Of a DNA stretch of 64,000 nucleotides, positions 1 to 64,000 are shown one piece after another. The position numbers and the translations under genes were made by a program. Location of the stretch: positions 1-64,000 of the forward strand of contig JAITVY010000070.1 of NCBI GenBank assembly GCA_031285565.1, given 5' to 3'. Source of the DNA: Tannerella sp. (GTDB taxonomy: Bacteria > Bacteroidota > Bacteroidia > Bacteroidales > Tannerellaceae). Each line of letters begins with the position of its first letter. Position 1 is the first letter of the stretch. Below the pieces are notes generated by a model. It ran no database searches, was not told where the DNA came from, and saw nothing but the letters and a program-made list of their open reading frames with translations.

Positions 1-154
1 TACAGTTTTATTCGCGCCAGCACATGCTTATGAAGATGTATATGTAGATACTGGGATTCACAGCTTCGGTGTTACTACCAACGGATATCTCCAAATTTAT
101 GCAAGAAACGAGCCAACCGCCGGCATCGTTTTAAACTTAACAATTTTAAAATAA
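1..154 (+). CDS. Phage structural protein, C-terminal end (partial)
   Basis: An open frame enters from the left edge and ends with TAA at 152-154. Only about 50 residues are visible, rich in T, Y, V and N, with no recognisable domain. It ends 4 bases before the ATG of the LamG-like gene, so the two are very likely cotranscribed. Position next to the LamG protein and lysis genes suggests a tail or tail-fibre protein; this is inference from context only. Confidence 0.5.
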   Translation, partial: TVLFAPAHAYEDVYVDTGIHSFGVTTNGYLQIYARNEPTAGIVLNLTILK

Positions 155-158
155 TATC

Positions 159-776
159 ATGGGATACGCATACGGACCGTTGCCAATTGGCAGCAATCAA
201 ATAAAGCCTATATTTCGCTTAGATTTTAGCAGTTCAACTATCGCAGATGTATCCGGAAATGGATATCCTGTGACAAATAACGGGGTAACTGTCACGGAAA
301 AGGATGGTCGTAAAGTAGGTAACTTTACAGCAGGTTGCTTAACGCTGGATCGAACAATGTTTAATAATTTATGGGTTGCCGGTACATTCACGATAGATTT
401 TTATTTAAATATAGCTAATGCAGCGCCTAGCTTAGTTTTGTTTGGCGTTTCCAGAACTGGAAATACGAATGCACCTGGTACAATCTATTGCTATACTAAC
501 ACATTGTATTATGTCTACAATACAGCGTGGAGCAACATGATGTCTATAAAGACAATAACAAACAATATGTGGTATCGTGTAAGGATTTCAGTCACCAATT
601 TCAATTTTAAGGTATTCATAGATGGTCAGGAGTCAGCGTCTGGAACTATTTCCGGAGCTTTACAGACATGGCAGTTGTTGCTTGGGGGTGCTATGGCCAG
701 TAATGGTGTAACCATTTCTCAAAACGGCTTCTCTGGTTATATTTCCGACTTCAAAATATACAACGTGGCGTTATGA
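159..776 (+). CDS. LamG/concanavalin A-like phage protein
   Basis: 205 residues. The sequence has the look of a LamG-like jelly-roll: an early L-D-F-S...D-x-S-G-N-G region near residues 22-36, alternating hydrophobic beta-strand segments, and a closing G-Y-I-S-D-F-K-I-Y-N stretch at residues 193-202, which is typical of the last strand of LamG_3 domains. No signal peptide. In Bacteroides phages such proteins sit beside tail genes and probably bind host surface glycans. The start ATG lies 4 bases after the preceding stop. The family call is by pattern; the receptor-binding role is inferred. Confidence 0.65.
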   Translation: MGYAYGPLPIGSNQIKPIFRLDFSSSTIADVSGNGYPVTNNGVTVTEKDGRKVGNFTAGCLTLDRTMFNNLWVAGTFTIDFYLNIANAAPSLVLFGVSRTGNTNAPGTIYCYTNTLYYVYNTAWSNMMSIKTITNNMWYRVRISVTNFNFKVFIDGQESASGTISGALQTWQLLLGGAMASNGVTISQNGFSGYISDFKIYNVAL

Positions 777-898
777 AAATAAATAGGCGAACATCCCTAA
801 AAGCACGATATCCGTACTGAAGTAGCCATTCGCGGCGAATTGTTTATGTATGTACAAATGTTATCTGCCCTATACAGATATAAATAAAAGATGATGAT

Positions 899-1390
899 AT
901 GATAAAGTTTAACATTTTTGATGGAATAGGCACAATGCTAATAATATTTTGCGTAGAAGTGTTTATTGTGATTGGTGCAATGATAATTGACTTCGCATCT
1001 GGCATTCACAAGGCTAAGTTGAGCGGAGAAATAAGAAGCTCTTACGGACTTAAACGTACAATGAGCAAATTTATACTATACGTAGGCGGCCTTTGCATAG
1101 CCTGTGGTATTGACAGTATATTTTTTGTTTCGCAACTATGGGGTTTAATAGGCCTGTCATTATTGACTAAAATACCAGTAGTCAGCACGCTTGTAGCTAT
1201 ATTCTCATGCGTGATAGAATTTAGATCAGTGTGGGAAAAGGCAGAGGACAAACATAGGAAAAAAGCCGGAGAAACACTTGATCTCCTGCTTTCGATGGTA
1301 GACAAACAAACATTAATAAAATCGCTTTCTGAATCTCTGGCTAGTGCCGGAAAGCATGAAAATAAATACACTCATGGCAAACATAAATAA
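899..1390 (+). CDS. Phage holin family protein
   Basis: 163 residues with several hydrophobic segments (roughly 13-33, 58-75, 78-96 and 98-110) and a charged C-terminal tail (E-K-A-E-D-K-H-R-K-K region). This matches the holin-like proteins of Bacteroidota phages. It would permeabilise the inner membrane so the endolysin can reach the wall. It comes directly before the endolysin, overlapping it by 17 bases if the endolysin starts at 1374. The 777-898 gap before it contains only a short palindrome (ATTCGC-G-GCGAAT) and no convincing gene. Confidence 0.75.
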   Translation: MIKFNIFDGIGTMLIIFCVEVFIVIGAMIIDFASGIHKAKLSGEIRSSYGLKRTMSKFILYVGGLCIACGIDSIFFVSQLWGLIGLSLLTKIPVVSTLVAIFSCVIEFRSVWEKAEDKHRKKAGETLDLLLSMVDKQTLIKSLSESLASAGKHENKYTHGKHK

Positions 1391-1892
1391 ACTGGTTCCA
1401 TTCATTCTGAAATGGGAAGGAGGATTCGTAAACGACCCTGACGACCTGGGAGGTGCTACCAATAAAGGAATAACGATTGCCACATATGAGCACTACTGCA
1501 GGATCAAAGGATATCCGAAACCAACTGTCGAAAGACTGAAGAATATATCCAATCAACAATGGATCGATATCCTTAAAATCCTTTATTGGGATAAATGGTT
1601 AGCTGACCGAATCATCAATCAGTCTGTAGCAAATATCCTGGTAGACTGGGTATGGGCTTCGGGAAGCTATGGTATAAAGTTACCGCAGAAGCTACTGGGA
1701 GTTAAAATTGACGGGATTGTCGGAAACAAAACACTTTTGGTCGTAAACGAATATAAAGACCAGTATGATTTATTCCAGAAGATAAAAAAAGAACGTATTG
1801 ACTTTATAGACCGGATTTGTGTATCACGACCGGCAAACAATAAATTCAAAAAAGGATGGTTCAACCGGATAAACGATCTAAAATTTGAATAA
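1374..1892 (+). CDS. GH108-type endolysin (N-acetylmuramidase)
   Basis: 172 residues from the ATG at 1374; in-frame GTG 1344 and ATG 1356 lie further inside the holin gene. The N-terminus carries the family signature K-W-E-G-G-F-V-N-D-P, followed by G-G-A-T-N-K-G-I-T; Glu15 is the expected catalytic acid. The C-terminal half (I-D-G-I-V-G-N-K-T around residue 110) resembles the peptidoglycan-binding PG_binding_3 domain usual in this family. It cleaves the glycan strands of peptidoglycan during lysis. There is no signal peptide, so export depends on the holin. 1374 is preferred because it gives the usual family N-terminus. Confidence 0.88.
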   Translation: MANINKLVPFILKWEGGFVNDPDDLGGATNKGITIATYEHYCRIKGYPKPTVERLKNISNQQWIDILKILYWDKWLADRIINQSVANILVDWVWASGSYGIKLPQKLLGVKIDGIVGNKTLLVVNEYKDQYDLFQKIKKERIDFIDRICVSRPANNKFKKGWFNRINDLKFE

Positions 1893-2377
1893 TGAAAGCA
1901 CTAAAATTTTTAGCCGTATTCTTAACGTGCATATTCTTTTTATTAGCATGTAAGACGAGAAAAGAGATTGTGTACGAACAAAAGCGCGATTCGGTCTATA
2001 TACAAAGATTAGTGCCAATCACACTACCAGCAGATACCGCACGTGTTAAAGCATTATTAGAGTGTAACGCACAAGGCAGAGTTATTGCCAATCAACTAGA
2101 AATAGAGACAACACGTAATATGCAGCTAACTTTTTTATTAGACAGTATTGGAAATTTAAGAGTGCAAACGATCATAGATTACGATACCATATATATTCCG
2201 TCAGATAGTATATATATTAAGAGTGTATATACGGAATTTATAAATATCCCAGTTGAAGTTCCTTTATCAAGGTGGGAATCGTTTTTATTGAAGTTTGGCC
2301 GAGCGGCTTTCTGGATCGTAGCCGGGTTAATCATTTTTGGATTAATATATCTATTTATAAAGATAAAGAAGAAATAA
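1892..2377 (+). CDS. Predicted unimolecular spanin (lipoprotein with C-terminal TM helix)
   Basis: 161 residues, not matched to a named family. The N-terminus is a lipoprotein signal (hydrophobic stretch ending L-L-A-C, Cys20), the middle is about 110 soluble residues rich in charged and beta-prone sequence, and the C-terminus is a single hydrophobic helix (about 138-157) followed by K-I-K-K-K. A lipidated N-terminus for the outer membrane plus an inner-membrane C-terminal anchor is the architecture of u-spanins such as T1 gp11. It overlaps the endolysin stop codon by 1 base, completing a holin-endolysin-spanin cassette. The function is inferred from topology and position. Confidence 0.6.
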   Translation: MKALKFLAVFLTCIFFLLACKTRKEIVYEQKRDSVYIQRLVPITLPADTARVKALLECNAQGRVIANQLEIETTRNMQLTFLLDSIGNLRVQTIIDYDTIYIPSDSIYIKSVYTEFINIPVEVPLSRWESFLLKFGRAAFWIVAGLIIFGLIYLFIKIKKK

Positions 2378-2430
2378 GGCTTATATTGTAACACTTTGGC
2401 AAGTAGCAATACTTATCAAAAGTTCGTATT

Positions 2431-2466
2431 AACATTCCTGCTTGCGAAAGTGGGAATGTTTTTATA
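2431..2466 (+). terminator. Terminator after phage lysis genes
   Basis: Arms AACATTCC and GGAATGTT (8 bp) enclose a smaller CTT-GCGA-AAG hairpin and are followed by TTTTAT. It lies about 55 bases after the spanin stop. Confidence 0.7.
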
Positions 2467-2502
2467 TAAAAAAGCACTCAAAAACTAAGTATTTTTCTAA
2501 GC

Positions 2503-2546
2503 AAAGAAAAATCCGGCATTTAATCTCTTGATTATCAACCGGATTT
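2503..2546 (-). terminator. Terminator after tRNA-Lys
   Basis: Read on the minus strand, AAATCCGG and CCGGATTT pair across a 22-base AT-rich loop, and the second arm runs into TTTCTTT. It begins 13 bases beyond the tRNA 3' end. Confidence 0.6.
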
Positions 2547-2558
2547 ATACACTTTAGT

Positions 2559-2630
2559 GACCTCGGAGGGGCTCGAACCCTCGACCCACTGATTAAGAGT
2601 CAGTTGCTCTACCAACTGAGCTACGAAGTC
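2559..2630 (-). tRNA. tRNA-Lys (anticodon CTT)
   Basis: A 72-base cloverleaf on the minus strand. The acceptor arm GACTTCG pairs with CGAGGTC (one G-U). The D arm is AGCTCAGTTGGTAGAGC, the anticodon stem ACTGA/TCAGT encloses loop CTCTTAA with anticodon CTT, and the T arm has GGTTCGAGCC. CCA is not encoded. The gene has its own promoter (2650-2681) and terminator (2503-2546). The prophage lies on the side of the tRNA 3' end, which is the usual orientation for tRNA attachment sites. Confidence 0.95.
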
Positions 2631-2649
2631 ATCTTTTCAAATGCGAATG

Positions 2650-2681
2650 CAAAAGTAGGGGTTATATTCTTTTTATGCAAA
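2650..2681 (-). promoter_or_regulatory. Bacteroidota promoter of tRNA-Lys
   Basis: On the minus strand, -33 TTTG (2681-2678) and -7 TACTTTTG (2657-2650, consensus TAnnTTTG) are separated by 20 bases, about 20 bases before the tRNA 5' end. Confidence 0.8.
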
Positions 2682-2720
2682 GGAATCCGTCTTTTTTTTC
2701 CGGAAACACGCATAATATTA

Positions 2721-2760
2721 TAAAATAAAACAGATATCTTCCGATATCCGTTTTATTTTA
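2721..2760 (-). terminator. Terminator of the tldD-tldE operon
   Basis: Nearly perfect hairpin: TAAAATAAAAC and GTTTTATTTTA outer arms, one mismatch, then GATATC/GATATC around TTCC. It starts 12 bases after the tldE stop. The A/T tracts make it usable in both directions. Confidence 0.8.
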
Positions 2761-2772
2761 TAACCTGAATGA

Positions 2773-4092
2773 TTAAATGCCACTAAAGTCAACCCCTTCA
2801 AAGGCAAGTGACGGTATTCGCCAACTGGACAAATCACGAAAATCATTACCTGCTTCAATAAGATTGCTCCATAACGTTAGCATATTTCCGGTAATATTCA
2901 TTTCAGAAATAGGTTGAGTCAGTTTTCCGTTTTCAATTACAAACCCTTCTACTCCATATGAAAAATCACCTGTCGAACTATTCGAATTGCCACCATTAAA
3001 ACCGGTAACCAAAATACCTTTATTTACCGATGCAATCAAGCCCTCAACATCACGGTTACCCATTTGCATGGTCAGAATCGAAGGCCCACTAATGGTAGGG
3101 GCTGTAGCTAACTTATTTGCGTTATAGATATCAATATAGTATGTTTTCAAAACACCGTTTTCGAATACCGGCAAACGTTTCGTTGCAACACCTTCACCGT
3201 CAAAATAACGCGCTCCACGTGCTTTTTGAATATGAGGCTCATCGATGATCGTAATATTATCACCGATAACCTTTTGATTCAGTTTATCCAATAAAAATGA
3301 ATTCTTTTGTTGAATAGAAGAACCATATATGGCACTTATGATGGGTGATAATAAACGGCTTGAGTTCATATTATCAACTACCATCGTATACTTCCCTGAA
3401 GCAACTTTCTTTTGTCCCAATTTTCGAATCACACGTTCCAGCGCTTTTGCCCCGATACCATCTTTAATCAACGAATCATAAAAAAGAGAAGATTCATACC
3501 AATAAGATTCAGGATGTGCATCTCCTTCACCCCTAATACTTGCACTTGCCACCAGGGTATAAGCTGAAGTAGCATTCTCGCCTTCGAAACCATTACTCGC
3601 AACCATATAGCTGAAACTTTTTTCATCACCATATGACGATGTAGAAGATATGATACGAGGATCTTTATCCATAATTTCGCCACATACGTTCATGGCCAGA
3701 TCCTTTTTATCGTCCGGTTGAATTGAATCAAACCTGGAATCATATAATCCCAGGCCACTTCCTTCACCTTTATAATAAAGAGCCGGATCCGGTAATGTAC
3801 GTGCCTTGTCTTCGGCCAGATAACGGGTAGAATCGATGCCATTCCGAATAAATTTCTCCAGTTCACCTTTGTCTAACCGGTTCGTGGAAAAAGATCCGTA
3901 TCGACCGTCTACAAACAGATGAATTACCAGACTACTTTCGGAAGCTTGTGTCAACCGGTCTATTTTCATATCACGGATTTCAAATGAACTGTTTGTTCCA
4001 TTATAGATTGTAACCCGCGAAGCCTGACAGCCATTTTTCAGGGCAAACTCCATTGCCCATTGAGCTAATTTTTTATTATCGTTTGTTATCAT
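2773..4092 (-). CDS. tldE: TldE/PmbA family metallopeptidase subunit
   Basis: 439 residues, the usual length for PmbA/TldE. It is the partner of TldD in a heterodimeric zinc peptidase that, in Escherichia coli, degrades unfolded peptides and matures microcin B17. As expected for the TldE half there is no HExxxH motif. Family features seen include the mid-protein L-L-D-K-L-N-Q-K-V-I-G-D-N region, a G-A-R-Y-F-D-G-E-G region, and the C-terminal G-D-F-S-Y-G-V-E-G-F-V-I-E-N-G stretch. There is no signal peptide, unlike its partner. tldD lies 1 base upstream, so the two are cotranscribed. Confidence 0.9.
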   Translation of the reverse strand: MITNDNKKLAQWAMEFALKNGCQASRVTIYNGTNSSFEIRDMKIDRLTQASESSLVIHLFVDGRYGSFSTNRLDKGELEKFIRNGIDSTRYLAEDKARTLPDPALYYKGEGSGLGLYDSRFDSIQPDDKKDLAMNVCGEIMDKDPRIISSTSSYGDEKSFSYMVASNGFEGENATSAYTLVASASIRGEGDAHPESYWYESSLFYDSLIKDGIGAKALERVIRKLGQKKVASGKYTMVVDNMNSSRLLSPIISAIYGSSIQQKNSFLLDKLNQKVIGDNITIIDEPHIQKARGARYFDGEGVATKRLPVFENGVLKTYYIDIYNANKLATAPTISGPSILTMQMGNRDVEGLIASVNKGILVTGFNGGNSNSSTGDFSYGVEGFVIENGKLTQPISEMNITGNMLTLWSNLIEAGNDFRDLSSWRIPSLAFEGVDFSGI

Positions 4093-4093
4093 A

Positions 4094-5626
4094 TCAGCTT
4101 TCTCCTCCTACTGTAAGTTTACTAACCAGTGCCGATGGCATACCACATGTTACCGAACATGACTGTCCGTCTTTACCACATGTCCAGGTTCCATTATCCA
4201 TTTTATAATTATTTCCAACCATCGTTATATCAGCAAGCGCTTTTGGCCCATTTCCAATTATATTGATATCCTTGATTGGTTGAGTTAATTTTCCATCTTC
4301 AATCAAATAGCCGTTCTTAACAAAAAACGTAAAATCTCCGGCTCCGATCTGCACCTGTCCGTTGGTAAAATTAGCGGCATAAATACCATTCTTCACGGTA
4401 GATATGATATCTTCTTCACTTACATTACCGGCTTCCATATAAGTAGCGCGCATACGGGGGATTGGCATCATACGAAATGACTCCCGGCGTCCGTTACCTG
4501 TTGATGGAATACCATAATGATTTGCACTGATCCTGTCATGCAAATAGCTGGTCAATATACCATCTTTCACAATATATGTTTTCTGGCCTTCAACGCCATC
4601 ATCATCGATATTTACAGAACCACGATTAAATTGTATCGTTCCATCATCAACCACATTAATCGTTTCGTTACAAACTTTTTTGTTTAGCTGTTCTGAAAAT
4701 ATAGATATATTTTTACGGTTAAAATCGGCTTCAAAAGCATGCCCTATTGCTTCATGCAACAGGATCCCCGAACCTCCGGCTCCCATTACAACCGGCATTT
4801 CGCCTCCTTTTGGTTTTATAGCCTGGAAAAGTATCGCCGTCTTTTCGACAGCTTCTTTTGCAACGGTTTCAATCAGTTCATCAGTCAGGAACTCGGCTCC
4901 CATACGAAAAGCACGCGAAGCTCCGGAATTTTCTATTTTTCCGTTTTCTTCCATGATACACATTACATACAATGTCACCATCGGACGATAATCGTAATAA
5001 GAAACACCCTCCGAATTACAAAACAGAATATGTGAAGTTGTATCGCCCAACGATGCATTTACTTTTGTTACACGGCTATCCAATTCAAATATCCGATCAT
5101 TTGCCTTTTGTAAATAAGGCATTTTCTCCTTTACGGCTATTTCATCCCAAGGTGTTTGAATCGTATAATGATTATTCTTTATTGGCTTTTCCGTTAAAGC
5201 CACAGGTTTTGTCACCGATGAGCTGTTTGCTATACGGGCTGCAGTACGGGCTGCACTAAGCATCTCATCCAATGTAATATTTTCCACATAAGCATATCCG
5301 GTCTGGTCGCCCGACAATACACGTACTCCCATACCGAAATCAATATTAGAAGAAGCACGATTTACGGCTCCATCCTGCAAACTGACATTATTCCGATAGG
5401 TATGTTCAAAAAATAAATCCGCATAATCACCGCCTTTTTCAAGCGCTGCAGCAAGTACTTTCTGTATATCACCCTCACTCACACCAAAATGAGTTAAAGC
5501 AAGTGAAATACCAGTAGCACTACCATTTGTCCCTGTATGACAACTTCCTAGAAGTGAAGATCCGGCTAGCGATCCAAGCATAACCATCCCTCCTGTTTTA
5601 ATAAAATCACGTCGGTTAAATTGCAT
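4094..5626 (-). CDS. tldD: TldD family metallopeptidase with Tat lipoprotein signal
   Basis: 510 residues from the ATG at 5626. The frame is open to 5773, but the added residues are not protein-like and a -7 box at 5655-5662 lies inside them. The active-site helix is L-H-E-A-I-G-H (His291, Glu292, His296), the TldD HExxxH zinc motif, with a Cys-rich C-terminus (C-G-K-D-G-Q-S-C-S-V-T-C) where E. coli TldD has its third ligand. The N-terminus is R-R-D-F-I-K followed by a hydrophobic stretch and L-L-G-S-C (Cys29): a twin-arginine signal with a lipobox. Export is predicted for this subunit but not for TldE. Confidence 0.9.
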   Translation of the reverse strand: MQFNRRDFIKTGGMVMLGSLAGSSLLGSCHTGTNGSATGISLALTHFGVSEGDIQKVLAAALEKGGDYADLFFEHTYRNNVSLQDGAVNRASSNIDFGMGVRVLSGDQTGYAYVENITLDEMLSAARTAARIANSSSVTKPVALTEKPIKNNHYTIQTPWDEIAVKEKMPYLQKANDRIFELDSRVTKVNASLGDTTSHILFCNSEGVSYYDYRPMVTLYVMCIMEENGKIENSGASRAFRMGAEFLTDELIETVAKEAVEKTAILFQAIKPKGGEMPVVMGAGGSGILLHEAIGHAFEADFNRKNISIFSEQLNKKVCNETINVVDDGTIQFNRGSVNIDDDGVEGQKTYIVKDGILTSYLHDRISANHYGIPSTGNGRRESFRMMPIPRMRATYMEAGNVSEEDIISTVKNGIYAANFTNGQVQIGAGDFTFFVKNGYLIEDGKLTQPIKDINIIGNGPKALADITMVGNNYKMDNGTWTCGKDGQSCSVTCGMPSALVSKLTVGGES

Positions 5627-5654
5627 AGGTATTCTTTTATATATTTCATAGACA

Positions 5655-5662
5655 CAAAGATA
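5655..5662 (-). promoter_or_regulatory. tldD: -7 box before tldD
   Basis: Minus-strand TATCTTTG fits TAnnTTTG and lies about 30 bases before the chosen start at 5626. No clear -33 TTTG was found. Confidence 0.5.
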
Positions 5663-5808
5663 ATGCCAATTTAAAAATAATGGATTGAATAAACATTTTT
5701 TTTTACAATCTATCCAAAAACAATATATAAGGATGAAGCCCGTTATAAAAATAATAAATACATTTACAGCCACTAAAATTTACACTAAATTCATGTAATG
5801 AAGCACTG

Positions 5809-5878
5809 AAATTAGTGGTTAATTGTTAACGTTTAACTATTAATTAATCACTAATCATTAACAATTAACCACTAATTT
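5809..5878. repeat. 21-bp perfect inverted repeat between tldD and gmd
   Basis: Arms 5809-5829 and 5858-5878 are exact reverse complements (core TTAGTGGTTAATTGTTAA) around a 28-base AT-rich loop. It lies between divergent genes, so it is not a simple terminator of either; it could be a regulator site or a leader hairpin of gmd. Confidence 0.85.
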
Positions 5879-5915
5879 ACATGCTTCCTTAATGTGAAAA
5901 ATAAAATATTATTGA

Positions 5916-6995
5916 ATGAAAAAAGTTGCATTAATTACAGGTATTACAGGACAAGACGGTTCATTTCTTGCCGAATTTTTAATCGATAAAGGATACGAAG
6001 TACACGGCATCATACGCCGGTCTTCTTCATTTAATACAGGTCGTATCGAGCACTTGTACTTAGATGAATGGGTGCGGGATATGAAACATCAGCGAACAAT
6101 TAACCTGCATTATGGTGATATGACAGATAGTAGTTCATTGATTCGTATCATCCAGGTCACACAACCGGATGAAATCTATAATTTAGCTGCCCAGAGCCAT
6201 GTAAAAGTAAGTTTTGATGTGCCGGAATATACGGCTGATGCTGATGCTATCGGAACGCTCCGGCTATTGGAAGCCGTACGTATTTTAGGATTAGAGAAGA
6301 AAACGCGTATATATCAAGCATCTACATCCGAATTATATGGATTGGTTCAGGAAATACCTCAAAAAGAAACCACCCCGTTTTATCCCCGTTCACCCTACGG
6401 TGTAGCTAAACAATACGGTTTCTGGATTACCAAAAATTATCGGGAAAGTTATGGGATGTTTGCCGTTAACGGTATTTTGTTTAATCACGAAAGTGAACGC
6501 CGGGGTGAAACATTTGTAACGCGAAAGATTACGTTGGCTGCTGCCCGTATTGCCCAAGGATATCAGGACAAATTGTATATGGGTAACCTTGATGCACAAC
6601 GCGACTGGGGTTATGCAAAAGATTATGTCGAATGCATGTGGTTGATGCTGCAACATGAAACGCCGGAAGATTTTGTGATTGCAACTGGAGAAATGCACAC
6701 CGTACGCAAATTCTGCACATTGGCATTTCGCGAAGCAGGTATCGAATTGCGTTGGGAAGGCAGCGGAGTGGATGAAAAAGGAATTGACATAAAAACCGGT
6801 AAACCTTTGGTTGAAATAGATCCGAAATATTTCCGACCGGCTGAAGTAGAGCAATTGTTAGGTGATCCGACAAAAGCCAGAACATTATTGAATTGGAATC
6901 CCCGGAAAACCTCATTCGAAGAACTGGTGAAAATCATGGTAAGTCATGACATGAAATTTGTACGCAAACTATATAAACGTTCAAAAGAGGAATAA
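5916..6995 (+). CDS. gmd: GDP-mannose 4,6-dehydratase
   Basis: 359 residues, usual length. It converts GDP-mannose to GDP-4-keto-6-deoxymannose, the first committed step to GDP-L-fucose. The N-terminal Rossmann motif is [12 protein letters not shown]; the family stretch [15 protein letters not shown] follows; the catalytic S-P-Y-G-V-A-K gives the Tyr and Lys of the YxxxK triad, and [10 protein letters not shown] is typical of Gmd. fcl follows 21 bases later, forming a GDP-fucose operon that feeds fucosylation of surface polysaccharide or glycoproteins. Confidence 0.96.
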
Positions 6996-7016
6996 CCCTA
7001 AACCCCTGAAAGTGTT

Positions 7017-8090
7017 TTGAAAAAAGATGCAAAAATATACGTAGCCGGACATCGGGGTCTTGTAGGCTCGGCTATCTGGAACTGTCTCAAAGAAAAAAAG
7101 TATACAAATATAATCGGACGGACTCATCACGAACTCGATTTAATGGATCCGATTGCTGTAAAACAATTCTTTGACGAAGAACAACCGGAATATGTTTTTC
7201 TGGCAGCTGCCCATGTCGGCGGTATCATGGCTAATAATATTTATCGCGCCGATTTTATTTACCGGAATCTGCAGATCCAACAAAACGTTATTGGTGAAAG
7301 CTTCAGACATTCTGTTAAAAAGCTTTTGTTTCTGGGAAGCACCTGTATATATCCGCGCGATGCAGAACAACCGATGAAAGAAGAATCATTGCTGACCGGT
7401 CCCCTTGAATATACAAATGAACCCTATGCAATTGCTAAAATAGCCGGACTTAAAATGTGTGAAAGCTTCAATCTGCAATACGGAACAAATTATATTGCAG
7501 TGATGCCGACTAATTTATACGGTCCTAATGATAATTTTGATCTGGAACGGAGTCACGTATTACCGGCCATGATCCGGAAGATCCATTTAGGGAAATGTTT
7601 ATTCAACAATGATCTGGAAACTATACGGAAAGACCTGAACAAACGTCCGGTAGAAGGGATAAACGGAAATAGTACAAATGATGAGATACTGCAGATTTTA
7701 GAAAAATATGGTATAACCGGTCAACATGTTACGTTATGGGGTACCGGTAGTCCGATGCGTGAATTTCTGTGGAGTGAAGAAATGGCTGATGCCTGCATTT
7801 TCATAATGGAGAATGTCAATTTTAATGATTTGAAAGGCGAAACAAAAGAGATCCGGAACTGCCATATCAACATAGGAACCGGAAAAGATATATCCATCAA
7901 GAACTTAGCTGCACATATTGTCAACACCATCGGATATAAAGGAAATTTGTTTTTTGATCATTCCAAACCGGATGGCACCATGAAAAAACTGACAGATGTG
8001 ACAAAACTGCAGGCATTAGGCTGGAAGCACCGGATTGATATTGAAGAAGGAATCGAAAAAATATATGACTGGTACATCCATGAACTCTAA
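7017..8090 (+). CDS. fcl: GDP-L-fucose synthase
   Basis: 357 residues starting at TTG (7017); no ATG or GTG gives the conserved N-terminus. It is an NADPH-dependent epimerase/reductase that makes GDP-L-fucose from the Gmd product. The Rossmann motif is G-H-R-G-L-V-G-S-A-I-W, followed by G-S-T-C-I-Y-P and Y-A-I-A-K (catalytic Tyr and Lys). About 20-30 residues (L-E-T-I-R-K-D-L-N-K-R region) form an insertion, seen in longer Bacteroidota versions. It directly follows gmd and its end overlaps the AraC gene. Confidence 0.95.
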   Translation: MKKDAKIYVAGHRGLVGSAIWNCLKEKKYTNIIGRTHHELDLMDPIAVKQFFDEEQPEYVFLAAAHVGGIMANNIYRADFIYRNLQIQQNVIGESFRHSVKKLLFLGSTCIYPRDAEQPMKEESLLTGPLEYTNEPYAIAKIAGLKMCESFNLQYGTNYIAVMPTNLYGPNDNFDLERSHVLPAMIRKIHLGKCLFNNDLETIRKDLNKRPVEGINGNSTNDEILQILEKYGITGQHVTLWGTGSPMREFLWSEEMADACIFIMENVNFNDLKGETKEIRNCHINIGTGKDISIKNLAAHIVNTIGYKGNLFFDHSKPDGTMKKLTDVTKLQALGWKHRIDIEEGIEKIYDWYIHEL

Positions 8091-8967
8091 TACCGCCATA
8101 CAGGAAGTTACACCTTTATCTGAGAAAGATTGTTTCTACATTGCAGATCGATGTAAAACGGAGTTCACGTATCCGATACACTGTCATAAAGAATACGAGT
8201 TGAATTATGTTTCGAAGGCAAAAGGAGTCAAAAGAATTGTAGGAGATTCGATTGAAGTTATCGGAGATTATGATTTAGTGCTGATAACCAGTGAGAATCT
8301 GGAACATGTTTGGGAACAGCATGAATGCACTTCCAAGCAAATACGTGAAATAACAATCCAGTTTTCTCCAGATATGTTTAGCTCCTCTTTATGGGATAAA
8401 AACCAGTTTTCATCCATCCGTAAGATGCTGGAACAGGCTCAAAAAGGACTATCCTTTCCGATGCCTGCTATCCTGAATGTATATCATCAATTAGACACTT
8501 TAGCTTCCGAAAAACAAGGATTCTATTCCGTAATAAAGTTTATGTCAATCCTGTACGAATTATCATTGTTTATTGATGAAGCTAAAACACTATCGAGTTC
8601 TTCTTTTGCAAAAATCAAAGTGCAATCGGACAGCCGGCGTGTACAAAAAATTCAAACATATATAGACAAACACTACAAAGAAGATTTGCGTCTGGAACAA
8701 CTGGCTGACATGGTTGGCATGACACCGGTTGCGTTCAGTCGTTTTTTCAAACTTCGTACCGGTAAGCGTTTATCTGATTATATTATCGACATCCGGTTAG
8801 GACATGCTATCCGGATGTTAGTAGACTCAACAATGTCAATCTACGAAATCTGTTATGAAAACGGTTTCAACAATATTTCCAACTTCAACCGGCTTTTTAA
8901 AAAGAAGAAAGAATGTTCACCCAAAGAATTCAGGGAGAATTATCACAAAAAGAAAGTGATCGTATAA
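8080..8967 (+). CDS. AraC family transcriptional regulator
   Basis: 295 residues from ATG 8080; ATG 8065 (300 residues) is also possible. Both overlap the fcl stop at 8088-8090. The N-terminal half looks like the cupin-type sensing domain (Y-P-I-H-C-H-K-E-Y-E-L-N-Y). The C-terminal 100 residues form the double helix-turn-helix of AraC/XylS (L-A-D-M-V-G-M-T-P-V-A-F-S-R-F-F-K, then I-C-Y-E-N-G-F-N-N-I-S-N-F-N-R-L-F-K). The ligand is unknown. It sits at the native side of the island junction: its stop is followed in frame by a foreign glycosidase tail, so its very C-terminus may have been altered by that joining. Confidence 0.88.
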   Translation: MNSNTAIQEVTPLSEKDCFYIADRCKTEFTYPIHCHKEYELNYVSKAKGVKRIVGDSIEVIGDYDLVLITSENLEHVWEQHECTSKQIREITIQFSPDMFSSSLWDKNQFSSIRKMLEQAQKGLSFPMPAILNVYHQLDTLASEKQGFYSVIKFMSILYELSLFIDEAKTLSSSSFAKIKVQSDSRRVQKIQTYIDKHYKEDLRLEQLADMVGMTPVAFSRFFKLRTGKRLSDYIIDIRLGHAIRMLVDSTMSIYEICYENGFNNISNFNRLFKKKKECSPKEFRENYHKKKVIV

Positions 8968-8978
8968 AGTGATCATAT
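8953..8978. repeat. 13-bp tandem repeat at island junction
   Basis: AAAGTGATCGTAT (8953-8965) is followed immediately by AAAGTGATCATAT (8966-8978), one mismatch, then AAA. It spans the AraC stop codon and sits at the change from AT-rich to GC-rich sequence. Confidence 0.8.
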
Positions 8979-9126
8979 AAAAGGTGTCCCCGCCGATGCC
9001 TTGCTCACAGTTTATGTCACGGATGCAGAAAAGTGCATGGATAAAGCGAACGCCACTGTCCATGCGGATGGAACCTTGACTGTAGATCTGCCACCGATGG
9101 CTTATGTAACGATTTGTTTGGAGTAA
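8968..9126 (+). pseudogene. C-terminal remnant of a glycoside hydrolase
   Basis: 52 codons without a start, ending in TAA at 9124-9126, in the same frame as the AraC gene and directly after its stop. The peptide contains L-L-T-V-Y-V-T-D-A-E-K and L-T-V-D-L-P-P-M-A-Y-V-T-I, a pattern typical of the last strands of the C-terminal beta-sandwich in several glycoside hydrolases (GH30/GH51-like). Base composition is GC-rich like the island and unlike the AraC gene. I read it as a truncated gene left at the edge of an insertion or recombination; the exact family is uncertain. Confidence 0.5.
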
Positions 9127-9135
9127 GCCGAAAGC

Positions 9136-10599
9136 TTACTCCTTTATTTTTACCGGAACACGCTTATTTGAAACGATCTCCAGCTCTACTTTTCGTTGCT
9201 CCAGCTTCACCGGTTCGCTCGTGAAATCAGGAACGTTGTACGAATAGACCGAACAGTCATAATATTCCCATGGGTTTTCCTGGGGCAGCAGGAAAGGTTT
9301 GCTAACTACACCATTCTCGTCCATACTTGCCAGGTAAAGACGGGTATAGAGCCCATCTCCCCGGCGGCTGGTGAACACAAACCAACGGGAGTTACTACTC
9401 CAGTTATGGAAACTCTCCGTGTCGTCACTGTTCACTTCCGTCATCGGACGCATGGCGCCATCCTGCAGATTCAGCAACCACAAGTCGGCTTCCTTGTGCC
9501 AGATGGAGAAGTTACCGTAATCCGCTAAGGCAAATATGATGTACTTCCCATCGTACGAGGGTCTTGGGAAAGAGATACTTTTTTGCATGGCTGCAGCATT
9601 CACCAGCGTATCCACCCGTTCGCCGAATGTTCCGTCTTCCGGATTAAAATCGATGCTGCACAGACTGTAACGTATTTCCTTGTATTCTGCCGGTATATCC
9701 TTGGCTTCCGCCGCACAGAAATAGAGCTTGCGCCCGTCCGGCGAGAATACGGGAAAAGTCTCGAAAACTTCTTTCTTCTGCAACAAAGGCGAACGTAGCA
9801 GTTCATGCGTTTCGGGCTGGTATACCAGTACATCCGATGCCAGGTCGAGCACCTCCACACGTTCATCCTTCACTGCGTGGAAAGACTGCCGCGTGTTGTT
9901 GACGGAATAAGCGATGTACTTCCCGCCCGGATGCCAATAAGGATACACACAAGCTGAAAGCGTGGAGTCCGTTTTCGTATTCAGCATTTCGCGTTTCCCG
10001 TTGATCTGCATCAGGGTTCCGCCATTCGCTCCACGGATGTGCAGGCTCATGTAGTCCGGGTTGGTCTTGTTGAAAGCATGGCAATTCAGGCACATGCCGG
10101 GAATCATGGTATTCTCCAGCAAAGGACGCTCATTGAAAGTAGAAAGGTCACGTTCATAAATTCCCATCTTGCTATAGACCTCATATCCCGGAGCTATTTT
10201 ACGATATACTACCCCATAATCAATAGGATACGAACTGACGTGCATGGTGAAAGAACGGTACTGTTTCCACTTGCCCTCTGCCTGGATGCATACTGTAAAC
10301 CGGAGGCTGTCTCCCTTGTTGGCTTCCAAAAGCTCCTTCCATTTCTTCGGCGGGAATGATACTGTTTTATCATTGACATGTATCTCTCCGGACTTTCCTC
10401 CGGTCACTGTTACGTCCACACGTTCGTACGCTCCACCGGTACAGTTGAAGTTCATGGGGGCAATAGTAGCAGGAATGGTCACACCGATATAGTCGGGGTA
10501 AATATCCGGCCATGCATCCACTTTCTCCGGATCAGTCACCGGATTACTACAAGCAGCAAGCCACCACGCAGTTAGTATATAAATAGCTATTTTTTTCAT
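9136..10599 (-). CDS. PD40 beta-propeller lipoprotein with CxxCH motif (copy A)
   Basis: 487 residues. Lipoprotein signal with L-A-A-C (Cys17). Residues 30-130 are a beta-rich domain. A single C-L-N-C-H (Cys170, Cys173, His174) matches a c-type haem site. From about residue 215 there are TolB/PD40-like propeller blades (W-H-P-G-G-K-Y-I-A-Y, F-S-P-D-G-R-K-L-Y-F, R-P-S-Y-D-G-K-Y-I-I-F). It is a paralogue of the gene at 12376-13845, with the same domain order. The DUF6057 gene upstream ends 1 base before its ATG, so the two are translationally close. Function unknown; haem binding is possible but unproven. Confidence 0.75.
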   Translation of the reverse strand: MKKIAIYILTAWWLAACSNPVTDPEKVDAWPDIYPDYIGVTIPATIAPMNFNCTGGAYERVDVTVTGGKSGEIHVNDKTVSFPPKKWKELLEANKGDSLRFTVCIQAEGKWKQYRSFTMHVSSYPIDYGVVYRKIAPGYEVYSKMGIYERDLSTFNERPLLENTMIPGMCLNCHAFNKTNPDYMSLHIRGANGGTLMQINGKREMLNTKTDSTLSACVYPYWHPGGKYIAYSVNNTRQSFHAVKDERVEVLDLASDVLVYQPETHELLRSPLLQKKEVFETFPVFSPDGRKLYFCAAEAKDIPAEYKEIRYSLCSIDFNPEDGTFGERVDTLVNAAAMQKSISFPRPSYDGKYIIFALADYGNFSIWHKEADLWLLNLQDGAMRPMTEVNSDDTESFHNWSSNSRWFVFTSRRGDGLYTRLYLASMDENGVVSKPFLLPQENPWEYYDCSVYSYNVPDFTSEPVKLEQRKVELEIVSNKRVPVKIKE

Positions 10600-10600
10600 C

Positions 10601-12379
10601 TTACTCTTTTAATAATAAATAGTTCCAGTACGTATTGCCGAAACGCGTCTGCAATAGCTGACGATTATTGGGCTGTGAAATATAGATCCGTGCAAAGTCA
10701 GTTACATTCTGCATCACCTGGGGCGAAATGCTCCAGGGCATCCCTTGGAAATTGCTGTGCGATTGTGTCCACACATACACCAATACTTCCTGATAACTGC
10801 GGGGAATATGGTCGTAGCCGGCATGCTTGCCCAACGGATAGTATCTCATAAAACGTTCCACATCGCGCTGTAACAAGACGTATGCCAGCATATACTCAAA
10901 GGCCATCCGGTTCCGGTAATTGTGTTCGTACAGCAAACCCAGCATCATATCTACTTCCGTGTTGCTGAACAGGAAATCTTCCGTAAACCGTATCTGCCTC
11001 AGCCAGCCCCATTCTTTATGAGCATTGATTTTATCTTCGTTGTACAGATAGGTCATGGTATTCTCTGCCCAGTCCTTGTAAAAGATGGTCTTCTGCAATG
11101 CCCGCAGGTATTTGGCTGCGACTTCGTACTGCCCGTTAATCAGGTTGGTTTCTGCCAGACGCTTGAAGCAGCGTCCGCTTTTGCGGTAATTCGGTATCGA
11201 CTCCATCGCTTCGAAAGTGAAACGCTGTGCCGTATTGACCATTCCCAAATGATAAAACGCCTCACTGGTAGGTAGTGGCGAGGTGAAGTCACGATGAAAT
11301 TCCGGCAACAGTCCCTCTGTTCCATTCTGGTAAAACTCGAACATACGGTCGCCCAGTTGTCCGGTCTTTCCCAAGGCCAGATTCAGACAGGTCACATCGA
11401 AAGGCGAGCTTGGCGACTTCTTTTCCGCCTTTTTTATGACCTCCTGCCATTGTTTGTTGCGTACCAGCCGGTCATAGTCCATTGCCTCTTCCTTATCCAT
11501 GTCACAACCGGCAGCAACAAAGTAATAGCCAAACAAAGCCACAGGTACCGTCAACAAAGTCCCATAAAGGATCTGCTTCTTCTTTAAACCGGGGAGAGCA
11601 GCCATTATAAAAGGAAGAACAACCAGCAACACGGCAAGCACTATCTCTATCCACAGTATAGGAATAGGGAAGCGGTAATATCCAATGCCTCCCATCAACC
11701 GGTACAGGGGATACTGCACCCACATGCTTGCCAGCAACGGACAGGCGACTCCCCACAGTGCGACACCGCAGAATGCTCCCGCACTGCCCAGGAAATTCCT
11801 GCTTTGGAGACCCGACCGGAACTCGCGTATCATCACCCAGCCCATGAAAATAAAGTGGGCCGCACCTGCTGTCCAATAGAGCAACGGAAGGATAATCAGG
11901 ATATAAGTGGCACGTTCCCACTTTCCTTTCAAGCCGGTATACGCGCAAGAGGCAGCGAGCGTGAGCAACAAGGCCACTACCACTGACAGCATGGCATTTT
12001 CATCGCCCATGAAATGCCACAGGACTATAACAGGCAGGAAGCTCAACGGATAATACACATCGGCTGCGCCCTGCTCCTTCGCCAGTTTCCAAACCAGACG
12101 TTGCAACAGCGCATACAGTAAAGCCAGTATACAGGCACCTGCCCACACATAGTAATAAAACTGCGTCAGGTATTCAGCAATATAATCGGCCAACCCGCCG
12201 GGAACTGCTATTCGTTCCCACCAGTAACCGGCATCGAACAAGAATAGCTGGTATTGTTCCTGATAGGAAAGGTGAGCCGGGTATGCACTTCCCCAAAAGA
12301 GAAGCACCACCGCTCCGAAAAGAATTGTCAACCCTATCTTCCAGGTCTTTTTCAGAAATACATTCATGCACACAATCAT
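10601..12379 (-). CDS. DUF6057 family membrane protein (copy A)
   Basis: 592 residues. The N-terminal half has about eight to nine hydrophobic helices (between residues 12 and 295), with the family-typical Y-Q-E-Q-Y-Q-L-F-L-F-D...Y-L-T-Q-F-Y-Y-Y region near the first periplasmic loop. The C-terminal half is soluble and helical, TPR-like (L-A-E-T-N-L-I-N-G-Q-Y-E-V-A-A-K-Y-L). The start at 12379 forms an ATGA overlap with the stop of the preceding PD40 gene, indicating coupling; ATG 12367 is an alternative. No known activity. Pairing with a PD40 gene occurs twice here. Confidence 0.75.
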   Translation of the reverse strand: MIVCMNVFLKKTWKIGLTILFGAVVLLFWGSAYPAHLSYQEQYQLFLFDAGYWWERIAVPGGLADYIAEYLTQFYYYVWAGACILALLYALLQRLVWKLAKEQGAADVYYPLSFLPVIVLWHFMGDENAMLSVVVALLLTLAASCAYTGLKGKWERATYILIILPLLYWTAGAAHFIFMGWVMIREFRSGLQSRNFLGSAGAFCGVALWGVACPLLASMWVQYPLYRLMGGIGYYRFPIPILWIEIVLAVLLVVLPFIMAALPGLKKKQILYGTLLTVPVALFGYYFVAAGCDMDKEEAMDYDRLVRNKQWQEVIKKAEKKSPSSPFDVTCLNLALGKTGQLGDRMFEFYQNGTEGLLPEFHRDFTSPLPTSEAFYHLGMVNTAQRFTFEAMESIPNYRKSGRCFKRLAETNLINGQYEVAAKYLRALQKTIFYKDWAENTMTYLYNEDKINAHKEWGWLRQIRFTEDFLFSNTEVDMMLGLLYEHNYRNRMAFEYMLAYVLLQRDVERFMRYYPLGKHAGYDHIPRSYQEVLVYVWTQSHSNFQGMPWSISPQVMQNVTDFARIYISQPNNRQLLQTRFGNTYWNYLLLKE

Positions 12380-13845
12380 TTAAAAGGTTCCGCCTTCAAT
12401 TGCCGGTATATCCGCTCGATGGTAGCTGCATCAAAGGGAACGGGAGTTTCCGACAAATCGGGTATATTATAAGATTTCAATGTCAAATCGTCTTTCTCCG
12501 GGTCCGACTGTGGCAGGACGAAAGGCTTATGCGCCTTTCCACCGGCATCTAAGTAGGCAAAATAGACCCGTCCGTACTGTCCATCGCCCCGCTTGCTGGC
12601 AAAGGCAAACCAATGGCTGCCGGACGACCAGCTGTGATACGTCTCCGAACGGTTGGAATTCACTGCCGACAGGGAATCGATGGCTCCCGTTTGCAAATCC
12701 ATCAGTTGCAGTTCCGTTTCGCGGTGCCAGATGGGGAATGTCCCATAATCGGCTACGGTATAGAGCAGGTAACGTCCGTCCGGTGAGGCTTTCGGATGGC
12801 AGACGGATCCACCCTGCAAGCGGGCATTCCAAAGCGTGTCTACCCGGTCGCCCCACGCACCTTGCCCGGCATCGAATGCAATGCGGCACAGCGAATATCG
12901 GAGCTGGTGTATGCTGTCCGGCAATGCAACTAAGGGAGCAGCGCAGTAATACACCCATTTGCCATCGGCAGAAAAAACAGGAAATGTTTCCAGTGCGGTG
13001 CTGTCTGCCGTTAGTGGGGAAAAGATCATCCGGTTCTCGTCAAAGTCGGCAACAACCAGATCGGAAGCCGTGTCATACACTTCCAGGCGGCGATTGCTTT
13101 CAGCATGGAACATCGGGATTACTATGTTGTCCGAGAATACACCGTATCGTCCTCCGGGGTGGAAACCGCCATAAGCGGCAACGGATATCATCCGCTCATT
13201 CTTCAACGCCAGTTTGCGAAGCTTACCATCGCGATTCAAGATGGTTCCTCCGCCCTCGCCACGCAGATGGAACATCGAGAGCGTACCACTATTTCCTCCA
13301 TGTATATGGCAGTTCATACATTTGCCGTCTGTCCGGCTATTGTCTGCCAGGACGCGCTCCTCGAAGTTCTCTATACATCGTTCGCGTATCTGCAGGGCAT
13401 TCCATACTTCGTAACCGGGTTCTATCAGGCGGTAGCTGACGTAAGCATCCAGGCTGTCGGACACTACTTGCCAGGTAAAGGGAGGATATTGCAACCATTG
13501 CCCACCGGAACGGGCAGTAACGGTCACTTTCAGCGTATGCCCCTTCTCCGTGTTCAGCAAGGCACGCCAGGCTTTCAACGGAAATATCACCTTAGAGCCG
13601 CGTGTATGTATTTGCAAGCTATCCGATACTCCTTTTACACGGACACTTACCGCATCTACCTCTTCATTTCGTAAGAGGAAGTTCAGGGGAGCTATATTGC
13701 AAGGGATGGTCACGTCCTGATATTCCGGATAAATAGCCAACGCCTCATCCGCAGACTGTACGGATTCAGGATGGGGTGTACAAGCTTGCTGGCTGTACAG
13801 TAGTCCGATCAGAAAAACGATGTACCAAACTCTTTTATTCTTCAT
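12376..13845 (-). CDS. PD40 beta-propeller protein with CxxCH motif (copy B)
   Basis: 489 residues, paralogue of copy A with the same order: signal sequence ending Q-Q-A-C (Cys22, a weak lipobox), a beta domain, one C-M-N-C-H (Cys176, Cys179, His180), then propeller blades (F-H-P-G-G-R-Y-G-V-F, F-S-A-D-G-K-W-V-Y-Y, K-A-S-P-D-G-R-Y-L-L). It overlaps the next DUF6057 gene by ATGA. The GC-rich sequence produces long antisense frames, including one of 319 codons at 12480-13439, which I regard as spurious. Role unknown; an exported, possibly haem-bearing sensor or scaffold is a guess. Confidence 0.75.
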   Translation of the reverse strand: MKNKRVWYIVFLIGLLYSQQACTPHPESVQSADEALAIYPEYQDVTIPCNIAPLNFLLRNEEVDAVSVRVKGVSDSLQIHTRGSKVIFPLKAWRALLNTEKGHTLKVTVTARSGGQWLQYPPFTWQVVSDSLDAYVSYRLIEPGYEVWNALQIRERCIENFEERVLADNSRTDGKCMNCHIHGGNSGTLSMFHLRGEGGGTILNRDGKLRKLALKNERMISVAAYGGFHPGGRYGVFSDNIVIPMFHAESNRRLEVYDTASDLVVADFDENRMIFSPLTADSTALETFPVFSADGKWVYYCAAPLVALPDSIHQLRYSLCRIAFDAGQGAWGDRVDTLWNARLQGGSVCHPKASPDGRYLLYTVADYGTFPIWHRETELQLMDLQTGAIDSLSAVNSNRSETYHSWSSGSHWFAFASKRGDGQYGRVYFAYLDAGGKAHKPFVLPQSDPEKDDLTLKSYNIPDLSETPVPFDAATIERIYRQLKAEPFK

Positions 13846-13900
13846 ATTTTAATAATTAATCGCTCCCCATTGCCCCAGCGAGGAACTACTTTTATCTTGC

Positions 13901-15352
13901 TTATTGCTTTTCTTTCATCGTAGCATAATGAAAGTAAAACCAGTAAGTCTTTCCATAGCTAGCTTGCAAAGGTGTGCCATTGCCACCGTTTGCTTCGTAC
14001 AACCGGGTATATTCACTGAAATCCTCCAATGTCCGGGGCGATATATTCCACTTCCTTACTTCGTCCGGCGAAGCTTTCTTTCCGGCAAGATAGATAAGCA
14101 ATCCCTCGGCATACAGTCCGGAAGGTGTTTTGCTTGCAGCAAAAGCCTGATAGTCTTCGGCAAAAGCTCCTATATCTTTATTCAGCAAATCAAAGCAGAG
14201 AAGATAATCGAGTGCCAGTGTATTAGCCGGGTTACTACGCAACAGATGGCGAAGTGAAAGCGGTACATTTTCAGCGGAGCGCAACGTGTCCATTGCGGGT
14301 AGCAACTGTCGCTTCCGTTCCAGCCATTGACTTACTTCAGGCGCTTGTTTACCCGGAATACGGCGTTCCGCCCAGTCACGGTAACACATCGTCTTTTGCA
14401 GGAGGCGAAGATATTTCATAGCCGCAGCATCGTCACCATTAATCAGATTGATTTCCGCCATGCGTTTAATAGCCCTTGTCCCGGTGTGATGCGGAGAAAA
14501 GATCATTCCCAGTATGGTGGCATGCTCCGCCATCGTCATATCTCCCAGGGCAAACCAAACTTCATTGGCAGCATAAATGGTGAGGTATGTAGAACTGGGT
14601 GCTACGGGCAGAAACAGCCCTTGCGAAGCCGGTTGGTAATAATCCATCAGCTTGTCGGGCAACTGGTGTTGCTGTGCATTCAGCAAGTTATAATAATAGG
14701 TAGCAAACGGTGAACGGTATTCACCCTCAACCAACAGCTTCGAAGCCTTTTCCCAACGGCCGAAATACATTTCCGAGTCTAACGCCAGAAGATGTTCCAG
14801 TTCCCAATTGGGTGTGTTGTATACTTTTGATGACCAATCGCCATAGCCGAACAACCAGTAACCGGACAACGCCGCCAATGCACTTATCGGCAAGCCCGAT
14901 TTCCACGAATGGCGTATACAACTACGGCACAGCAGCAGGACTCCACCGATACCAATCAAAGCGATGGTACCGGAAAGCGGATAAGTCAGTCCACACTGTC
15001 TTCCGGCTTCCCATACTACTGCCAGTACCATAGGAATCCAGGCCCAACGGCCGATATACGGAACCAGCAGCCGGAATACCACCACTCCCCAAAGCAGCAA
15101 CACGGCCGCTATGATAGCCGGACCACCCCCTACATAATAGAAGAATTGCGTAAGAAGATCTCCCGACAGACGGGCCAGTGCCGCCGGATGTTTCAGGTAT
15201 TCGGTCAGCGTCTCGGAAGTAAACAAGAAGAGCTGTGTTTGCTCCCGATGGAATAGATGATAGGGCAGCATCCGGAAAAAAAAGAAAAACAGCACCAGTG
15301 TGCCGGCTCCTGCTACCGCCCAGTTTGTGTATTTTTTATTGAAGGCTTTCAT
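13901..15352 (-). CDS. DUF6057 family membrane protein (copy B)
   Basis: 483 residues, shorter than copy A because it has fewer N-terminal membrane helices (about five between residues 10 and 180). It keeps the Y-H-L-F-H-R-E-Q-T-Q-L-F-L-F...L-L-T-Q-F-F-Y-Y-V region. The C-terminal half aligns by eye with copy A (M-A-E-I-N-L-I-N-G-D-D-A-A-A-M-K-Y-L-R-L-L-Q-K-T in pieces). Its start overlaps the DUF4369 gene by 17 bases, and PD40 copy B follows after 55 bases, so the whole stretch 15938 to 9136 reads as one operon. Function unknown. Confidence 0.72.
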   Translation of the reverse strand: MKAFNKKYTNWAVAGAGTLVLFFFFFRMLPYHLFHREQTQLFLFTSETLTEYLKHPAALARLSGDLLTQFFYYVGGGPAIIAAVLLLWGVVVFRLLVPYIGRWAWIPMVLAVVWEAGRQCGLTYPLSGTIALIGIGGVLLLCRSCIRHSWKSGLPISALAALSGYWLFGYGDWSSKVYNTPNWELEHLLALDSEMYFGRWEKASKLLVEGEYRSPFATYYYNLLNAQQHQLPDKLMDYYQPASQGLFLPVAPSSTYLTIYAANEVWFALGDMTMAEHATILGMIFSPHHTGTRAIKRMAEINLINGDDAAAMKYLRLLQKTMCYRDWAERRIPGKQAPEVSQWLERKRQLLPAMDTLRSAENVPLSLRHLLRSNPANTLALDYLLCFDLLNKDIGAFAEDYQAFAASKTPSGLYAEGLLIYLAGKKASPDEVRKWNISPRTLEDFSEYTRLYEANGGNGTPLQASYGKTYWFYFHYATMKEKQ

Positions 15353-15938
15353 CCAACTGTTTGCGTTGTTCTTCCGTCAGGGAGCCGCGCAGCATTTTCT
15401 GCATAAACATTCCCAACGTATTGTCTCCTTGTTCTTTCAGGAAGAAGTAATTCATTTCCTGTTCCTGCACCTTTAAGCTGTCCTGCCTCTGTGCCAGGTA
15501 TAAAGAATCTTCTCCGGTGGCTGTCTGTAATCCCTGTCGGATAAAGCGGTAGCTCACCTGCTTCTTCTCCCGTCCCTCTTTCCACTGTTGCAGCGCATCG
15601 TTCTGCGGAGTACTTGTTACCGAGCCAATGGAATCAGTCGTAACCTGTATGATGCCCGGTTCCGTTACCACCAATAGTTCCTGTATGTAAGGGCGCAAAG
15701 CATGGCGCAGGCGCAATACCCTCATCTCTTCTCCTTGCCCGGAGAAGGAGAAAGAAGCATTGCTTATCTTTACAGAGTCTACCCGTCCCTGAGCATTCTC
15801 CATCGGTACGAGGTATATCCATTCACCGTCATACTTTACCGATGGCAATGTCCCTTCGATCACATAACCCTGTCCCCGGTTTCCGCAACTTCCCCCGAGG
15901 AGGCATGCTATACACAAAAGCAAGAAGTGTGTTTTCAT
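15336..15938 (-). CDS. DUF4369-domain lipoprotein
   Basis: 200 residues. Lipoprotein signal with L-G-G-S-C (Cys19). The body resembles the DUF4369 domain found at the N-terminus of TlpA-like thiol-disulfide proteins (E-G-T-L-P-S...G-E-W-I-Y-L-V-P, then V-D-S-V-K-I-S-N-A-S-F-S-F-S-G). Here there is no thioredoxin domain, so it is a stand-alone version; the C-terminal 80 residues are charged and helical. It is the first gene of the DUF6057/PD40 operon and lies 12 bases after the Rid fragment. Its partner role is unknown. Confidence 0.65.
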   Translation of the reverse strand: MKTHFLLLCIACLLGGSCGNRGQGYVIEGTLPSVKYDGEWIYLVPMENAQGRVDSVKISNASFSFSGQGEEMRVLRLRHALRPYIQELLVVTEPGIIQVTTDSIGSVTSTPQNDALQQWKEGREKKQVSYRFIRQGLQTATGEDSLYLAQRQDSLKVQEQEMNYFFLKEQGDNTLGMFMQKMLRGSLTEEQRKQLDESLQ

Positions 15939-15950
15939 GGCACAACCGGA

Positions 15951-16172
15951 TTAAAGTTTCTTTACTTCCATACATTCCATTTCGATCAGCCACCCCGGAC
16001 GGCAAACGGGAGCCAGCGTAATCACTCCCGGTGTATCGGAAAAACATTCATCGAACATTTTCTTCACTACAGCATGATTGGAGTCCACGTTCTGTACAAA
16101 GGTCCATCTGCGCAGACAGTTGGCAGCTACTTCTGCCCTGCCGGAAGGATAAATGTATGATGTGTATTTCAT
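15951..16172 (-). pseudogene. Truncated Rid (YjgF) family gene
   Basis: 73 residues with an ATG at 16172 and a stop shortly upstream in frame. R-R-W-T-F-V-Q-N-V-D and G-V-I-T-L-A-P-V-C-R-P-G-W-L-I-E-M-E-C match the strand-and-helix pattern of Rid-family proteins, but a complete Rid domain is about 125 residues and the N-terminal half is missing. It is likely a decayed or internally deleted gene; it may still be translated. The 250 bases up to the next gene hold only one short hairpin (GAAAGGCG...CGCCTTTC, 16256-16283). Confidence 0.5.
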
Positions 16173-16423
16173 ATAATTGACAAGAAATTATTTTACTCGT
16201 AAAGATAAAACTAATAATTCACAGTGAAACGAATAAACACTAGAATTAACGAGCAGAAAGGCGAATCTTACGGCCCGCCTTTCCCTTCTTTAACCATTAA
16301 ACAATTGTACTGTCCGGTTAATTTTTTTACAATTACCAAATGTTACGAACAACGTATGAGAACGAGTGTAACGACAATTGTTTTAAATTGAATATCCTAA
16401 TCGTCTATTCTTTCTACCTCGTA

Positions 16424-17257
16424 TTATTGTTTCTTGAAGTTCCAGAACCATGCAGTACCCCAATCACCGGCTCCCGGTTCGGGTGCACAGAGGCGGAGGT
16501 GTTCACCATCGGCTTTCAGAATATGATATTCATACTGATTGCCGCCTGCATTGGGCTGTATACCCAGCAACGGGAAGGTGCCGCTGAAGTTCATGGTACC
16601 TATGTCCCAACCGGCCTTCACCACGTCTTCATTCACTTTCACAGAACCCTTGTCGCCACGGCTCATCTCTACACCGGTCAGACTCATCTTCATCCAACCG
16701 TCTTTACCATCGTTGGGTAAGCTCTTATCGTTGGCTTGTTCGTCAATGCCATCTATTTGAACAACCCACCAACCGGGTCCTGTGTTTTCTAAGTAACCGC
16801 CATTACCCCATACACCATCATCGGCTGTGTCGTCCCACACCCAGGTGTTAGTCGTAAATCCACCATTACCATCGCCGAAGATGTTATTAAAGATTTCAGG
16901 CAGATCGGTAAACTCACTTACATCGATGCTCTTCGTACCGGACTTCGTTGTGGTACCGTCCCAATTCATCGTAACTACATAGAGATTGAGTGTACGTGCA
17001 GGAGGTACAGCCTGGTAAGTAGGCAGAGTACCCATGGCTATGCATTCATCACTGCTCGCATCATATACCTTTATGTAACGATTGGGAGACGTTATAAATG
17101 TCAAGTTGTTATTCCCTGTGCTCTTGGCAGAGATGGTAAACCCACTGGTTAGTTCTTCAGCGGTTATATTGCTGTCCATTCCTATCTCGTCCACGATGGG
17201 ATCGCAGGCGACAAAAAACAAAGACAACAACGGAGCTGCAAATAATATCTTTTTCAT
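16424..17257 (-). CDS. Surface lipoprotein of a SusCD locus (SusE/F-like)
   Basis: 277 residues from ATG 17257; the frame is open to 17281 but the lipoprotein signal M-K-K-I-L-F...F-F-V-A-C-D-P fits 17257. It is beta-rich, with W- and G-rich C-terminal sequence (W-G-N-G-G-Y, G-P-G-W-W-V-V-Q-I-D-G) that could form glycan-binding surfaces. It lies 34 bases after SusD in the same direction, the place of SusE/SusF or surface glycan-binding proteins. No single family is certain from sequence alone. Predicted to be on the cell surface, aiding SusCD in ligand capture. Confidence 0.65.
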   Translation of the reverse strand: MKKILFAAPLLSLFFVACDPIVDEIGMDSNITAEELTSGFTISAKSTGNNNLTFITSPNRYIKVYDASSDECIAMGTLPTYQAVPPARTLNLYVVTMNWDGTTTKSGTKSIDVSEFTDLPEIFNNIFGDGNGGFTTNTWVWDDTADDGVWGNGGYLENTGPGWWVVQIDGIDEQANDKSLPNDGKDGWMKMSLTGVEMSRGDKGSVKVNEDVVKAGWDIGTMNFSGTFPLLGIQPNAGGNQYEYHILKADGEHLRLCAPEPGAGDWGTAWFWNFKKQ

Positions 17258-17291
17258 ACTATAAATATTAATATTAAACATTCAGTCGGGC

Positions 17292-19082
17292 TTATTTCCA
17301 ACCGCTATATTCGCTGCCGGCACCCGTCCATCCTTCGTTCTGTACTACACTACCGATGCTAACCTGGCTTTCAGGCATTTTCTGGAAACCGGCTGTAGCA
17401 TTGTAACGAGCCACATAACCACCATTCTGGGCTGTATTCTTATCGACCTGACCACAATAATAAACCGGCTGGTTTTCTTGCTTGGCCAGTGCGGCGGCGG
17501 CAATGTGCCAGCGACGGATATCATTCCAACGAATGCCCTCGAGAGCCAATTCCCAACGACGCTCGTTCTGCAAAGCTTCGAGTGAGTAAGAACCAATACC
17601 TTCGAGTCCGGCACGTGCACGTACGCGGTTAATACCTGCCACATCTCCTTTCAGCTCACTTTGCATCAGCAGTACATCGGCAAAACGAATCAATACAAGG
17701 TCGTGAATGTTGTTAAGCTGCATATTGTTAGCTCCCTGAGGCCAACCCGAAGCGCCATACATCAGGTTCTCAAAGCAGCACACGTATGGGTTATCGGATA
17801 CCGGAATTAAGCTTCCTTGCGATCCATCGTTCACAGCAGAAATCGGCGACCATTTCTTGGCATAATAGTCGGTTTCCTGTACGAAGTCGGCCCAACCGCC
17901 GTATGTATAAGTAGAACTTTGCGTCCAATCCTCGATGGTAGCTTCCCGGCGAATGTCTTTACCATCACGGTCGGCGCTTTTCCAGTCGTTAACCAGGTTA
18001 GGAGCCACAGGACCTGCACCCCAACCTTGTCCGAAGGGGAAGGTGTTTTCGTAAGACTGACCGCCGCGTACGCCCATATGAAGAGCAATGCCGTTGCCAT
18101 AGCCAATGGTGGTTGCCCAATCGGCCAACTTATTGAACTTGATAGCAAACATAGATTCAGGATTGACGGCATTGTCATCTTCTGCCCACTTCAAGCCTTT
18201 ATCTGCAGTATATTCGTAATCCTTCACTGTGTATTTATTGGTATAAGCCCACAGATTGCGGAAGTCGTCTACAAGTGTGTAACCGGAGTTGTTCACGCAA
18301 TCGTCCACGTAGGCAATAATGTTTTCTTTCGTCAGTGTCGTGCCATCGGGCAACTCCACTGAAGAGAGCGGATTGTAAGCGGTACTGGTCAAAGCTGCCA
18401 GATCGGTTCCGTTACAATACATACCGGTGTAGAACAAGAAGATACGAGCCAGCAAAGCTTCTGCCGTATACTTATCTACGTGTCCATCCGTCTTGCGCAC
18501 AGCCGGCATCATTTCAATGGCATCGCGCAAATCCTGCAACATCTGTCCGTAAAGCACTGCCACGTCACCTTGTGTCACCAGTTCGCCCGAAGGAGCATTC
18601 ATCAAAGGCACATTGCCATACATGCTGGCCAGATCGAAGTGATAGAAAGCACGCAAAAAGAGAGCTTCGCCTAAGAATTGCGCTTTCGAATCATCACTCA
18701 TGGTTGTATTGGGCAAAGCACTGATCAGCGTATTGGCACAGTTGATGCCTTTATAACGTGTTACCCAGAAGTTGTTGGTCATATCTGAATTGTAATTCAG
18801 CATCAAGTCCATGGCTTGCATCAACTTATCGTTGGTCCCACCACCGCCAAAAGCATCGTCACTGGCCAATTGGGCATAGTACAAGAATGATTCTTGCGGA
18901 TACCCATGTACCTCATTCAAATTTTCATAGATGCCAGCCAAAGCTGCAATACCATCAGCTTCAGATGCTGGGAAGTTTTCTGTGGAAAGCTCACCCATAT
19001 TCTCTACATTGTCGATGTCGCAAGAGGCAACCCCAAGTGCCAAACAACCCGAAGCGAATAAATATATTATTTTTTTCATCAT
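17292..19082 (-). CDS. SusD/RagB family surface lipoprotein
   Basis: 596 residues. Lipobox L-G-V-A-S-C-D near Cys21. SusD-type TPR helices are seen (F-L-R-A-F-Y-H-F-D-L-A-S-M-Y-G-N-V-P, residues 135-160) and the C-terminal family signature (N-E-R-R-W-E-L-A-L-E-G-I-R-W-N-D-I-R-R). It caps the SusC barrel and captures ligand. Start M1 at 19082 or M2 at 19079. It follows SusC by 11 bases. The substrate cannot be deduced from the sequence. Confidence 0.95.
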   Translation of the reverse strand: MMKKIIYLFASGCLALGVASCDIDNVENMGELSTENFPASEADGIAALAGIYENLNEVHGYPQESFLYYAQLASDDAFGGGGTNDKLMQAMDLMLNYNSDMTNNFWVTRYKGINCANTLISALPNTTMSDDSKAQFLGEALFLRAFYHFDLASMYGNVPLMNAPSGELVTQGDVAVLYGQMLQDLRDAIEMMPAVRKTDGHVDKYTAEALLARIFLFYTGMYCNGTDLAALTSTAYNPLSSVELPDGTTLTKENIIAYVDDCVNNSGYTLVDDFRNLWAYTNKYTVKDYEYTADKGLKWAEDDNAVNPESMFAIKFNKLADWATTIGYGNGIALHMGVRGGQSYENTFPFGQGWGAGPVAPNLVNDWKSADRDGKDIRREATIEDWTQSSTYTYGGWADFVQETDYYAKKWSPISAVNDGSQGSLIPVSDNPYVCCFENLMYGASGWPQGANNMQLNNIHDLVLIRFADVLLMQSELKGDVAGINRVRARAGLEGIGSYSLEALQNERRWELALEGIRWNDIRRWHIAAAALAKQENQPVYYCGQVDKNTAQNGGYVARYNATAGFQKMPESQVSIGSVVQNEGWTGAGSEYSGWK

Positions 19083-19093
19083 GTAATCAGTTT

Positions 19094-22000
19094 TTAGAAT
19101 TTAACATTAACACCAATCATATAGGTACGGGGAGTGGGGTAGTTACCTACATCAACACCTGTCAGCCAAGGTTCTTCATCGTCGATAGCACGTCCGTTTT
19201 CAGGATCCATTCCCTTATAACCGGTAATAGTGAAGAGATTCTGTGCTGCTGCATACATCCGGAGTTGTGGGAACGGACAGTTCTTCCAGATACGCTTAAA
19301 GTCGTAGCCTATAGTCAGGTTCTGTAAACGGAAATAGTCGGCATTTTCAACATAGATGTCGGAAATAGACTGCCAGTTTACACCTTCGTTCATACGGGCC
19401 AGCAAAGGATATTTGTTGGATGTACCTTCGCCATTCCAATACTGATACACTTCAGTAGTATAGTTCTCTTGTTCACCATCGGTGAATTTACGATAAGAGC
19501 GCGCCACCTGTTGTCCCAGTGCAGCGAAGCCTGTTACGGAAAGGTCGAATCCTTTGTAACCGACACTAAGGCTAAGTCCCATCGTTACATCGGGATGCGG
19601 ATTACCCAGGTCGGTCTTGTCATCAGCATCGATTATTCCGTCACCATTCACATCGACAAACTTCAAGTCACCGGGTTTCAGCGTTTTGCCTTGCAGTGAA
19701 TTGGCTGCATTGCCGTCTTTCAGTGTCGCTACGTAATCAGCCAGGTCAGCCTGGTTCTGGATAACGCCGTCAGTTTTGTAACCCCAGAAATAACCAATGG
19801 GGTATCCTTCTTCGAAGCGTGCCATATAACCGGTTCCCTGAGACAGGTTGTCGAGACCACCGTTGTTGTACTTACGTGAACTGTTTACTTTGGTCACTTC
19901 GTTCTGATTGTAAGCGATGTTCCAGTTAATGCCGTAAGTAAAGTCTTTATTTACCTGATCGTTCCAGTTAAGAGCAAGCTCAATACCTCGGTTACGAACT
20001 GTACCTGCGTTTTTCAGCTGTTCCGAGAATCCGGTAGTAGGAGTTACAGGAACCATAAGCAACAGGTCTTTAGTGGTCTTTTGATACCAATCGAAGGTAA
20101 GACCCAGACGGCTGCCCAGGAAACGGGTATCAAGTCCTACGTTAATCTGTTCAGAGGTTTCCCAGGTAATGTCGTTGTTCGCTAAGCGGGAAGGAACAGC
20201 TCCCGAAGTATAACCGTCCTTATCGTTACCGAACGAATAGTTACTTTTAGTGGTGTAACCGAAGGTAGCCTGATAAGCAAAGTTGTCAACCGCGTTCTTG
20301 TTACCGTTTTGTCCCCAACCGGCGCGAATCTTCAGGAAGTCGAGCCAATTTTGCGTGCTGGCCATGAACTTTTCGTTCGAAGCTACCCAACCTGCAGAGA
20401 ATGAAGGGAAGTATCCCCAACGCTTGCCCGGTGCGAAGATAGAAGAACCATCGGCACGAATAATGGCGCTGAGCATGTAAGTTTCATTGAAGTTGTAGTT
20501 CAAACGACCGAAGTAAGACATGTTGCGAGTGTCGCCATAAGGTTTGCCCGATACGGTGGCCTTGCCCGTATTGTCCTTCATGAACTCCATATAAGCATGG
20601 GCCAAATCGCCGAACACCGAATTAGAGGCTGTAGCCTTCAGTTCAAACCCATTGTTAGGGCGCGATTCGCCATACTCGGTACCTGCCAGGATATCGAAAT
20701 TGTGTCCACCCAGGTTCAGTTGATAATTCAGTGTATTGGTGGTGCTCCATCCCCAGCCTTGTGACATATTATTACTAGCGCGGTCAATAGTACGGCTATC
20801 GCCCTGGTCATTCAATTTGTAAACGGGAAGGTAATTGCGCCATGACGAGGAACTCTGGTTGTAGTTCAACTGACCACGATAGATCAAGCCTTTGATGGGT
20901 TGTACTTCCAACCAACCGCTCACATTAAATCCAAAGTTTACGCTCTTATTGTTGGCACTCTGGCTGTTCATCATCGAAGCAATGGGGTTAGTCGTATAAG
21001 AGTTATAGTTAAACCAACCTTCTGTACCGGAATTTCTCAAATCGTCATAGCCGAAATACTCACCGTCTTTATTGTAAAGAGGAACCAGGGGGTTGGCACG
21101 CAACATGTTCGATATCATATTGCTATATTGATTTCCGTTGTCAAGACCCTGTTTCTGAGAATGCTGATAGTAAAGATTCTGCCCTACTTTCACCACATCA
21201 AGTCCGGCATCGTTACGGTAAATCACATGTTCGGCGTTCATACGCAAAGTGAAACGACGATAGTCCGACTTTGCCATGTTGCCAAAGATACCATCCTGAT
21301 ATTGATAGCCCAAACCAGAAGAAAATTTAGTGCGGTCAGTACCCGAAGTAACGTTCAACGAGTGGCTGGAAGTCATTGCGTTTTTGTTGCGGATAAGATC
21401 TAACCAGTTTGAACCTTTGTTCGATCCGTTCTGATAAGCAGCCAACAGGTCCGAATCTATATATTTAGACCAATCCCGGGCATCCACACCGCTGTTGAAA
21501 CGAACCAGGTCTTGTACTTCCATATATTGCTTTGCAGTCAGCATATCGGGCATCTTATACACATTCTGCCAACCGATATTGCCATCATAGCTTATCTGAA
21601 TCTTGCCTTCTTTACCTTGCTTGGTTGTAACCAGAATTACACCATTCGCGGCAGCAGAACCATAAATGGCACACGAAGCAGCATCTTTCAGCACATCGAT
21701 ACGCTCAATGTCGGCAGGATTGATGTTGTTGATATCACCGCCTACACCATCAATAATGTAAAGAGGCTTGGTGTCACTATTAGTACCGGCACCACGGATA
21801 GTTACCTTAAAACCATCACCCGGCTGACCGGAAACAGCCTGAATGTTTACACCCGGAGATTGGCTTTGCAAGGCACCTAATACCTGGGTTGTGTTAAGTT
21901 TGGCAATGTCATCGCCTTTTACTTCAACGGTAGCCCCTGTAACAAGCTTCTTTTTCTGAACTCCATAACCTATTACTACTACTTCATCCAGAGATTGCGT

Positions 22001-22345
22001 ATCATCCTGTAAAGATACATTGTACGCTGTTGTTCCTGCAACAACCCGAATCGTTTGGGGCAGGTAGCCGATATACGAAAACTCAACATCGGACCCGGCG
22101 GGAACAGTTAATACATATTCACCGTCAAAATTGGTAATCGTCCCATTGCCCGTGCCTTTCTGGATTACATTTACACCGATGAGAACTTCTCCATCAGCAG
22201 CAGAACTGATAACCCCTTTTATCGTGACATTGGATTGCGCCATTGCCGGCAAACAACCCATTATCAGAAAGGCTGTAATCATCATTGCTTGTGCGACTTT
22301 ACCTGGTAAGCCGCTCAAGAATACCTTTTTGCATCTTTTTCTCAT
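19094..22345 (-). CDS. SusC/RagA family TonB-dependent transporter
   Basis: 1083 residues from ATG 22345, which gives a proper signal peptide ending near A-M-A-Q. Domains: signal peptide, carboxypeptidase-like domain (about 40-120; G-V-I-S-S-A-A-D-G-E-V-L-I-G-V), plug with the SusC signature (P-L-Y-I-I-D-G-V, and I-E-R-I-D-V-L-K-D-A-A-S), then a 22-strand beta-barrel ending in F. It imports a ligand delivered by SusD using TonB energy. No STN domain, so it is not an anti-sigma signalling type. A -7 box lies at 22409-22416. Confidence 0.95.
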   Translation of the reverse strand: MRKRCKKVFLSGLPGKVAQAMMITAFLIMGCLPAMAQSNVTIKGVISSAADGEVLIGVNVIQKGTGNGTITNFDGEYVLTVPAGSDVEFSYIGYLPQTIRVVAGTTAYNVSLQDDTQSLDEVVVIGYGVQKKKLVTGATVEVKGDDIAKLNTTQVLGALQSQSPGVNIQAVSGQPGDGFKVTIRGAGTNSDTKPLYIIDGVGGDINNINPADIERIDVLKDAASCAIYGSAAANGVILVTTKQGKEGKIQISYDGNIGWQNVYKMPDMLTAKQYMEVQDLVRFNSGVDARDWSKYIDSDLLAAYQNGSNKGSNWLDLIRNKNAMTSSHSLNVTSGTDRTKFSSGLGYQYQDGIFGNMAKSDYRRFTLRMNAEHVIYRNDAGLDVVKVGQNLYYQHSQKQGLDNGNQYSNMISNMLRANPLVPLYNKDGEYFGYDDLRNSGTEGWFNYNSYTTNPIASMMNSQSANNKSVNFGFNVSGWLEVQPIKGLIYRGQLNYNQSSSSWRNYLPVYKLNDQGDSRTIDRASNNMSQGWGWSTTNTLNYQLNLGGHNFDILAGTEYGESRPNNGFELKATASNSVFGDLAHAYMEFMKDNTGKATVSGKPYGDTRNMSYFGRLNYNFNETYMLSAIIRADGSSIFAPGKRWGYFPSFSAGWVASNEKFMASTQNWLDFLKIRAGWGQNGNKNAVDNFAYQATFGYTTKSNYSFGNDKDGYTSGAVPSRLANNDITWETSEQINVGLDTRFLGSRLGLTFDWYQKTTKDLLLMVPVTPTTGFSEQLKNAGTVRNRGIELALNWNDQVNKDFTYGINWNIAYNQNEVTKVNSSRKYNNGGLDNLSQGTGYMARFEEGYPIGYFWGYKTDGVIQNQADLADYVATLKDGNAANSLQGKTLKPGDLKFVDVNGDGIIDADDKTDLGNPHPDVTMGLSLSVGYKGFDLSVTGFAALGQQVARSYRKFTDGEQENYTTEVYQYWNGEGTSNKYPLLARMNEGVNWQSISDIYVENADYFRLQNLTIGYDFKRIWKNCPFPQLRMYAAAQNLFTITGYKGMDPENGRAIDDEEPWLTGVDVGNYPTPRTYMIGVNVKF

Positions 22346-22408
22346 AAAAGACTTGATTTTAAAATTGATAAATATAATAGTGTTCACTCATGATAAATTT
22401 GATATATG

Positions 22409-22416
22409 CAAAAGTA
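22409..22416 (-). promoter_or_regulatory. -7 box before susC
   Basis: Minus-strand TACTTTTG fits TAnnTTTG, about 65 bases before the SusC start. No TTTG was found at the expected -33 distance. Confidence 0.4.
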
Positions 22417-22743
22417 TGTGATCATGCATTCATTAACTTATACTATTTTATCTATTACTGATATAAAAATTATGAAATGTTTTCCAAAAAATACATTCAT
22501 TATATATTATACAATTGAAACAAGAAATAGACTAAAAAGTTTAATCTTTATTTACATAATAATTTTAGAAAAAAAGACATATAGCTCATAACCAAAGCCT
22601 TTTTTTACATTTATTTTATAGAATCAGATCAATAATCCTAACCAGAAGTTAAAGAAGTCATTAAAAAAAGTAGGTAGTAGAAAGTAGTTGGTAGTTAGTA
22701 GAAATTTCAAGTTGTCAAGTTTTAATTGTTTCCACGCGATTTA

Positions 22744-22760
22744 GCTATAGCCGATTTCCG
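22744..22760 (+). repeat. CTATRGCCGAT intergenic motif, copy 1
   Basis: GCTATAGCCGATTTCCG; related copies occur at 27950-27966 and 63818-63834, all in AT-rich intergenic DNA and all in the same orientation. Confidence 0.55.
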
Positions 22761-22780
22761 TTTGCTGCTATGCAGCAAAC
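22760..22780. repeat. 9-bp palindrome GTTTGCTGC/GCAGCAAAC
   Basis: Perfect arms 22760-22768 and 22772-22780 around TAT, directly after the CTATRGCCGAT motif. There is no T-run, so it is a poor terminator. Confidence 0.7.
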
Positions 22781-22818
22781 GCTGTTTCTCTATTTTCAAC
22801 TGAATCTCCTTGACTATT

Positions 22819-24090
22819 TCACTTCAACTGCTCCGAATATGTTTTTATGATTTTAATAGTCGTATCCGTATCAAAAACAGAATTAAGTCCTTGTTCCTCC
22901 TGTGAAGGATCGCCTACATAATCATCCCATGGATGCCAGAATTCATGTGCCGGACGTCCGAATCCACCCCATGCCCAAAAGTTACAACCGGCCAGTACAT
23001 CTTTACTTTTCGAAGCATTCACTATTTGCATAAACACATTCGCATAATACCGGTCACGTGCTGTAGTAGGATCATCCAATGTGTATTTGTGGTTATCGCG
23101 CGGAAAACCAAATTCTTCCATAATAATCGGCTTCTTTAATTTCCGGGCAATAGCCATATGCTGTTGCATATATTCATTCGTCTTTTCTACACCTACGTCT
23201 ACTGAACCGGGAATGTCGTTGACATCTATCCAGCTCCAGTTCTTAGGCCAGATATGCATCGTCAGATAATCAACATTCGGATCGGCATGCATTTGCTCAA
23301 ACAAATCCATATCCATCTCACAGCCCCACAGTCCTTCTGAACCAATCGAGACCAGATGGTTTGCATCCAACTGACGCATCATGGCAGTCGTTTCCTTTAC
23401 CCAGGCTGCCATCAACGGTTTGGCCTCTTCACTAAAAGCGCGCGGCTCATTCCCAACCTGCCATGACATGATAGCCGGATCATCTGTATATTTCTTATTC
23501 GTATATCTGTTTGTGCGTGACATAACATGTTTCACATGCTCCAGAAACATCGTATGGCATTCATTACAACCGGCATACTTAGCCACATGTCCCAGAAATA
23601 CAGGCCAATCATGTACACCCTTTTCAGGAACACTGCCTTTACCGGCCCATTCGAGATATTGCCCGTATCCCCCACTCCATTCCCAACTATTATTGAGATA
23701 AAGCACTGCATACATATCACGTTTGCTCATTTCGGCAAGCAAATAATCAAGGCCATCAAAAATAGTATCATTATAAACTCCCGGCGATTGCTGAAGTGTA
23801 GGCATCACTTTTACGGCCTGACCGGCTACACCATCTGCCCCAACCAGAATACGGAGATTATTGATTCCGTTTGCTTTCATAAAATCAAGCTCTTTATGTA
23901 AACGCTCACGGTTACCCCCCTGCCCTTCCGAACCAAGAATAGCACCATACCAGAAATTAGTACCGATAAAATAATAAGGCTTTTTGCCAATAAATAACTG
24001 CCCGTCTTTTTGGGTTACAAATTGCGCTTTCACTGTATTTAAAGCACACATATTAAATACGATGGTAATAAATAAGATTATTTTTTTCAT
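22819..24090 (-). CDS. GH5 subfamily 7-type endo-beta-mannanase
   Basis: 423 residues with a signal peptide (about 22 residues, ending K-A-Q). Family marks: G-T-N-F-W-Y-G near residue 45, acid/base in S-W-Q-V-G-N-E-P-R (Glu215), and nucleophile in I-I-M-E-E-F-G-F (Glu326 by alignment to E-F-G). GH5_7 enzymes hydrolyse internal beta-1,4-mannosyl bonds of mannan, glucomannan and galactomannan. It is the last gene of the operon starting with GH130 at 29180. No lipobox is evident, so it is probably periplasmic or secreted. Subfamily assignment is by motif and context. Confidence 0.88.
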   Translation of the reverse strand: MKKIILFITIVFNMCALNTVKAQFVTQKDGQLFIGKKPYYFIGTNFWYGAILGSEGQGGNRERLHKELDFMKANGINNLRILVGADGVAGQAVKVMPTLQQSPGVYNDTIFDGLDYLLAEMSKRDMYAVLYLNNSWEWSGGYGQYLEWAGKGSVPEKGVHDWPVFLGHVAKYAGCNECHTMFLEHVKHVMSRTNRYTNKKYTDDPAIMSWQVGNEPRAFSEEAKPLMAAWVKETTAMMRQLDANHLVSIGSEGLWGCEMDMDLFEQMHADPNVDYLTMHIWPKNWSWIDVNDIPGSVDVGVEKTNEYMQQHMAIARKLKKPIIMEEFGFPRDNHKYTLDDPTTARDRYYANVFMQIVNASKSKDVLAGCNFWAWGGFGRPAHEFWHPWDDYVGDPSQEEQGLNSVFDTDTTIKIIKTYSEQLK

Positions 24091-24174
24091 GGAATATTTA
24101 TTTTTTTATATCAAATGAGTTATTAGTTGTAGCACTATTTTTCTTCTTGACTACTTAATTCATAATTCATGCCT

Positions 24175-24190
24175 CATAATTTATAATTCT
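24175..24190 (+). repeat. CATAATT-type intergenic repeat
   Basis: CATAATTTATAATTCT in the GH5-GH26 spacer; a close copy lies at 25319-25334 in the GH26-epimerase spacer and degenerate copies at 27969-27991. Confidence 0.45.
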
Positions 24191-25305
24191 CAATTGATTT
24201 CCTCATTCATCAAAACATTCTCCTTTCCCACAAACTCTCTGAAATCATCACCCGAGGAATGTCCTTCATAAGGAGCATAAAAATGATTCGGCTTATCAGG
24301 TTCCCAGGCATTTCGCCAGAATAAAATCCAAGAAATACGATATTCGCTGATAACCGGATAAACTGCCTGCGTGAAATATGTTGATACAGGAATTGATTCC
24401 ATACCGGTTTCACCAATAGTAGCTATCTTTCCCGATTGAGAGGCATAATCAGTTATAATCTTTAGATTCAGACGCATATCCTCCTGATATTTTTTAAGCG
24501 CCTCCGTTTTATCATCACCATACACATAGCAATCATACGCAACCATATCAACATACTCATCACCCGGATATCGTTCCAGATACTCCTCCTTGCTTGTCAC
24601 CTGCGAAGGAGAATAACAGTATATAAGGTTATGCACATTTTTCTTATCACGCAGATGCTCCACGGTCATGCGCCATAACTGTTTATATTCATCCGGAGTA
24701 CACTGTTTACTGCCCCACCAGAACCAGGCGCCCGTATGCTCATGATACATCCGGAATACAACCGGAATTAAATTGCCGTCTGCATCCTTCAGATCAAGAA
24801 AGAAATCAGCCAGACGATCCAGCCATACCAGGTATTTCCCGTGATTTTCTCCTCCGGGAATGATACTTTTCACGACATAATCCTGTTCGCAATCCCAAGA
24901 GGTATTTCCGGTAACCATATTATCACCATGCCAACTGGCAGTCGTAATTCCTCCCCGGTCATATGTCTCCCGGATATAGCGTTTCATATCCGAAAAATAA
25001 ACAGAATCCAGATTGTATTCTGCTCCTATTTCAATATGACCCAACTCCCAACCGATAACAGCCGGATAATCACCTGTTACATCCCTGACATCCGACCTTC
25101 CGGCCTCTTTGTACCACGAATGCCCGTAAGCCAAAGCATCCTGATGAGCAACCATAACCCCCTTATCCAATAAAGAAAAAAGACGATTGTAAAGCGACAC
25201 CGTTTCACCGGTCGCATTTTTATCAATAGGCATATTCGTGGCATTTTGTGACTGACAAGCAAAAAACAAGAACAACCAACTAAGGATAAATACTTTATTT
25301 TTCAT
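24190..25305 (-). CDS. GH26 beta-mannanase lipoprotein
   Basis: 371 residues. Lipobox F-F-A-C (Cys17). GH26 marks: W-E-L-G-H near residue 86, the acid/base in F-R-M-Y-H-E-H-T-G-A-W-F-W-W-G (Glu189), and the nucleophile in I-G-E-T-G-M-E (Glu299). Related Bacteroides enzymes release mannobiose from beta-mannan. It is followed downstream by GH5 and preceded by the 2-epimerase 19 bases away, matching the mannobiose-producing step of the pathway. Lipidation suggests outer-membrane or periplasmic attachment. Confidence 0.93.
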   Translation of the reverse strand: MKNKVFILSWLFLFFACQSQNATNMPIDKNATGETVSLYNRLFSLLDKGVMVAHQDALAYGHSWYKEAGRSDVRDVTGDYPAVIGWELGHIEIGAEYNLDSVYFSDMKRYIRETYDRGGITTASWHGDNMVTGNTSWDCEQDYVVKSIIPGGENHGKYLVWLDRLADFFLDLKDADGNLIPVVFRMYHEHTGAWFWWGSKQCTPDEYKQLWRMTVEHLRDKKNVHNLIYCYSPSQVTSKEEYLERYPGDEYVDMVAYDCYVYGDDKTEALKKYQEDMRLNLKIITDYASQSGKIATIGETGMESIPVSTYFTQAVYPVISEYRISWILFWRNAWEPDKPNHFYAPYEGHSSGDDFREFVGKENVLMNEEIN

Positions 25306-25318
25306 ACATACTGTACTT

Positions 25319-25334
25319 CATAATTTATAACTCA
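25319..25334 (+). repeat. CATAATT-type intergenic repeat, second copy
   Basis: CATAATTTATAACTCA, one of several near-identical AT-rich units in the GH26-epimerase spacer (further units to 25348). Confidence 0.45.
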
Positions 25335-26485
25335 TAATTCATAATTTCAATGCACATTCTCCCATTATGATAAGGACACTTCCAGAAACCGGCCTTATCA
25401 TCTTTACGATTAATACTTCCGTCACTGAAACAACTCCAATACCACTCACCATGTTCCCGATCAATCATATGCTCCTTGATAAAAGTCCATGTTTTCTGAG
25501 CATATTCTTTATATACAATATTCCCCGAGTTTTTATAAGCATACATAAAACCCACAATCGCTTCAGCCTGCACCCACCAGTGACGCTCCGAATCCATATG
25601 ATTCTCTTTTTTCTCATAAATCAGACTACCGTCAGGCATCAAACCTTCTGTAGCCGCATCCGCAACTTTAAGTGAAACAGATTTTACCCTTTCAAGCAAA
25701 TCCCGATCATTTAATAACGATGCAGCTTCATACAAGAGCCACGATGCTTCAATATCATGCCCGTAAGATATAGCTGTAGATTTCAGACACCATTCCTCAT
25801 CGAAAAACAAACCAAGATGATACGTCTGCTTATCTATAATCCTTTTGATAAATAAATCTATTAATCTTTTCTGCGCAGCCTTTAAACGCTCATCATCCCA
25901 CACACGACATAAATTCGTATATGGCTCAAGTATATGCAAATGCGTATTCATGGTTTTCTTTTCATTTGCATCTTTATCACTTAAGCGTACATCCTCAATA
26001 GCCTGCCATTCCCGGGTATATGCTTCCGGATATCCTCCCAAACCATCATCATGACACTTTTCTATCAAAAAGAAAAACTCTTTAGCTACCTCCAAAGCCT
26101 TTTCATTACCTGTTGCACGGTAAAATTCAGAGAATCCGTACAACATAAATCCCTGTACATATGTCTGCTTTTTTGTATTCACCGGATTCCCCTTATAATC
26201 AAGTCCCCAGTAAGCTCCACCGTATGTTTTATCCAGAAAATGATCTAGGATATAATCAAACACACGATGTGCAACTTTAAGATACTCGTCTTTTTTCAAT
26301 ACACGGTAAGCAGCAGAAAAAGTCCAAAGTATACGGGCATTCAAAATAGCCCCTTTATTGGCTTGCGGATGTAGTACATTATGCCCATCTATTCGTCCGT
26401 AAAACCCGCCATGCGTTTCATCCTGCGTTTTATTCATCCAGAATGGTAGTATATTCTCAGTTAATTCTTTCTTAAATGAATTCAT
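25325..26485 (-). CDS. Mannobiose/cellobiose 2-epimerase
   Basis: 386 residues, an (alpha/alpha)6-barrel of the N-acylglucosamine 2-epimerase family. Active-site regions seen: T-H-L-H-I-L-E (residues near 187), Y-G-H-D-I-E-A-S-W (near 250), and R-H-W-W-V-Q-A-E-A (near 318), which carry the catalytic His residues of cellobiose 2-epimerases. In Bacteroides fragilis the equivalent converts mannobiose to mannosyl-glucose for GH130. It shares an ATGA overlap with the symporter gene (26485/26482), so they are translationally coupled. No signal peptide, so cytoplasmic. Confidence 0.93.
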   Translation of the reverse strand: MNSFKKELTENILPFWMNKTQDETHGGFYGRIDGHNVLHPQANKGAILNARILWTFSAAYRVLKKDEYLKVAHRVFDYILDHFLDKTYGGAYWGLDYKGNPVNTKKQTYVQGFMLYGFSEFYRATGNEKALEVAKEFFFLIEKCHDDGLGGYPEAYTREWQAIEDVRLSDKDANEKKTMNTHLHILEPYTNLCRVWDDERLKAAQKRLIDLFIKRIIDKQTYHLGLFFDEEWCLKSTAISYGHDIEASWLLYEAASLLNDRDLLERVKSVSLKVADAATEGLMPDGSLIYEKKENHMDSERHWWVQAEAIVGFMYAYKNSGNIVYKEYAQKTWTFIKEHMIDREHGEWYWSCFSDGSINRKDDKAGFWKCPYHNGRMCIEIMNYEL

Positions 26486-27879
26486 CTGGCTAATCTTTTC
26501 TTTTCTAATTCAGAAGTTATACCCTTCAACTTGTCTTCCGACAACGGGTAGAAATAAATAAACACAACAGAAAGTATAGTACCAATGGCCGGCAGGAAGC
26601 TTAAAAACATCTTTATACCCTGGATCGTTTCAGGACTCTGAGCCTGATTAGCCTGAAAGCCAAAATACCCTAACAACCATCCGGTTACAGCGCTTCCGAT
26701 TGCCCAACCCATCTTTTGACTCATCGACGAAGAACTGAAAATAAGTCCTGTCGCACGGTTCCCGGTTTTTAATTCGGAATAATCCGCACAATCTGCATAC
26801 ATCGACCAAAGTAAAGGAAATATACTCCCTGCACAAATACTGATCAAAGCCTGTAACGTAAAAATAAGAACTAAGTTATCCTTATCTAACCAGTAGAACA
26901 CAATACTTAATACGGTAGCAATAAGCATTGCCCCCATATATGTATTTTTCTTTCCAATCTTGTTGCTAACAGGAGCGGCCAGGATAACCCCTACAATATT
27001 AGCAGCCTGTCCCAATGCAAGATAAAGACCGCTAAGAACAAATGGGATACTTAATAAATTAACTGTCCCAAAACTATCCTCTACGATATAATATTTAAAA
27101 TAATAAACAGTTGCACCATCGCGGATTGAATTAAAAATCAGTGCCGAAACACCAGCGCTCAACAATATCCACCAGGGCCTGTTCTTTAACAAATCCTTCA
27201 GATCATCTTTCAATGAAGCCTGTTTTCCCCGGATTGGTTTGATACGCTCGCGCGTAAAAGCAAAACAAAGAAAAAACAAGATTGCACACAATATGGCAAT
27301 GACTACTACACCCATAAACCAACCATATTGCTGATCTTCAACTGCATTACTATTATTACTAAAGAAATTCACCATAGGCATAAACAGTAGTAAAGCAACA
27401 AAGCTGCCGATATAAGCAAAAGTCATTCGGAAAGTAGACAACACATTCCGATCCTTCGGATTCGGGCTCATAACCCCCAGTAAAGAAGCATACGGGACAT
27501 TAATTGCCGAATAAACCATCATCATTAACGAATAAGTAACATAGGCATAAACCACTTTTCCGGTATTATTCAGATCTGGCGTAAAAAATGTAACAATACC
27601 GATAATACCGAAAGGAATTGCCAGAAATAGAAGATAGGGACGAAATTTTCCCCAACGTGTATTCGTCCTGTCGGCAACAATACCCACTATCGGATCAAAA
27701 AATGAATCCCATACACGGGTAACAAGAAACATCGTTCCTACAACAGCTGCAGGTAATCCGAAAACATCGGTATAAAAAATCATCAGATAAGATCCGAACA
27801 ACTTCCAGAACATAGAAGACGCAGCATCGCCGAATCCATATCCGATTTTCTCTTTTAATTTTATTTTATCTGTGTTCAT
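26482..27879 (-). CDS. GPH-family (MelB-like) mannoside symporter
   Basis: 465 residues, twelve predicted membrane helices. The N-terminus K-I-G-Y-G-F-G-D-A-A-S and the D-P-I-V-G-I-V-A-D-R-T-N-T-R-W-G-K-F-R-P loop are glycoside-pentoside-hexuronide:cation symporter marks. It brings the disaccharide across the inner membrane with a cation. Between GH130 and the epimerase in one operon, the substrate is most likely mannobiose; this is inferred from context. ATGA overlap with the downstream epimerase. Confidence 0.92.
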   Translation of the reverse strand: MNTDKIKLKEKIGYGFGDAASSMFWKLFGSYLMIFYTDVFGLPAAVVGTMFLVTRVWDSFFDPIVGIVADRTNTRWGKFRPYLLFLAIPFGIIGIVTFFTPDLNNTGKVVYAYVTYSLMMMVYSAINVPYASLLGVMSPNPKDRNVLSTFRMTFAYIGSFVALLLFMPMVNFFSNNSNAVEDQQYGWFMGVVVIAILCAILFFLCFAFTRERIKPIRGKQASLKDDLKDLLKNRPWWILLSAGVSALIFNSIRDGATVYYFKYYIVEDSFGTVNLLSIPFVLSGLYLALGQAANIVGVILAAPVSNKIGKKNTYMGAMLIATVLSIVFYWLDKDNLVLIFTLQALISICAGSIFPLLWSMYADCADYSELKTGNRATGLIFSSSSMSQKMGWAIGSAVTGWLLGYFGFQANQAQSPETIQGIKMFLSFLPAIGTILSVVFIYFYPLSEDKLKGITSELEKKRLAR

Positions 27880-27949
27880 GGCATATATTGAATTGAAAGT
27901 GGAAAATTGAAAATTGAAAGTTCAAGATTCCATTAATTGCCCCTAATTG

Positions 27950-27966
27950 GCTATGGCCGATCTTCG
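27950..27966 (+). repeat. CTATRGCCGAT intergenic motif, copy 2
   Basis: GCTATGGCCGATCTTCG in the spacer between the symporter and GH130 genes. Confidence 0.55.
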
Positions 27967-27992
27967 ATTCATAATTAATACTTCATAATTAT

Positions 27993-29180
27993 TTAAATCC
28001 CTTCCAGGGATTTAAAATTCTTATTCCTGTCAATCAATGCAGTCAATGTTTGTACGGATGTAGCTGAGCGATAACCATCAGGCGCTGTATTGAAACAATA
28101 ATCAACCAAACGATCAACAGATGATACAGCTACATGCATACGCGTATCACATGATGCATAATAAATATAAACCGTACCATTATCATCCGCAATCCAGCCA
28201 TTGGAAAACAACACATTTGAAACGTCTCCTACACGCTCCTCTCCTTCCGGAGCCATAAAATATCCGGCTGGTTCTGCAATTAATTTATCCGGTTCCATTA
28301 AATCGGTCATGTAAAGATATAAAACATATCGTAATCCGGCAGCACAATAACGAACACCATGAGCTAAATGTAACCAACCTTTAGATGTTTTTATCGGATG
28401 AGGCCCCTCGCCGTTTTTAGCTTCTTTAATAGTATGATAATAACGGGAATTAATAATTTTTTCCGCTTTCACTTCCGCACAGGTAATATCATCTATCAAT
28501 GCCCAGCCGATAAAACCACCATTTCCTGCTTCAATAAAACTATCCTGCGGACGTGTATATAAAGCATATTTTCCATCTACAAATTCAGGATGAAGTACAA
28601 CATTCCGTTGTTGATGCTCCGACTTCAGATCCGGCAGACGCTCCCACTTCACAAAATCTTTCGTCCGTGCAATACCTGCCGAAGCAACAGCCGATGATAA
28701 ATCACCTGCAGGAGCATTTGGATCTTTACGCTCCGAACAAAAAATACCATATATCCATCCATCTTCATGAGCTGTAAGACGCATATCATATACATTCACA
28801 TCCGGATCCTCTGTTTCAGGCATTATTACAGGATAATCCCAAAAACGAAAATTATCTATACCATTCGGACTTTCAGCCACTGCAAAAAACGACTTACGAT
28901 CATTTCCCTCTACACGAACCATTAAAAGGTATCTCCCATTCCATTTAATAGCCCCTGCATTCATAGTCGCATTTATTCCAAAACGCTCCATAAAATAAGG
29001 ATTCGTCTCCGGAGAAAGATCATAACGCCAAAAAACAGGAGCATGAGCTGCCGTCAATACCGGATTTTTATATCGTTCAAAAATACCGGTTCCCGGTTGT
29101 ACCGGTTCATTCTCACGGATTATTAATTGCTCATATTCCGTTGTAATATGTTCAAGCCGTTTTATAAAGTATCTATCCAT
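27993..29180 (-). CDS. GH130 mannosyl-glucose phosphorylase
   Basis: 395 residues, five-bladed beta-propeller of GH130. Seen: [10 protein letters not shown] near residue 29, [12 protein letters not shown] near 125, and [15 protein letters not shown] near 260. It phosphorolyses 4-O-beta-mannosyl-glucose to mannose 1-phosphate and glucose, the final step after the epimerase. Long N-terminal extension (about 25 residues) as in GH130_1 enzymes. First gene of the operon; a -7 box lies at 29208-29215. No signal peptide, so cytoplasmic. Confidence 0.92.
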
Positions 29181-29516
29181 AATATTTACAGAGATTTTAT
29201 CCGGTTACAAAAATATAGTCTCAAAAAAATTATAACGCATACTATTTTAACCAATCATAACCATATTCAGATAAAATAACTGAATCTCCCGATATTTATT
29301 AACAACTCAACAGCTAACCGCCAATTATCAGCCGACAGAAACGGGACAACCATATTACCACCTAAGTTTATCCCCGAAGGATACTCGAACAATCCATAAG
29401 CAATGCATTCAACTATAATGTATCTACAATAATCCTCAATTGAAAAAACAAAGACCCATGATATTCCCCAAAAATAACTTTAGGTTTTCCGGAGTATAAT
29501 TTTTACCTTCGTTTTG
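29181..29516. other. Divergent intergenic region, GH130 / DUF763
   Basis: About 335 AT-rich bases. A -7 box for the mannan operon is at 29208-29215. A minus-strand frame open from about 29480 to 29267 lacks an ATG at its head and resembles no family, so I leave it uncalled. No operator or terminator could be supported. Confidence 0.5.
29208..29215 (-). promoter_or_regulatory. -7 box before the mannan operon
   Basis: Minus-strand TATTTTTG fits TAnnTTTG, about 28 bases before the GH130 start. No matching -33 element was found, as expected if an activator is needed. Confidence 0.4.
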
Positions 29517-30722
29517 ATGAAAAGAGGATCTGCAGATTTACCATTACATTATGGAACTGTTCCACCATGGCTTGCTCAACGGATGAGCCTGTTGGGAGGA
29601 GCTATCGTTGAAGCTATCATACTTGAATACGGACGTCCGGCTTTATTACAAAGATTGAGCGACCCTTTTTGGTTCCAGTCATTAGGATGTGTTTTAGGTA
29701 TGGACTGGCATTCGTCAGGAATCACTACGTCAGTAATGAATGCATTGAAAAAAGCGGTTAATGTACGTTCGTCTGAATTGGGAGTTTACATTTGTGGAGG
29801 AAGAGGAAAAGCATCACGTCAGACGCCCTCGGAATTACTGGAAGTAGCAGAGAAGACTGGGTTGAACGGGGAAGAACTGGTCAGGTGCAGTAAACTTTCT
29901 GCCAAAGTCGATAACACAGCTATTCAGGATGGATTCCAGCTATATTTGCATTCCTTTGTATTAACAAAAGAAGGAGAGTGGGCTGTCATCCAGCAAGGTA
30001 TGAAAACAGACGACCGTATGGCAAGGCGTTATCACTGGTTGTCTTCTTCTTTGGAATCTTTTACAGAAGAACCCCATACTTCTGTCTGTGGAAAAAACCA
30101 GGGGCTGATTCTTAACCTGACAGATAAACTAGCACTTCCTACAAAGGATGGTATTCTTGAGTTAACCAAAGAGAATCCGGATAAATTGATGAAAGAAGTT
30201 TCAATCATTATGCCCAGGCGCCATGATGTTAGGGCTGAAGATGTAAACCTGAAACGACTTGGAGCAGCACTTATACTTGCACATGAAACGAATGTAAGTG
30301 ATATGGAATCTCTGTTATTACTCGAAGGAGTCGGGCCACGCACTGTACAATCCCTGACATTAGTCAGTGAAGTAATACATGGTACACCATCCCGTTTTGC
30401 CGATCCGGCACGTTTTACATTTGCACATGGAGGAAAAGACGGTAGTCCGTTTCCTGTTCCGATCCGTATTTATGATGAAACCATTGATATATTGGATAAA
30501 GCTATACATCAGTCAAAATTAGGAGATAAAGACAAGTCGGAAGCTTTGAAAAATTTATCGAAAGTATCCGGAGAGATGGAAAAAGGATATACTCCTAATA
30601 ATTATTTTGATGACCTGGTGCAACACGAACGTGATACCTCTTATAAATATGGAGGAAAAACGGTCTGGGGAGATGCACAGAAACCAAAAGGAAAAGGAAC
30701 CCAACTGAAATTATGGGATTGA
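29517..30722 (+). CDS. DUF763 family protein
   Basis: 401 residues from ATG 29517 (TTG just before it). The N-terminus R-G-S-A-D-L-P-L-H-Y-G-T-V-P-P-W-L is characteristic of DUF763, a family of archaea and scattered bacteria without a known role. Residues about 260-285 (L-L-L-E-G-V-G-P-R-T-V-Q-S-L-T-L-V) look like a helix-hairpin-helix DNA-contact motif. No signal peptide or membrane helix, so cytoplasmic. It stands alone between the mannan operon and a membrane-protein gene. Nucleic-acid work is suggested by the HhH-like segment only. Confidence 0.82.
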   Translation: MKRGSADLPLHYGTVPPWLAQRMSLLGGAIVEAIILEYGRPALLQRLSDPFWFQSLGCVLGMDWHSSGITTSVMNALKKAVNVRSSELGVYICGGRGKASRQTPSELLEVAEKTGLNGEELVRCSKLSAKVDNTAIQDGFQLYLHSFVLTKEGEWAVIQQGMKTDDRMARRYHWLSSSLESFTEEPHTSVCGKNQGLILNLTDKLALPTKDGILELTKENPDKLMKEVSIIMPRRHDVRAEDVNLKRLGAALILAHETNVSDMESLLLLEGVGPRTVQSLTLVSEVIHGTPSRFADPARFTFAHGGKDGSPFPVPIRIYDETIDILDKAIHQSKLGDKDKSEALKNLSKVSGEMEKGYTPNNYFDDLVQHERDTSYKYGGKTVWGDAQKPKGKGTQLKLWD

Positions 30723-30794
30723 CCAGGAATATAATTTTTTTTAAGTTACTACGTTCAATAATATAAATATGTATGTTTTACTTATAAAAAAGAA

Positions 30795-31934
30795 ATGGAA
30801 GAGAAAAGAAAAAGCCACGCAATTCAATGGTATACAAGCCTATGCACTTTTTTACTTATAAATTCTTTGTTTTACTTTAAATATTTATCTCGGTTGAATC
30901 CGGTAATTGCTTTTGGAGTCGTTCTGGGTTATATTGCAGTAATTTCTTTTCTTTCCTACCGGTATAATTTTAAAAGCATTTTTTCTAATAAGACTGTTAA
31001 TATTTGCCTGATCGTATTATATATATGTGCATTCCTGGCTCTTTATTGGCGTATTCCGCAAGAGAGTCTGAATGTTGACCGGTGGAGTGTGATAACATCG
31101 TTCTGGGATGCGGCAGTGCAAGGTGAATACCCTTATTATGCCAAATCACATATGGACAATTATCCCGGGCCGATGCCTGTTTATTTTGTCCTTGCTTTCC
31201 CGTTTTACCTGGTTGGAGAGTTAGGCCTATATTCCATAGCAGGATTAGTATTATTGTTTTATTTCTTCTATAAATATGGTAATACATCGTCATTTTCCTA
31301 TGTATTATATTTGGTTGTGAGCTCTTGTGCCATGTTTTGGGAGTTATCTACCCGAAGTACAATATTAGTCAACTCAATGCTAATATTTATGCTTATATTC
31401 TATCTCAAAGACATTGACAAGATGGACAAAAAGTGGTTCTGGATATCGGCAATTGTAGGAGGTATTTTATTATCAACACGATCTATATTCGCTTTGGTTT
31501 TTTTAATCTGGGGTATCTTTATATTGAAAAACAAAGTCATCCCTTTTGGGAAACTATTTATATGGTGTGTTGTGTTTGGCTGTTGTTTCCTGTTGACGTT
31601 CCTGCCATTTATACTGGTTTATCCGAATGACTTTTTTGTGATGAACCCTTTTGTCGTACAATCATCTTTCCTGTTACCATCAGAATCAATACCAGCCCTT
31701 TTCGTTATTGCCATTATCTGTGGATTTTTGTGCAGGAAAAAAGAGGATGTGATTTTTTATGCAGGATTCACATTGTTCATTTCAATCCTCATTTATTTTG
31801 TATATAAAACTGTTCAGTTTGGATTCATGGAAGCCTATCTGAATAGCAGAATTGATATTTCCTATTTTATTTTTGCTTTTCCTTTTATATTATTTATTGT
31901 TTCAAAAAAACTGACAGGAGAGAATCGGTCATAA
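30795..31934 (+). CDS. Polytopic membrane protein, possible GT-C glycosyltransferase
   Basis: 379 residues with about ten to eleven hydrophobic helices. The first large loop has N-V-D-R-W-S-V-I-T-S-F-W-D-A-A-V-Q-G-E-Y-P-Y-Y, with acidic residues, then Y-P-G-P-M-P-V-Y-F, reminiscent of the acidic first loop of GT-C enzymes that use polyprenyl-phosphate sugars. No family was recognised with confidence. It lies 72 bases after the DUF763 gene; no terminator was seen between them. Low-complexity hydrophobic sequence limits further inference. Confidence 0.5.
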   Translation: MEEKRKSHAIQWYTSLCTFLLINSLFYFKYLSRLNPVIAFGVVLGYIAVISFLSYRYNFKSIFSNKTVNICLIVLYICAFLALYWRIPQESLNVDRWSVITSFWDAAVQGEYPYYAKSHMDNYPGPMPVYFVLAFPFYLVGELGLYSIAGLVLLFYFFYKYGNTSSFSYVLYLVVSSCAMFWELSTRSTILVNSMLIFMLIFYLKDIDKMDKKWFWISAIVGGILLSTRSIFALVFLIWGIFILKNKVIPFGKLFIWCVVFGCCFLLTFLPFILVYPNDFFVMNPFVVQSSFLLPSESIPALFVIAIICGFLCRKKEDVIFYAGFTLFISILIYFVYKTVQFGFMEAYLNSRIDISYFIFAFPFILFIVSKKLTGENRS

Positions 31935-32068
31935 AGAGGTATGAGGTTCTGCCTCTCCCGAAGGGCTAAAATGCAGGAATTTTGAAAACTTTTGAGTGAT
32001 TATTGATAGCCTCGCACCATACAAAATGCGTCCTTTGTTCCATTCGTAAATTTTTAAACTAAATATCC

Positions 32069-33271
32069 ATGGCACATCAGATCACCCAAAAGAAACGTAT
32101 AAATTCAATTGATGCACTAAGAGGCTTTGCACTGTTTGGTATTTTGATGGTCCATTGTATGGAACATTTTGATTTAATGTATCAACCGGAATTAACTTCA
32201 CCTTTCTGGCAACAAGTAGATCAAATAACAAACGCAACCATATACTTTCTTTTCGCTGGCAAATCGTATGCGATATTCTCGTTACTCTTTGGGCTCAGTT
32301 TCTTTATGCAAATGGAATCGCAGGCAGATAAAGGAAATGATTTCCGTAAAAGATTCGTATGGCGGTTAGTTTTATTATTCATATTAGGCTACATAAATGG
32401 GTTGATATATATGGGCGAATTCTTTGTCATATATGCTATACTCGGACTTTTCCTCATTCCCCTGTTTAAAGTCCCGACAAAGTGGTTGATAGCCATAGCA
32501 GGATTACTATTTCTTCAAATACCGGACCTAATCTCATTTATCTCCCTCTTAAGCGGAAACAGTCCCAATGAACCAACCCATTTGATAGTTTATATGGATC
32601 AATTATATGAAGAATCTGCACTCGTATTTATGAAAGGTTCATTTGCTGATGTATTGAATTTCAACTTGTGGAAAGGTCAGTTTGCAAAATTACTATGGGT
32701 ATTCAATAATGCACGTTATCTCCAGCTAATCGGGCTTTTCATTTTTGGTATGCTTATCGGAAGATCCGGAATATATAAAAGCAAAGAAAAAATCATTACA
32801 TACAGCCGTAAAGTACTCCCATATGGCATTGTATTCTTCATTTTTTTCTATTCGATTGTAATCGCTCTTCCATATATAGGAGTAGAAGGTTTTGCCCTCC
32901 GTGCCGGAACAACTTTATTCAAAACATATGCTAATCTCGGACAAATGATCATATATGTCAGCAGTTTCATGTTGTTATACTATTATACAAAAGCCCAAAA
33001 CGGAATGGACAAAATGGCTCCTGTCGGGCGGATGAGCGTCACCAATTACATGGCGCAGGGATTTATGGGCGTACCTTTATTCTATGGTTTCGGGGCAAAC
33101 TTTGCTGAAGAACTGACTTTGTTTCAGTGCATGCTAGTGGGATTTGTAATCTATGCAATCCAGATCACATACAGCAACGGATGGATGAAGCGTTTCTATT
33201 ATGGCCCCGTAGAATGGTTATGGCGGGTAGCAACCTGGTTTAAACCAATTCCTTTGAAAAGGAATAAATAA
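32069..33271 (+). CDS. DUF418 (YeiB-like) membrane protein
   Basis: 400 residues, about ten membrane helices. The N-terminal R-I-N-S-I-D-A-L-R-G-F-A-L-F-G-I-L motif is the heparan-alpha-glucosaminide acyltransferase-like start of DUF1624/DUF418 proteins, and the C-terminal V-G-R-M-S-V-T-N-Y-M-A-Q-G stretch is the DUF418 signature. Presumed to be an integral acyltransferase or transporter; no activity known for this clade. A single gene, not obviously in an operon. Confidence 0.85.
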   Translation: MAHQITQKKRINSIDALRGFALFGILMVHCMEHFDLMYQPELTSPFWQQVDQITNATIYFLFAGKSYAIFSLLFGLSFFMQMESQADKGNDFRKRFVWRLVLLFILGYINGLIYMGEFFVIYAILGLFLIPLFKVPTKWLIAIAGLLFLQIPDLISFISLLSGNSPNEPTHLIVYMDQLYEESALVFMKGSFADVLNFNLWKGQFAKLLWVFNNARYLQLIGLFIFGMLIGRSGIYKSKEKIITYSRKVLPYGIVFFIFFYSIVIALPYIGVEGFALRAGTTLFKTYANLGQMIIYVSSFMLLYYYTKAQNGMDKMAPVGRMSVTNYMAQGFMGVPLFYGFGANFAEELTLFQCMLVGFVIYAIQITYSNGWMKRFYYGPVEWLWRVATWFKPIPLKRNK

Positions 33272-33323
33272 GGGATACCTTTTTTAAACGATTAAACTCT
33301 TTTTTGAACTTATATAAAAACCT

Positions 33324-33374
33324 TTTATCCGAGCGGATAAAGACCTTTTAGATTACCGGATAAAGGCCCTTTAT
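33324..33374. repeat. Two short palindromes after the DUF418 gene
   Basis: TTTATCCG-AG-CGGATAAA (33324-33341) and ATAAAGG-C-CCTTTAT (33360-33374). The sequence CGGATAAAG occurs in both blocks, giving a GGATAAAG direct repeat. They may terminate the DUF418 transcript, but lack a clear T-run. Confidence 0.5.
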
Positions 33375-33466
33375 TAAATAACCCCCTATAAAGTACAATC
33401 AGGACTTTTTCAATACTCCTAGGCAAAGTAATTGGGAAGATTCAGTCAAAAAAAAACCTCAAATAA

Positions 33467-33497
33467 TTTGTTGACTAAAAAAATAGTCATATATTTG
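33467..33497 (+). promoter_or_regulatory. blaI promoter with overlapping operator palindrome
   Basis: -33 TTTG (33467-33470), 19-base spacer, -7 TATATTTG (33490-33497, perfect TAnnTTTG). Between and touching them lies TGACTA-AAAAAA-TAGTCA (33472-33489), placed so that a bound repressor would block the polymerase: a likely BlaI operator. Confidence 0.75.
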
Positions 33498-33512
33498 CTG
33501 CCATACATTTAA

Positions 33513-33899
33513 ATGGAATTTGTTATGCAGCTAACAAAAGCAGAAGAACAGGTAATGCAATATCTCTGGACAATCGGAGAAGGCCTGGTTCAGGACGTAC
33601 GCAATTGTTTTCCTGATCCGAAACCATCGCGTACTACCGTTTCAACGATTATCCGTATTCTGGAAACAAAAGGTTTTATTGCCCACAAAGCTAATGGACG
33701 CGTATTTACGTATTATCCGCTTATTCGAAAAGAAGACTATTCAAAACATCAGCTTTTCGGCATGCTGAAAAACTATTTCAACAACTCGTTTGCATCAATG
33801 GCGTCATTTTTTGCAAAAGAATCAAACATGAATCTGCAGGAAATGGAAGCTTTACTCGAAGACACAAAAAAAGAACTGGAAAAAAAACCGGATAAATAA
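33513..33899 (+). CDS. BlaI/MecI/CopY family repressor
   Basis: 128 residues from ATG 33513 (ATG 33525 is an alternative and gives the common family start M-Q-L-T-K-A-E-E). N-terminal winged helix with recognition helix region P-S-R-T-T-V-S-T-I-I-R-I-L-E-T-K-G; the C-terminal helical dimer part includes the sensor-cleavage region of related proteins. It represses its own promoter and the downstream M56 peptidase gene, 25 bases away. A self-operator is visible at 33472-33489. No beta-lactamase is nearby, so the regulated output is probably the M56 protein and distant genes. Confidence 0.9.
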   Translation: MEFVMQLTKAEEQVMQYLWTIGEGLVQDVRNCFPDPKPSRTTVSTIIRILETKGFIAHKANGRVFTYYPLIRKEDYSKHQLFGMLKNYFNNSFASMASFFAKESNMNLQEMEALLEDTKKELEKKPDK

Positions 33900-33924
33900 G
33901 TCTCAGTTACTAAAAGCAAGAAAT

Positions 33925-35835
33925 ATGGAAACATTCGGATTATACAGTTTAAAGGCTGGTATCCTGCTCGCTTTATTTTGGGGCATTTACCATGTATGCC
34001 TGCAAAAAGAGACCTTTTACCGGTTCAATCGTTTCTTCTTATTGCTCGGAATGGGTATTGCTCTCATACTCCCACTATATTCGGTGCACTATATAATAGA
34101 AGTAAGAAGCTTTGATCCAACTGCTTTCTTGATTGCAAATACTGATTATGCAGCGACAGTAACCGCCACAAATGAACAATCTGTATTGCTACAAATATGC
34201 TATCGGCTGTTATCAGTTATTTATATTACCGGCATATGTATTCTGCTTATATTCCGCTTTTTCGGATTATCACGTTTGTTTGCTGCAATCCGGAAAAATC
34301 GAATAAAGCGATATGTGAATTATAACCTGATTGAATCACCGGATTTTCAGGGAGCATTCTCCTTCTTCCGGTACATCTTTATTTCCGGTCAATTACTGGA
34401 AAATGAAAAACGTATCATTTTAAAACACGAAGAAGCACATATCCGGCAAAAACATTGGGTCGATTTACTGTTAATAAATCTGCTAAACCTTTTCTGGTGG
34501 TTTAATCCGGTTATTTGGCTATATGAGAAAGCAATCCGGAATAATCATGAATACCTGGCCGATCAGGCTGTATTAACAGACCACGAACAAGCAGAATATC
34601 AGAAAACACTGGTTAATCAATGGTTCAAGGTTCCCGTTTTTCCGGTATCTAACTCATATTCCTATTCAAATCAATTAAAACGAATAAACATGATGAAAAA
34701 AAATAATTCAAGCCCTGTTAAACAGCTTTTTGCTTTACTTTCCATACCTGCATTAGCGCTTTTCATGTGGGCATTTGCTGAACCTGAATATGTGGTCAAG
34801 ACATCTCTACCTGAAATTGTAAATAGCGTTTCCGAAGATAGTGTTAAAGTAATCGGTTATGCTACCAATAACCCTTTAGCCGGTTTGAAGAAACTTAATG
34901 AGGAACCATTGATCGTTATTGATGGAGTGAAATCCGATAAAACCACCAACGATATAGAGCAGATTGATCCGGCTCAAATTAGTGAAATGCATGTATTAAA
35001 GGATGGATTTGCCCTCGAAAAATATGGAGAAGAAGGTAAAAACGGAGTTATTGAAATTACAACCCTAAAAGCAGTCGTTTCTGTTAATAATAAACAACAA
35101 GAAGGTACGGCATTTAAACCTCCATACCCGAAAAATACAAACCTGATCACATTTCCTAAAAAAGAAAGCCCTTTAGTTATCGTCGACAATGAAAAAACAA
35201 ATCAAAACATAAATACAATTGATCCTGCTAATATTTTTTCATTATCAGTAATAAAGGACAAAGAAAGCCTTAAGGTATATGGTGAAGAAGGCAGGAACGG
35301 AGTTGTCAAAATAACAACGCTAAGAGGCAGAAAAACACTTTTAGATCAATCAGGTATTGAAATAGAAGGACATGTCGTAGACGAAAACAATAACCCAATT
35401 CAAAATGCAACAGTCGTTGTTCACGGTACAGAAACAATTACTTCCACTGATAACAAAGGAAAGTTTTCGTTACGGGTATCACCCGAAGATTGTATCAGGA
35501 TATATGCTGATAATTATTCAATGGTAAATTTATTCCCTGATATCAAAAATAAACAGCAGCAGACCATCCAATTAAAACGGGATTTAGATTTAATAGAAGT
35601 CAAAAATCCTGAACCGGAAACGCATTCTTCCAATAAGACAGAAAATTTACTCGGATTAAATGGCAATCCGTTGGTTATTATTAATGGAGAAATAGCGGAT
35701 AAAACATTTGAAGAATTTCATAATATGAACCCAGAAAATATAGCATCTATTACAGTCTTGAAAGACAAATCTGCAGTTGATTTATATGGCGAAAAAGCTA
35801 AAGACGGGGTGATACTTCTTACAACAAAACAATAA
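33925..35835 (+). CDS. M56 BlaR1-like peptidase with three TonB-plug-like modules
   Basis: 636 residues. N-terminal membrane helices (about 4-22, 34-52, 90-110), then the M56 zinc site H-E-E-A-H (His168, Glu169, His172) with the third ligand in N-H-E-Y-L-A-D (Glu209), and another helix near residue 270. The periplasmic part holds three repeats resembling TonB-receptor plugs (P-L-I-V-I-D-G-V near 325, P-L-V-I-V-D near 410, P-L-V-I-I-N-G near 582, each ending in Y-G-E-x-x-x-x-G-V) and one carboxypeptidase-like beta domain (about 475-545). It pairs with BlaI; ligand sensing would trigger BlaI release. The signal is unknown. Confidence 0.85.
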   Translation: METFGLYSLKAGILLALFWGIYHVCLQKETFYRFNRFFLLLGMGIALILPLYSVHYIIEVRSFDPTAFLIANTDYAATVTATNEQSVLLQICYRLLSVIYITGICILLIFRFFGLSRLFAAIRKNRIKRYVNYNLIESPDFQGAFSFFRYIFISGQLLENEKRIILKHEEAHIRQKHWVDLLLINLLNLFWWFNPVIWLYEKAIRNNHEYLADQAVLTDHEQAEYQKTLVNQWFKVPVFPVSNSYSYSNQLKRINMMKKNNSSPVKQLFALLSIPALALFMWAFAEPEYVVKTSLPEIVNSVSEDSVKVIGYATNNPLAGLKKLNEEPLIVIDGVKSDKTTNDIEQIDPAQISEMHVLKDGFALEKYGEEGKNGVIEITTLKAVVSVNNKQQEGTAFKPPYPKNTNLITFPKKESPLVIVDNEKTNQNINTIDPANIFSLSVIKDKESLKVYGEEGRNGVVKITTLRGRKTLLDQSGIEIEGHVVDENNNPIQNATVVVHGTETITSTDNKGKFSLRVSPEDCIRIYADNYSMVNLFPDIKNKQQQTIQLKRDLDLIEVKNPEPETHSSNKTENLLGLNGNPLVIINGEIADKTFEEFHNMNPENIASITVLKDKSAVDLYGEKAKDGVILLTTKQ

Positions 35836-35879
35836 TTTTTTCACCAACCAGATAAGTTGCCTGCTTAATTAAATACAGA

Positions 35880-35905
35880 AGCACTTTCTTATGCCTGAAA
35901 GTGCT
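35880..35905. terminator. Possible shared terminator, M56 gene / sppA
   Basis: AGCACTTTC and GAAAGTGCT (9 bp, 8-base loop) between two converging genes; only weak T-runs on either side. Confidence 0.45.
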
Positions 35906-35945
35906 CCTATCAATCAATAACTACCAGAAAAAATCACAACAACAT

Positions 35946-37745
35946 TTAAAACAAAATACGCTCTGGCATTTCTGCAATATTAATTTCGGTTGTTTCCAAC
36001 ACTTTCCGGTACAATTGCTCCTTATATTTATCTTCACCAACCAGCAATTGCAAAGCTTGAATTTTTGTGCCTCCCATTGCAGTATTAAGCAATTCGGTTA
36101 TAAGGTTCGTTTTTTCAGGATAACTTTTAAGTGCATAATCCTCTAATTCAGCAGCCTCTGCTGCAATCTTAACAGCATCATCAATTCCACCTAATTTATC
36201 AACCAAACCGATTGCTAATGCCTGGCTACCTGTCCATACCCGTCCTTGCCCAATCGCATCAATTGAATCTTTTGACATGGAACGTCCTTCCGCACAACGG
36301 GTAATAAATAAATCATACCCACTTTCTATATACTTTTGCAACATTTGGCTTTCTTCCTCTGTAAATGCTTTCGAATAAGCAGAAATAACAAAAGGAATAC
36401 CAAAAACATTATTACCCAGCCCACTGTGTTTATTCGTTTTCACCTCATCAAACGAAACACCCATCTTTTTAGCCAACTCTTCACCTTCGGGTATTAATCC
36501 GAATATTCCAATCGAACCTGTAAGTGTAGTAGGTTCTGCTACAATGCTTGTTGCAGCACACGAAATATAGTATCCGCCCGATGCTGCATAATCACCCATA
36601 GAAACGACAACAGGTTTCACTTTTTTCAGTTCAGAAACGGCATGCCAGATTTGTTCGGAAACATATGCACTTCCCCCACCTGAATTGACACGAAAAACAA
36701 CAGCTTTCACATCTTCATCGTTTTTTAATGACTGAAGCTCTTTAACATATTGTTTTGCCGTGATTGTACTGCCGGAAATCAAATTACTGCTGTAGTCATC
36801 CGGCACGATTGTCCCTTCAGCATAAAGTATAGCGATTTTATCTTTACTATCCTTTTCTTTAGCATCAATCCCCTGCATATTCTTTACGGAGGTCAATCTC
36901 AGTTTCTCTTTTTCCTCTGTTTCTGTTAAATCCTTCAGATATTTATCTACTTCACTAATATACATCAATGTATCAACCATCCCAAATTGCAAAATAGAAT
37001 CAGCCTCATAAAAGCCCAGATATTTATCAGCATATTCATTGAGCTTTTCTACGGGGATATTTCTACTTTCCGAGATATTCGTTAAAAAATACGACCAGGC
37101 ATCATTCAGATAAGATATCGTTTGTTCGCGATTAGCCTCACTCATTTGATCCTGAATATATGGCTCAACAGCTGATTTAAACGTACCGACTTTAAATACC
37201 TGATATTTCACCCCCATTTTTTCATACATACCACGTTGAAACTGTACCTGTCTGCTCATTCCCTGGAAATCAAACGAACCTTTAGGATTCAAAATCACCT
37301 TATCTGCCACAGATGCCAGATAATAAGTAGGCTGAGAATACGAATCGGCATAGGCAACAATAAATTTCTGACTATCTTTGAAATCAATCAACGCCTTTCT
37401 TATCGGTTCTAAGCTTGCAACACCGGATGTCAAATGGGCACACCTAATATAGATACCTTTGATTTTATCATTTTCTTTCGCCTTTTGGATTGCTTCAACG
37501 ATATTATCAATCCCGATAGATTTAGTTCCCATTAAAGAGTTTAAGGGGCTATCCCCTTCCCGGTCACTCAATAGTCCGTTTAAATCAAGCTTAAGTATTG
37601 TTTTATCTTTCAATGTATATGTAGGAGTTGTGCTGATACTACCAACCACACCACCCAGCATCATCATACTAATCATAGATATTAAAAATAAACCAATCAA
37701 TACACCGGCCAATGCCGCAAAAAATGTTTTAAAAAAGTCTTTCAT
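35946..37745 (-). CDS. sppA: Signal peptide peptidase SppA, 67K type
   Basis: 599 residues, the long double-domain form of peptidase family S49. N-terminal membrane anchor (about 7-35). The catalytic Ser lies in G-D-Y-A-A-S-G-G-Y-Y-I-S in the second half; the Lys is expected in the first-half L-A-S-V-A-D-K-V-I-L-N-P region. It degrades cleaved signal peptides in the inner membrane. It lies 23 bases after the small XRE gene on the same strand, so may be cotranscribed with the XRE/DUF2975 group. Confidence 0.93.
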   Translation of the reverse strand: MKDFFKTFFAALAGVLIGLFLISMISMMMLGGVVGSISTTPTYTLKDKTILKLDLNGLLSDREGDSPLNSLMGTKSIGIDNIVEAIQKAKENDKIKGIYIRCAHLTSGVASLEPIRKALIDFKDSQKFIVAYADSYSQPTYYLASVADKVILNPKGSFDFQGMSRQVQFQRGMYEKMGVKYQVFKVGTFKSAVEPYIQDQMSEANREQTISYLNDAWSYFLTNISESRNIPVEKLNEYADKYLGFYEADSILQFGMVDTLMYISEVDKYLKDLTETEEKEKLRLTSVKNMQGIDAKEKDSKDKIAILYAEGTIVPDDYSSNLISGSTITAKQYVKELQSLKNDEDVKAVVFRVNSGGGSAYVSEQIWHAVSELKKVKPVVVSMGDYAASGGYYISCAATSIVAEPTTLTGSIGIFGLIPEGEELAKKMGVSFDEVKTNKHSGLGNNVFGIPFVISAYSKAFTEEESQMLQKYIESGYDLFITRCAEGRSMSKDSIDAIGQGRVWTGSQALAIGLVDKLGGIDDAVKIAAEAAELEDYALKSYPEKTNLITELLNTAMGGTKIQALQLLVGEDKYKEQLYRKVLETTEINIAEMPERILF

Positions 37746-37768
37746 AAGTCTTCAGTTTAATATTTATT

Positions 37769-37978
37769 CTATTCATCTTTTCTATATTCAAGAATATCAG
37801 CAGGCTGACAATCCAATTCCTTACAGATGGCTTCAAGTGTAGAAAAACGGATCGCTTTCGCCTTGCCGGTTTTTAATATGGAGAGATTAGCTGGAGTAAT
37901 ATCAATTCGCTCAGCTAATTCAGTAAGCTGTATTTTCCGTCTTGCCATCATCACATCTAAATTTACTATAATCGACAT
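37769..37978 (-). CDS. Small XRE (YozG-like) DNA-binding protein
   Basis: 69 residues from ATG 37978 (ATG 37993 adds five residues). A single Cro/CI-type helix-turn-helix fills the protein: Q-L-T-E-L-A-E-R-I-D-I-T-P-A-N-L-S-I-L then F-S-T-L-E-A-I-C-K-E-L-D-C-Q-P-A-D-I-L-E-Y. Small regulators of this type are often found beside DUF2975 membrane proteins, as here. Paired palindromes upstream of the DUF2975 gene (39302-39379) are candidate targets. DUF3836 lies between the two. Confidence 0.85.
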   Translation of the reverse strand: MSIIVNLDVMMARRKIQLTELAERIDITPANLSILKTGKAKAIRFSTLEAICKELDCQPADILEYRKDE

Positions 37979-38023
37979 ATATATACTTTTCATTTATAAT
38001 ATTCTGTTTATTGAACCGGTAGA

Positions 38024-38563
38024 TTAATTACCGGCTAATAAATGACCATACCCTATTAAATATGGGTATAATTGTAATTCATAAAGACTTGTAAGTAATT
38101 GCCAGTCTTTATCTGTTGCACTTCGTTTAAAATAAGCATATGAAACCACGATACCATCATGAAGTGTGTATACTGCCTTTTCCATTTTCAAACTGTAAGT
38201 TTTATTTTCCATATTCCACTCTGCATAATCAATAGTTGTGAAACCGTCAGTATATATATAATTCATCCTGAAACTTTCTGTCCACGACTGAGATCCGATA
38301 TCCCAACGATATGCCTCTTTTGTTTTCACACGTTCATTCTCATCATATGTAAAGAAATACTTCAAATGCGGAACAAGATATTTACCAGAGTCATCCAGTT
38401 TACAAATCGTTTGAGTTGGTTTTAGTACAACCTCCCGACCATGATCATAGTAATACCCGGGAGTCGAAGTCTGAGCCTTTAACGGGTTAGTTACAGCAGC
38501 TAAACAGATTATGCATACAAACATACATACACTTATTGATTTTCTTATAGATTTTGTTTTCAT
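38024..38563 (-). CDS. DUF3836-like exported protein
   Basis: About 179 residues from the ATG at 38563; the frame continues to a TTG at 38620. N-terminal signal peptide (M-K-T-K-S-I-R-K...L-K-A-Q). The mature part is beta-rich with repeated Y, W and K-x-x-x-x-W-x-x-G motifs (F-T-Y-D-E-N-E-R-V, Y-R-W-D-I-G), consistent with DUF3836, a Bacteroides family of unknown role. Between the DUF2975 and XRE genes on the same strand. Confidence 0.6.
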   Translation of the reverse strand: MKTKSIRKSISVCMFVCIICLAAVTNPLKAQTSTPGYYYDHGREVVLKPTQTICKLDDSGKYLVPHLKYFFTYDENERVKTKEAYRWDIGSQSWTESFRMNYIYTDGFTTIDYAEWNMENKTYSLKMEKAVYTLHDGIVVSYAYFKRSATDKDWQLLTSLYELQLYPYLIGYGHLLAGN

Positions 38564-38616
38564 AGTAATAATTATTTTAAAATTTATAATTTGTCTTCTT
38601 TTTATTTTTATGAATA

Positions 38617-39270
38617 TCAAATAGTCAGATCCTGGTCTTCTTTCAGCCGTAATCCGACAGCAAAAATCTCTGCAACCAGAAAAGCAATCATTCCAAACAT
38701 TAATATACCACCATCGTATGATGAATTTATGATATCATAGTTTTCAAATTCAAGGCTTTTCAAGGCAAGAGTGTTATGTAATAAACTAATAACTATATTC
38801 ACTACAAACATGATAACAAATCCTATCCCAATTCTTCTTAAACGCCGTACATTAACCCAATCGAAAATGATGGATTTATTGACAGCCAATATTATTTTCA
38901 CTAAATTAAATACAATCATTATAAAACCTCCTATCAGGATAATACTAGCAGGAAAGATCCATAAAAGATCCATACTAAGACCTTCTGCTTTAGGCACACG
39001 TACATATGTTTCTGTTATCCGGGTAGGAACCCATTCTCCTGTTTTCATATTCACTATAGAATCCGGCATATATGAGTCTCCGGTAGGTCTGAGAGCCAGA
39101 TAAAAAGAATCAAAATGAGCCGGTTTATTAGACGCTCTATTCATACCTTCTTTATATCCTTCCATAAAACTAGCTTTCATATCTGCAAACTCTTTTTCAA
39201 CAGTATTCCAAAGACTGATTCCAACAGCTATTCCAATAAAAAATGTAATTAAATTAAATCGCTTTTTCAT
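38617..39270 (-). CDS. DUF2975 family membrane protein
   Basis: 217 residues, four hydrophobic helices (about 7-24, 95-118, 143-166, 190-208); the loop after helix 1 is about 70 residues and faces the periplasm. Helix 2-3 sequence (I-I-L-I-G-G-F-I-M-I-V-F-N-L, then R-R-L-R-R-I-G) fits DUF2975. In many bacteria this family is encoded next to a small XRE regulator, thought to be under its control. First gene of the group ending at sppA; an operator-like array lies 32-109 bases upstream. Confidence 0.82.
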   Translation of the reverse strand: MKKRFNLITFFIGIAVGISLWNTVEKEFADMKASFMEGYKEGMNRASNKPAHFDSFYLALRPTGDSYMPDSIVNMKTGEWVPTRITETYVRVPKAEGLSMDLLWIFPASIILIGGFIMIVFNLVKIILAVNKSIIFDWVNVRRLRRIGIGFVIMFVVNIVISLLHNTLALKSLEFENYDIINSSYDGGILMFGMIAFLVAEIFAVGLRLKEDQDLTI

Positions 39271-39301
39271 AGCTCCATATTATTAATTGTTATTCATATA
39301 T

Positions 39302-39379
39302 TATTTATCGTTTTTCGATATGCAAATAAATATAATATTTTTTATATCACCAAATATTTTTATCGAAAAACGATAAATA
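39302..39379. promoter_or_regulatory. Nested palindromes upstream of the DUF2975-XRE operon
   Basis: A 19-bp inverted repeat (39302-39320 and 39361-39379, 40 bp apart). Each arm contains its own palindrome TATCG-N5-CGATA. This gives two facing operator-like boxes around the probable promoter region of the DUF2975 operon, plausible targets of the small XRE protein. The promoter itself was not identified. Confidence 0.65.
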
Positions 39380-39530
39380 TTTTCCGAAAAAGATAAATTA
39401 TTTATTCTTACACAAAATACAAGACTAAAAACGCCACATATTCTTACTGATTTTCAGACTATTTATCTTTTGACATACTTCTGATAAAAAAATCAGTTTC
39501 TATATTCGAAAAGCATTTTTATTAACAAAC

Positions 39531-39545
39531 CGAACACCCTGTTCG
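39531..39545. promoter_or_regulatory. Candidate enhancer site for the NtrC-type regulator
   Basis: CGAACA-CCC-TGTTCG, followed by a half-site CGGACAC (39550-39556), about 55-70 bases before the -24 element of the tolC promoter. This is the usual place for sigma-54 activator binding. Confidence 0.5.
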
Positions 39546-39598
39546 AAAACGGACACTTTTACCAACATAATATATTGACAAAGTGCGTATTAAAATTA

Positions 39599-39614
39599 TG
39601 GCATAGCATTTGCC
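39599..39614 (+). promoter_or_regulatory. Sigma-54 promoter of tolC
   Basis: TGGCATAGCATTTGCC: GG at -24 and GC at -12 separated by exactly 10 bases, matching TGGCAY-N5-TTGC. The predicted start (about 39625) precedes the ATG at 39639 by about 15 bases. Confidence 0.8.
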
Positions 39615-39638
39615 TTTATTTATAAAAATATCAATGAA

Positions 39639-41135
39639 ATGAAACGATACATGAAAAAAGTATTTATATCAACGATTTGCACATTATTGGCAACTTTTGC
39701 ATCGTATACACAGGATAGCACAAGCTACATAAAACTCACTCTTCAGGAAGCCATTATATTAGCCCAAATACAGTCCGTGGATGCAGCGGTCGTTCTTAAC
39801 AAGCTAAAAACAGCTTATTGGGAATATCGTACACACCAGGCAGACCAATTACCTGAAATAAATTTTGAGGGAACATTGCCGTCATACAACAATAATTATA
39901 GTAGATACCAACAGCAGGATGGCTCATATACATATGTACAAAGTAACTGGCTAGGACTAAACGGAAAAGTCTCTATCGACCAAAATATCGCATTAACAGG
40001 AGGTAAGGTTTCACTGAATACCTCTCTGGACTTTACACGCCAACTAGGAAAAGGAGCTTACAACGAATATATGAGCATACCGGTAGGTCTCACATTCGAA
40101 CAACCTATATTTGGTGTAAATAAGCAGAAATGGATGCGCAGAATAGAGCCCGTACGATATAACGAAGCTAAGGCATCTTATATTGAAAATGTAGAAGAAA
40201 TCACAATCCTGACAATTGATTATTTTTTCAACCTATTAGACGCAAAAGCCAGCCTGAACATCGCGAATCAGAACTTTGAAAATGCAACGAAATTATATGA
40301 TATCGCTGTTGCCAGACGAAAAATCGGACAAATTTCTGAAAGCGAATTAATGCAATTGAATTTATCAGCCCTGCAGGCGAAAGGAATTGTAACCGAAGCA
40401 CAATCAAAACTGAACACCCGTATGTTCCAGCTACGTTCATTTCTCGGCCTAAGCGAAGATGACCTGATTGAACCTGTAATTCCCGGATTAGCACCATCTT
40501 TCCGTATGAATTATCAGACCGTACTCGAAAAAGCGTTGGAAAATAATTCGGTAGCCAAAAATATACTCCGCCGCCAGTTAGAAGCAAGCTATGCAGTTGC
40601 ATCAGCCAAAGGTGAACAACGCAGCATTAGTCTATTCGCATCGGTCGGATATACCGGAAAAGATACAACTTTCGAACAAGCTTATAATCACCTGAGAGGA
40701 AATCAACAAATCGAAGTGGGAGTTATTATTCCTTTAGTAGATTGGGGGAAACGTAAAGGCAAAGTGAAAGTCGCAGAATCAAATCGTGAAGTAATATTAT
40801 CAAGGACAAAACAGGAACAGATGAACTTTAACCAAAATGTATTTCTATTGGTTGAAAACTTCAACAATCAGGCAGGACAATTAGAAATAGCCGAACAAGC
40901 TGATGTTATCGCAGAAAAAAGGTATCGGACATCTATCGAAACATTCATGATTGGAAAGATCAACATCCTCGATCTGAATGATGCCCAAAAAACGAAAGAC
41001 GAAGCTAAACTAAAACATATTCAGGAACTATATAAATATTGGAATTATTTCTACAACATCCGTAGTGTCACTTTATATGACTTTATAGCAGACAACAACC
41101 TGGATGCAGATTTTGAAGAAATTATCAGGAAATAG
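39639..41135 (+). CDS. TolC family outer-membrane efflux protein
   Basis: 498 residues from ATG 39639 (ATG 39651 gives M-K-K-V-F-I-S). Signal peptide ends near Y-T-Q-D. Two OEP domains of long coiled-coil helices (L-Q-E-A-I-I-L-A-Q-I-Q-S near residue 33; second repeat from about 275) with beta-strand stretches between. Forms the outer-membrane exit duct for ABC or RND pumps. No inner-membrane pump or adaptor gene is beside it. It is followed by a sigma-54 response regulator and kinase, and has its own sigma-54 promoter. Confidence 0.92.
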   Translation: MKRYMKKVFISTICTLLATFASYTQDSTSYIKLTLQEAIILAQIQSVDAAVVLNKLKTAYWEYRTHQADQLPEINFEGTLPSYNNNYSRYQQQDGSYTYVQSNWLGLNGKVSIDQNIALTGGKVSLNTSLDFTRQLGKGAYNEYMSIPVGLTFEQPIFGVNKQKWMRRIEPVRYNEAKASYIENVEEITILTIDYFFNLLDAKASLNIANQNFENATKLYDIAVARRKIGQISESELMQLNLSALQAKGIVTEAQSKLNTRMFQLRSFLGLSEDDLIEPVIPGLAPSFRMNYQTVLEKALENNSVAKNILRRQLEASYAVASAKGEQRSISLFASVGYTGKDTTFEQAYNHLRGNQQIEVGVIIPLVDWGKRKGKVKVAESNREVILSRTKQEQMNFNQNVFLLVENFNNQAGQLEIAEQADVIAEKRYRTSIETFMIGKINILDLNDAQKTKDEAKLKHIQELYKYWNYFYNIRSVTLYDFIADNNLDADFEEIIRK

Positions 41136-41165
41136 CAACGGATCGAATTTTAGTAGGCCTTGAAT

Positions 41166-41195
41166 TTTGAACTATTAATAAAAGATGTATATTTG
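41166..41195 (+). promoter_or_regulatory. Housekeeping promoter of the regulator-kinase genes
   Basis: -33 TTTG (41166-41169), 18-base spacer, -7 TATATTTG (41188-41195), about 20 bases before ATG 41217. The regulator can thus be made without sigma-54. Confidence 0.65.
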
Positions 41196-41216
41196 AAATA
41201 ATAAACAGTTTCTAAT

Positions 41217-42584
41217 ATGATTTTAATAATCGACGACGACACTGCCGTTCGCTCTTCATTAACATTTTTACTGAAGCGTGCCGGTTATGAAACAAAAGCC
41301 GTTGCAGGACCTGAAGAAGCACTACTGATTGTGAGGGAGATTGCACCTCAGTTGATACTGATGGATATGAATTTCACACTAACGACTTCAGGCAAAGAAG
41401 GTATTCAGCTTTTAAAACAGGTGAAAATTTTTCAACCCGACGTTCCGGTAATATTAATTACGGCATGGGGTTCCATTTCACTGGCTGTCGAGGGTATGCA
41501 AAACGGAGCATTCGATTTTGTCACAAAACCATGGAATAATGAATTATTACTTAACTCTATCCGTACAGCGCTGGAATTAACCAGACAGGAAAAAGAACAA
41601 TTGCAACCCTTGAATAGAAATGAAGCAAATGATAAGTTCCGGTTTGATAAAATTATCGGTAAAAGCGATGCCTTAATGAATATATTATCTACTGTTTCAC
41701 GCATTGCTCCTACAAACGCATCAGTTTTAATAACAGGCGAAAGCGGTACCGGAAAAGAACTGATTGCCGAAGCAATTCACACCAACAGTCAACGTGCCAA
41801 AGAAGACTTTATAAAGGTAAATCTGGGAGGACTCTCACAAAGCCTTTTCGAAAGCGAAATGTTCGGACACAAAAAGGGAGCATTTACAGATGCACACATA
41901 GATCGGACCGGACGTTTTGAAATGGCAAACAAAGGAACCATCTTCCTCGATGAAATAGGTGACCTCGAACTGGCAAGTCAGGTAAAACTACTGCGGGTAC
42001 TGCAGGATCAGACTTTTGAAATACTAGGCGATAGCCGTCCTCGCAAAGTAGATGTAAGAGTAGTTAGCGCAACAAATCGTAACCTCCGGGAGATGGTGAC
42101 AAATCGCACATTTCGAGAAGACTTGTTTTACAGGATCAATTTGATTACAATTCACCTGCCCCCCTTACGCGAACGTACCGAAGACATACCATTATTGGCT
42201 GCTCATTTTGCAGATAATCAAACAAAAATAAATAAATTACCAAAAGTAAAATTTACACCTGCAGCAATTGCTTATTTAAAAAACCAACCCTATCCCGGGA
42301 ATATCCGGGAATTAAAGAACCTGGTCGAACGAACAATACTTGTATCCGATAAAACAACATTGGATGCATCCGACTTCGAGGTTCAGAATATACATTCACA
42401 ACAAATCAAAGACAAAACAACATTCGAAGGACTTACACTCGACGAAATTGAAAAACAAACCATTCTTCAGGCTATCGAAAAACATGCCGGCAATCTCTCA
42501 CATGTAGCTTCGGCTCTAGGCATCAGTAGAGCAGCACTATATAGAAGACTGGAAAAATATAACATTACAATAGAAAACAAATAA
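41217..42584 (+). CDS. NtrC-family sigma-54 response regulator
   Basis: 455 residues. Receiver domain: D7-D8 acidic pair, phospho-acceptor Asp50, Lys104. AAA+ domain: Walker A G-E-S-G-T-G-K-E (174-181), L1 loop G-A-F-T-D-A (221-226), Walker B T-I-F-L-D-E-I-G (241-248). C-terminal FIS-type helix-turn-helix (N-L-S-H-V-A-S-A-L-G-I-S-R-A-A-L-Y-R-R). The L1 loop reads GAFTDA instead of the canonical GAFTGA. It should activate sigma-54 promoters, the nearest being that of tolC. The kinase gene follows 73 bases later. Confidence 0.94.
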   Translation: MILIIDDDTAVRSSLTFLLKRAGYETKAVAGPEEALLIVREIAPQLILMDMNFTLTTSGKEGIQLLKQVKIFQPDVPVILITAWGSISLAVEGMQNGAFDFVTKPWNNELLLNSIRTALELTRQEKEQLQPLNRNEANDKFRFDKIIGKSDALMNILSTVSRIAPTNASVLITGESGTGKELIAEAIHTNSQRAKEDFIKVNLGGLSQSLFESEMFGHKKGAFTDAHIDRTGRFEMANKGTIFLDEIGDLELASQVKLLRVLQDQTFEILGDSRPRKVDVRVVSATNRNLREMVTNRTFREDLFYRINLITIHLPPLRERTEDIPLLAAHFADNQTKINKLPKVKFTPAAIAYLKNQPYPGNIRELKNLVERTILVSDKTTLDASDFEVQNIHSQQIKDKTTFEGLTLDEIEKQTILQAIEKHAGNLSHVASALGISRAALYRRLEKYNITIENK

Positions 42585-42624
42585 CTCTGAATAAAGGCAA
42601 TATAGGTGAATACTAATGTAATTT

Positions 42625-42638
42625 TCCCCTTTAGGGGA
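42625..42638. repeat. C/G-rich hairpin in the regulator-kinase spacer
   Basis: TCCCC-TTTA-GGGGA just before a G-rich stretch that precedes the kinase ATG (42658). It may affect translation of the kinase. Confidence 0.45.
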
Positions 42639-42657
42639 TAGGGGGAGGGAATCTTGT

Positions 42658-43956
42658 ATGAAATTAAAAGGCATGTTCTGGATACTGACTATTTTATTGC
42701 TGATAATCATGGCAATAATAAGCTATGAAGTCTTTTATAATTCATCCTTTTATAAGTTTCTCGCTGTCGAAATATTAGTCCTTATAACAGCTGTTTATCT
42801 GTTTGCCTTTTACAGACGAATCATAAAACCGCTGCAAATCATTGGTGACGGGATGGAATTACTGAAAGAACAGGATTTCAGTTCACGCCTACGACGTGTC
42901 GGGCAAACGGAAGCCGACCGGATAGTTGATGTCTTCAATAAAATGATGGAACAGCTAAAAAACGAGCGTCTATATTTAAGAGAACAAAACCAGTTTCTGG
43001 ACCTACTGGTGAAAGCTTCGCCCCTGGGGGTTATTATTCTCGATTTGGATGAAAAAATACAATCGGTAAATCCGGCTACTTGTAAAATATTTGGTTTAAA
43101 AACCTCCGATAATATTATCGGAAAGCACCTCATTGAAATCGATTCCCCTTTGGCTATAGAACTCTTAAATATTGAAAAATACGATTCACAAACCATTCGT
43201 CTCAATAACGCCAATATTTACAAGTCCACACACTCTTCATTTGTTGATCAGGGATTTCATCACTCATTCTATTTGATCGAGTCATTGACCGAAGAAGTTT
43301 TTAAAGCTGAAAAGAAAGCTTATGAAAAGGTGATCCGTATGATTGCCCATGAAGTCAACAACACGACAGCAGGAATCACATCTACGCTGGATACACTCCA
43401 AAACACCTTCAAAGAAGTAGAAAATACAGAAGATATACATGAAGTACTGCAGGTAGCCATTGAACGCTGTTACAGTATGAGCCGGTTCATTACAAATTTT
43501 GCAGACGTAGTACGGATACCCGAACCACAACGGCAAAATTTTGAATTAAATACACTCGTATCCTCCTGCAAACTTTTTATGGAAAATGTCTGCCGGAATC
43601 GTAATATACAAATAGTAATGAAACTATCGGAAATATCACCTGTGGTAAAAATTGACAGCCTGCTTTTCGAACAAGTACTGGTGAATATCATTAAAAACTC
43701 TGCCGAATCAATCGGCAGGGACGGAGAAATCTTCATACAAACAACAAACGATCCCGTATGTCTTGAAATTGCTGATACCGGAAAAGGAATAGATAAAGAT
43801 ACGGAAGCCAAGTTATTCAGTCCGTTCTTTTCCACCAAACCAAACGGACAAGGTTTAGGACTTATCTTTATCCGCGAAGTATTACAAAAACATGACTATA
43901 CATTCTCTTTACAAACTGGAAAAGATGGCCTGACTCGTTTTCGTATTTGGATGTAA
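42658..43956 (+). CDS. Sensor histidine kinase (NtrB-like)
   Basis: 432 residues. Two N-terminal membrane helices (7-25 and 33-52) with almost no periplasmic loop, a HAMP-like segment (about 52-105), a PAS domain (about 112-200), the H-box I-A-H-E-V-N-N-T-T-A-G-I (His231) and a HATPase domain (N-box E-Q-V-L-V-N-I-I-K-N-S-A-E-S, G1 I-A-D-T-G-K-G-I-D, G2 G-Q-G-L-G-L). The short periplasmic part suggests sensing within the membrane or in the cytoplasm. Partner of the preceding regulator. Confidence 0.93.
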   Translation: MKLKGMFWILTILLLIIMAIISYEVFYNSSFYKFLAVEILVLITAVYLFAFYRRIIKPLQIIGDGMELLKEQDFSSRLRRVGQTEADRIVDVFNKMMEQLKNERLYLREQNQFLDLLVKASPLGVIILDLDEKIQSVNPATCKIFGLKTSDNIIGKHLIEIDSPLAIELLNIEKYDSQTIRLNNANIYKSTHSSFVDQGFHHSFYLIESLTEEVFKAEKKAYEKVIRMIAHEVNNTTAGITSTLDTLQNTFKEVENTEDIHEVLQVAIERCYSMSRFITNFADVVRIPEPQRQNFELNTLVSSCKLFMENVCRNRNIQIVMKLSEISPVVKIDSLLFEQVLVNIIKNSAESIGRDGEIFIQTTNDPVCLEIADTGKGIDKDTEAKLFSPFFSTKPNGQGLGLIFIREVLQKHDYTFSLQTGKDGLTRFRIWM

Positions 43957-44052
43957 CCATTTTTTATCTGATCATTGAAAATAGATTTCATAAAAAATAT
44001 AAAAAACCAGAAAATACCTATCCATAGGCTATTTTTATTAAGATACAAATCG

Positions 44053-44060
44053 TAATTTTG
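44053..44060 (+). promoter_or_regulatory. eno: -7 box before eno
   Basis: TAATTTTG fits TAnnTTTG; the predicted start (about 44067) gives a leader of roughly 97 bases containing the hairpin 44077-44118. No clear -33 TTTG. Confidence 0.5.
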
Positions 44061-44076
44061 TTCGGTTTTTCTAAGC

Positions 44077-44118
44077 ACCTGTTTAAATTTTTCACCATAA
44101 AGAATTTAAACAGGTTTT
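44077..44118 (+). terminator. Terminator-like hairpin in front of eno
   Basis: 13-bp perfect stem (ACCTGTTTAAATT, 44077-44089, with 44103-44115) around a 13-base loop, followed by TTTT. It either ends the kinase transcript or, if the -7 box at 44053 is real, sits in the eno leader. Confidence 0.6.
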
Positions 44119-44151
44119 AGGTATGACATTTCTTATTATAAACCCTTATAA

Positions 44152-45459
<1,308 letters not shown>

Positions 45460-45483
45460 ATCCTGGAAATAGGATTTACAAAA

Positions 45484-45524
45484 CGTAAAAAAACCCGGAT
45501 ATTCATTTAATCCGGGTTTTCTTT
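45484..45524. terminator. Bidirectional terminator, eno / lipoprotein gene
   Basis: 10-bp stem AAACCCGGAT/ATCCGGGTTT around a 9-base loop, with A-run before and T-run after, between converging genes. Confidence 0.9.
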
Positions 45525-45555
45525 TTATATTTACTATTGAAATGCCTCACGCCTA

Positions 45556-46071
45556 TTATTTGATACGTTTATAAGTCATGACCATCTTCACATTTCCAAT
45601 AAAAGGTATAGGTATATTATCTACTCCCGCCAAAACCTTGTAGACTGAAGCATAATCAATTTCCAATTGATCTTTAGATACAAATTCAACATTAAAACCG
45701 ATTTTCAATTCCTTGTTTCCCGCTGCAATCTTCAATTCTTCTGATTCAATTTCAATCCTTTTTCTCTCATCATTAAAACTCCACTTTCCTATAATTTCCT
45801 CACTTGAAGGAGTATCTTTCAATATAAACGTTCCGTCATCCTTCAATTCCAGATACCCTTTCTTTTGGTCATCACGCAATAAATCTTTCTCAACATCTTC
45901 CCTAATCTGCTTTTTGATTAGAGCAGGAATATCCCTGAACTCTATTTTTTCAGGTTGCCATCGCCCGATCAAATCTTTTTCAACTATAATATCCTGTTTC
46001 TTATCACTTTTTCCACATCCTGTGACCAACCCGATCAATAAAATAAAAAGAATTGCTTTAAATGCTTTCAT
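45556..46071 (-). CDS. Lipocalin-like lipoprotein
   Basis: 171 residues from ATG 46071 (frame open to 46098). Lipobox L-V-T-G-C (near Cys19). G-R-W-Q-P-E-K-I-E-F and G-K-W-S-F-N-D-E-R-K-R-I-E-I resemble the repeated strands of lipocalin-like domains common in Bacteroidota lipoproteins. No function known. A complete promoter is at 46096-46128, which also supports the 46071 start. Faces eno across a shared terminator. Confidence 0.65.
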   Translation of the reverse strand: MKAFKAILFILLIGLVTGCGKSDKKQDIIVEKDLIGRWQPEKIEFRDIPALIKKQIREDVEKDLLRDDQKKGYLELKDDGTFILKDTPSSEEIIGKWSFNDERKRIEIESEELKIAAGNKELKIGFNVEFVSKDQLEIDYASVYKVLAGVDNIPIPFIGNVKMVMTYKRIK

Positions 46072-46095
46072 ACCTATCATTTTTGAAATTATATG

Positions 46096-46128
46096 CAAAA
46101 GTAAAAAGAATATTCACGAAAGCACAAA
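46096..46128 (-). promoter_or_regulatory. Promoter of the lipocalin-like gene
   Basis: Minus strand: -33 TTTG (46128-46125), 21-base spacer, -7 TACTTTTG (46103-46096). Confidence 0.7.
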
Positions 46129-46145
46129 AGAACCTGTAATATAGA

Positions 46146-46180
46146 ACAAAAAAATAACGGCTATTCATCTAAATAGCCGT
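46146..46180 (-). terminator. Terminator of fbaB
   Basis: Stem ACGGCTATT/AATAGCCGT (9 bp, 6-base loop), followed on the minus strand by TATTTTTTTG. Confidence 0.85.
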
Positions 46181-46207
46181 CATCGAGTAAAAAAAATATA
46201 TAATTAA

Positions 46208-47266
46208 TCAGGCAACCGTAACTTCCGGATCCAGATATACATCCTGAATCGTTTGAAGTAACAAAATGCCATCCTTCATGGGCTTTTGGAAAGCTTTACG
46301 TCCGCTGATTAATCCCATCCCTCCGGCACGTTTATTTACAACAGCCGTTATAACAGCATCTTTCAAGTCTGTACTACCATGTGACTCTCCGCCTGAATTA
46401 ATCAAACCAGCCCTTCCCATATACCCGTTTACGACCTGATACCGGCATAAATCAATAGGATGTTCAGTAGTCAGTTCGGTGTATATCTTTTGGCTGTATT
46501 TTCCAAAATTAATTGCAGGAAATCCTCCGTTATTCACAGGCAATTTCTGTTTAATAATATCAGCCTGTATTGTAACACCTAAATGATCTGCCTGTCCGGT
46601 AAGATCTGCAGATGCGTGATAATCAATATCGCCTTTCTTAAAGGCATTATTTCTCAGATAACACCATAATACAGTCGCCATACCTAATTCATGTGCATAC
46701 TCAAAAGCCTCTGCAATTTCAACAATCTGACGACGACTTTCTTGTGAGCCGAAATAAATAGTCGCACCTATTGCAGCAGCTCCCATATTCCATGCTTCTT
46801 TCACTGTTCCAAATAAAATCTGATCATACGAGTTTGGATAACTTAATAGTTCATTATGATTAATCTTTACCAAAAAAGGTATTTTATGCGCATACTTACG
46901 GGCAATGCTACCTAACACTCCAAACGTGGAAGCAACAGCATTACAGCCTCCTTCAATTGCTAACTGTACGATATTTTCCGGATCAAAATAGATTGGATTA
47001 GGGGCAAAAGAAGCACCTGCAGAATGCTCTATCCCCTGGTCTATCGGTAAAATAGACACATAACCGGTATTAGCCAATCTGCCGTGTCCGAATATAGCCT
47101 GCAAGCTACGTAAAGTCTGTATGTTCCGATCCGAATTAATCCAAACATCATTTATCTGATTTGGAGATGGTACATGAATAAGTGATTTATCAATTGTTTT
47201 GCACTTGTGATTCAAATAATATTCGGTTTTATCTCCTAATAAATTCAAAATTTCCGATCTATCCAT
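46208..47266 (-). CDS. fbaB: Class I fructose-bisphosphate aldolase (DhnA type)
   Basis: 352 residues from ATG 47266 (frame open to 47296). Marks of the archaeal/DhnA-type class I aldolase: [20 protein letters not shown], and the C-terminal G-L-I-N-S-G-G-E-S and [12 protein letters not shown]. Cleaves fructose 1,6-bisphosphate or works in gluconeogenesis. Single gene with its own terminator; the 300-base region upstream (47267-47565) shows no other gene. Confidence 0.93.
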
Positions 47267-47565
47267 AATATAAGACGTTTTATAGCTTAATAACAAGAAA
47301 ATAGGAAAAGAAGTTCAAAAACTTATTCCCCCAATATTTTTATTTACATGAAACGAAGTATGATTTCCACAAAGTTTAAAGTTTCGGGTTCCAAATAAAA
47401 CCATTGAACTTTGAACATGAAACCTTGAACTTAAATATGCGAGTTCCATGCGACCTTAATGTAAAAAATAAATATTATGGTATAAAAAACATTTTGATAA
47501 AGAAAATGCGATAAAACAAAACATTTTCATATTTAATATTGTTCTAATATCAAATTTGTAATATT

Positions 47566-47901
47566 ATGGCAAAGTTTGAAATTACGAAAAGGAAAAATGG
47601 AGAGTTTCAGTATAATCTGAAAGCTAGTAATGGCGAAATAATTCTCACGAGTGAAGGATATGTAGCAAAAGCAAGTTGTGTAAAAGGTATCAATTCTGTG
47701 ATAAAAAACAGCACAGAAGAGCAACGATTTGAAAAGAGAGTTGCTAAAAACAGTAAATACTTTTTCATCTTAAAAGCGAAGAATGGCCAAGTCATCGGAA
47801 CAAGTGAAATGTACGAAAGCGAAGCTACACGCGATAAAGGTATTGCTTCTGTAAAAAAGAATGCTTCTTCAGCAAAAATTGCAGATATGACAAAAAAATA
47901 A
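47566..47901 (+). CDS. YegP-like protein (two DUF1508 repeats)
   Basis: 111 residues made of two DUF1508 units: F-E-I-T-K-R-K-N-G-E-F-Q-Y-N-L-K-A-S-N-G-E in pieces near residues 4-24 and S-K-Y-F-F-I-L-K-A-K-N-G-Q-V-I-G-T-S-E near 63-82. Small cytoplasmic proteins of unknown function, often linked with stress. Single gene ended by a strong terminator. Confidence 0.9.
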   Translation: MAKFEITKRKNGEFQYNLKASNGEIILTSEGYVAKASCVKGINSVIKNSTEEQRFEKRVAKNSKYFFILKAKNGQVIGTSEMYESEATRDKGIASVKKNASSAKIADMTKK

Positions 47902-47937
47902 TGCAGATTCAATAGATTGTACAAAATACAAATAAAA

Positions 47938-47973
47938 AGAGATGTTTTTCATATGAAAAACATCTCTTTTTTA
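47938..47973. terminator. Bidirectional terminator, yegP-like / secG
   Basis: 13-bp perfect stem AGAGATGTTTTTC/GAAAAACATCTCT around ATAT, A-rich before and T-rich after, between converging genes. Confidence 0.9.
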
Positions 47974-47995
47974 TTAAACCGATTCAATTCGTTCA

Positions 47996-48364
47996 TTATT
48001 CCTCTACAGGAGCTGTCGGAGCCTCAGTAGCAGCATCCGGCTGAGCTGTTCCAAAATCAGGTCCTACCAGATTCGGATCAACCAATGTAGCATCATTGAT
48101 CTGCTGTTGCATCTCCGACTGTTGTTGAACATGTGTTTCCCCACGCGGAATAAAGACTGTGATTAAAATACATAACACAACTACTGTTCCGGCTAACCCC
48201 CATGTTGCCTTTTCCAAAAAGTCAGTCGTTTTACGAACACCCATCACCTGATTAGACGACGAAAAACTAGATGCTAATCCACCCCCCTTAGAGTTCTGAA
48301 TCAACACAATCAATATTAGGAATATTGATGCTATCAAGATTAAGATAGAAAGAAATACGTACAT
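47996..48364 (-). CDS. secG: Preprotein translocase subunit SecG
   Basis: 122 residues. Two membrane helices (1-22 and 52-74) with the SecG loop I-Q-N-S-K-G-G-G-L-A-S-S-F between them; a long acidic, A/P-rich tail (after residue 80) is usual in Bacteroidota. Part of SecYEG. Last gene of the minus-strand set beginning with the sigma-54 activator; 4 bases after the TPR-type gene. Confidence 0.95.
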   Translation of the reverse strand: MYVFLSILILIASIFLILIVLIQNSKGGGLASSFSSSNQVMGVRKTTDFLEKATWGLAGTVVVLCILITVFIPRGETHVQQQSEMQQQINDATLVDPNLVGPDFGTAQPDAATEAPTAPVEE

Positions 48365-48368
48365 TATT

Positions 48369-49124
48369 TTATTTTTTAGTATGAATAATCAATTTCTCCA
48401 AAAATCGTATTTGGTCTGCAAAGTAAATATTTTTTTCCGGATATTTCAAACTTAAATTTTTAATTATTTCCAGAGCCTTATCATAACGTTTCTGCTTTAT
48501 ATGCACATGAGCCAGTGTTTCAGTAAAATACGAGACATCCAACGTCTCTTTTTCCAAATTCAACGGAGTATTTTCTATATTAAAATTTTCTCCTTCATTT
48601 GCAGAAGAGTCCATAACCAAACGTTTACCGAAATGTTCACTTCCACTTTCAATAAATGAATCTATCAATTCCTGATGTTGCATTTTCTTATCCGATCCTT
48701 CCGATTTAGGCTCATCATCCAACAACAATTGCATATAATCAGCCGAAACAGGAGGATGAAAAATGAGAGATTCATCAATTATATTTTTCCCTGAATCTGT
48801 CGTCTCTGATAAAAAACTATCCACCAGAGTAAATTTATTTTCTTTCTGGATATCCTCTTGTTTATGAAGTTTAGCTACAGGCTTCACGTATTTGTCACCA
48901 TCCAGTAATATAAATAATTTTGTCCGGTCAGGTAAATAGATTGCCATTTTTTTCAGGTCAACTTTCAGGCGTATATCATCCAGTACTGCTAAATTCTTCA
49001 GATAAAGCATCCGGGCAGCGTGAAAATAGGGAAAATCAGCCACAATCTGTTTTAATTCAGGCAAAGTTCTTTCCGAGAGATTTCCCGGATCATCCATTAA
49101 CTGATATAACTCCGCACACGTCAT
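48369..49124 (-). CDS. Conserved helical (TPR-like) protein
   Basis: 251 residues, no signal. Helical repeats at both ends: L-P-E-L-K-Q-I-V-A-D-F-P-Y-F-H-A-A-R near residue 25 and T-L-A-H-V-H-I-K-Q-K-R-Y-D-K-A-L-E-I near 210, the latter a TPR-like unit; the middle 100 residues are acidic and low in structure. Conserved between LptE and SecG genes in Bacteroidales. Function unknown. Confidence 0.7.
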   Translation of the reverse strand: MTCAELYQLMDDPGNLSERTLPELKQIVADFPYFHAARMLYLKNLAVLDDIRLKVDLKKMAIYLPDRTKLFILLDGDKYVKPVAKLHKQEDIQKENKFTLVDSFLSETTDSGKNIIDESLIFHPPVSADYMQLLLDDEPKSEGSDKKMQHQELIDSFIESGSEHFGKRLVMDSSANEGENFNIENTPLNLEKETLDVSYFTETLAHVHIKQKRYDKALEIIKNLSLKYPEKNIYFADQIRFLEKLIIHTKK

Positions 49125-49127
49125 AAC

Positions 49128-49658
49128 TTACCAATTCGCAACTGTAGCATTATATATCTGATCAACAATCTCTTCTACAATTTCCGCACTTAATTGTCCC
49201 TCTACTTCCTGAAGCATTTTGTCTGACGAGAAATCACGATACGCAGAAAAAGTTTGTTCAAAATCCTCATCCGGATTCACTTCATTGGTAAAACGTACCC
49301 GTATTGAAATAGTTATCCGGTTATCCGAATCAAAGCCATCATTTTTAGGAGCCATAGAAGTAGACTTATAATCGGTTATTTCACCTTCCAGATCAAGGGT
49401 TCCGTTTTCCCGGACAATCTCGAGTCGGGTTTGACGGATAAATTTATCTTTCAAAGCCTCTGTAAACTCCGAAGCCAACGGAGCGTAAGTATATGATGCC
49501 ATATTCGGAAAATCCTTGATCGAGATTGATTTCACCACATTATAATCAATCGAAGCACCATTAAACTTATACGATATCGTACAAGATACCACCCCAATAA
49601 ACAATAAAAAAAAACAGCAAAATGGTATGATTCCTCCCGACTTTCTATTCCAAACCAT
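49128..49658 (-). CDS. LptE-family lipopolysaccharide assembly lipoprotein
   Basis: 176 residues, N-terminal hydrophobic signal with V-V-S-C (near Cys26). Then Y-K-F-N-G-A-S-I-D-Y, I-S-I-K-D-F-P-N and F-T-E-A-L-K-D-K-F-I, the pattern of Bacteroidota LptE. It plugs the LptD barrel in lipopolysaccharide export. Overlaps the preceding activator gene by 14 bases and precedes the TPR-like gene by 3, so strongly cotranscribed. Confidence 0.9.
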   Translation of the reverse strand: MVWNRKSGGIIPFCCFFLLFIGVVSCTISYKFNGASIDYNVVKSISIKDFPNMASYTYAPLASEFTEALKDKFIRQTRLEIVRENGTLDLEGEITDYKSTSMAPKNDGFDSDNRITISIRVRFTNEVNPDEDFEQTFSAYRDFSSDKMLQEVEGQLSAEIVEEIVDQIYNATVANW

Positions 49659-50829
49659 ATTCTTTAATTTTTCGGTATAACGTACGTTCCGATATTTTTA
49701 AATCAGCAGCCGCATTTTTCCGTCGTCCGTTATGTTTCTCCAATGCTTTGCGAATCATATCTTTCTCTACATCTTCTAGTGAAAGCGATTCTTCAACCGA
49801 AACAGGTTCAATATCCTGGTACGAATGTACGGTCTGAATCGAACGTGGCGTATATGCCTCATCACTCTCAACAGGAACTGCCATCTGAACATTCCCATCC
49901 ATGATATCATGAACTAACTTTTTCAATTCGTTCACATCCTTCTTCAAATCAAATAAAACCTGATAAAGAATTTCACGCTCATTATTGAATATTTTCTGAT
50001 CATGATCACGATTCACCACAGCAGGAAGCTTCTCTACATCCGAATTAGGCAAATACAACCGTAATTCTTCAGCCGAAATCGTACGGTCACGCTCAATAAC
50101 TGAAATACGTTCTGTAATATTTTTTAATTCGCGCACATTTCCGGGCCAGCGATAACTCAATAATAATTGGCGGGCATCCTCCTCCAATTGGATAGGAGGC
50201 ATTTGATATTTCTCTGCACAATCGCTTGCAAACTTTCGGAACAACAACAAAATATCTTCAGGACGCTCACGTAAAGCCGGGATCTGAATAGGAACGGTAT
50301 TCAACCGGTAGTATAAATCTTCACGAAATTTCCGTTGTGTAACAGCCTGTGCCAGGTTTACATTCGTAGCAGCAACAATACGTACATTCGTTTTCAATAC
50401 TTTTGACGACCCAACCTTTATAAATTCTCCGGTCTCCAATACGCGAAGCAAACGAGCCTGTGTTGGTATTGGCAACTCCCCCACTTCATCCAGAAAAATA
50501 GTACCTCCGTCTGCAACCTCAAAATAGCCCTTACGGTCAGACAATGCCCCGGTAAAAGAACCTTTCTCATGCCCAAATAATTCCGAATCAATCGTGCCCT
50601 CCGGAATAGCCCCACAGTTTACCGCAATATACTGTCCATGCTTACGTGGACTATTCTGATGAATAATCTGTGGAAATGTTTCTTTCCCAACACCACTTTC
50701 ACCGGTAATTAAAACGGACAAATCGGTAGGAGCAACCTGAAGAGCCACATCAATAGCCCGGTTCAATCCCGGACTATTACCTATAATTCCAAAACGCTGC
50801 TTTACTTGTTGAATATCTACTGTAGTCAT
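49645..50829 (-). CDS. Sigma-54 activator without a receiver domain
   Basis: 394 residues from ATG 50829 (the frame opens at 50862 but that overlaps the -7 box). AAA+ domain directly at the N-terminus: Walker A G-E-S-G-V-G-K-E (43-50), L1 loop G-S-F-T-G-A (90-95), Walker B T-I-F-L-D-E-V-G; then a linker of about 90 residues and a FIS-type helix-turn-helix (A-A-A-D-L-K-I-S-E-R-T-L-Y-R-K). With no sensory domain it is PspF-like in layout, and must be controlled by level or by a partner. First gene of the LptE-SecG set. Confidence 0.93.
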   Translation of the reverse strand: MTTVDIQQVKQRFGIIGNSPGLNRAIDVALQVAPTDLSVLITGESGVGKETFPQIIHQNSPRKHGQYIAVNCGAIPEGTIDSELFGHEKGSFTGALSDRKGYFEVADGGTIFLDEVGELPIPTQARLLRVLETGEFIKVGSSKVLKTNVRIVAATNVNLAQAVTQRKFREDLYYRLNTVPIQIPALRERPEDILLLFRKFASDCAEKYQMPPIQLEEDARQLLLSYRWPGNVRELKNITERISVIERDRTISAEELRLYLPNSDVEKLPAVVNRDHDQKIFNNEREILYQVLFDLKKDVNELKKLVHDIMDGNVQMAVPVESDEAYTPRSIQTVHSYQDIEPVSVEESLSLEDVEKDMIRKALEKHNGRRKNAAADLKISERTLYRKIKEYGLE

Positions 50830-50859
50830 TGACACCTGTAATTTTTTCAGCACAACTGA

Positions 50860-50890
50860 CAAAATTACAAAATATGTAACGAATTACAAA
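50860..50890 (-). promoter_or_regulatory. Promoter of the activator-lptE-secG operon
   Basis: Minus strand: -33 TTTG (50890-50887), 19-base spacer, -7 TAATTTTG (50867-50860). Start at 50829 follows 30 bases later. Confidence 0.75.
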
Positions 50891-51007
50891 GTAACAAAGT
50901 AATATTTTCAATACAGAATCACCTTACGATTTAACAATTAAACAATCTTTTCAAATAGATTTCTTGACTACTAATGTAGTGATAATTTCTTTGACTACTT
51001 ATTCCCT

Positions 51008-51832
51008 TCATTTACTACCATAAGTAGCATTATAAAGAAACGCAGCTAATTCATCATCATTTGTATATTGCTGGATAACATCTGTAGAAATAGGCTCCCC
51101 TATATACACATCCAGTGTCTTACCTCGCTTATTGAAAGCTTCGGTTGGTACCCGTAATGTCCGGATCTTCCAGCTGACATTTCCCAACCAATAAAAAAAG
51201 TTTGTATTCTGACAATCAAAATAAACAGGATAAACAGGAACCTTTGATTTACGTATTAAACGAATAATACTATGTGTCCAGGCCAAATCCCGCACTTGAT
51301 TATCCTTATTTTTAAAAGACATAGCTCCTGCCGGGAAAAAGCCCATCGGATGCCCATCTTTTAACCAGCCAAGCGAAGCACGCACGCCATTTACATTTGA
51401 TGGATTTCCCGAATTCTTATCATCAGTCCTGGGTTTTACCGAAATAAAATTATCACCCATAGCGCTGATCCTCTCCAGAAATCCATTCACCATCACACGA
51501 AAATCCTTCCTGCGCGAAGCAAATATATCAATCAGAATAATTCCATCCAATGAACCGATAGGATGATTAGATACTGCAATAAAAGCACCTTCCGGAAGAG
51601 AATTCAATCGTTCCTGATGATGAATGCAATACTTTACATTCATCAACGGATCGGATAACATAGCCGATGTAAACGCAGCCCCCCGTAAATGACAATGATT
51701 AGAATGAATCTGATTAACCTTATCCATATTCACCCATTTAAGAAGACCTTTTCCAATAAATGCAACCAGCCTATTCTTAAAGATGGGAATCATTTCCTGC
51801 AAATCGTGAATATCAATTACCGTTTTTTTCAT
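51008..51832 (-). CDS. Lysophospholipid acyltransferase-like protein
   Basis: 274 residues. PlsC-like fold with N-H-P-I-G-S-L-D-G (His90, Asp96): the His and Asp are six apart rather than five, a variant also seen in Bacteroidota hemolysin-like O-acyltransferases. The glycerol-phosphate site motif reads F-P-A-G-A-M-S in place of F-P-E-G-T-R-S; V-P-V-Y-P-V-Y-F follows. Probably adds an acyl chain to a lipid. Last of four lipid genes; 39 bases after the CDP-alcohol transferase. Confidence 0.82.
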   Translation of the reverse strand: MKKTVIDIHDLQEMIPIFKNRLVAFIGKGLLKWVNMDKVNQIHSNHCHLRGAAFTSAMLSDPLMNVKYCIHHQERLNSLPEGAFIAVSNHPIGSLDGIILIDIFASRRKDFRVMVNGFLERISAMGDNFISVKPRTDDKNSGNPSNVNGVRASLGWLKDGHPMGFFPAGAMSFKNKDNQVRDLAWTHSIIRLIRKSKVPVYPVYFDCQNTNFFYWLGNVSWKIRTLRVPTEAFNKRGKTLDVYIGEPISTDVIQQYTNDDELAAFLYNATYGSK

Positions 51833-51871
51833 TTCAAAGAGAATCGTGGTATCAACATTGAGAAACTGTCC

Positions 51872-52759
51872 CTAAATAACTTTACTCATTTCCCTGCACA
51901 TTTTTTCATGCTTTCTGACTGATAAAAACAACACAAAATTAAGTATGACTATTTCATAAATGAAATAAATCCATACATATCCGCTTAAAACAACAACAAA
52001 AAGCACAATCGTACGCCCGTTAAATGTCATCCAATCGATATACCGCTTCATCAAAGCAGCACTTCTTGCACGAAAATCCAATCGGATATTTTCAGGAATA
52101 TCATCCCCATATTTCTCACGAAGACTCTTTAAAAAATATTGAAGCGAGGGCGTCATCTCTTCCTGAACATGTGTATAAGCCTCATATAAAGAGTAAAAGA
52201 ATTTATTAACCGAACCCTTCATGACTTTCTGTTGAGCCTTCACCTGCTCCAGATTCGTAAATTCAGCGCCTTTTTCTTTACTGACAAAATATAAGTGTAA
52301 AGTCTTATAATAATCTGTTATATTAGCCTGTAATAAATGCGACAATCCGGATATTACTGCCGGAATAAAAAACAAAGCAGTTCCATATTGATCCGTCAAA
52401 CGCAAAGCCAACCCCACATAAATCAATAAAAACCAAATATCACCGGCAACACCATCCAATATACGACCGATTGCCGACTTAATACCGGTAAGACGAGCTA
52501 ATTGACCATCTACACAATCTAAAATATTGGCAGCAATCAATAAAAGAACACCCAGTAAATTATACGTAAAGCTATTAAAATAAAACAAAAAACCCGTACC
52601 CGCTCCCACAAATATAGAGAGAATAGTAACCATATTCGGAGTAATTCCCGTTCCACGCAATGCACGCGCAAGTTGATAACCTATAGGCCGGTAAAAATAT
52701 AAATCAAGGATATTTTCAGTTTCTATAGATTTCAGCGATGCTTCAAACTCTTTATTCAT
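51872..52759 (-). CDS. CDP-alcohol phosphatidyltransferase family protein
   Basis: 295 residues, about six helices. The motif D81-x2-D84-G-x2-A-R89-x8-G98-x3-D102 fits the family, but the next aspartate, expected at 106, is G106 with D107 beside it. In studied members the fourth Asp acts as base, so the shift is notable. Transfers an alcohol phosphate from a CDP-alcohol (or to a lipid alcohol). Gene order suggests its CDP donor is made by the cytidylyltransferase at 53494-53976. Confidence 0.85.
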   Translation of the reverse strand: MNKEFEASLKSIETENILDLYFYRPIGYQLARALRGTGITPNMVTILSIFVGAGTGFLFYFNSFTYNLLGVLLLIAANILDCVDGQLARLTGIKSAIGRILDGVAGDIWFLLIYVGLALRLTDQYGTALFFIPAVISGLSHLLQANITDYYKTLHLYFVSKEKGAEFTNLEQVKAQQKVMKGSVNKFFYSLYEAYTHVQEEMTPSLQYFLKSLREKYGDDIPENIRLDFRARSAALMKRYIDWMTFNGRTIVLFVVVLSGYVWIYFIYEIVILNFVLFLSVRKHEKMCREMSKVI

Positions 52760-52765
52760 TTTGAT

Positions 52766-53494
52766 TTACTTATATGAGTAACCTCCACTCACAACAATAA
52801 CCTCCCCATCAAAATAGCTATTTTCGATCAACATCTTATACACGTCTGCCAATTCATCCGGATCACAAAACCGCCCCAATGCCAATTTCCGTTCAATATT
52901 CATACGAATTTCCTTAGGCTTATCTTTTTGCCATTCCGTATCAATAAACCCGGGAGCAACAGCATTCACACGTATCTGATAAGGAGATAAAAACTTTACT
53001 AAATTTTTTGTCAATGCATGTACGGCCGATTTTGTAACCCCATAGGACAATGAGGTGGCATGAGGCTCTATCCCCATCAACGAACCTGTAAAAACCACAC
53101 TCCCTCCGGGATTTATATATGCAATGAGTTTCTGCAATAAAAACACAGGAAAATGCACATTTGCAAAAAACATACGTTCCCATTCAGCCAACTCCATTTG
53201 CTCAAAAGATGCACGATATGTAAGTCCTGCATTAAAAACAATTGCATCCAGCTTCAACGAATGTGCAGTCAAAAAACATTCAATATCTTCGATAGATTGA
53301 CTGTTTGAGATATCCGCCTGTAATACTTCAACTGTCACATTACAATCTTTCTTTATGGAAGCTGCCGTAGCCTTTGCCGTATCCGTATCCGATCCGTATG
53401 TCAGTAATAAATCATAGCCTGCATGTGCTAAACTAAAAGCAACAGATTTCCCGATACCTTTCGTACCACCCGTAATTAATGCATATTTTGGCAT
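52766..53494 (-). CDS. Short-chain dehydrogenase/reductase (FabG-like)
   Basis: 242 residues. NAD(P) motif T-G-G-T-K-G-I-G (8-15), N-A-G (88-90), catalytic Ser138, Tyr151, Lys155 (Y-G-V-T-K). Within the cytidylyltransferase-transferase operon it may reduce a keto group of the alcohol head group or of a lipid precursor. TAATG overlap with the upstream gene (position 53494). Specific substrate unknown. Confidence 0.88.
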   Translation of the reverse strand: MPKYALITGGTKGIGKSVAFSLAHAGYDLLLTYGSDTDTAKATAASIKKDCNVTVEVLQADISNSQSIEDIECFLTAHSLKLDAIVFNAGLTYRASFEQMELAEWERMFFANVHFPVFLLQKLIAYINPGGSVVFTGSLMGIEPHATSLSYGVTKSAVHALTKNLVKFLSPYQIRVNAVAPGFIDTEWQKDKPKEIRMNIERKLALGRFCDPDELADVYKMLIENSYFDGEVIVVSGGYSYK

Positions 53495-53976
53495 TACAAA
53501 TCCTCCGGTTTATATTTCTTCTCTGATTTCACAGAGACAGGCTTTGCACTTTGTTCTTGTTGTAAATTATTTTGGTATGAATCGTGGATTGTTTTCCGTA
53601 AAGATGAAGATGAAACACCCGTTCCATAAGGGAAATAAAAAACCTGTACGCCTAACTCTTTCAGATAATCATATTTACCATACCAGTCATCCCCAACAAC
53701 AAATGCATCTATATTCAGTTTTTTTACGATCTCCGTATGATCCAATGTATGCTGTGGAATTACAATATCAGGAGTTTTCAAGGCTTCTATAATTTGTAAA
53801 CGCTCATTAAAAGGTATGATTGGAGGCGCTTTATAAGACGAGACCAGTTCATCCGTACTCACTCCCACAATTAAGATATCGGCTAAACTCCGGGAATAAT
53901 TGATCATTCGCAAGTGGTTATAATGAAACATATCAAACGTACCCGAAGTATATACGATGTTCTTATCTTTAAACAT
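53494..53976 (-). CDS. TagD-like cytidylyltransferase family protein
   Basis: 160 residues. Nucleotidyltransferase fold: S-G-T-F-D-M-F-H-Y-N-H (His18 and His21); the usual HxGH reads HYNH. The second motif G-V-S-S-S-S-L-R replaces G-I-S-T-T of TagD. Length and middle (F-V-V-G-D-D-W-Y-G-K-Y-D) match glycerol-3-phosphate cytidylyltransferases. Proposed to form the CDP-activated alcohol for the next genes. A C-terminal tail of about 25 residues is charged and extra. Confidence 0.82.
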   Translation of the reverse strand: MFKDKNIVYTSGTFDMFHYNHLRMINYSRSLADILIVGVSTDELVSSYKAPPIIPFNERLQIIEALKTPDIVIPQHTLDHTEIVKKLNIDAFVVGDDWYGKYDYLKELGVQVFYFPYGTGVSSSSLRKTIHDSYQNNLQQEQSAKPVSVKSEKKYKPEDL

Positions 53977-53995
53977 AGTTTTATTTTTGTTTTGT

Positions 53996-55102
53996 TTATT
54001 CGTTTGGCTCTTCTTTTGTCAAATCAAGCTTTACATTATCTCCACCTCTATCCACATACTGTTTTCTCAGGGGATTAGAGGTGATTTTCTGATAAATTTG
54101 CCGGCTCCGGTAAATATCCAATGCTGCATATAAAGCCTGACGAAAAGACTCTTCCGAAGCTTTATTTTGGCCGGCAATATCGTATGCCGTACCATGAGCC
54201 GGTGAAGTACGTATTAAAGGTAAACCGGCGGTATAATTAACTCCGTATTCCATTGCCAATGCTTTAAAAGGAGCCAGACCCTGATCATGATACATAGCCA
54301 GGATTCCATCGAATTTAAAACATAAATCCGAACCAAAAAAACCATCTGCCGGATAAGGACCAAAACTCATCACACCCTGCTTTTCAGCTTCAGCCATAGC
54401 AGGCATAATCATTGTTTGCTCTTCGTCACCCAACAATCCGTTATCACCGGCATGAGGATTCAATGCCAATACGGCAATACGTGGCTTAAGAATATTAAAA
54501 TCCTGCTTTAAAGAAGTATTGAGAATAAGAAGCTTTTCAGTTATATCCTGCTGTGAAAGACGATTTTTCACCTCTCCTAACGGAATATGCCCGGTAACTA
54601 ACGCTACACGCAAAGCTCCTTTCATTAAAATCATTAAAGACTTGTACTTTCCACTCTCACCAAAGTGCTCTTCCAGATATTCGGTATGGCCTGAAAAATG
54701 AAATGCCTCATTTTGAATATTGAACTTATTAATCGGAGCAGTTAAAATAGTATCTATGCCCCCCCGTTTAGCATCGGCAATAGCAGCTTCAAGCGACTTA
54801 AATGCAGCAATACCGGCTTCACTGGTTGATTGAGCCAATTCGATTTTCACATCTTCCCCTACACAATTAATCAAATTCACTTTCCCCTCAACTGCATCTT
54901 CTGGTCTTTTTATTATTTTAAAGTTCACCGAAGACAACTCCATCGTTTTTTGATGGTAATGGGCTATTTTCTGCGAACCATATATGACCGGAGTACATAA
55001 TTCTGCAACCCTTTCATCTGCAAAAGTTTTCAGTATTACTTCATAACCGACTCCGTTAATATCGCCATGTGTAATTCCGACTCTAATCAATCGTCCTTCC
55101 AT
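53996..55102 (-). CDS. pdxA: 4-hydroxythreonine-4-phosphate dehydrogenase
   Basis: 368 residues, slightly longer than the usual 330. Catalyses an NAD-dependent step of pyridoxal phosphate synthesis. Seen: G-I-T-H-G-D-I-N-G-V-G-Y near the start, T-A-P-I-N-K, H-A-G-D-N-G-L-L-G-D-E-E, and M-Y-H-D-Q-G-L-A-P-F-K, which carry metal-binding His. 6 bases after the DUF4837 gene and 19 before the cytidylyltransferase, so possibly cotranscribed with the lipid genes. Confidence 0.95.
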   Translation of the reverse strand: MEGRLIRVGITHGDINGVGYEVILKTFADERVAELCTPVIYGSQKIAHYHQKTMELSSVNFKIIKRPEDAVEGKVNLINCVGEDVKIELAQSTSEAGIAAFKSLEAAIADAKRGGIDTILTAPINKFNIQNEAFHFSGHTEYLEEHFGESGKYKSLMILMKGALRVALVTGHIPLGEVKNRLSQQDITEKLLILNTSLKQDFNILKPRIAVLALNPHAGDNGLLGDEEQTMIMPAMAEAEKQGVMSFGPYPADGFFGSDLCFKFDGILAMYHDQGLAPFKALAMEYGVNYTAGLPLIRTSPAHGTAYDIAGQNKASEESFRQALYAALDIYRSRQIYQKITSNPLRKQYVDRGGDNVKLDLTKEEPNE

Positions 55103-55108
55103 CTATCA

Positions 55109-56149
55109 TCATTCATTTGTTTCTACAGCTAATATTGCCTCAGTGTTATTACCGGTAGCTGTTTCACCCGGCAAAAGCAATGTATAAAGAGAGGCCTCTA
55201 TTCGCCTTATATAACTACGTTTATCCGTTTCAGGAGCATACACAAATCCCTCCGCTACAACAACCCGGTTATTCACTTCATCTAAACGGGCAACACTCAC
55301 AAATGGCCCACCCATCATATCTCCTTCCATTTCCCATAAACCCCGCAAAACACCAGCATATTTCCCATTCAATGTTATGGAATTATAATCCGTCATCAAC
55401 TTATTCGTCGACATATAAGAATTCGGATAAGTGCCCGGCATATTTATTTTCATAATCGAATCACGCATGGCAACCAGATAATCTAACGTAAACGTATTCG
55501 GATCAGTGTAAGGAAATGTATAAATCACTAAATCCATCCGTCCCGTATTTGCATTATTGGAGGTCCAGAAAAAATTAGTCGTATCTTTAAAATAAGCCAT
55601 CTCAGCGGGAGCGTAAATGCTTACATCAAACCGGTTCTTAACCATTTCCATGACCTTTGAGCTGAAATAATCACGATAAACATTACCCATCCGCAGCATC
55701 TCTTCTCTCGTAAAAAAATCGGCAAGTTGCCTTCTGTTTTCTTTTAAATAATCAATAAGCCCTTCCTTCGTAGGAGATGTAAGGTAGGCCACCACCTGCT
55801 TATCAACCCATTTATCTTTTTCCGATTTCAAACTGACTTTCGTATACTTCGACTCATTAACATCTACAATCAGAACATTTCGCAGATACGTCATCATACC
55901 ATTGAAGTCCTGAGGTTTAACATACATAATTTTCATTGTAGCCTCAGATTGAGGCAAACCGGGTACATCAATCAATAATTCTTCTTTCAAGACATGCCCT
56001 GCAGAATCTGCCCAAACGGATTCATCCATCGTAACAGCTATTTCATAAGGAAGTCCGATTGCGCTGACTCCAATCGGTTTCGAATCACATGACCCTAATA
56101 TAATCAATAAAAAAACGGCCACAAATGAAGTTAAAATCGTCGTTTTCAT
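55109..56149 (-). CDS. DUF4837 family lipoprotein
   Basis: 346 residues. Lipobox I-L-G-S-C (near Cys21). The mature part matches DUF4837 (G-L-P-Y-E-I-A-V-T-M-D near residue 33, V-K-N-R-F-D-V-S-I-Y-A-P, and F-W-T-S-N-N-A-N-T-G-R-M-D). Function unknown; in Bacteroidota it sits beside pdxA or rlmN, as here. A -7 box lies at 56170-56177. Confidence 0.88.
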   Translation of the reverse strand: MKTTILTSFVAVFLLIILGSCDSKPIGVSAIGLPYEIAVTMDESVWADSAGHVLKEELLIDVPGLPQSEATMKIMYVKPQDFNGMMTYLRNVLIVDVNESKYTKVSLKSEKDKWVDKQVVAYLTSPTKEGLIDYLKENRRQLADFFTREEMLRMGNVYRDYFSSKVMEMVKNRFDVSIYAPAEMAYFKDTTNFFWTSNNANTGRMDLVIYTFPYTDPNTFTLDYLVAMRDSIMKINMPGTYPNSYMSTNKLMTDYNSITLNGKYAGVLRGLWEMEGDMMGGPFVSVARLDEVNNRVVVAEGFVYAPETDKRSYIRRIEASLYTLLLPGETATGNNTEAILAVETNE

Positions 56150-56169
56150 AAGAATAATATTTTGTTGGA

Positions 56170-56177
56170 CAAATATA
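56170..56177 (-). promoter_or_regulatory. -7 box before the DUF4837 gene
   Basis: Minus-strand TATATTTG fits TAnnTTTG, about 20 bases before the start; -33 is weak. Confidence 0.5.
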
Positions 56178-56230
56178 CTCTTTTTTACACAGAAATGGTC
56201 AATTTTTCAGAGTCTGTTTAAACTTGCCGG

Positions 56231-57259
56231 TTATTTTTGTCTCGATTTTGCGGTAGATAACATACCACATGCCGCCATTATATCTTCACCCCGCGACATA
56301 CGGATAGTGCAGGTTATTCCTTTCTTGTTTAAAGTATCACAAAACAACTCCATTATTTTCAATTCAGCCGGTTGTAACGGAACATCCGGAATTGCATGAT
56401 AACGAATCAAATTCACCCGGCAGGAAATTCCTTTCAACAAAGATGCCAATGCCTTTGCATGTTGAACCGAGTCATTTTTCCCTTCAAACATGATATACTC
56501 AAATGAAACACGTCGTTGATGCGCAAAGTCATATTGACGGATCAACTGAATGACTTCAACTATTGGATATACCTTCTCTATCGGCATTAAAGCTAGACGC
56601 TCTTCCGGAAATGGAGAATGAAGACTAATGGCCAGATGACATGTACTTTCGTCCAGAAAACGTTGCAGGCCTTTAATCAAACCAATAGTAGAAACCGTAA
56701 TTCGTTTCGGACTCCACCCATACCCATAATCTGCTGTTAAAATATCCAATACCTTAAATAATTCATTCGTATTATCAAACGGCTCACCCATGCCCATAAA
56801 TACCAGATTTGTCAATTGAGATAACTCCGGTATCGATTGTATTTGATTTAATATTTCATTCGATGTCAAATTCGCAGAAAAGCCCTGTTTACCTGTCATA
56901 CAAAAAAGACAATCCATTTTGCATCCCACTTGTGAAGAAACACATAAAGTAGCACGGTCTTTTGACGGAATAAAAACACTCTCTATAAATTTCCCATTAT
57001 TAACAGAGAATAAATATTTTATGGTGCCATCAACTGAAACGGCAGAGTCTACGGGTGACATACACCCGACATCATATAATTCTTCAAGTTGGTTACGCTT
57101 AGGTAAGGAAAGATTGGTCATCTCATGAATTGAAGTCACCTTCTTCTTATAAATCCAATCGGCAATCTGTTTGGCTGCATAAGCAGGAAGTCCGACTCGC
57201 AGAGCTACACCTTTCAGATCATCGATTGTCATTCCCAGCAAATGTACTTTTTCTTCCAT
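56231..57259 (-). CDS. rlmN: 23S rRNA (adenine2503-C2)-methyltransferase
   Basis: 342 residues. Radical-SAM motif C-K-M-D-C-L-F-C, then M-T-G-K-Q-G-F; substrate region G-M-G-E-P-F-D-N. C-terminal R-M-S-R-G-E-D-I-M-A-A-C-G-M carries the catalytic Cys. Methylates A2503 of 23S rRNA and A37 of some tRNAs. A terminator separates it from the upstream foldase gene, so it may have its own promoter. Confidence 0.97.
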   Translation of the reverse strand: MEEKVHLLGMTIDDLKGVALRVGLPAYAAKQIADWIYKKKVTSIHEMTNLSLPKRNQLEELYDVGCMSPVDSAVSVDGTIKYLFSVNNGKFIESVFIPSKDRATLCVSSQVGCKMDCLFCMTGKQGFSANLTSNEILNQIQSIPELSQLTNLVFMGMGEPFDNTNELFKVLDILTADYGYGWSPKRITVSTIGLIKGLQRFLDESTCHLAISLHSPFPEERLALMPIEKVYPIVEVIQLIRQYDFAHQRRVSFEYIMFEGKNDSVQHAKALASLLKGISCRVNLIRYHAIPDVPLQPAELKIMELFCDTLNKKGITCTIRMSRGEDIMAACGMLSTAKSRQK

Positions 57260-57280
57260 ATTTACTTATTATCAAAATAC

Positions 57281-57312
57281 AATAAAAGCTGCTATACAAT
57301 CTGTATAACAGC
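57281..57312 (-). terminator. Terminator of the PpiD/SurA-like gene
   Basis: Minus-strand stem GCTGTTATACA/TGTATAGCAGC (11 bp with one G-T pair, 3-base loop) followed by TTTTATT. Confidence 0.8.
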
Positions 57313-57338
57313 CTTTATTCATATAAAAAATCCGTTTC

Positions 57339-59477
57339 TTATTCGAAGCGAATACGATTGTCTGTGATTTCAGCATTTTCCACCAAATTCTGCAAAAGCT
57401 GATAACCTACACGATATGCATTCGATGACTCCAATGTCTGTATTTGGCTCTTCTCATCATAAGCCCCTGCTTCCTTATTACGTTCAAAAACGTTAAATAC
57501 ATACACTCCGTTATTGCCTGCCACCGGTTGACTTATCTGGTTTAAAGGCGCATACGTGATTTTCGCATTCAAAATCGGCTCCAAACCAATTCTGGAAATA
57601 CGAGTTGTACTCATATTCACATATCTGACCGTATCAATTCGCGAATCCATTGCCTGTGCATAAGCCGTCATCGAACTCAGATTCTTTTCGCTTAATTGCT
57701 TAACTATTTCTTCGCCTTTCTTCTTCGTCCGCAATTCTGATGCCAATGCCGGAGCTACTGTTTGTATGGTTTGATATCCTTCAGGCAACACCTCTTTACG
57801 AATAGCAACAACAAAATTGTCTTTTGACTCAAAAATCCGGGATATCTCATCTTTTTTAGTGCCTTCAAAAGCCCAGCGAACTATCTGACGCGAATCAGTG
57901 ACAGAGCCCAAAAGACGATCACTCGAAGCCACTCTGGCGCCTTTCATCAACTCATAACCGGCATCTTTGGCTGCAAGTTCAATTTTATCAGCAGTATTAT
58001 TATTCCCTACAAATTGATTCAATGCATTATAAATGTCACTTTGTGTCTTTGTACTATAATTTACAGGTTTTAATACATAAGCAATTTTGTATTTAGAGAC
58101 CGGAGATGTTTTTTCCGTAACCTTAAAAATATGTGTTCCGTAAGAAGTTTTAAATGTAATAGGAACATTAACTGCCATATTAAAAATAGTATCTTTGAAC
58201 TCTTCACCTAACATACGTACGGCCCCTGCTTCGGTAAACCAACCGAATTCTCCGCCTGACTCTGCAGTTTGATCCATAGAATATTGTCGGGCCATCTCTG
58301 CAAAATCGCCACCGGCTTTCAGAACGGTTAATAAGCTATCTGCCAGTTGATTCATCTGTTCTGCACTTCCGGCTTGAGAAGCTAAATAAATTTGACTCAC
58401 TTTTAGAGAATCGGCTTCTGTTTTTCTACCCAAAAGTTTTACAACCCGATAACTTTCATTTTTAAACACCGGACCCTCTATTTCACCAATTTCTGCTGAT
58501 GATAAAAATGGAACAAGATCCTCATCCACAGAACCGGCTGAAACATATACGTCAATGAAAGGTACTTCTGAATAATAATTAACCACTTCAGCATCATTGG
58601 TTGCTGTCTCCAACTCTTCTTTAGCCTTTTGCATCTCAACACGAACAGCTTCATAATCCTCCTGGCTCGGACGAATATCTACTGAGATATAATCCAATAC
58701 ACGCATTTCTTTCTGCTTATATTGGTCTTTTCGTTGATTATAAAGCTTCTTGATATCACTATCACTTACTTGAATCGTTGAATCAGGAATTGTAGCATAA
58801 GATTGCATTACATAAGCAATATCCGAGTTCGGAGTAGTAGCATCATAAGCATCTTTAGCCTCTAACGGATTCGCAACAATTGCTTTAGTCAATAAATTTG
58901 TATATTTATCCTGCATACGTTGCAATTTCATATTCCGCTCCCAAAACAACCAATATTGACGTGCTTGTTCTACTTCAGCACGCTGATCAACCGGAATTGC
59001 TTCCATATTTTCGATCGTTTTCAGAAAACTGAGTACCCTGTTCCTACTATATGCACCCGTCTGAGGATCCATAAAGAAAGGGAATTGCTGTGCCATCGGA
59101 GATAAGTTCTGACCTTGCACCATATCAAACAACTCATCCGATGTAACTTGTATACCTAAATCACTTAACGCTTCTTTCATCACAATCTCACGGGTCATCG
59201 CATCGTAAACACTTTGCCTGATTTGTCCGCTTATTTCTTCTGGTACAGAAGTTGTCTGAGACTGCATTTTATAAACATTAATCATTTCATCAATCCGTTG
59301 TTGATACTCTAAATGATTAATCGGAGTTCCGTCAACAACAGCAACCTGATCCTGATTCTGCCTGAAATAACTGGAACCGGAATTCAAAAAGTCGCCGATG
59401 ATAAATGCAAACAATGCCAAACCAACTACAACTACCAATAATCCGGCCTTACTTCTAATTTTTTCTAATGTAGCCAT
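57339..59477 (-). CDS. PpiD/SurA-like periplasmic foldase
   Basis: 712 residues. One N-terminal membrane helix (about 12-32) with a PpiD-like start (M-A-T-L-E-K-I-R-S-K-A-G-L-L), a SurA_N-like helical domain, a parvulin domain around residues 360-450 (Q-Y-S-M-D-Q-T-A-E-S-G-G-E-F-G-W-F), then a second, degenerate prolyl-isomerase-like part. Helps fold outer-membrane proteins. The LptC gene is 91 bases upstream; a -7 box lies between. Confidence 0.92.
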   Translation of the reverse strand: MATLEKIRSKAGLLVVVVGLALFAFIIGDFLNSGSSYFRQNQDQVAVVDGTPINHLEYQQRIDEMINVYKMQSQTTSVPEEISGQIRQSVYDAMTREIVMKEALSDLGIQVTSDELFDMVQGQNLSPMAQQFPFFMDPQTGAYSRNRVLSFLKTIENMEAIPVDQRAEVEQARQYWLFWERNMKLQRMQDKYTNLLTKAIVANPLEAKDAYDATTPNSDIAYVMQSYATIPDSTIQVSDSDIKKLYNQRKDQYKQKEMRVLDYISVDIRPSQEDYEAVRVEMQKAKEELETATNDAEVVNYYSEVPFIDVYVSAGSVDEDLVPFLSSAEIGEIEGPVFKNESYRVVKLLGRKTEADSLKVSQIYLASQAGSAEQMNQLADSLLTVLKAGGDFAEMARQYSMDQTAESGGEFGWFTEAGAVRMLGEEFKDTIFNMAVNVPITFKTSYGTHIFKVTEKTSPVSKYKIAYVLKPVNYSTKTQSDIYNALNQFVGNNNTADKIELAAKDAGYELMKGARVASSDRLLGSVTDSRQIVRWAFEGTKKDEISRIFESKDNFVVAIRKEVLPEGYQTIQTVAPALASELRTKKKGEEIVKQLSEKNLSSMTAYAQAMDSRIDTVRYVNMSTTRISRIGLEPILNAKITYAPLNQISQPVAGNNGVYVFNVFERNKEAGAYDEKSQIQTLESSNAYRVGYQLLQNLVENAEITDNRIRFE

Positions 59478-59521
59478 TTCTATATTATACTAATTTTTAT
59501 TATATTCTTCATTTAAGGGCA

Positions 59522-59529
59522 CAAAGGTA
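59522..59529 (-). promoter_or_regulatory. -7 box before the PpiD/SurA-like gene
   Basis: Minus-strand TACCTTTG fits TAnnTTTG, 45 bases before the start; no clear -33. Confidence 0.45.
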
Positions 59530-59568
59530 TAAAAAAAAGAATTTGAAGAGACATTTCTTATGTTTTTT

Positions 59569-60195
59569 TTACGGAGAAGGCGTATTTTCAATTTTTGTTG
59601 TATCAGCAGTACTCCTTTTAATCGGAATTTCAGCACCCGATTCATAAATTTGATATTGAGTAAGTGTTTGATTCGACTTAAAACCAATACCTGTGTTTAC
59701 ATAATCCCCCTTTGTTATTTTAATAAATTTGTCAGAATAAATTTCTTCTTTCTGTTGATCCCAATATAATTCGGATGTCTCAAAACGTTCTCCGCTCAGA
59801 CTCTCAACAACTACATTCCCCACAGCTCTCACCAGTTGTTTTTTTGTATAACGATAAGCTGTATCAGCATCAATGCTGGCTTCGACACGAAACAAAGAGT
59901 CAAACTTCTCAATATGAACTTTTTCCGGAAAATACCAATAAGGTTCCGGCTCTTCTTCAAAAATATAAAACTCCGCAGCATCAATTTTATATCGTGTAAT
60001 GCCCGAGTCCGAAAATAACATTGACCAATCCGTAGCCTTCATAAAATAAATATGCTCACGGGTACTAAGATCAACAAAGTCTTTTTTATCCCCTCCGCAA
60101 GAAAAAAGCAAAGAAATGAAAAGAGGCATAGCAATCAGCCAAAAAGCGATTGCTATGCCCTGTTTATTTCCTTCGCGAAGAAAACGACGCGTCAT
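59569..60195 (-). CDS. lptC: LptC family LPS export protein
   Basis: 208 residues. N-terminal signal/anchor with L-L-F-S-C (near Cys33), so probably a lipoprotein. Beta-jelly-roll with Y-K-I-D-A-A-E-F-Y-I-F, R-A-V-G-N-V-V-V-E-S and E-I-Y-S-D-K-F-I-K-I. Links the LptBFG transporter to LptA in lipopolysaccharide transport. TPR gene ends 6 bases before it; cotranscribed. Confidence 0.92.
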   Translation of the reverse strand: MTRRFLREGNKQGIAIAFWLIAMPLFISLLFSCGGDKKDFVDLSTREHIYFMKATDWSMLFSDSGITRYKIDAAEFYIFEEEPEPYWYFPEKVHIEKFDSLFRVEASIDADTAYRYTKKQLVRAVGNVVVESLSGERFETSELYWDQQKEEIYSDKFIKITKGDYVNTGIGFKSNQTLTQYQIYESGAEIPIKRSTADTTKIENTPSP

Positions 60196-60201
60196 ATATA
60201 T

Positions 60202-61563
60202 TTATCTAATAGTCGTACTTTCTCCAATCCAGCCACCAATCGTTATGCGTTTGCCCTTTTCAAGTTCCGGGTGCATAAAGATTTCTTCTGTCGTTGGGAA
60301 ATGATTACTAAATCTTGCAATTAAAGAACTGGCTTCGCTTGCACATGAAGAATCTGCTCTACGCGCTGCTTCAAATTTATCTACTACTGCATAGTATACA
60401 CATTTACGCATAACAGGATCATCATAAATACTTCCTGCTGTAGCCGCATACATGTTTCCGATTAAGATATAAGCCTTACAAGCCTTAGGATTTGCTTCAA
60501 TAGCTTTCTGGCAGTACTGTCTGGCTTTTGAATAACTATTCCGGTCATAAGAAATAGCAGCTATTGTATAATAAATATCCGATTTAGTAGTATCGTCTGT
60601 TGCTAAAGAAGCTGCCTCTACAAAGAATTTATCAGCCGCGTCGTAATCATTCTTCTTCAAAGCCTGTCTGCCTAATCCAAATGCAGATTCCATTGTTGGT
60701 TGCAACTTATGTGCATAACCTGATGCGGTAAAATAAGTTTCACTCTCCTGACAACCAACTCTTCTGAATAAAGTAATAGCTTCTTTCAAGAAATCAATAT
60801 CACTCTTATTTGCTTCGATTTTTTGAGCATAAATACTTTCCAGAGTTTCGCAATCAGCAGCTCCGCTACTTGCAAATCCGGACTCTATACCAGATTTCAG
60901 TGCCTGCAAATTTGTTACTTCTTTTTCATTATTTGAAGCTTCTGCCTCTCTTAACTGAGCATCAAATATAGCAGAACATTTCAAGAAATCTTCTACATAT
61001 TTCCCTTTGTGATCAGGATTAGTTGCCAGCATTTTATGCGATGCAAACATATACCATGAAATACCTAAAGCTTCTGTTTTATCCTTATACTCATCAACAA
61101 TAGGAGTTAACCAATTATACACAATCGTAGGATCCAGTTTATCTCCTTTTAAACGGATATAATCTTGCGCCTTACGAGCTATAATCCAATCTTTGCCATA
61201 CCGTGTATCATCTCCGAAATATTTAACACGTTTGTCATAAACACCCATCAACTCCTCTATTAATGCATCCTGTTTAGCAGGATCCTTCTCCTCCGAAATC
61301 TGCCAGTTCACAATCTGAACGCCATACAAATACAAATCTTTGGTAGCAGCCGGACACTCGTCATATGCTGCTTTCCATGGAGTATATGCATCTGCATAAT
61401 TCTTCACCTTTGCATAAGGCGTAAACAAACTGATATTAGTCAGGCAGCGAATGCTGTCTTCTCCCGATCCATATTGGGTTCCGTTATCAACCCCTTTCTG
61501 TGCATTTGCACCCATTATTGTTGCAACAAGTCCTGCAGCCAATAATAATCCTTTGATTTTCAT
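60202..61563 (-). CDS. TPR-repeat exported protein
   Basis: 453 residues from ATG 61563 (a TTG at 61569 is in frame). Signal peptide ends in G-A-N-A-Q. Helical TPR-type units, clearest at N-D-Y-D-A-A-D-K-F-F-V-E-A-A and N-S-Y-S-K-A-R-Q-Y-C-Q-K-A-I-E-A-N-P. Conserved between LptC and an outer-membrane protein in Bacteroidales; function not established. Seems to be exported to the periplasm. Confidence 0.85.
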   Translation of the reverse strand: MKIKGLLLAAGLVATIMGANAQKGVDNGTQYGSGEDSIRCLTNISLFTPYAKVKNYADAYTPWKAAYDECPAATKDLYLYGVQIVNWQISEEKDPAKQDALIEELMGVYDKRVKYFGDDTRYGKDWIIARKAQDYIRLKGDKLDPTIVYNWLTPIVDEYKDKTEALGISWYMFASHKMLATNPDHKGKYVEDFLKCSAIFDAQLREAEASNNEKEVTNLQALKSGIESGFASSGAADCETLESIYAQKIEANKSDIDFLKEAITLFRRVGCQESETYFTASGYAHKLQPTMESAFGLGRQALKKNDYDAADKFFVEAASLATDDTTKSDIYYTIAAISYDRNSYSKARQYCQKAIEANPKACKAYILIGNMYAATAGSIYDDPVMRKCVYYAVVDKFEAARRADSSCASEASSLIARFSNHFPTTEEIFMHPELEKGKRITIGGWIGESTTIR

Positions 61564-61608
61564 GTTCAAAAATATTTAAAGGTTTATATTATCATTTAAT
61601 AACCAATC

Positions 61609-62850
61609 TCAATCAACTTTTCGTTTAAAGAACCAATATTCGTTAAATGTATAACTTATCGTTAATCGCAAATACTGCTCTTTTATTAAAGTACTACTTT
61701 CAGGTGATACATTCACATACTCTACCGATGCATTGATAAATGAACGATTATCCATCAATGGAAAACCCATACCTACCGTGGCACCATATTCGTTATAACT
61801 AGATCCATCAATCTTCAGATACGAGTTATCATAATGCAATCCGGCACGATATCTGACACGCTTCATATACGATCTGGTAAAATTATTCGGTATATATTCC
61901 CCACCTAAAGCAACTTTCAACATGTTCTTATAGTTTTTGCTAGTTCCTTCAAACTGAGCTTTTGACCATTCCTGAAAAGATACATCGGCCGCCAGTATCA
62001 TTTTATTATCTTTCGTGTATGAAAGACCAACCCCATACACATTCGGAATGTCATAACCGTGATTCCTTACCGTATCACCACTTATTAAACTCGAAAAATC
62101 CGAGGAGCTTGAAACCAAATCATAAGCAGTAGCCTTTAATTTTATCTTTGGTGAATAAACCACTCCCAATGTCAATCGCTCTGTCTTAGAAAGAGGATGA
62201 GTATATTGAATTCCAAAATCATATTTCAGATTATGTACATTCACTTTGTTCTTTGTGTAAACAGATATAGACGTTAATTGAGTCTCACGATTTACACTAC
62301 CAAAGAGATAACTAACATTTGCTCCTAATGCAAGACGCTTCTTCCATATATCTATAGACAATCCAACATACACTTCGTTTAATCCGCCGGTTCCTTTAAA
62401 CCGCTCCGCATATGTTAAATTATCCGAAGTAGTAGTCTGTTTATAGAAATCATACCCGACATGCGAATAAGGCAAAACGCCGACACTCATGGCCAACTGG
62501 CTTGTTAATGGAAACTGCATCGCTGCATACTCAAAATTCCCGTTTATATCTTTTTGGCTATAAAGTCCGTCGTCATACCATGAACGATGGATAGTAGCAC
62601 CTGCATCAAAAAGAAAAGTCAACGAGTCCATACTCGAATAAGAAGCCGGATTCATCGGATTAATTTGCCGGGATGAACGCAAGCCGTAACCAATCCCTCC
62701 CATTGAACGACCGGCACCAAAAGAGCGGTCGGCTATTGAACCAAAACCATACCGTGTGTATGGAGAATTTGTGCTATTTTGTGCAATCAATGATACATTT
62801 ACAAATAACAACAACCCTAATACTACCGCTACCCTATTGATTTTCAACAT
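61609..62850 (-). CDS. FadL/PorV-like outer-membrane beta-barrel
   Basis: 413 residues with a signal peptide (about 22 residues). N-S-P-Y-T-R-Y-G-F-G and N-P-A-S-Y-S-S-M-D-S-L-T-F near the start fit FadL-like barrels of Bacteroidota; amphipathic strands run to the C-terminus. Start overlaps the coaX stop by 17 bases, indicating cotranscription with coaX. Transport role unknown. Confidence 0.8.
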   Translation of the reverse strand: MLKINRVAVVLGLLLFVNVSLIAQNSTNSPYTRYGFGSIADRSFGAGRSMGGIGYGLRSSRQINPMNPASYSSMDSLTFLFDAGATIHRSWYDDGLYSQKDINGNFEYAAMQFPLTSQLAMSVGVLPYSHVGYDFYKQTTTSDNLTYAERFKGTGGLNEVYVGLSIDIWKKRLALGANVSYLFGSVNRETQLTSISVYTKNKVNVHNLKYDFGIQYTHPLSKTERLTLGVVYSPKIKLKATAYDLVSSSSDFSSLISGDTVRNHGYDIPNVYGVGLSYTKDNKMILAADVSFQEWSKAQFEGTSKNYKNMLKVALGGEYIPNNFTRSYMKRVRYRAGLHYDNSYLKIDGSSYNEYGATVGMGFPLMDNRSFINASVEYVNVSPESSTLIKEQYLRLTISYTFNEYWFFKRKVD

Positions 62851-63565
62851 TATATTCTATAATTCTATTTAATCCGATCAACACTAAATTTATAGCTGCA
62901 AAGATGGAGTTTTTCAGCCGTCTTTCAAAATAAAACGAATGCCCGCCTGTTAAAAAAACGAAAAGATCCGGATATTTACAGCGTAAATCCGTAATATAAC
63001 CGTCCATTTCATAAATAATACCATTCACAACTCCTCCCAATATAGCACTTTCAGTACTCGTTCCTAAAAAAGGGATATCCTCTCGTTCTACTACCATAGG
63101 CAACCTTTTGGTAAACTGATTTAAAGCACGAAAACGTGTTGTCATGCCAGGCGATATATTTCCACCAATAAAACATCCCGACGATTCAACCACGTCATAC
63201 GTAATAGCAGTACCGGCATCTATGACTAAAACATTTTTATTGGGTTGTAAAAAATTAGCAGCAACGACAGCCGCAACCCGATCCTTCCCTAATGTTTTTG
63301 GCGTATCATACAAAATATCAATTGGTAATTGCAAATGTTCATCTAAACAGTAAAAAACATTTAAATGACTTTCCAAAAATGCAATTAATTTATCGTCAAA
63401 CTCACTTACAGTTGATAAAATACCGTTCACGAATGGATATTTCTCAAATAATGAGATCAAATCAGACTCTCCTAAATTTTCATAAACGGAAGATACCAAC
63501 ATTCTTTCGTGATCAAAAACCGCAATCTTTGTTGCTGTATTCCCCTGCTCAATAATCAGATTCAA
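62834..63565 (-). CDS. coaX: Type III pantothenate kinase
   Basis: 243 residues. Phosphorylates pantothenate in coenzyme A synthesis. N-terminus I-I-E-Q-G-N-T-A-T-K (Bacteroidota variant of D-x-G-N-T), V-I-D-A-G-T-A-I-T-Y, G-G-N-I-S-P-G, and G-T-S-T-E-S-A-I-L-G-G. Head of the row coaX, barrel, TPR, lptC. A -7 box lies at 63603-63610. Confidence 0.96.
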   Translation of the reverse strand: MNLIIEQGNTATKIAVFDHERMLVSSVYENLGESDLISLFEKYPFVNGILSTVSEFDDKLIAFLESHLNVFYCLDEHLQLPIDILYDTPKTLGKDRVAAVVAANFLQPNKNVLVIDAGTAITYDVVESSGCFIGGNISPGMTTRFRALNQFTKRLPMVVEREDIPFLGTSTESAILGGVVNGIIYEMDGYITDLRCKYPDLFVFLTGGHSFYFERRLKNSIFAAINLVLIGLNRIIEYNVENQ

Positions 63566-63602
63566 AATCGTTGCTTTCTTCTAATTACGCAGCAAAGGAA
63601 AA

Positions 63603-63610
63603 CAAAATTA
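63603..63610 (-). promoter_or_regulatory. -7 box before coaX
   Basis: Minus-strand TAATTTTG fits TAnnTTTG, about 38 bases before the start; -33 not clear. Confidence 0.45.
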
Positions 63611-63817
63611 ACGAAAAAACCACATTTTTGTAAATAGAAAAATGCTTAATAAAATCTTCTAAACATTTTTTTATTCTTCTGATTTCAATATGATAGATAT
63701 TTATCTCTGGAAAAATCACCCAAGTAAATAAAGATATCACTAATAACAATTGCTGTCAATAACATCCTTCTTCACTTTCTCTTTTTACCTTGATTTAATT
63801 TTCAATTTTCCACTTTG

Positions 63818-63834
63818 ACTATGGCCGATTTCCG
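63818..63834 (+). repeat. CTATRGCCGAT intergenic motif, copy 3
   Basis: ACTATGGCCGATTTCCG between repeats of the form TCAATTTTC. Confidence 0.55.
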
Positions 63835-63853
63835 CTTCGCTCCAATTCAATTT

Positions 63854-64000
63854 TCAATTAATAAAACCCTTCTCCCCCTGAATCCCGGCAATAACCTGTA
63901 ACACCTTTTCTACTTCGTCCGGAACGCCATAAACAACAAATGATTTACCTCCTTCACTACCACCGATACCACCCGAAGCATACGGAATAACACTTACATT
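63854..64000 (-). CDS. Unidentified protein, C-terminal end (partial)
   Basis: A minus-strand frame enters from the right edge and stops with TGA at 63856-63854. The 48 visible residues include V-I-P-Y-A-S-G-G-I-G-G-S-E-G-G-K and Y-G-V-P-D-E-V-E-K-V-L-Q-V-I, which looks like a folded protein with a terminal helix, but I do not recognise the family. It lies upstream of coaX on the same strand, with about 290 bases between. Confidence 0.6.
   Translation of the reverse strand, partial: NVSVIPYASGGIGGSEGGKSFVVYGVPDEVEKVLQVIAGIQGEKGFIN

Follow-up and report, generated by a model that had tools for sequence, protein, structure and literature searches.

A pair of genes encoding a DUF6057 membrane protein and a predicted PD40 propeller lipoprotein, present in two copies, is an old, widely kept and undescribed Bacteroidales module. 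We propose, holding the case for and against to be evenly balanced, that each such pair makes up one unit of a mono-haem redox module located in the inner membrane and the periplasm. The CxNCH motif of PD40 would bind one covalent c-type haem attached by CcsBA, with His180 and, as a likely second, the conserved propeller residue His404 as axial ligands. DUF6057 would be the membrane partner, on whose periplasmic TPR-like domain the PD40 propeller would dock, and the unit would transfer electrons, in whichever direction, between a compound that the linked SusCD imports and either the membrane or a small aromatic carrier. An aromatic acid that this module and other haem-c systems would need may come from a chorismatase-like enzyme, whose gene lies within the operon or at another place in the genome.

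The window, that is the whole stretch of 64,000 nucleotides that was analysed, carries on its minus strand the gene order SusC–SusD–SusE-like–DUF4369–(DUF6057–PD40)×2, alongside a gene set that we take to be a beta-mannan set:

8035..8967, plus strand: AraC-family regulator, with homologues near the module in 7/80 loci
9136..10599, minus strand: PD40b, predicted lipoprotein beta-propeller with CLNCH (Pfam PD40, 45 bits)
9406..9408, minus strand: H398 of PD40b, equivalent to H404 of PD40a, candidate second axial ligand
10078..10092, minus strand: CLNCH site of PD40b, residues 170-174, the single CxxCH in the protein
10601..12379, minus strand: DUF6057b, about nine predicted membrane helices and a C-terminal TPR-like domain
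12376..13845, minus strand: PD40a, predicted lipoprotein beta-propeller with CMNCH (Pfam PD40, 34.9 bits)
12634..12636, minus strand: H404 of PD40a, candidate second axial ligand
13306..13320, minus strand: CMNCH site of PD40a, residues 176-180, the single CxxCH in the protein
13901..15352, minus strand: DUF6057a, shorter paralogue with part of the membrane region missing
15336..15938, minus strand: DUF4369 protein (Pfam, 46 bits against a cut-off of 25), called a lipoprotein by eye
15951..16172, minus strand: remnant of a chorismatase-like gene, 73 codons, in frame, with a large internal part missing
16424..17281, minus strand: SusE-like protein, called from its position and from relatives at the same place, with no Pfam match
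17292..19082, minus strand: SusD (Pfam)
19094..22387, minus strand: SusC TonB-dependent transporter (Pfam)
22819..29180, minus strand: putative beta-mannan gene set (GH5, GH26, epimerase, MFS transporter, GH130)

The initial annotation had described a close-packed operon of five genes, DUF4369 and two DUF6057–PD40 units, downstream of a SusCD pair, and this description holds: the five genes lie on the minus strand throughout, below SusC and SusD, and the coordinates bear out the ATGA overlap between PD40a and DUF6057b, the 1-base gap between DUF6057b and PD40b and the 55-base gap between DUF6057a and PD40a. A 17-base overlap between DUF4369 and DUF6057a was absent from its list of spacings. 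SusC adjoins SusD and glycan enzymes are present, as defines a SusCD polysaccharide utilisation locus. The neighbourhood recurs elsewhere: in 159 of 169 PD40 records the gene immediately upstream is DUF6057; four of the remaining records lie at contig edges and six were scored as non-adjacent, of which, by coordinates, two are over-long open reading frame calls and four have one intervening gene. The a and b copies of PD40 form two groups that each span many Bacteroidales families, and the pair of copies is thus old.

Both PD40 proteins of the window exceed the Pfam cut-off for PD40 (PF07676, 20.9 bits) and, as had been noted from the sequence, both keep the CxxCH (CMNCH in a, CLNCH in b) despite a mutual identity of 41%. 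The motif is equally kept in homologues, as CxNCH in 164/164 full-length proteins and in 93/96 genes of a second set; its form is C-x-N-C-H in all 167 motif-bearing frames of the first set, and 85/85 full-length PD40b copies, which were not picked by the search patterns, carry it. The second set takes in the most divergent copies and has six distinct sequences in common with the first; it counts L124 and L225 as one gene and two L249 frames as halves of one broken gene, and it leaves out items below 150 bits (L175 and L176, both with CGNCH, and a 102-residue fragment of L235). In a 93-row alignment the CxNCH motif and four arginines are invariant, at an identity between a and b of just 33-41%. 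To judge from these alignments, such uniform retention is more than chance. His404 is present in 87 of the 92 full CxNCH copies (missing in five) and in none of the three full-length genes that are devoid of CxNCH (0/3; p 4e-4, kinship ignored). By alignment, the same histidine accompanies CGNCH in the remote relatives L175 and L176, and the propeller protein of L176 carries a TPR tail. A lipobox-like cysteine, kept in 99% of 166 alignment rows, suggests that the PD40 proteins are lipoproteins, and the N-terminal helix of the AlphaFold model fits export across the inner membrane with this cysteine.

The PD40 model (pLDDT 95) is mostly beta and finds propellers in Foldseek. No cytochrome c domain was matched in PD40 by Pfam, and searches of PDB sequences, with single proteins and with profiles, brought up no relative that was informative for either PD40 or DUF6057; the strongest hits were weak ones, between PD40 and propellers. 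Literature searches found no paper on PD40 with CXXCH, nor on a TolB-like protein with CXXCH in Bacteroides. The CxxCH of haem-c sites usually sits in a helical turn, whereas residues 177-183 of PD40 form a beta strand of a hairpin in the apo model, again at pLDDT 95.

Cytochrome c maturation genes are present: the genome from which the window comes has three ResB-containing loci, two with fused CcsBA and one NrfHA-CcsB-CcsA. ResB was found in 26/27 genomes with the module versus 118/172 others and, in a near set of genomes, in 27/27 with the module versus 28/36 without it, kinship being ignored in both comparisons; the association is modest. One genome, G226, has a CxNCH copy, itself lacking His404, and gave no ResB or CcsA match. 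NrfA is present in 18 of 46 module genomes tested, and the haem lyase must therefore have other clients in the rest. However, NrfA is also absent from 20 of 24 module-free genomes picked for a strong ResB match, so other clients exist and PD40 cannot be called the only one. The suggestion in the initial annotation of a membrane-plus-surface complex with a haem-like site is thus upheld in part: none of the three results named as refuting it (loss of the motif in most homologues, rare adjacency of the two genes, lack of maturation genes) was obtained, but the hairpin position of the motif and the missing CcsBA match in G226 speak against the haem.

These last two observations are also what would be expected if CxNCH and His404 bound a zinc, iron or copper ion, in which case PD40 would be either an enzyme that depends on the metal or a binding propeller stabilised by it. 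The joint loss of CxNCH and His404 fits any shared ligand site, and among the distant fold matches of PD40 is a propeller enzyme, thiocyanate dehydrogenase, which has a copper site. While this is plausible enough to weigh, we consider it somewhat unlikely: the entire CxxCH is retained, as a haem-c lyase requires, nearly all module genomes have ResB, and the genes linked elsewhere encode haem-c proteins and CcsBA.

This linkage involves a relative of the FkbO/Hyg5 chorismatases, found near the module in 21/80 loci. The gene occurs in 26/27 module genomes versus 16/172 others (kinship ignored), the exception being G177, which bears the module. Elsewhere it often adjoins genes for CcsBA and di-haem proteins, and in several loci it stands beside DHOR, NPCBM/HZS_alpha and propeller di-haem proteins; by coordinates, and among the matches listed, at least 14 of 42 carriers have it no more than about 8 kb from a ResB match. 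Chorismatase-like and CcsBA genes are on separate contigs in the genus of the window, and the remnant at 15951–16172 matches positions 327-366 of the chorismatase-like profile A3 (E 3e-12). The four chorismatase-like proteins tried scored 35-98 bits on TIGR04444, short of its cut-off of 325 bits; on the N-terminal domain PF21168 (cut-off 27 bits), one of three proteins tried, L068, scored 47.8 and two, L040 and L216, fell below. C338, E345 and E347 are invariant across 20 chorismatase-like sequences. C338 aligns with the cysteine of 5ag3, where FkbO has alanine; we take 5ag3 and 5a3k to be Hyg5, and its cysteine and the C-terminal glutamate are presumably catalytic. In papers that mention chorismatase together with cytochrome c or Bacteroides, the titles and abstract openings seen held nothing on such a link, and the association of the chorismatase-like gene with the DUF6057–PD40 module is new here. 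It is tempting to go further and speculate on a new Bacteroidales redox system in which mono-haem, membrane-docked propeller lipoproteins work together with an aromatic compound derived from chorismate, be it a new quinone, a cofactor or a shuttle, that would be the product of the chorismatase-like enzyme genetically tied to the cytochrome c synthetase, so that the module oxidises or reduces a compound imported by SusCD. We advance this only tentatively and, taken as a whole, think it rather doubtful.

As for the compound itself, relatives of the window's mannan enzymes lie near 13/80 homologous modules (two or more in 9, one in 4) and near none of the other 67; these neighbourhood counts are lower bounds, with flanks of at most 10 kb and some short contigs. 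Mannan hence does not look like the module's general substrate, and it was set aside as such. SusC and SusD relatives accompany the module in many loci that have no mannan enzymes, an arrangement that would suit iron acquisition, in which SusCD would import an iron chelate, PD40 and DUF6057 would reduce or release the iron, and the chorismatase-like product would be the ligand or reductant. Several loci indeed have the chorismatase-like gene inside imelysin-DHOR-porin clusters, and imelysin operons have been implicated in iron uptake (PMC3143127). We nevertheless find iron acquisition improbable, two or more mannan enzymes being near the module in the window and in 9 of the 80 loci.

The SusCD neighbourhood, together with BtuG and prolyl peptidases among the Foldseek propellers, could also make PD40 an ordinary lipoprotein that binds or senses glycans in an accessory role within a polysaccharide utilisation locus, its CxNCH being structural. 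This seems distinctly improbable, given that the motif and four arginines stay invariant over 93 rows between such divergent copies, and that neither the chorismatase-like nor the CcsBA association would be predicted.

DUF6057 (PF19529) is matched at 669.3 and 473.9 bits against a cut-off of 29.8, and about 97 positions of the profile, in the membrane region, have no counterpart in DUF6057a; our literature search found no paper on this family. The predicted chain begins on the inner side of the membrane and has about nine helices, laid out as follows: helix 1, short helices in the first loop, more helices and then a C-terminal TPR-like domain, which by our reading of the model is probably periplasmic. 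Conserved Glu41/Gln42 fall in the predicted first periplasmic loop, and DUF6057 has no conserved histidine or cysteine that could serve a haem of its own. We take this layout to resemble GT-C, yet that DUF6057 is a GT-C-like membrane transferase that transfers sugars or aromatic acyl groups and has PD40 for its acceptor or chaperone is very unlikely, the comparison with PMT_2 (13 proteins with usable frames from 30 loci, the sole GT-C family compared directly) giving a probability of 1.3% where two unrelated families compared as a control gave 1.5%, no GT-C family appearing by name among 25 of the 31 Pfam families weakly matched by 48 DUF6057 members, and the best 50 Foldseek rows being mostly TPR and other repeat proteins.

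Set beside known systems, the proposed mono-haem module comes close to System II (CcsBA/ResBC) c-type cytochromes, with an exported CxxCH protein and CcsBA in the genome, but places its site in a propeller, on a modelled beta hairpin and with no Pfam cytochrome c domain. Cytochrome cd1 nitrite reductase (1nir, 1aom), a haem protein with a beta-propeller scaffold, is among the Foldseek matches of PD40; however, TM-scores are 0.32 and 0.35 of the query, identity is 8-10%, and PD40 lacks a separate cytochrome c domain. The BtuG surface lipoproteins (8ptd, 8ptf), likewise propellers among these matches, work with a TonB-dependent transporter in Bacteroides, but bind cobalamin without haem or a DUF6057 partner, and their TM-scores are low (0.39 and 0.38 of the query). 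The linked gene shares with the FkbO/Hyg5 chorismatases (4bps, 5ag3, 5a3k) the profile, the cysteine of the 5ag3 protein and a C-terminal glutamate pair, although it stays far under the TIGR04444 cut-off. Imelysin-DHOR (EfeB-like) operons house the chorismatase-like gene in some other loci, some beside CcsBA, whereas the DUF6057-PD40 operon was not seen to contain either an imelysin or a DHOR gene.

If the proposal is true, the nutrient-uptake operons of fermentative gut anaerobes would contain an unrecognised extracytoplasmic electron-transfer step, and a chorismate-derived compound would belong to the haem-c biology of these bacteria. The Pfam family DUF6057 would gain a testable role, and these bacteria would be predicted to have more haem-c proteins than nitrite reductase and peroxidases.

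The window belongs to contig C118 of a 5.0 Mb genome in 118 contigs, 83% complete, which its relatives suggest is from the Bacteroidales. On its minus strand, in order of transcription, lie genes for GH130, an MFS transporter, an epimerase, GH26, GH5, SusC, SusD and a SusE-like protein, a chorismatase-like remnant, and then DUF4369, DUF6057a, PD40a, DUF6057b and PD40b. The close packing described in the initial annotation was confirmed: PD40a and DUF6057b overlap by ATGA, 1 base separates DUF6057b from PD40b and 55 bases separate DUF6057a from PD40a; a 17-base overlap also joins DUF4369 and DUF6057a. Beyond PD40b stands the following gene, for which 7 of 80 other module loci show homologues nearby:

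8035-8967, plus strand, AraC-type gene

The PF19529 match of DUF6057a (13901-15352) falls in two stretches, and about 97 positions of the profile, in its membrane part, are absent. Judged by eye, the opposite strand next to the locus (5916-8090) carries genes for GDP-mannose dehydratase and GDP-fucose synthase, and a prophage tail with LamG-like, holin-like and lysozyme-like frames covers 159-2630, its end close to a tRNA-Lys gene (2557-2630).

The CxxCH-type motif of the PD40 proteins, CxNCH (residues 176-180 of PD40a, whose numbering is used here), is strongly conserved, as is the gene pair. A first set, the best 80 of 292 genome-contig stretches found by contig scan to encode a PD40a relative, holds 169 PD40 frames. 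The motif stands in all 164 full-length frames, that is in 79 a copies, biased toward it by its presence in one of the six search patterns, and in 85 b copies of the same loci, which were not motif-selected; it is visible in three of the five frames cut by contig ends. A DUF6057 gene ends at most 400 bases upstream of PD40 in 159 of the 169 frames, and another four lie at contig edges; among the six scored as non-adjacent, coordinates reveal two over-long ORF calls and four cases of one intervening gene, each time the chorismatase-like gene. Profile searches, together with extra stretches taken mostly from among the lowest-scoring copies, gave a second set, in which genes above 150 bits are counted (six distinct sequences also belong to the first set). 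Here CxNCH is present in 93 of 96 distinct PD40 genes, one of them broken by a stop (locus L249), and missing from three full-length genes (loci L229, L252 and L253).

In a quick maximum-likelihood tree of 93 PD40 sequences, midpoint-rooted, the a and b copies, labelled by whichever window copy BLAST matched best, are divided at one branch (SH-aLRT 100). Since Bacteroidaceae, Prevotellaceae, Tannerellaceae, Marinilabiliaceae, Prolixibacteraceae and Rikenellaceae occur on both sides, the duplication looks old; the site has been retained by both copies.

Alignment A1, with 93 rows, shows no variation at C176, N178, C179, H180, R139, R156, R195, H404, W412 and R419. Among the second-set genes, the three without CxNCH all lack H404, which remains in 87 of the 92 full copies that carry the motif (Fisher p 4e-4, uncorrected for shared ancestry). 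This argument is weakened because the three genes diverge overall, though none of them has lost W412 and two retain R195 and R419. Two remote relatives align over most of the propeller, with CGNCH on CxNCH and a His on H404:

L175:1282-3009, remote PD40 protein with CGNCH
L176:436-2697, remote PD40 protein with CGNCH, a TPR tail fused behind the propeller

The L175 gene adjoins a chorismatase-like gene. The H404 pattern fits either a shared metal site or a role of this His as second axial ligand.

Confident AlphaFold models were obtained for PD40a (pLDDT 95.0) and DUF6057b (pLDDT 96.4). The former resembles propellers only loosely, and its residues 177-183 form a strand of a hairpin, which counts against haem, although an apo model may differ from the haem-bound form. 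The DUF6057b model combines a membrane region with a region of helical repeats, the top PDB match being a designed TPR protein (E 0.045); from hydropathy and the charges of the loops, the predicted layout is nine membrane helices, the N-terminus inside and a TPR-like domain outside.

For haem c attachment, the genome under study has two fused CcsBA genes and one NrfHA–CcsB–CcsA cluster; fused CcsBA is already known from Bacteroides (PMC6299221). In the near set (genomes at least 90% complete and at most 5% contaminated), ResB is found in 27/27 genomes with PD40 vs 28/36 without; two incomplete genomes lacking ResB, G008 and G045, have a CcsA piece. The order-wide sample comprises 199 genomes at least 97% complete, our own being included despite its 83%; ResB occurs in 26 of its 27 PD40-family genomes, which fall under 18 family labels (G124 and G182, partial and remote matches, being excluded), vs 118/172 others. 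The one without ResB, G226, has no CcsA match either, and its PD40 copy is without H404. NrfA exceeds the cut-off in 18 of 46 module genomes tested.

The chorismatase-like gene, related to FkbO/Hyg5, is close to the module in 21 of the 80 loci: between DUF6057a and PD40a, before DUF4369, directly before DUF6057a (Prevotellaceae) or after PD40b, and on the opposite strand in L043 and L044. The window retains a 73-codon in-frame remnant, and contig C109 of the same genome an intact copy. The gene occurs in 26/27 module genomes of the order sample (absent from G177) vs 16/172 others (p 2e-20, uncorrected), and in 26/27 of the near set vs 1/36, or 4/36 with three weak partial matches. In the near-set exception, G030, the sole PD40 copy has lost CxNCH and H404; this divergent PD40/DUF6057 pair (L229:5603-7147), in a genome 99% complete, offers a natural test of the link.

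FkbO and 5ag3/5a3k (Hyg5) are the best PDB relatives of the protein. Across 20 sequences it always has the Cys seen in 5ag3, where FkbO has Ala; the reaction is only putative because the protein scores far below the chorismatase cut-off. Hyg5-type enzymes yield 3-hydroxybenzoate (PMC7170507).

From coordinates, ResB/CcsBA lies within about 8 kb of the chorismatase-like gene in at least 14 of 42 order-sample carriers; in the genomes listed of the window's own genus, the two are on separate contigs. A CcsBA-type gene directly adjoins it in L274, L275, L278, L280, L281, L282, L287, L288 and L290, which suggests a role in haem-c systems outside the module too. A small one-CxxCH protein is also close by in L274, L275, L280 and L287, and in several loci the gene adjoins those for DHOR di-haem, NPCBM/HZS_alpha and propeller di-haem proteins. 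The product of L230:5499-9494, a gene near those for CcsBA and the chorismatase-like protein, has 1331 aa, two CxxCH and NPCBM, hydrazine-synthase alpha (middle) and FGE-sulfatase domains.

In the library searched, no paper mentions DUF6057 or PD40 with CXXCH, and titles and abstract openings show none on a chorismatase–cytochrome c link. PMC3143127 connects imelysin operons with the uptake of iron. Mannan enzymes are close to the module in a minority of loci, and SusCD links the module to uptake. In the simplest account, to which we give roughly even chances, PD40 would be a mono-haem c-type protein held at the membrane by DUF6057, because: (i) CxNCH is conserved, (ii) loss of H404 is associated with its loss, (iii) CcsBA is present and (iv) the chorismatase-like gene is shared with haem-c loci.
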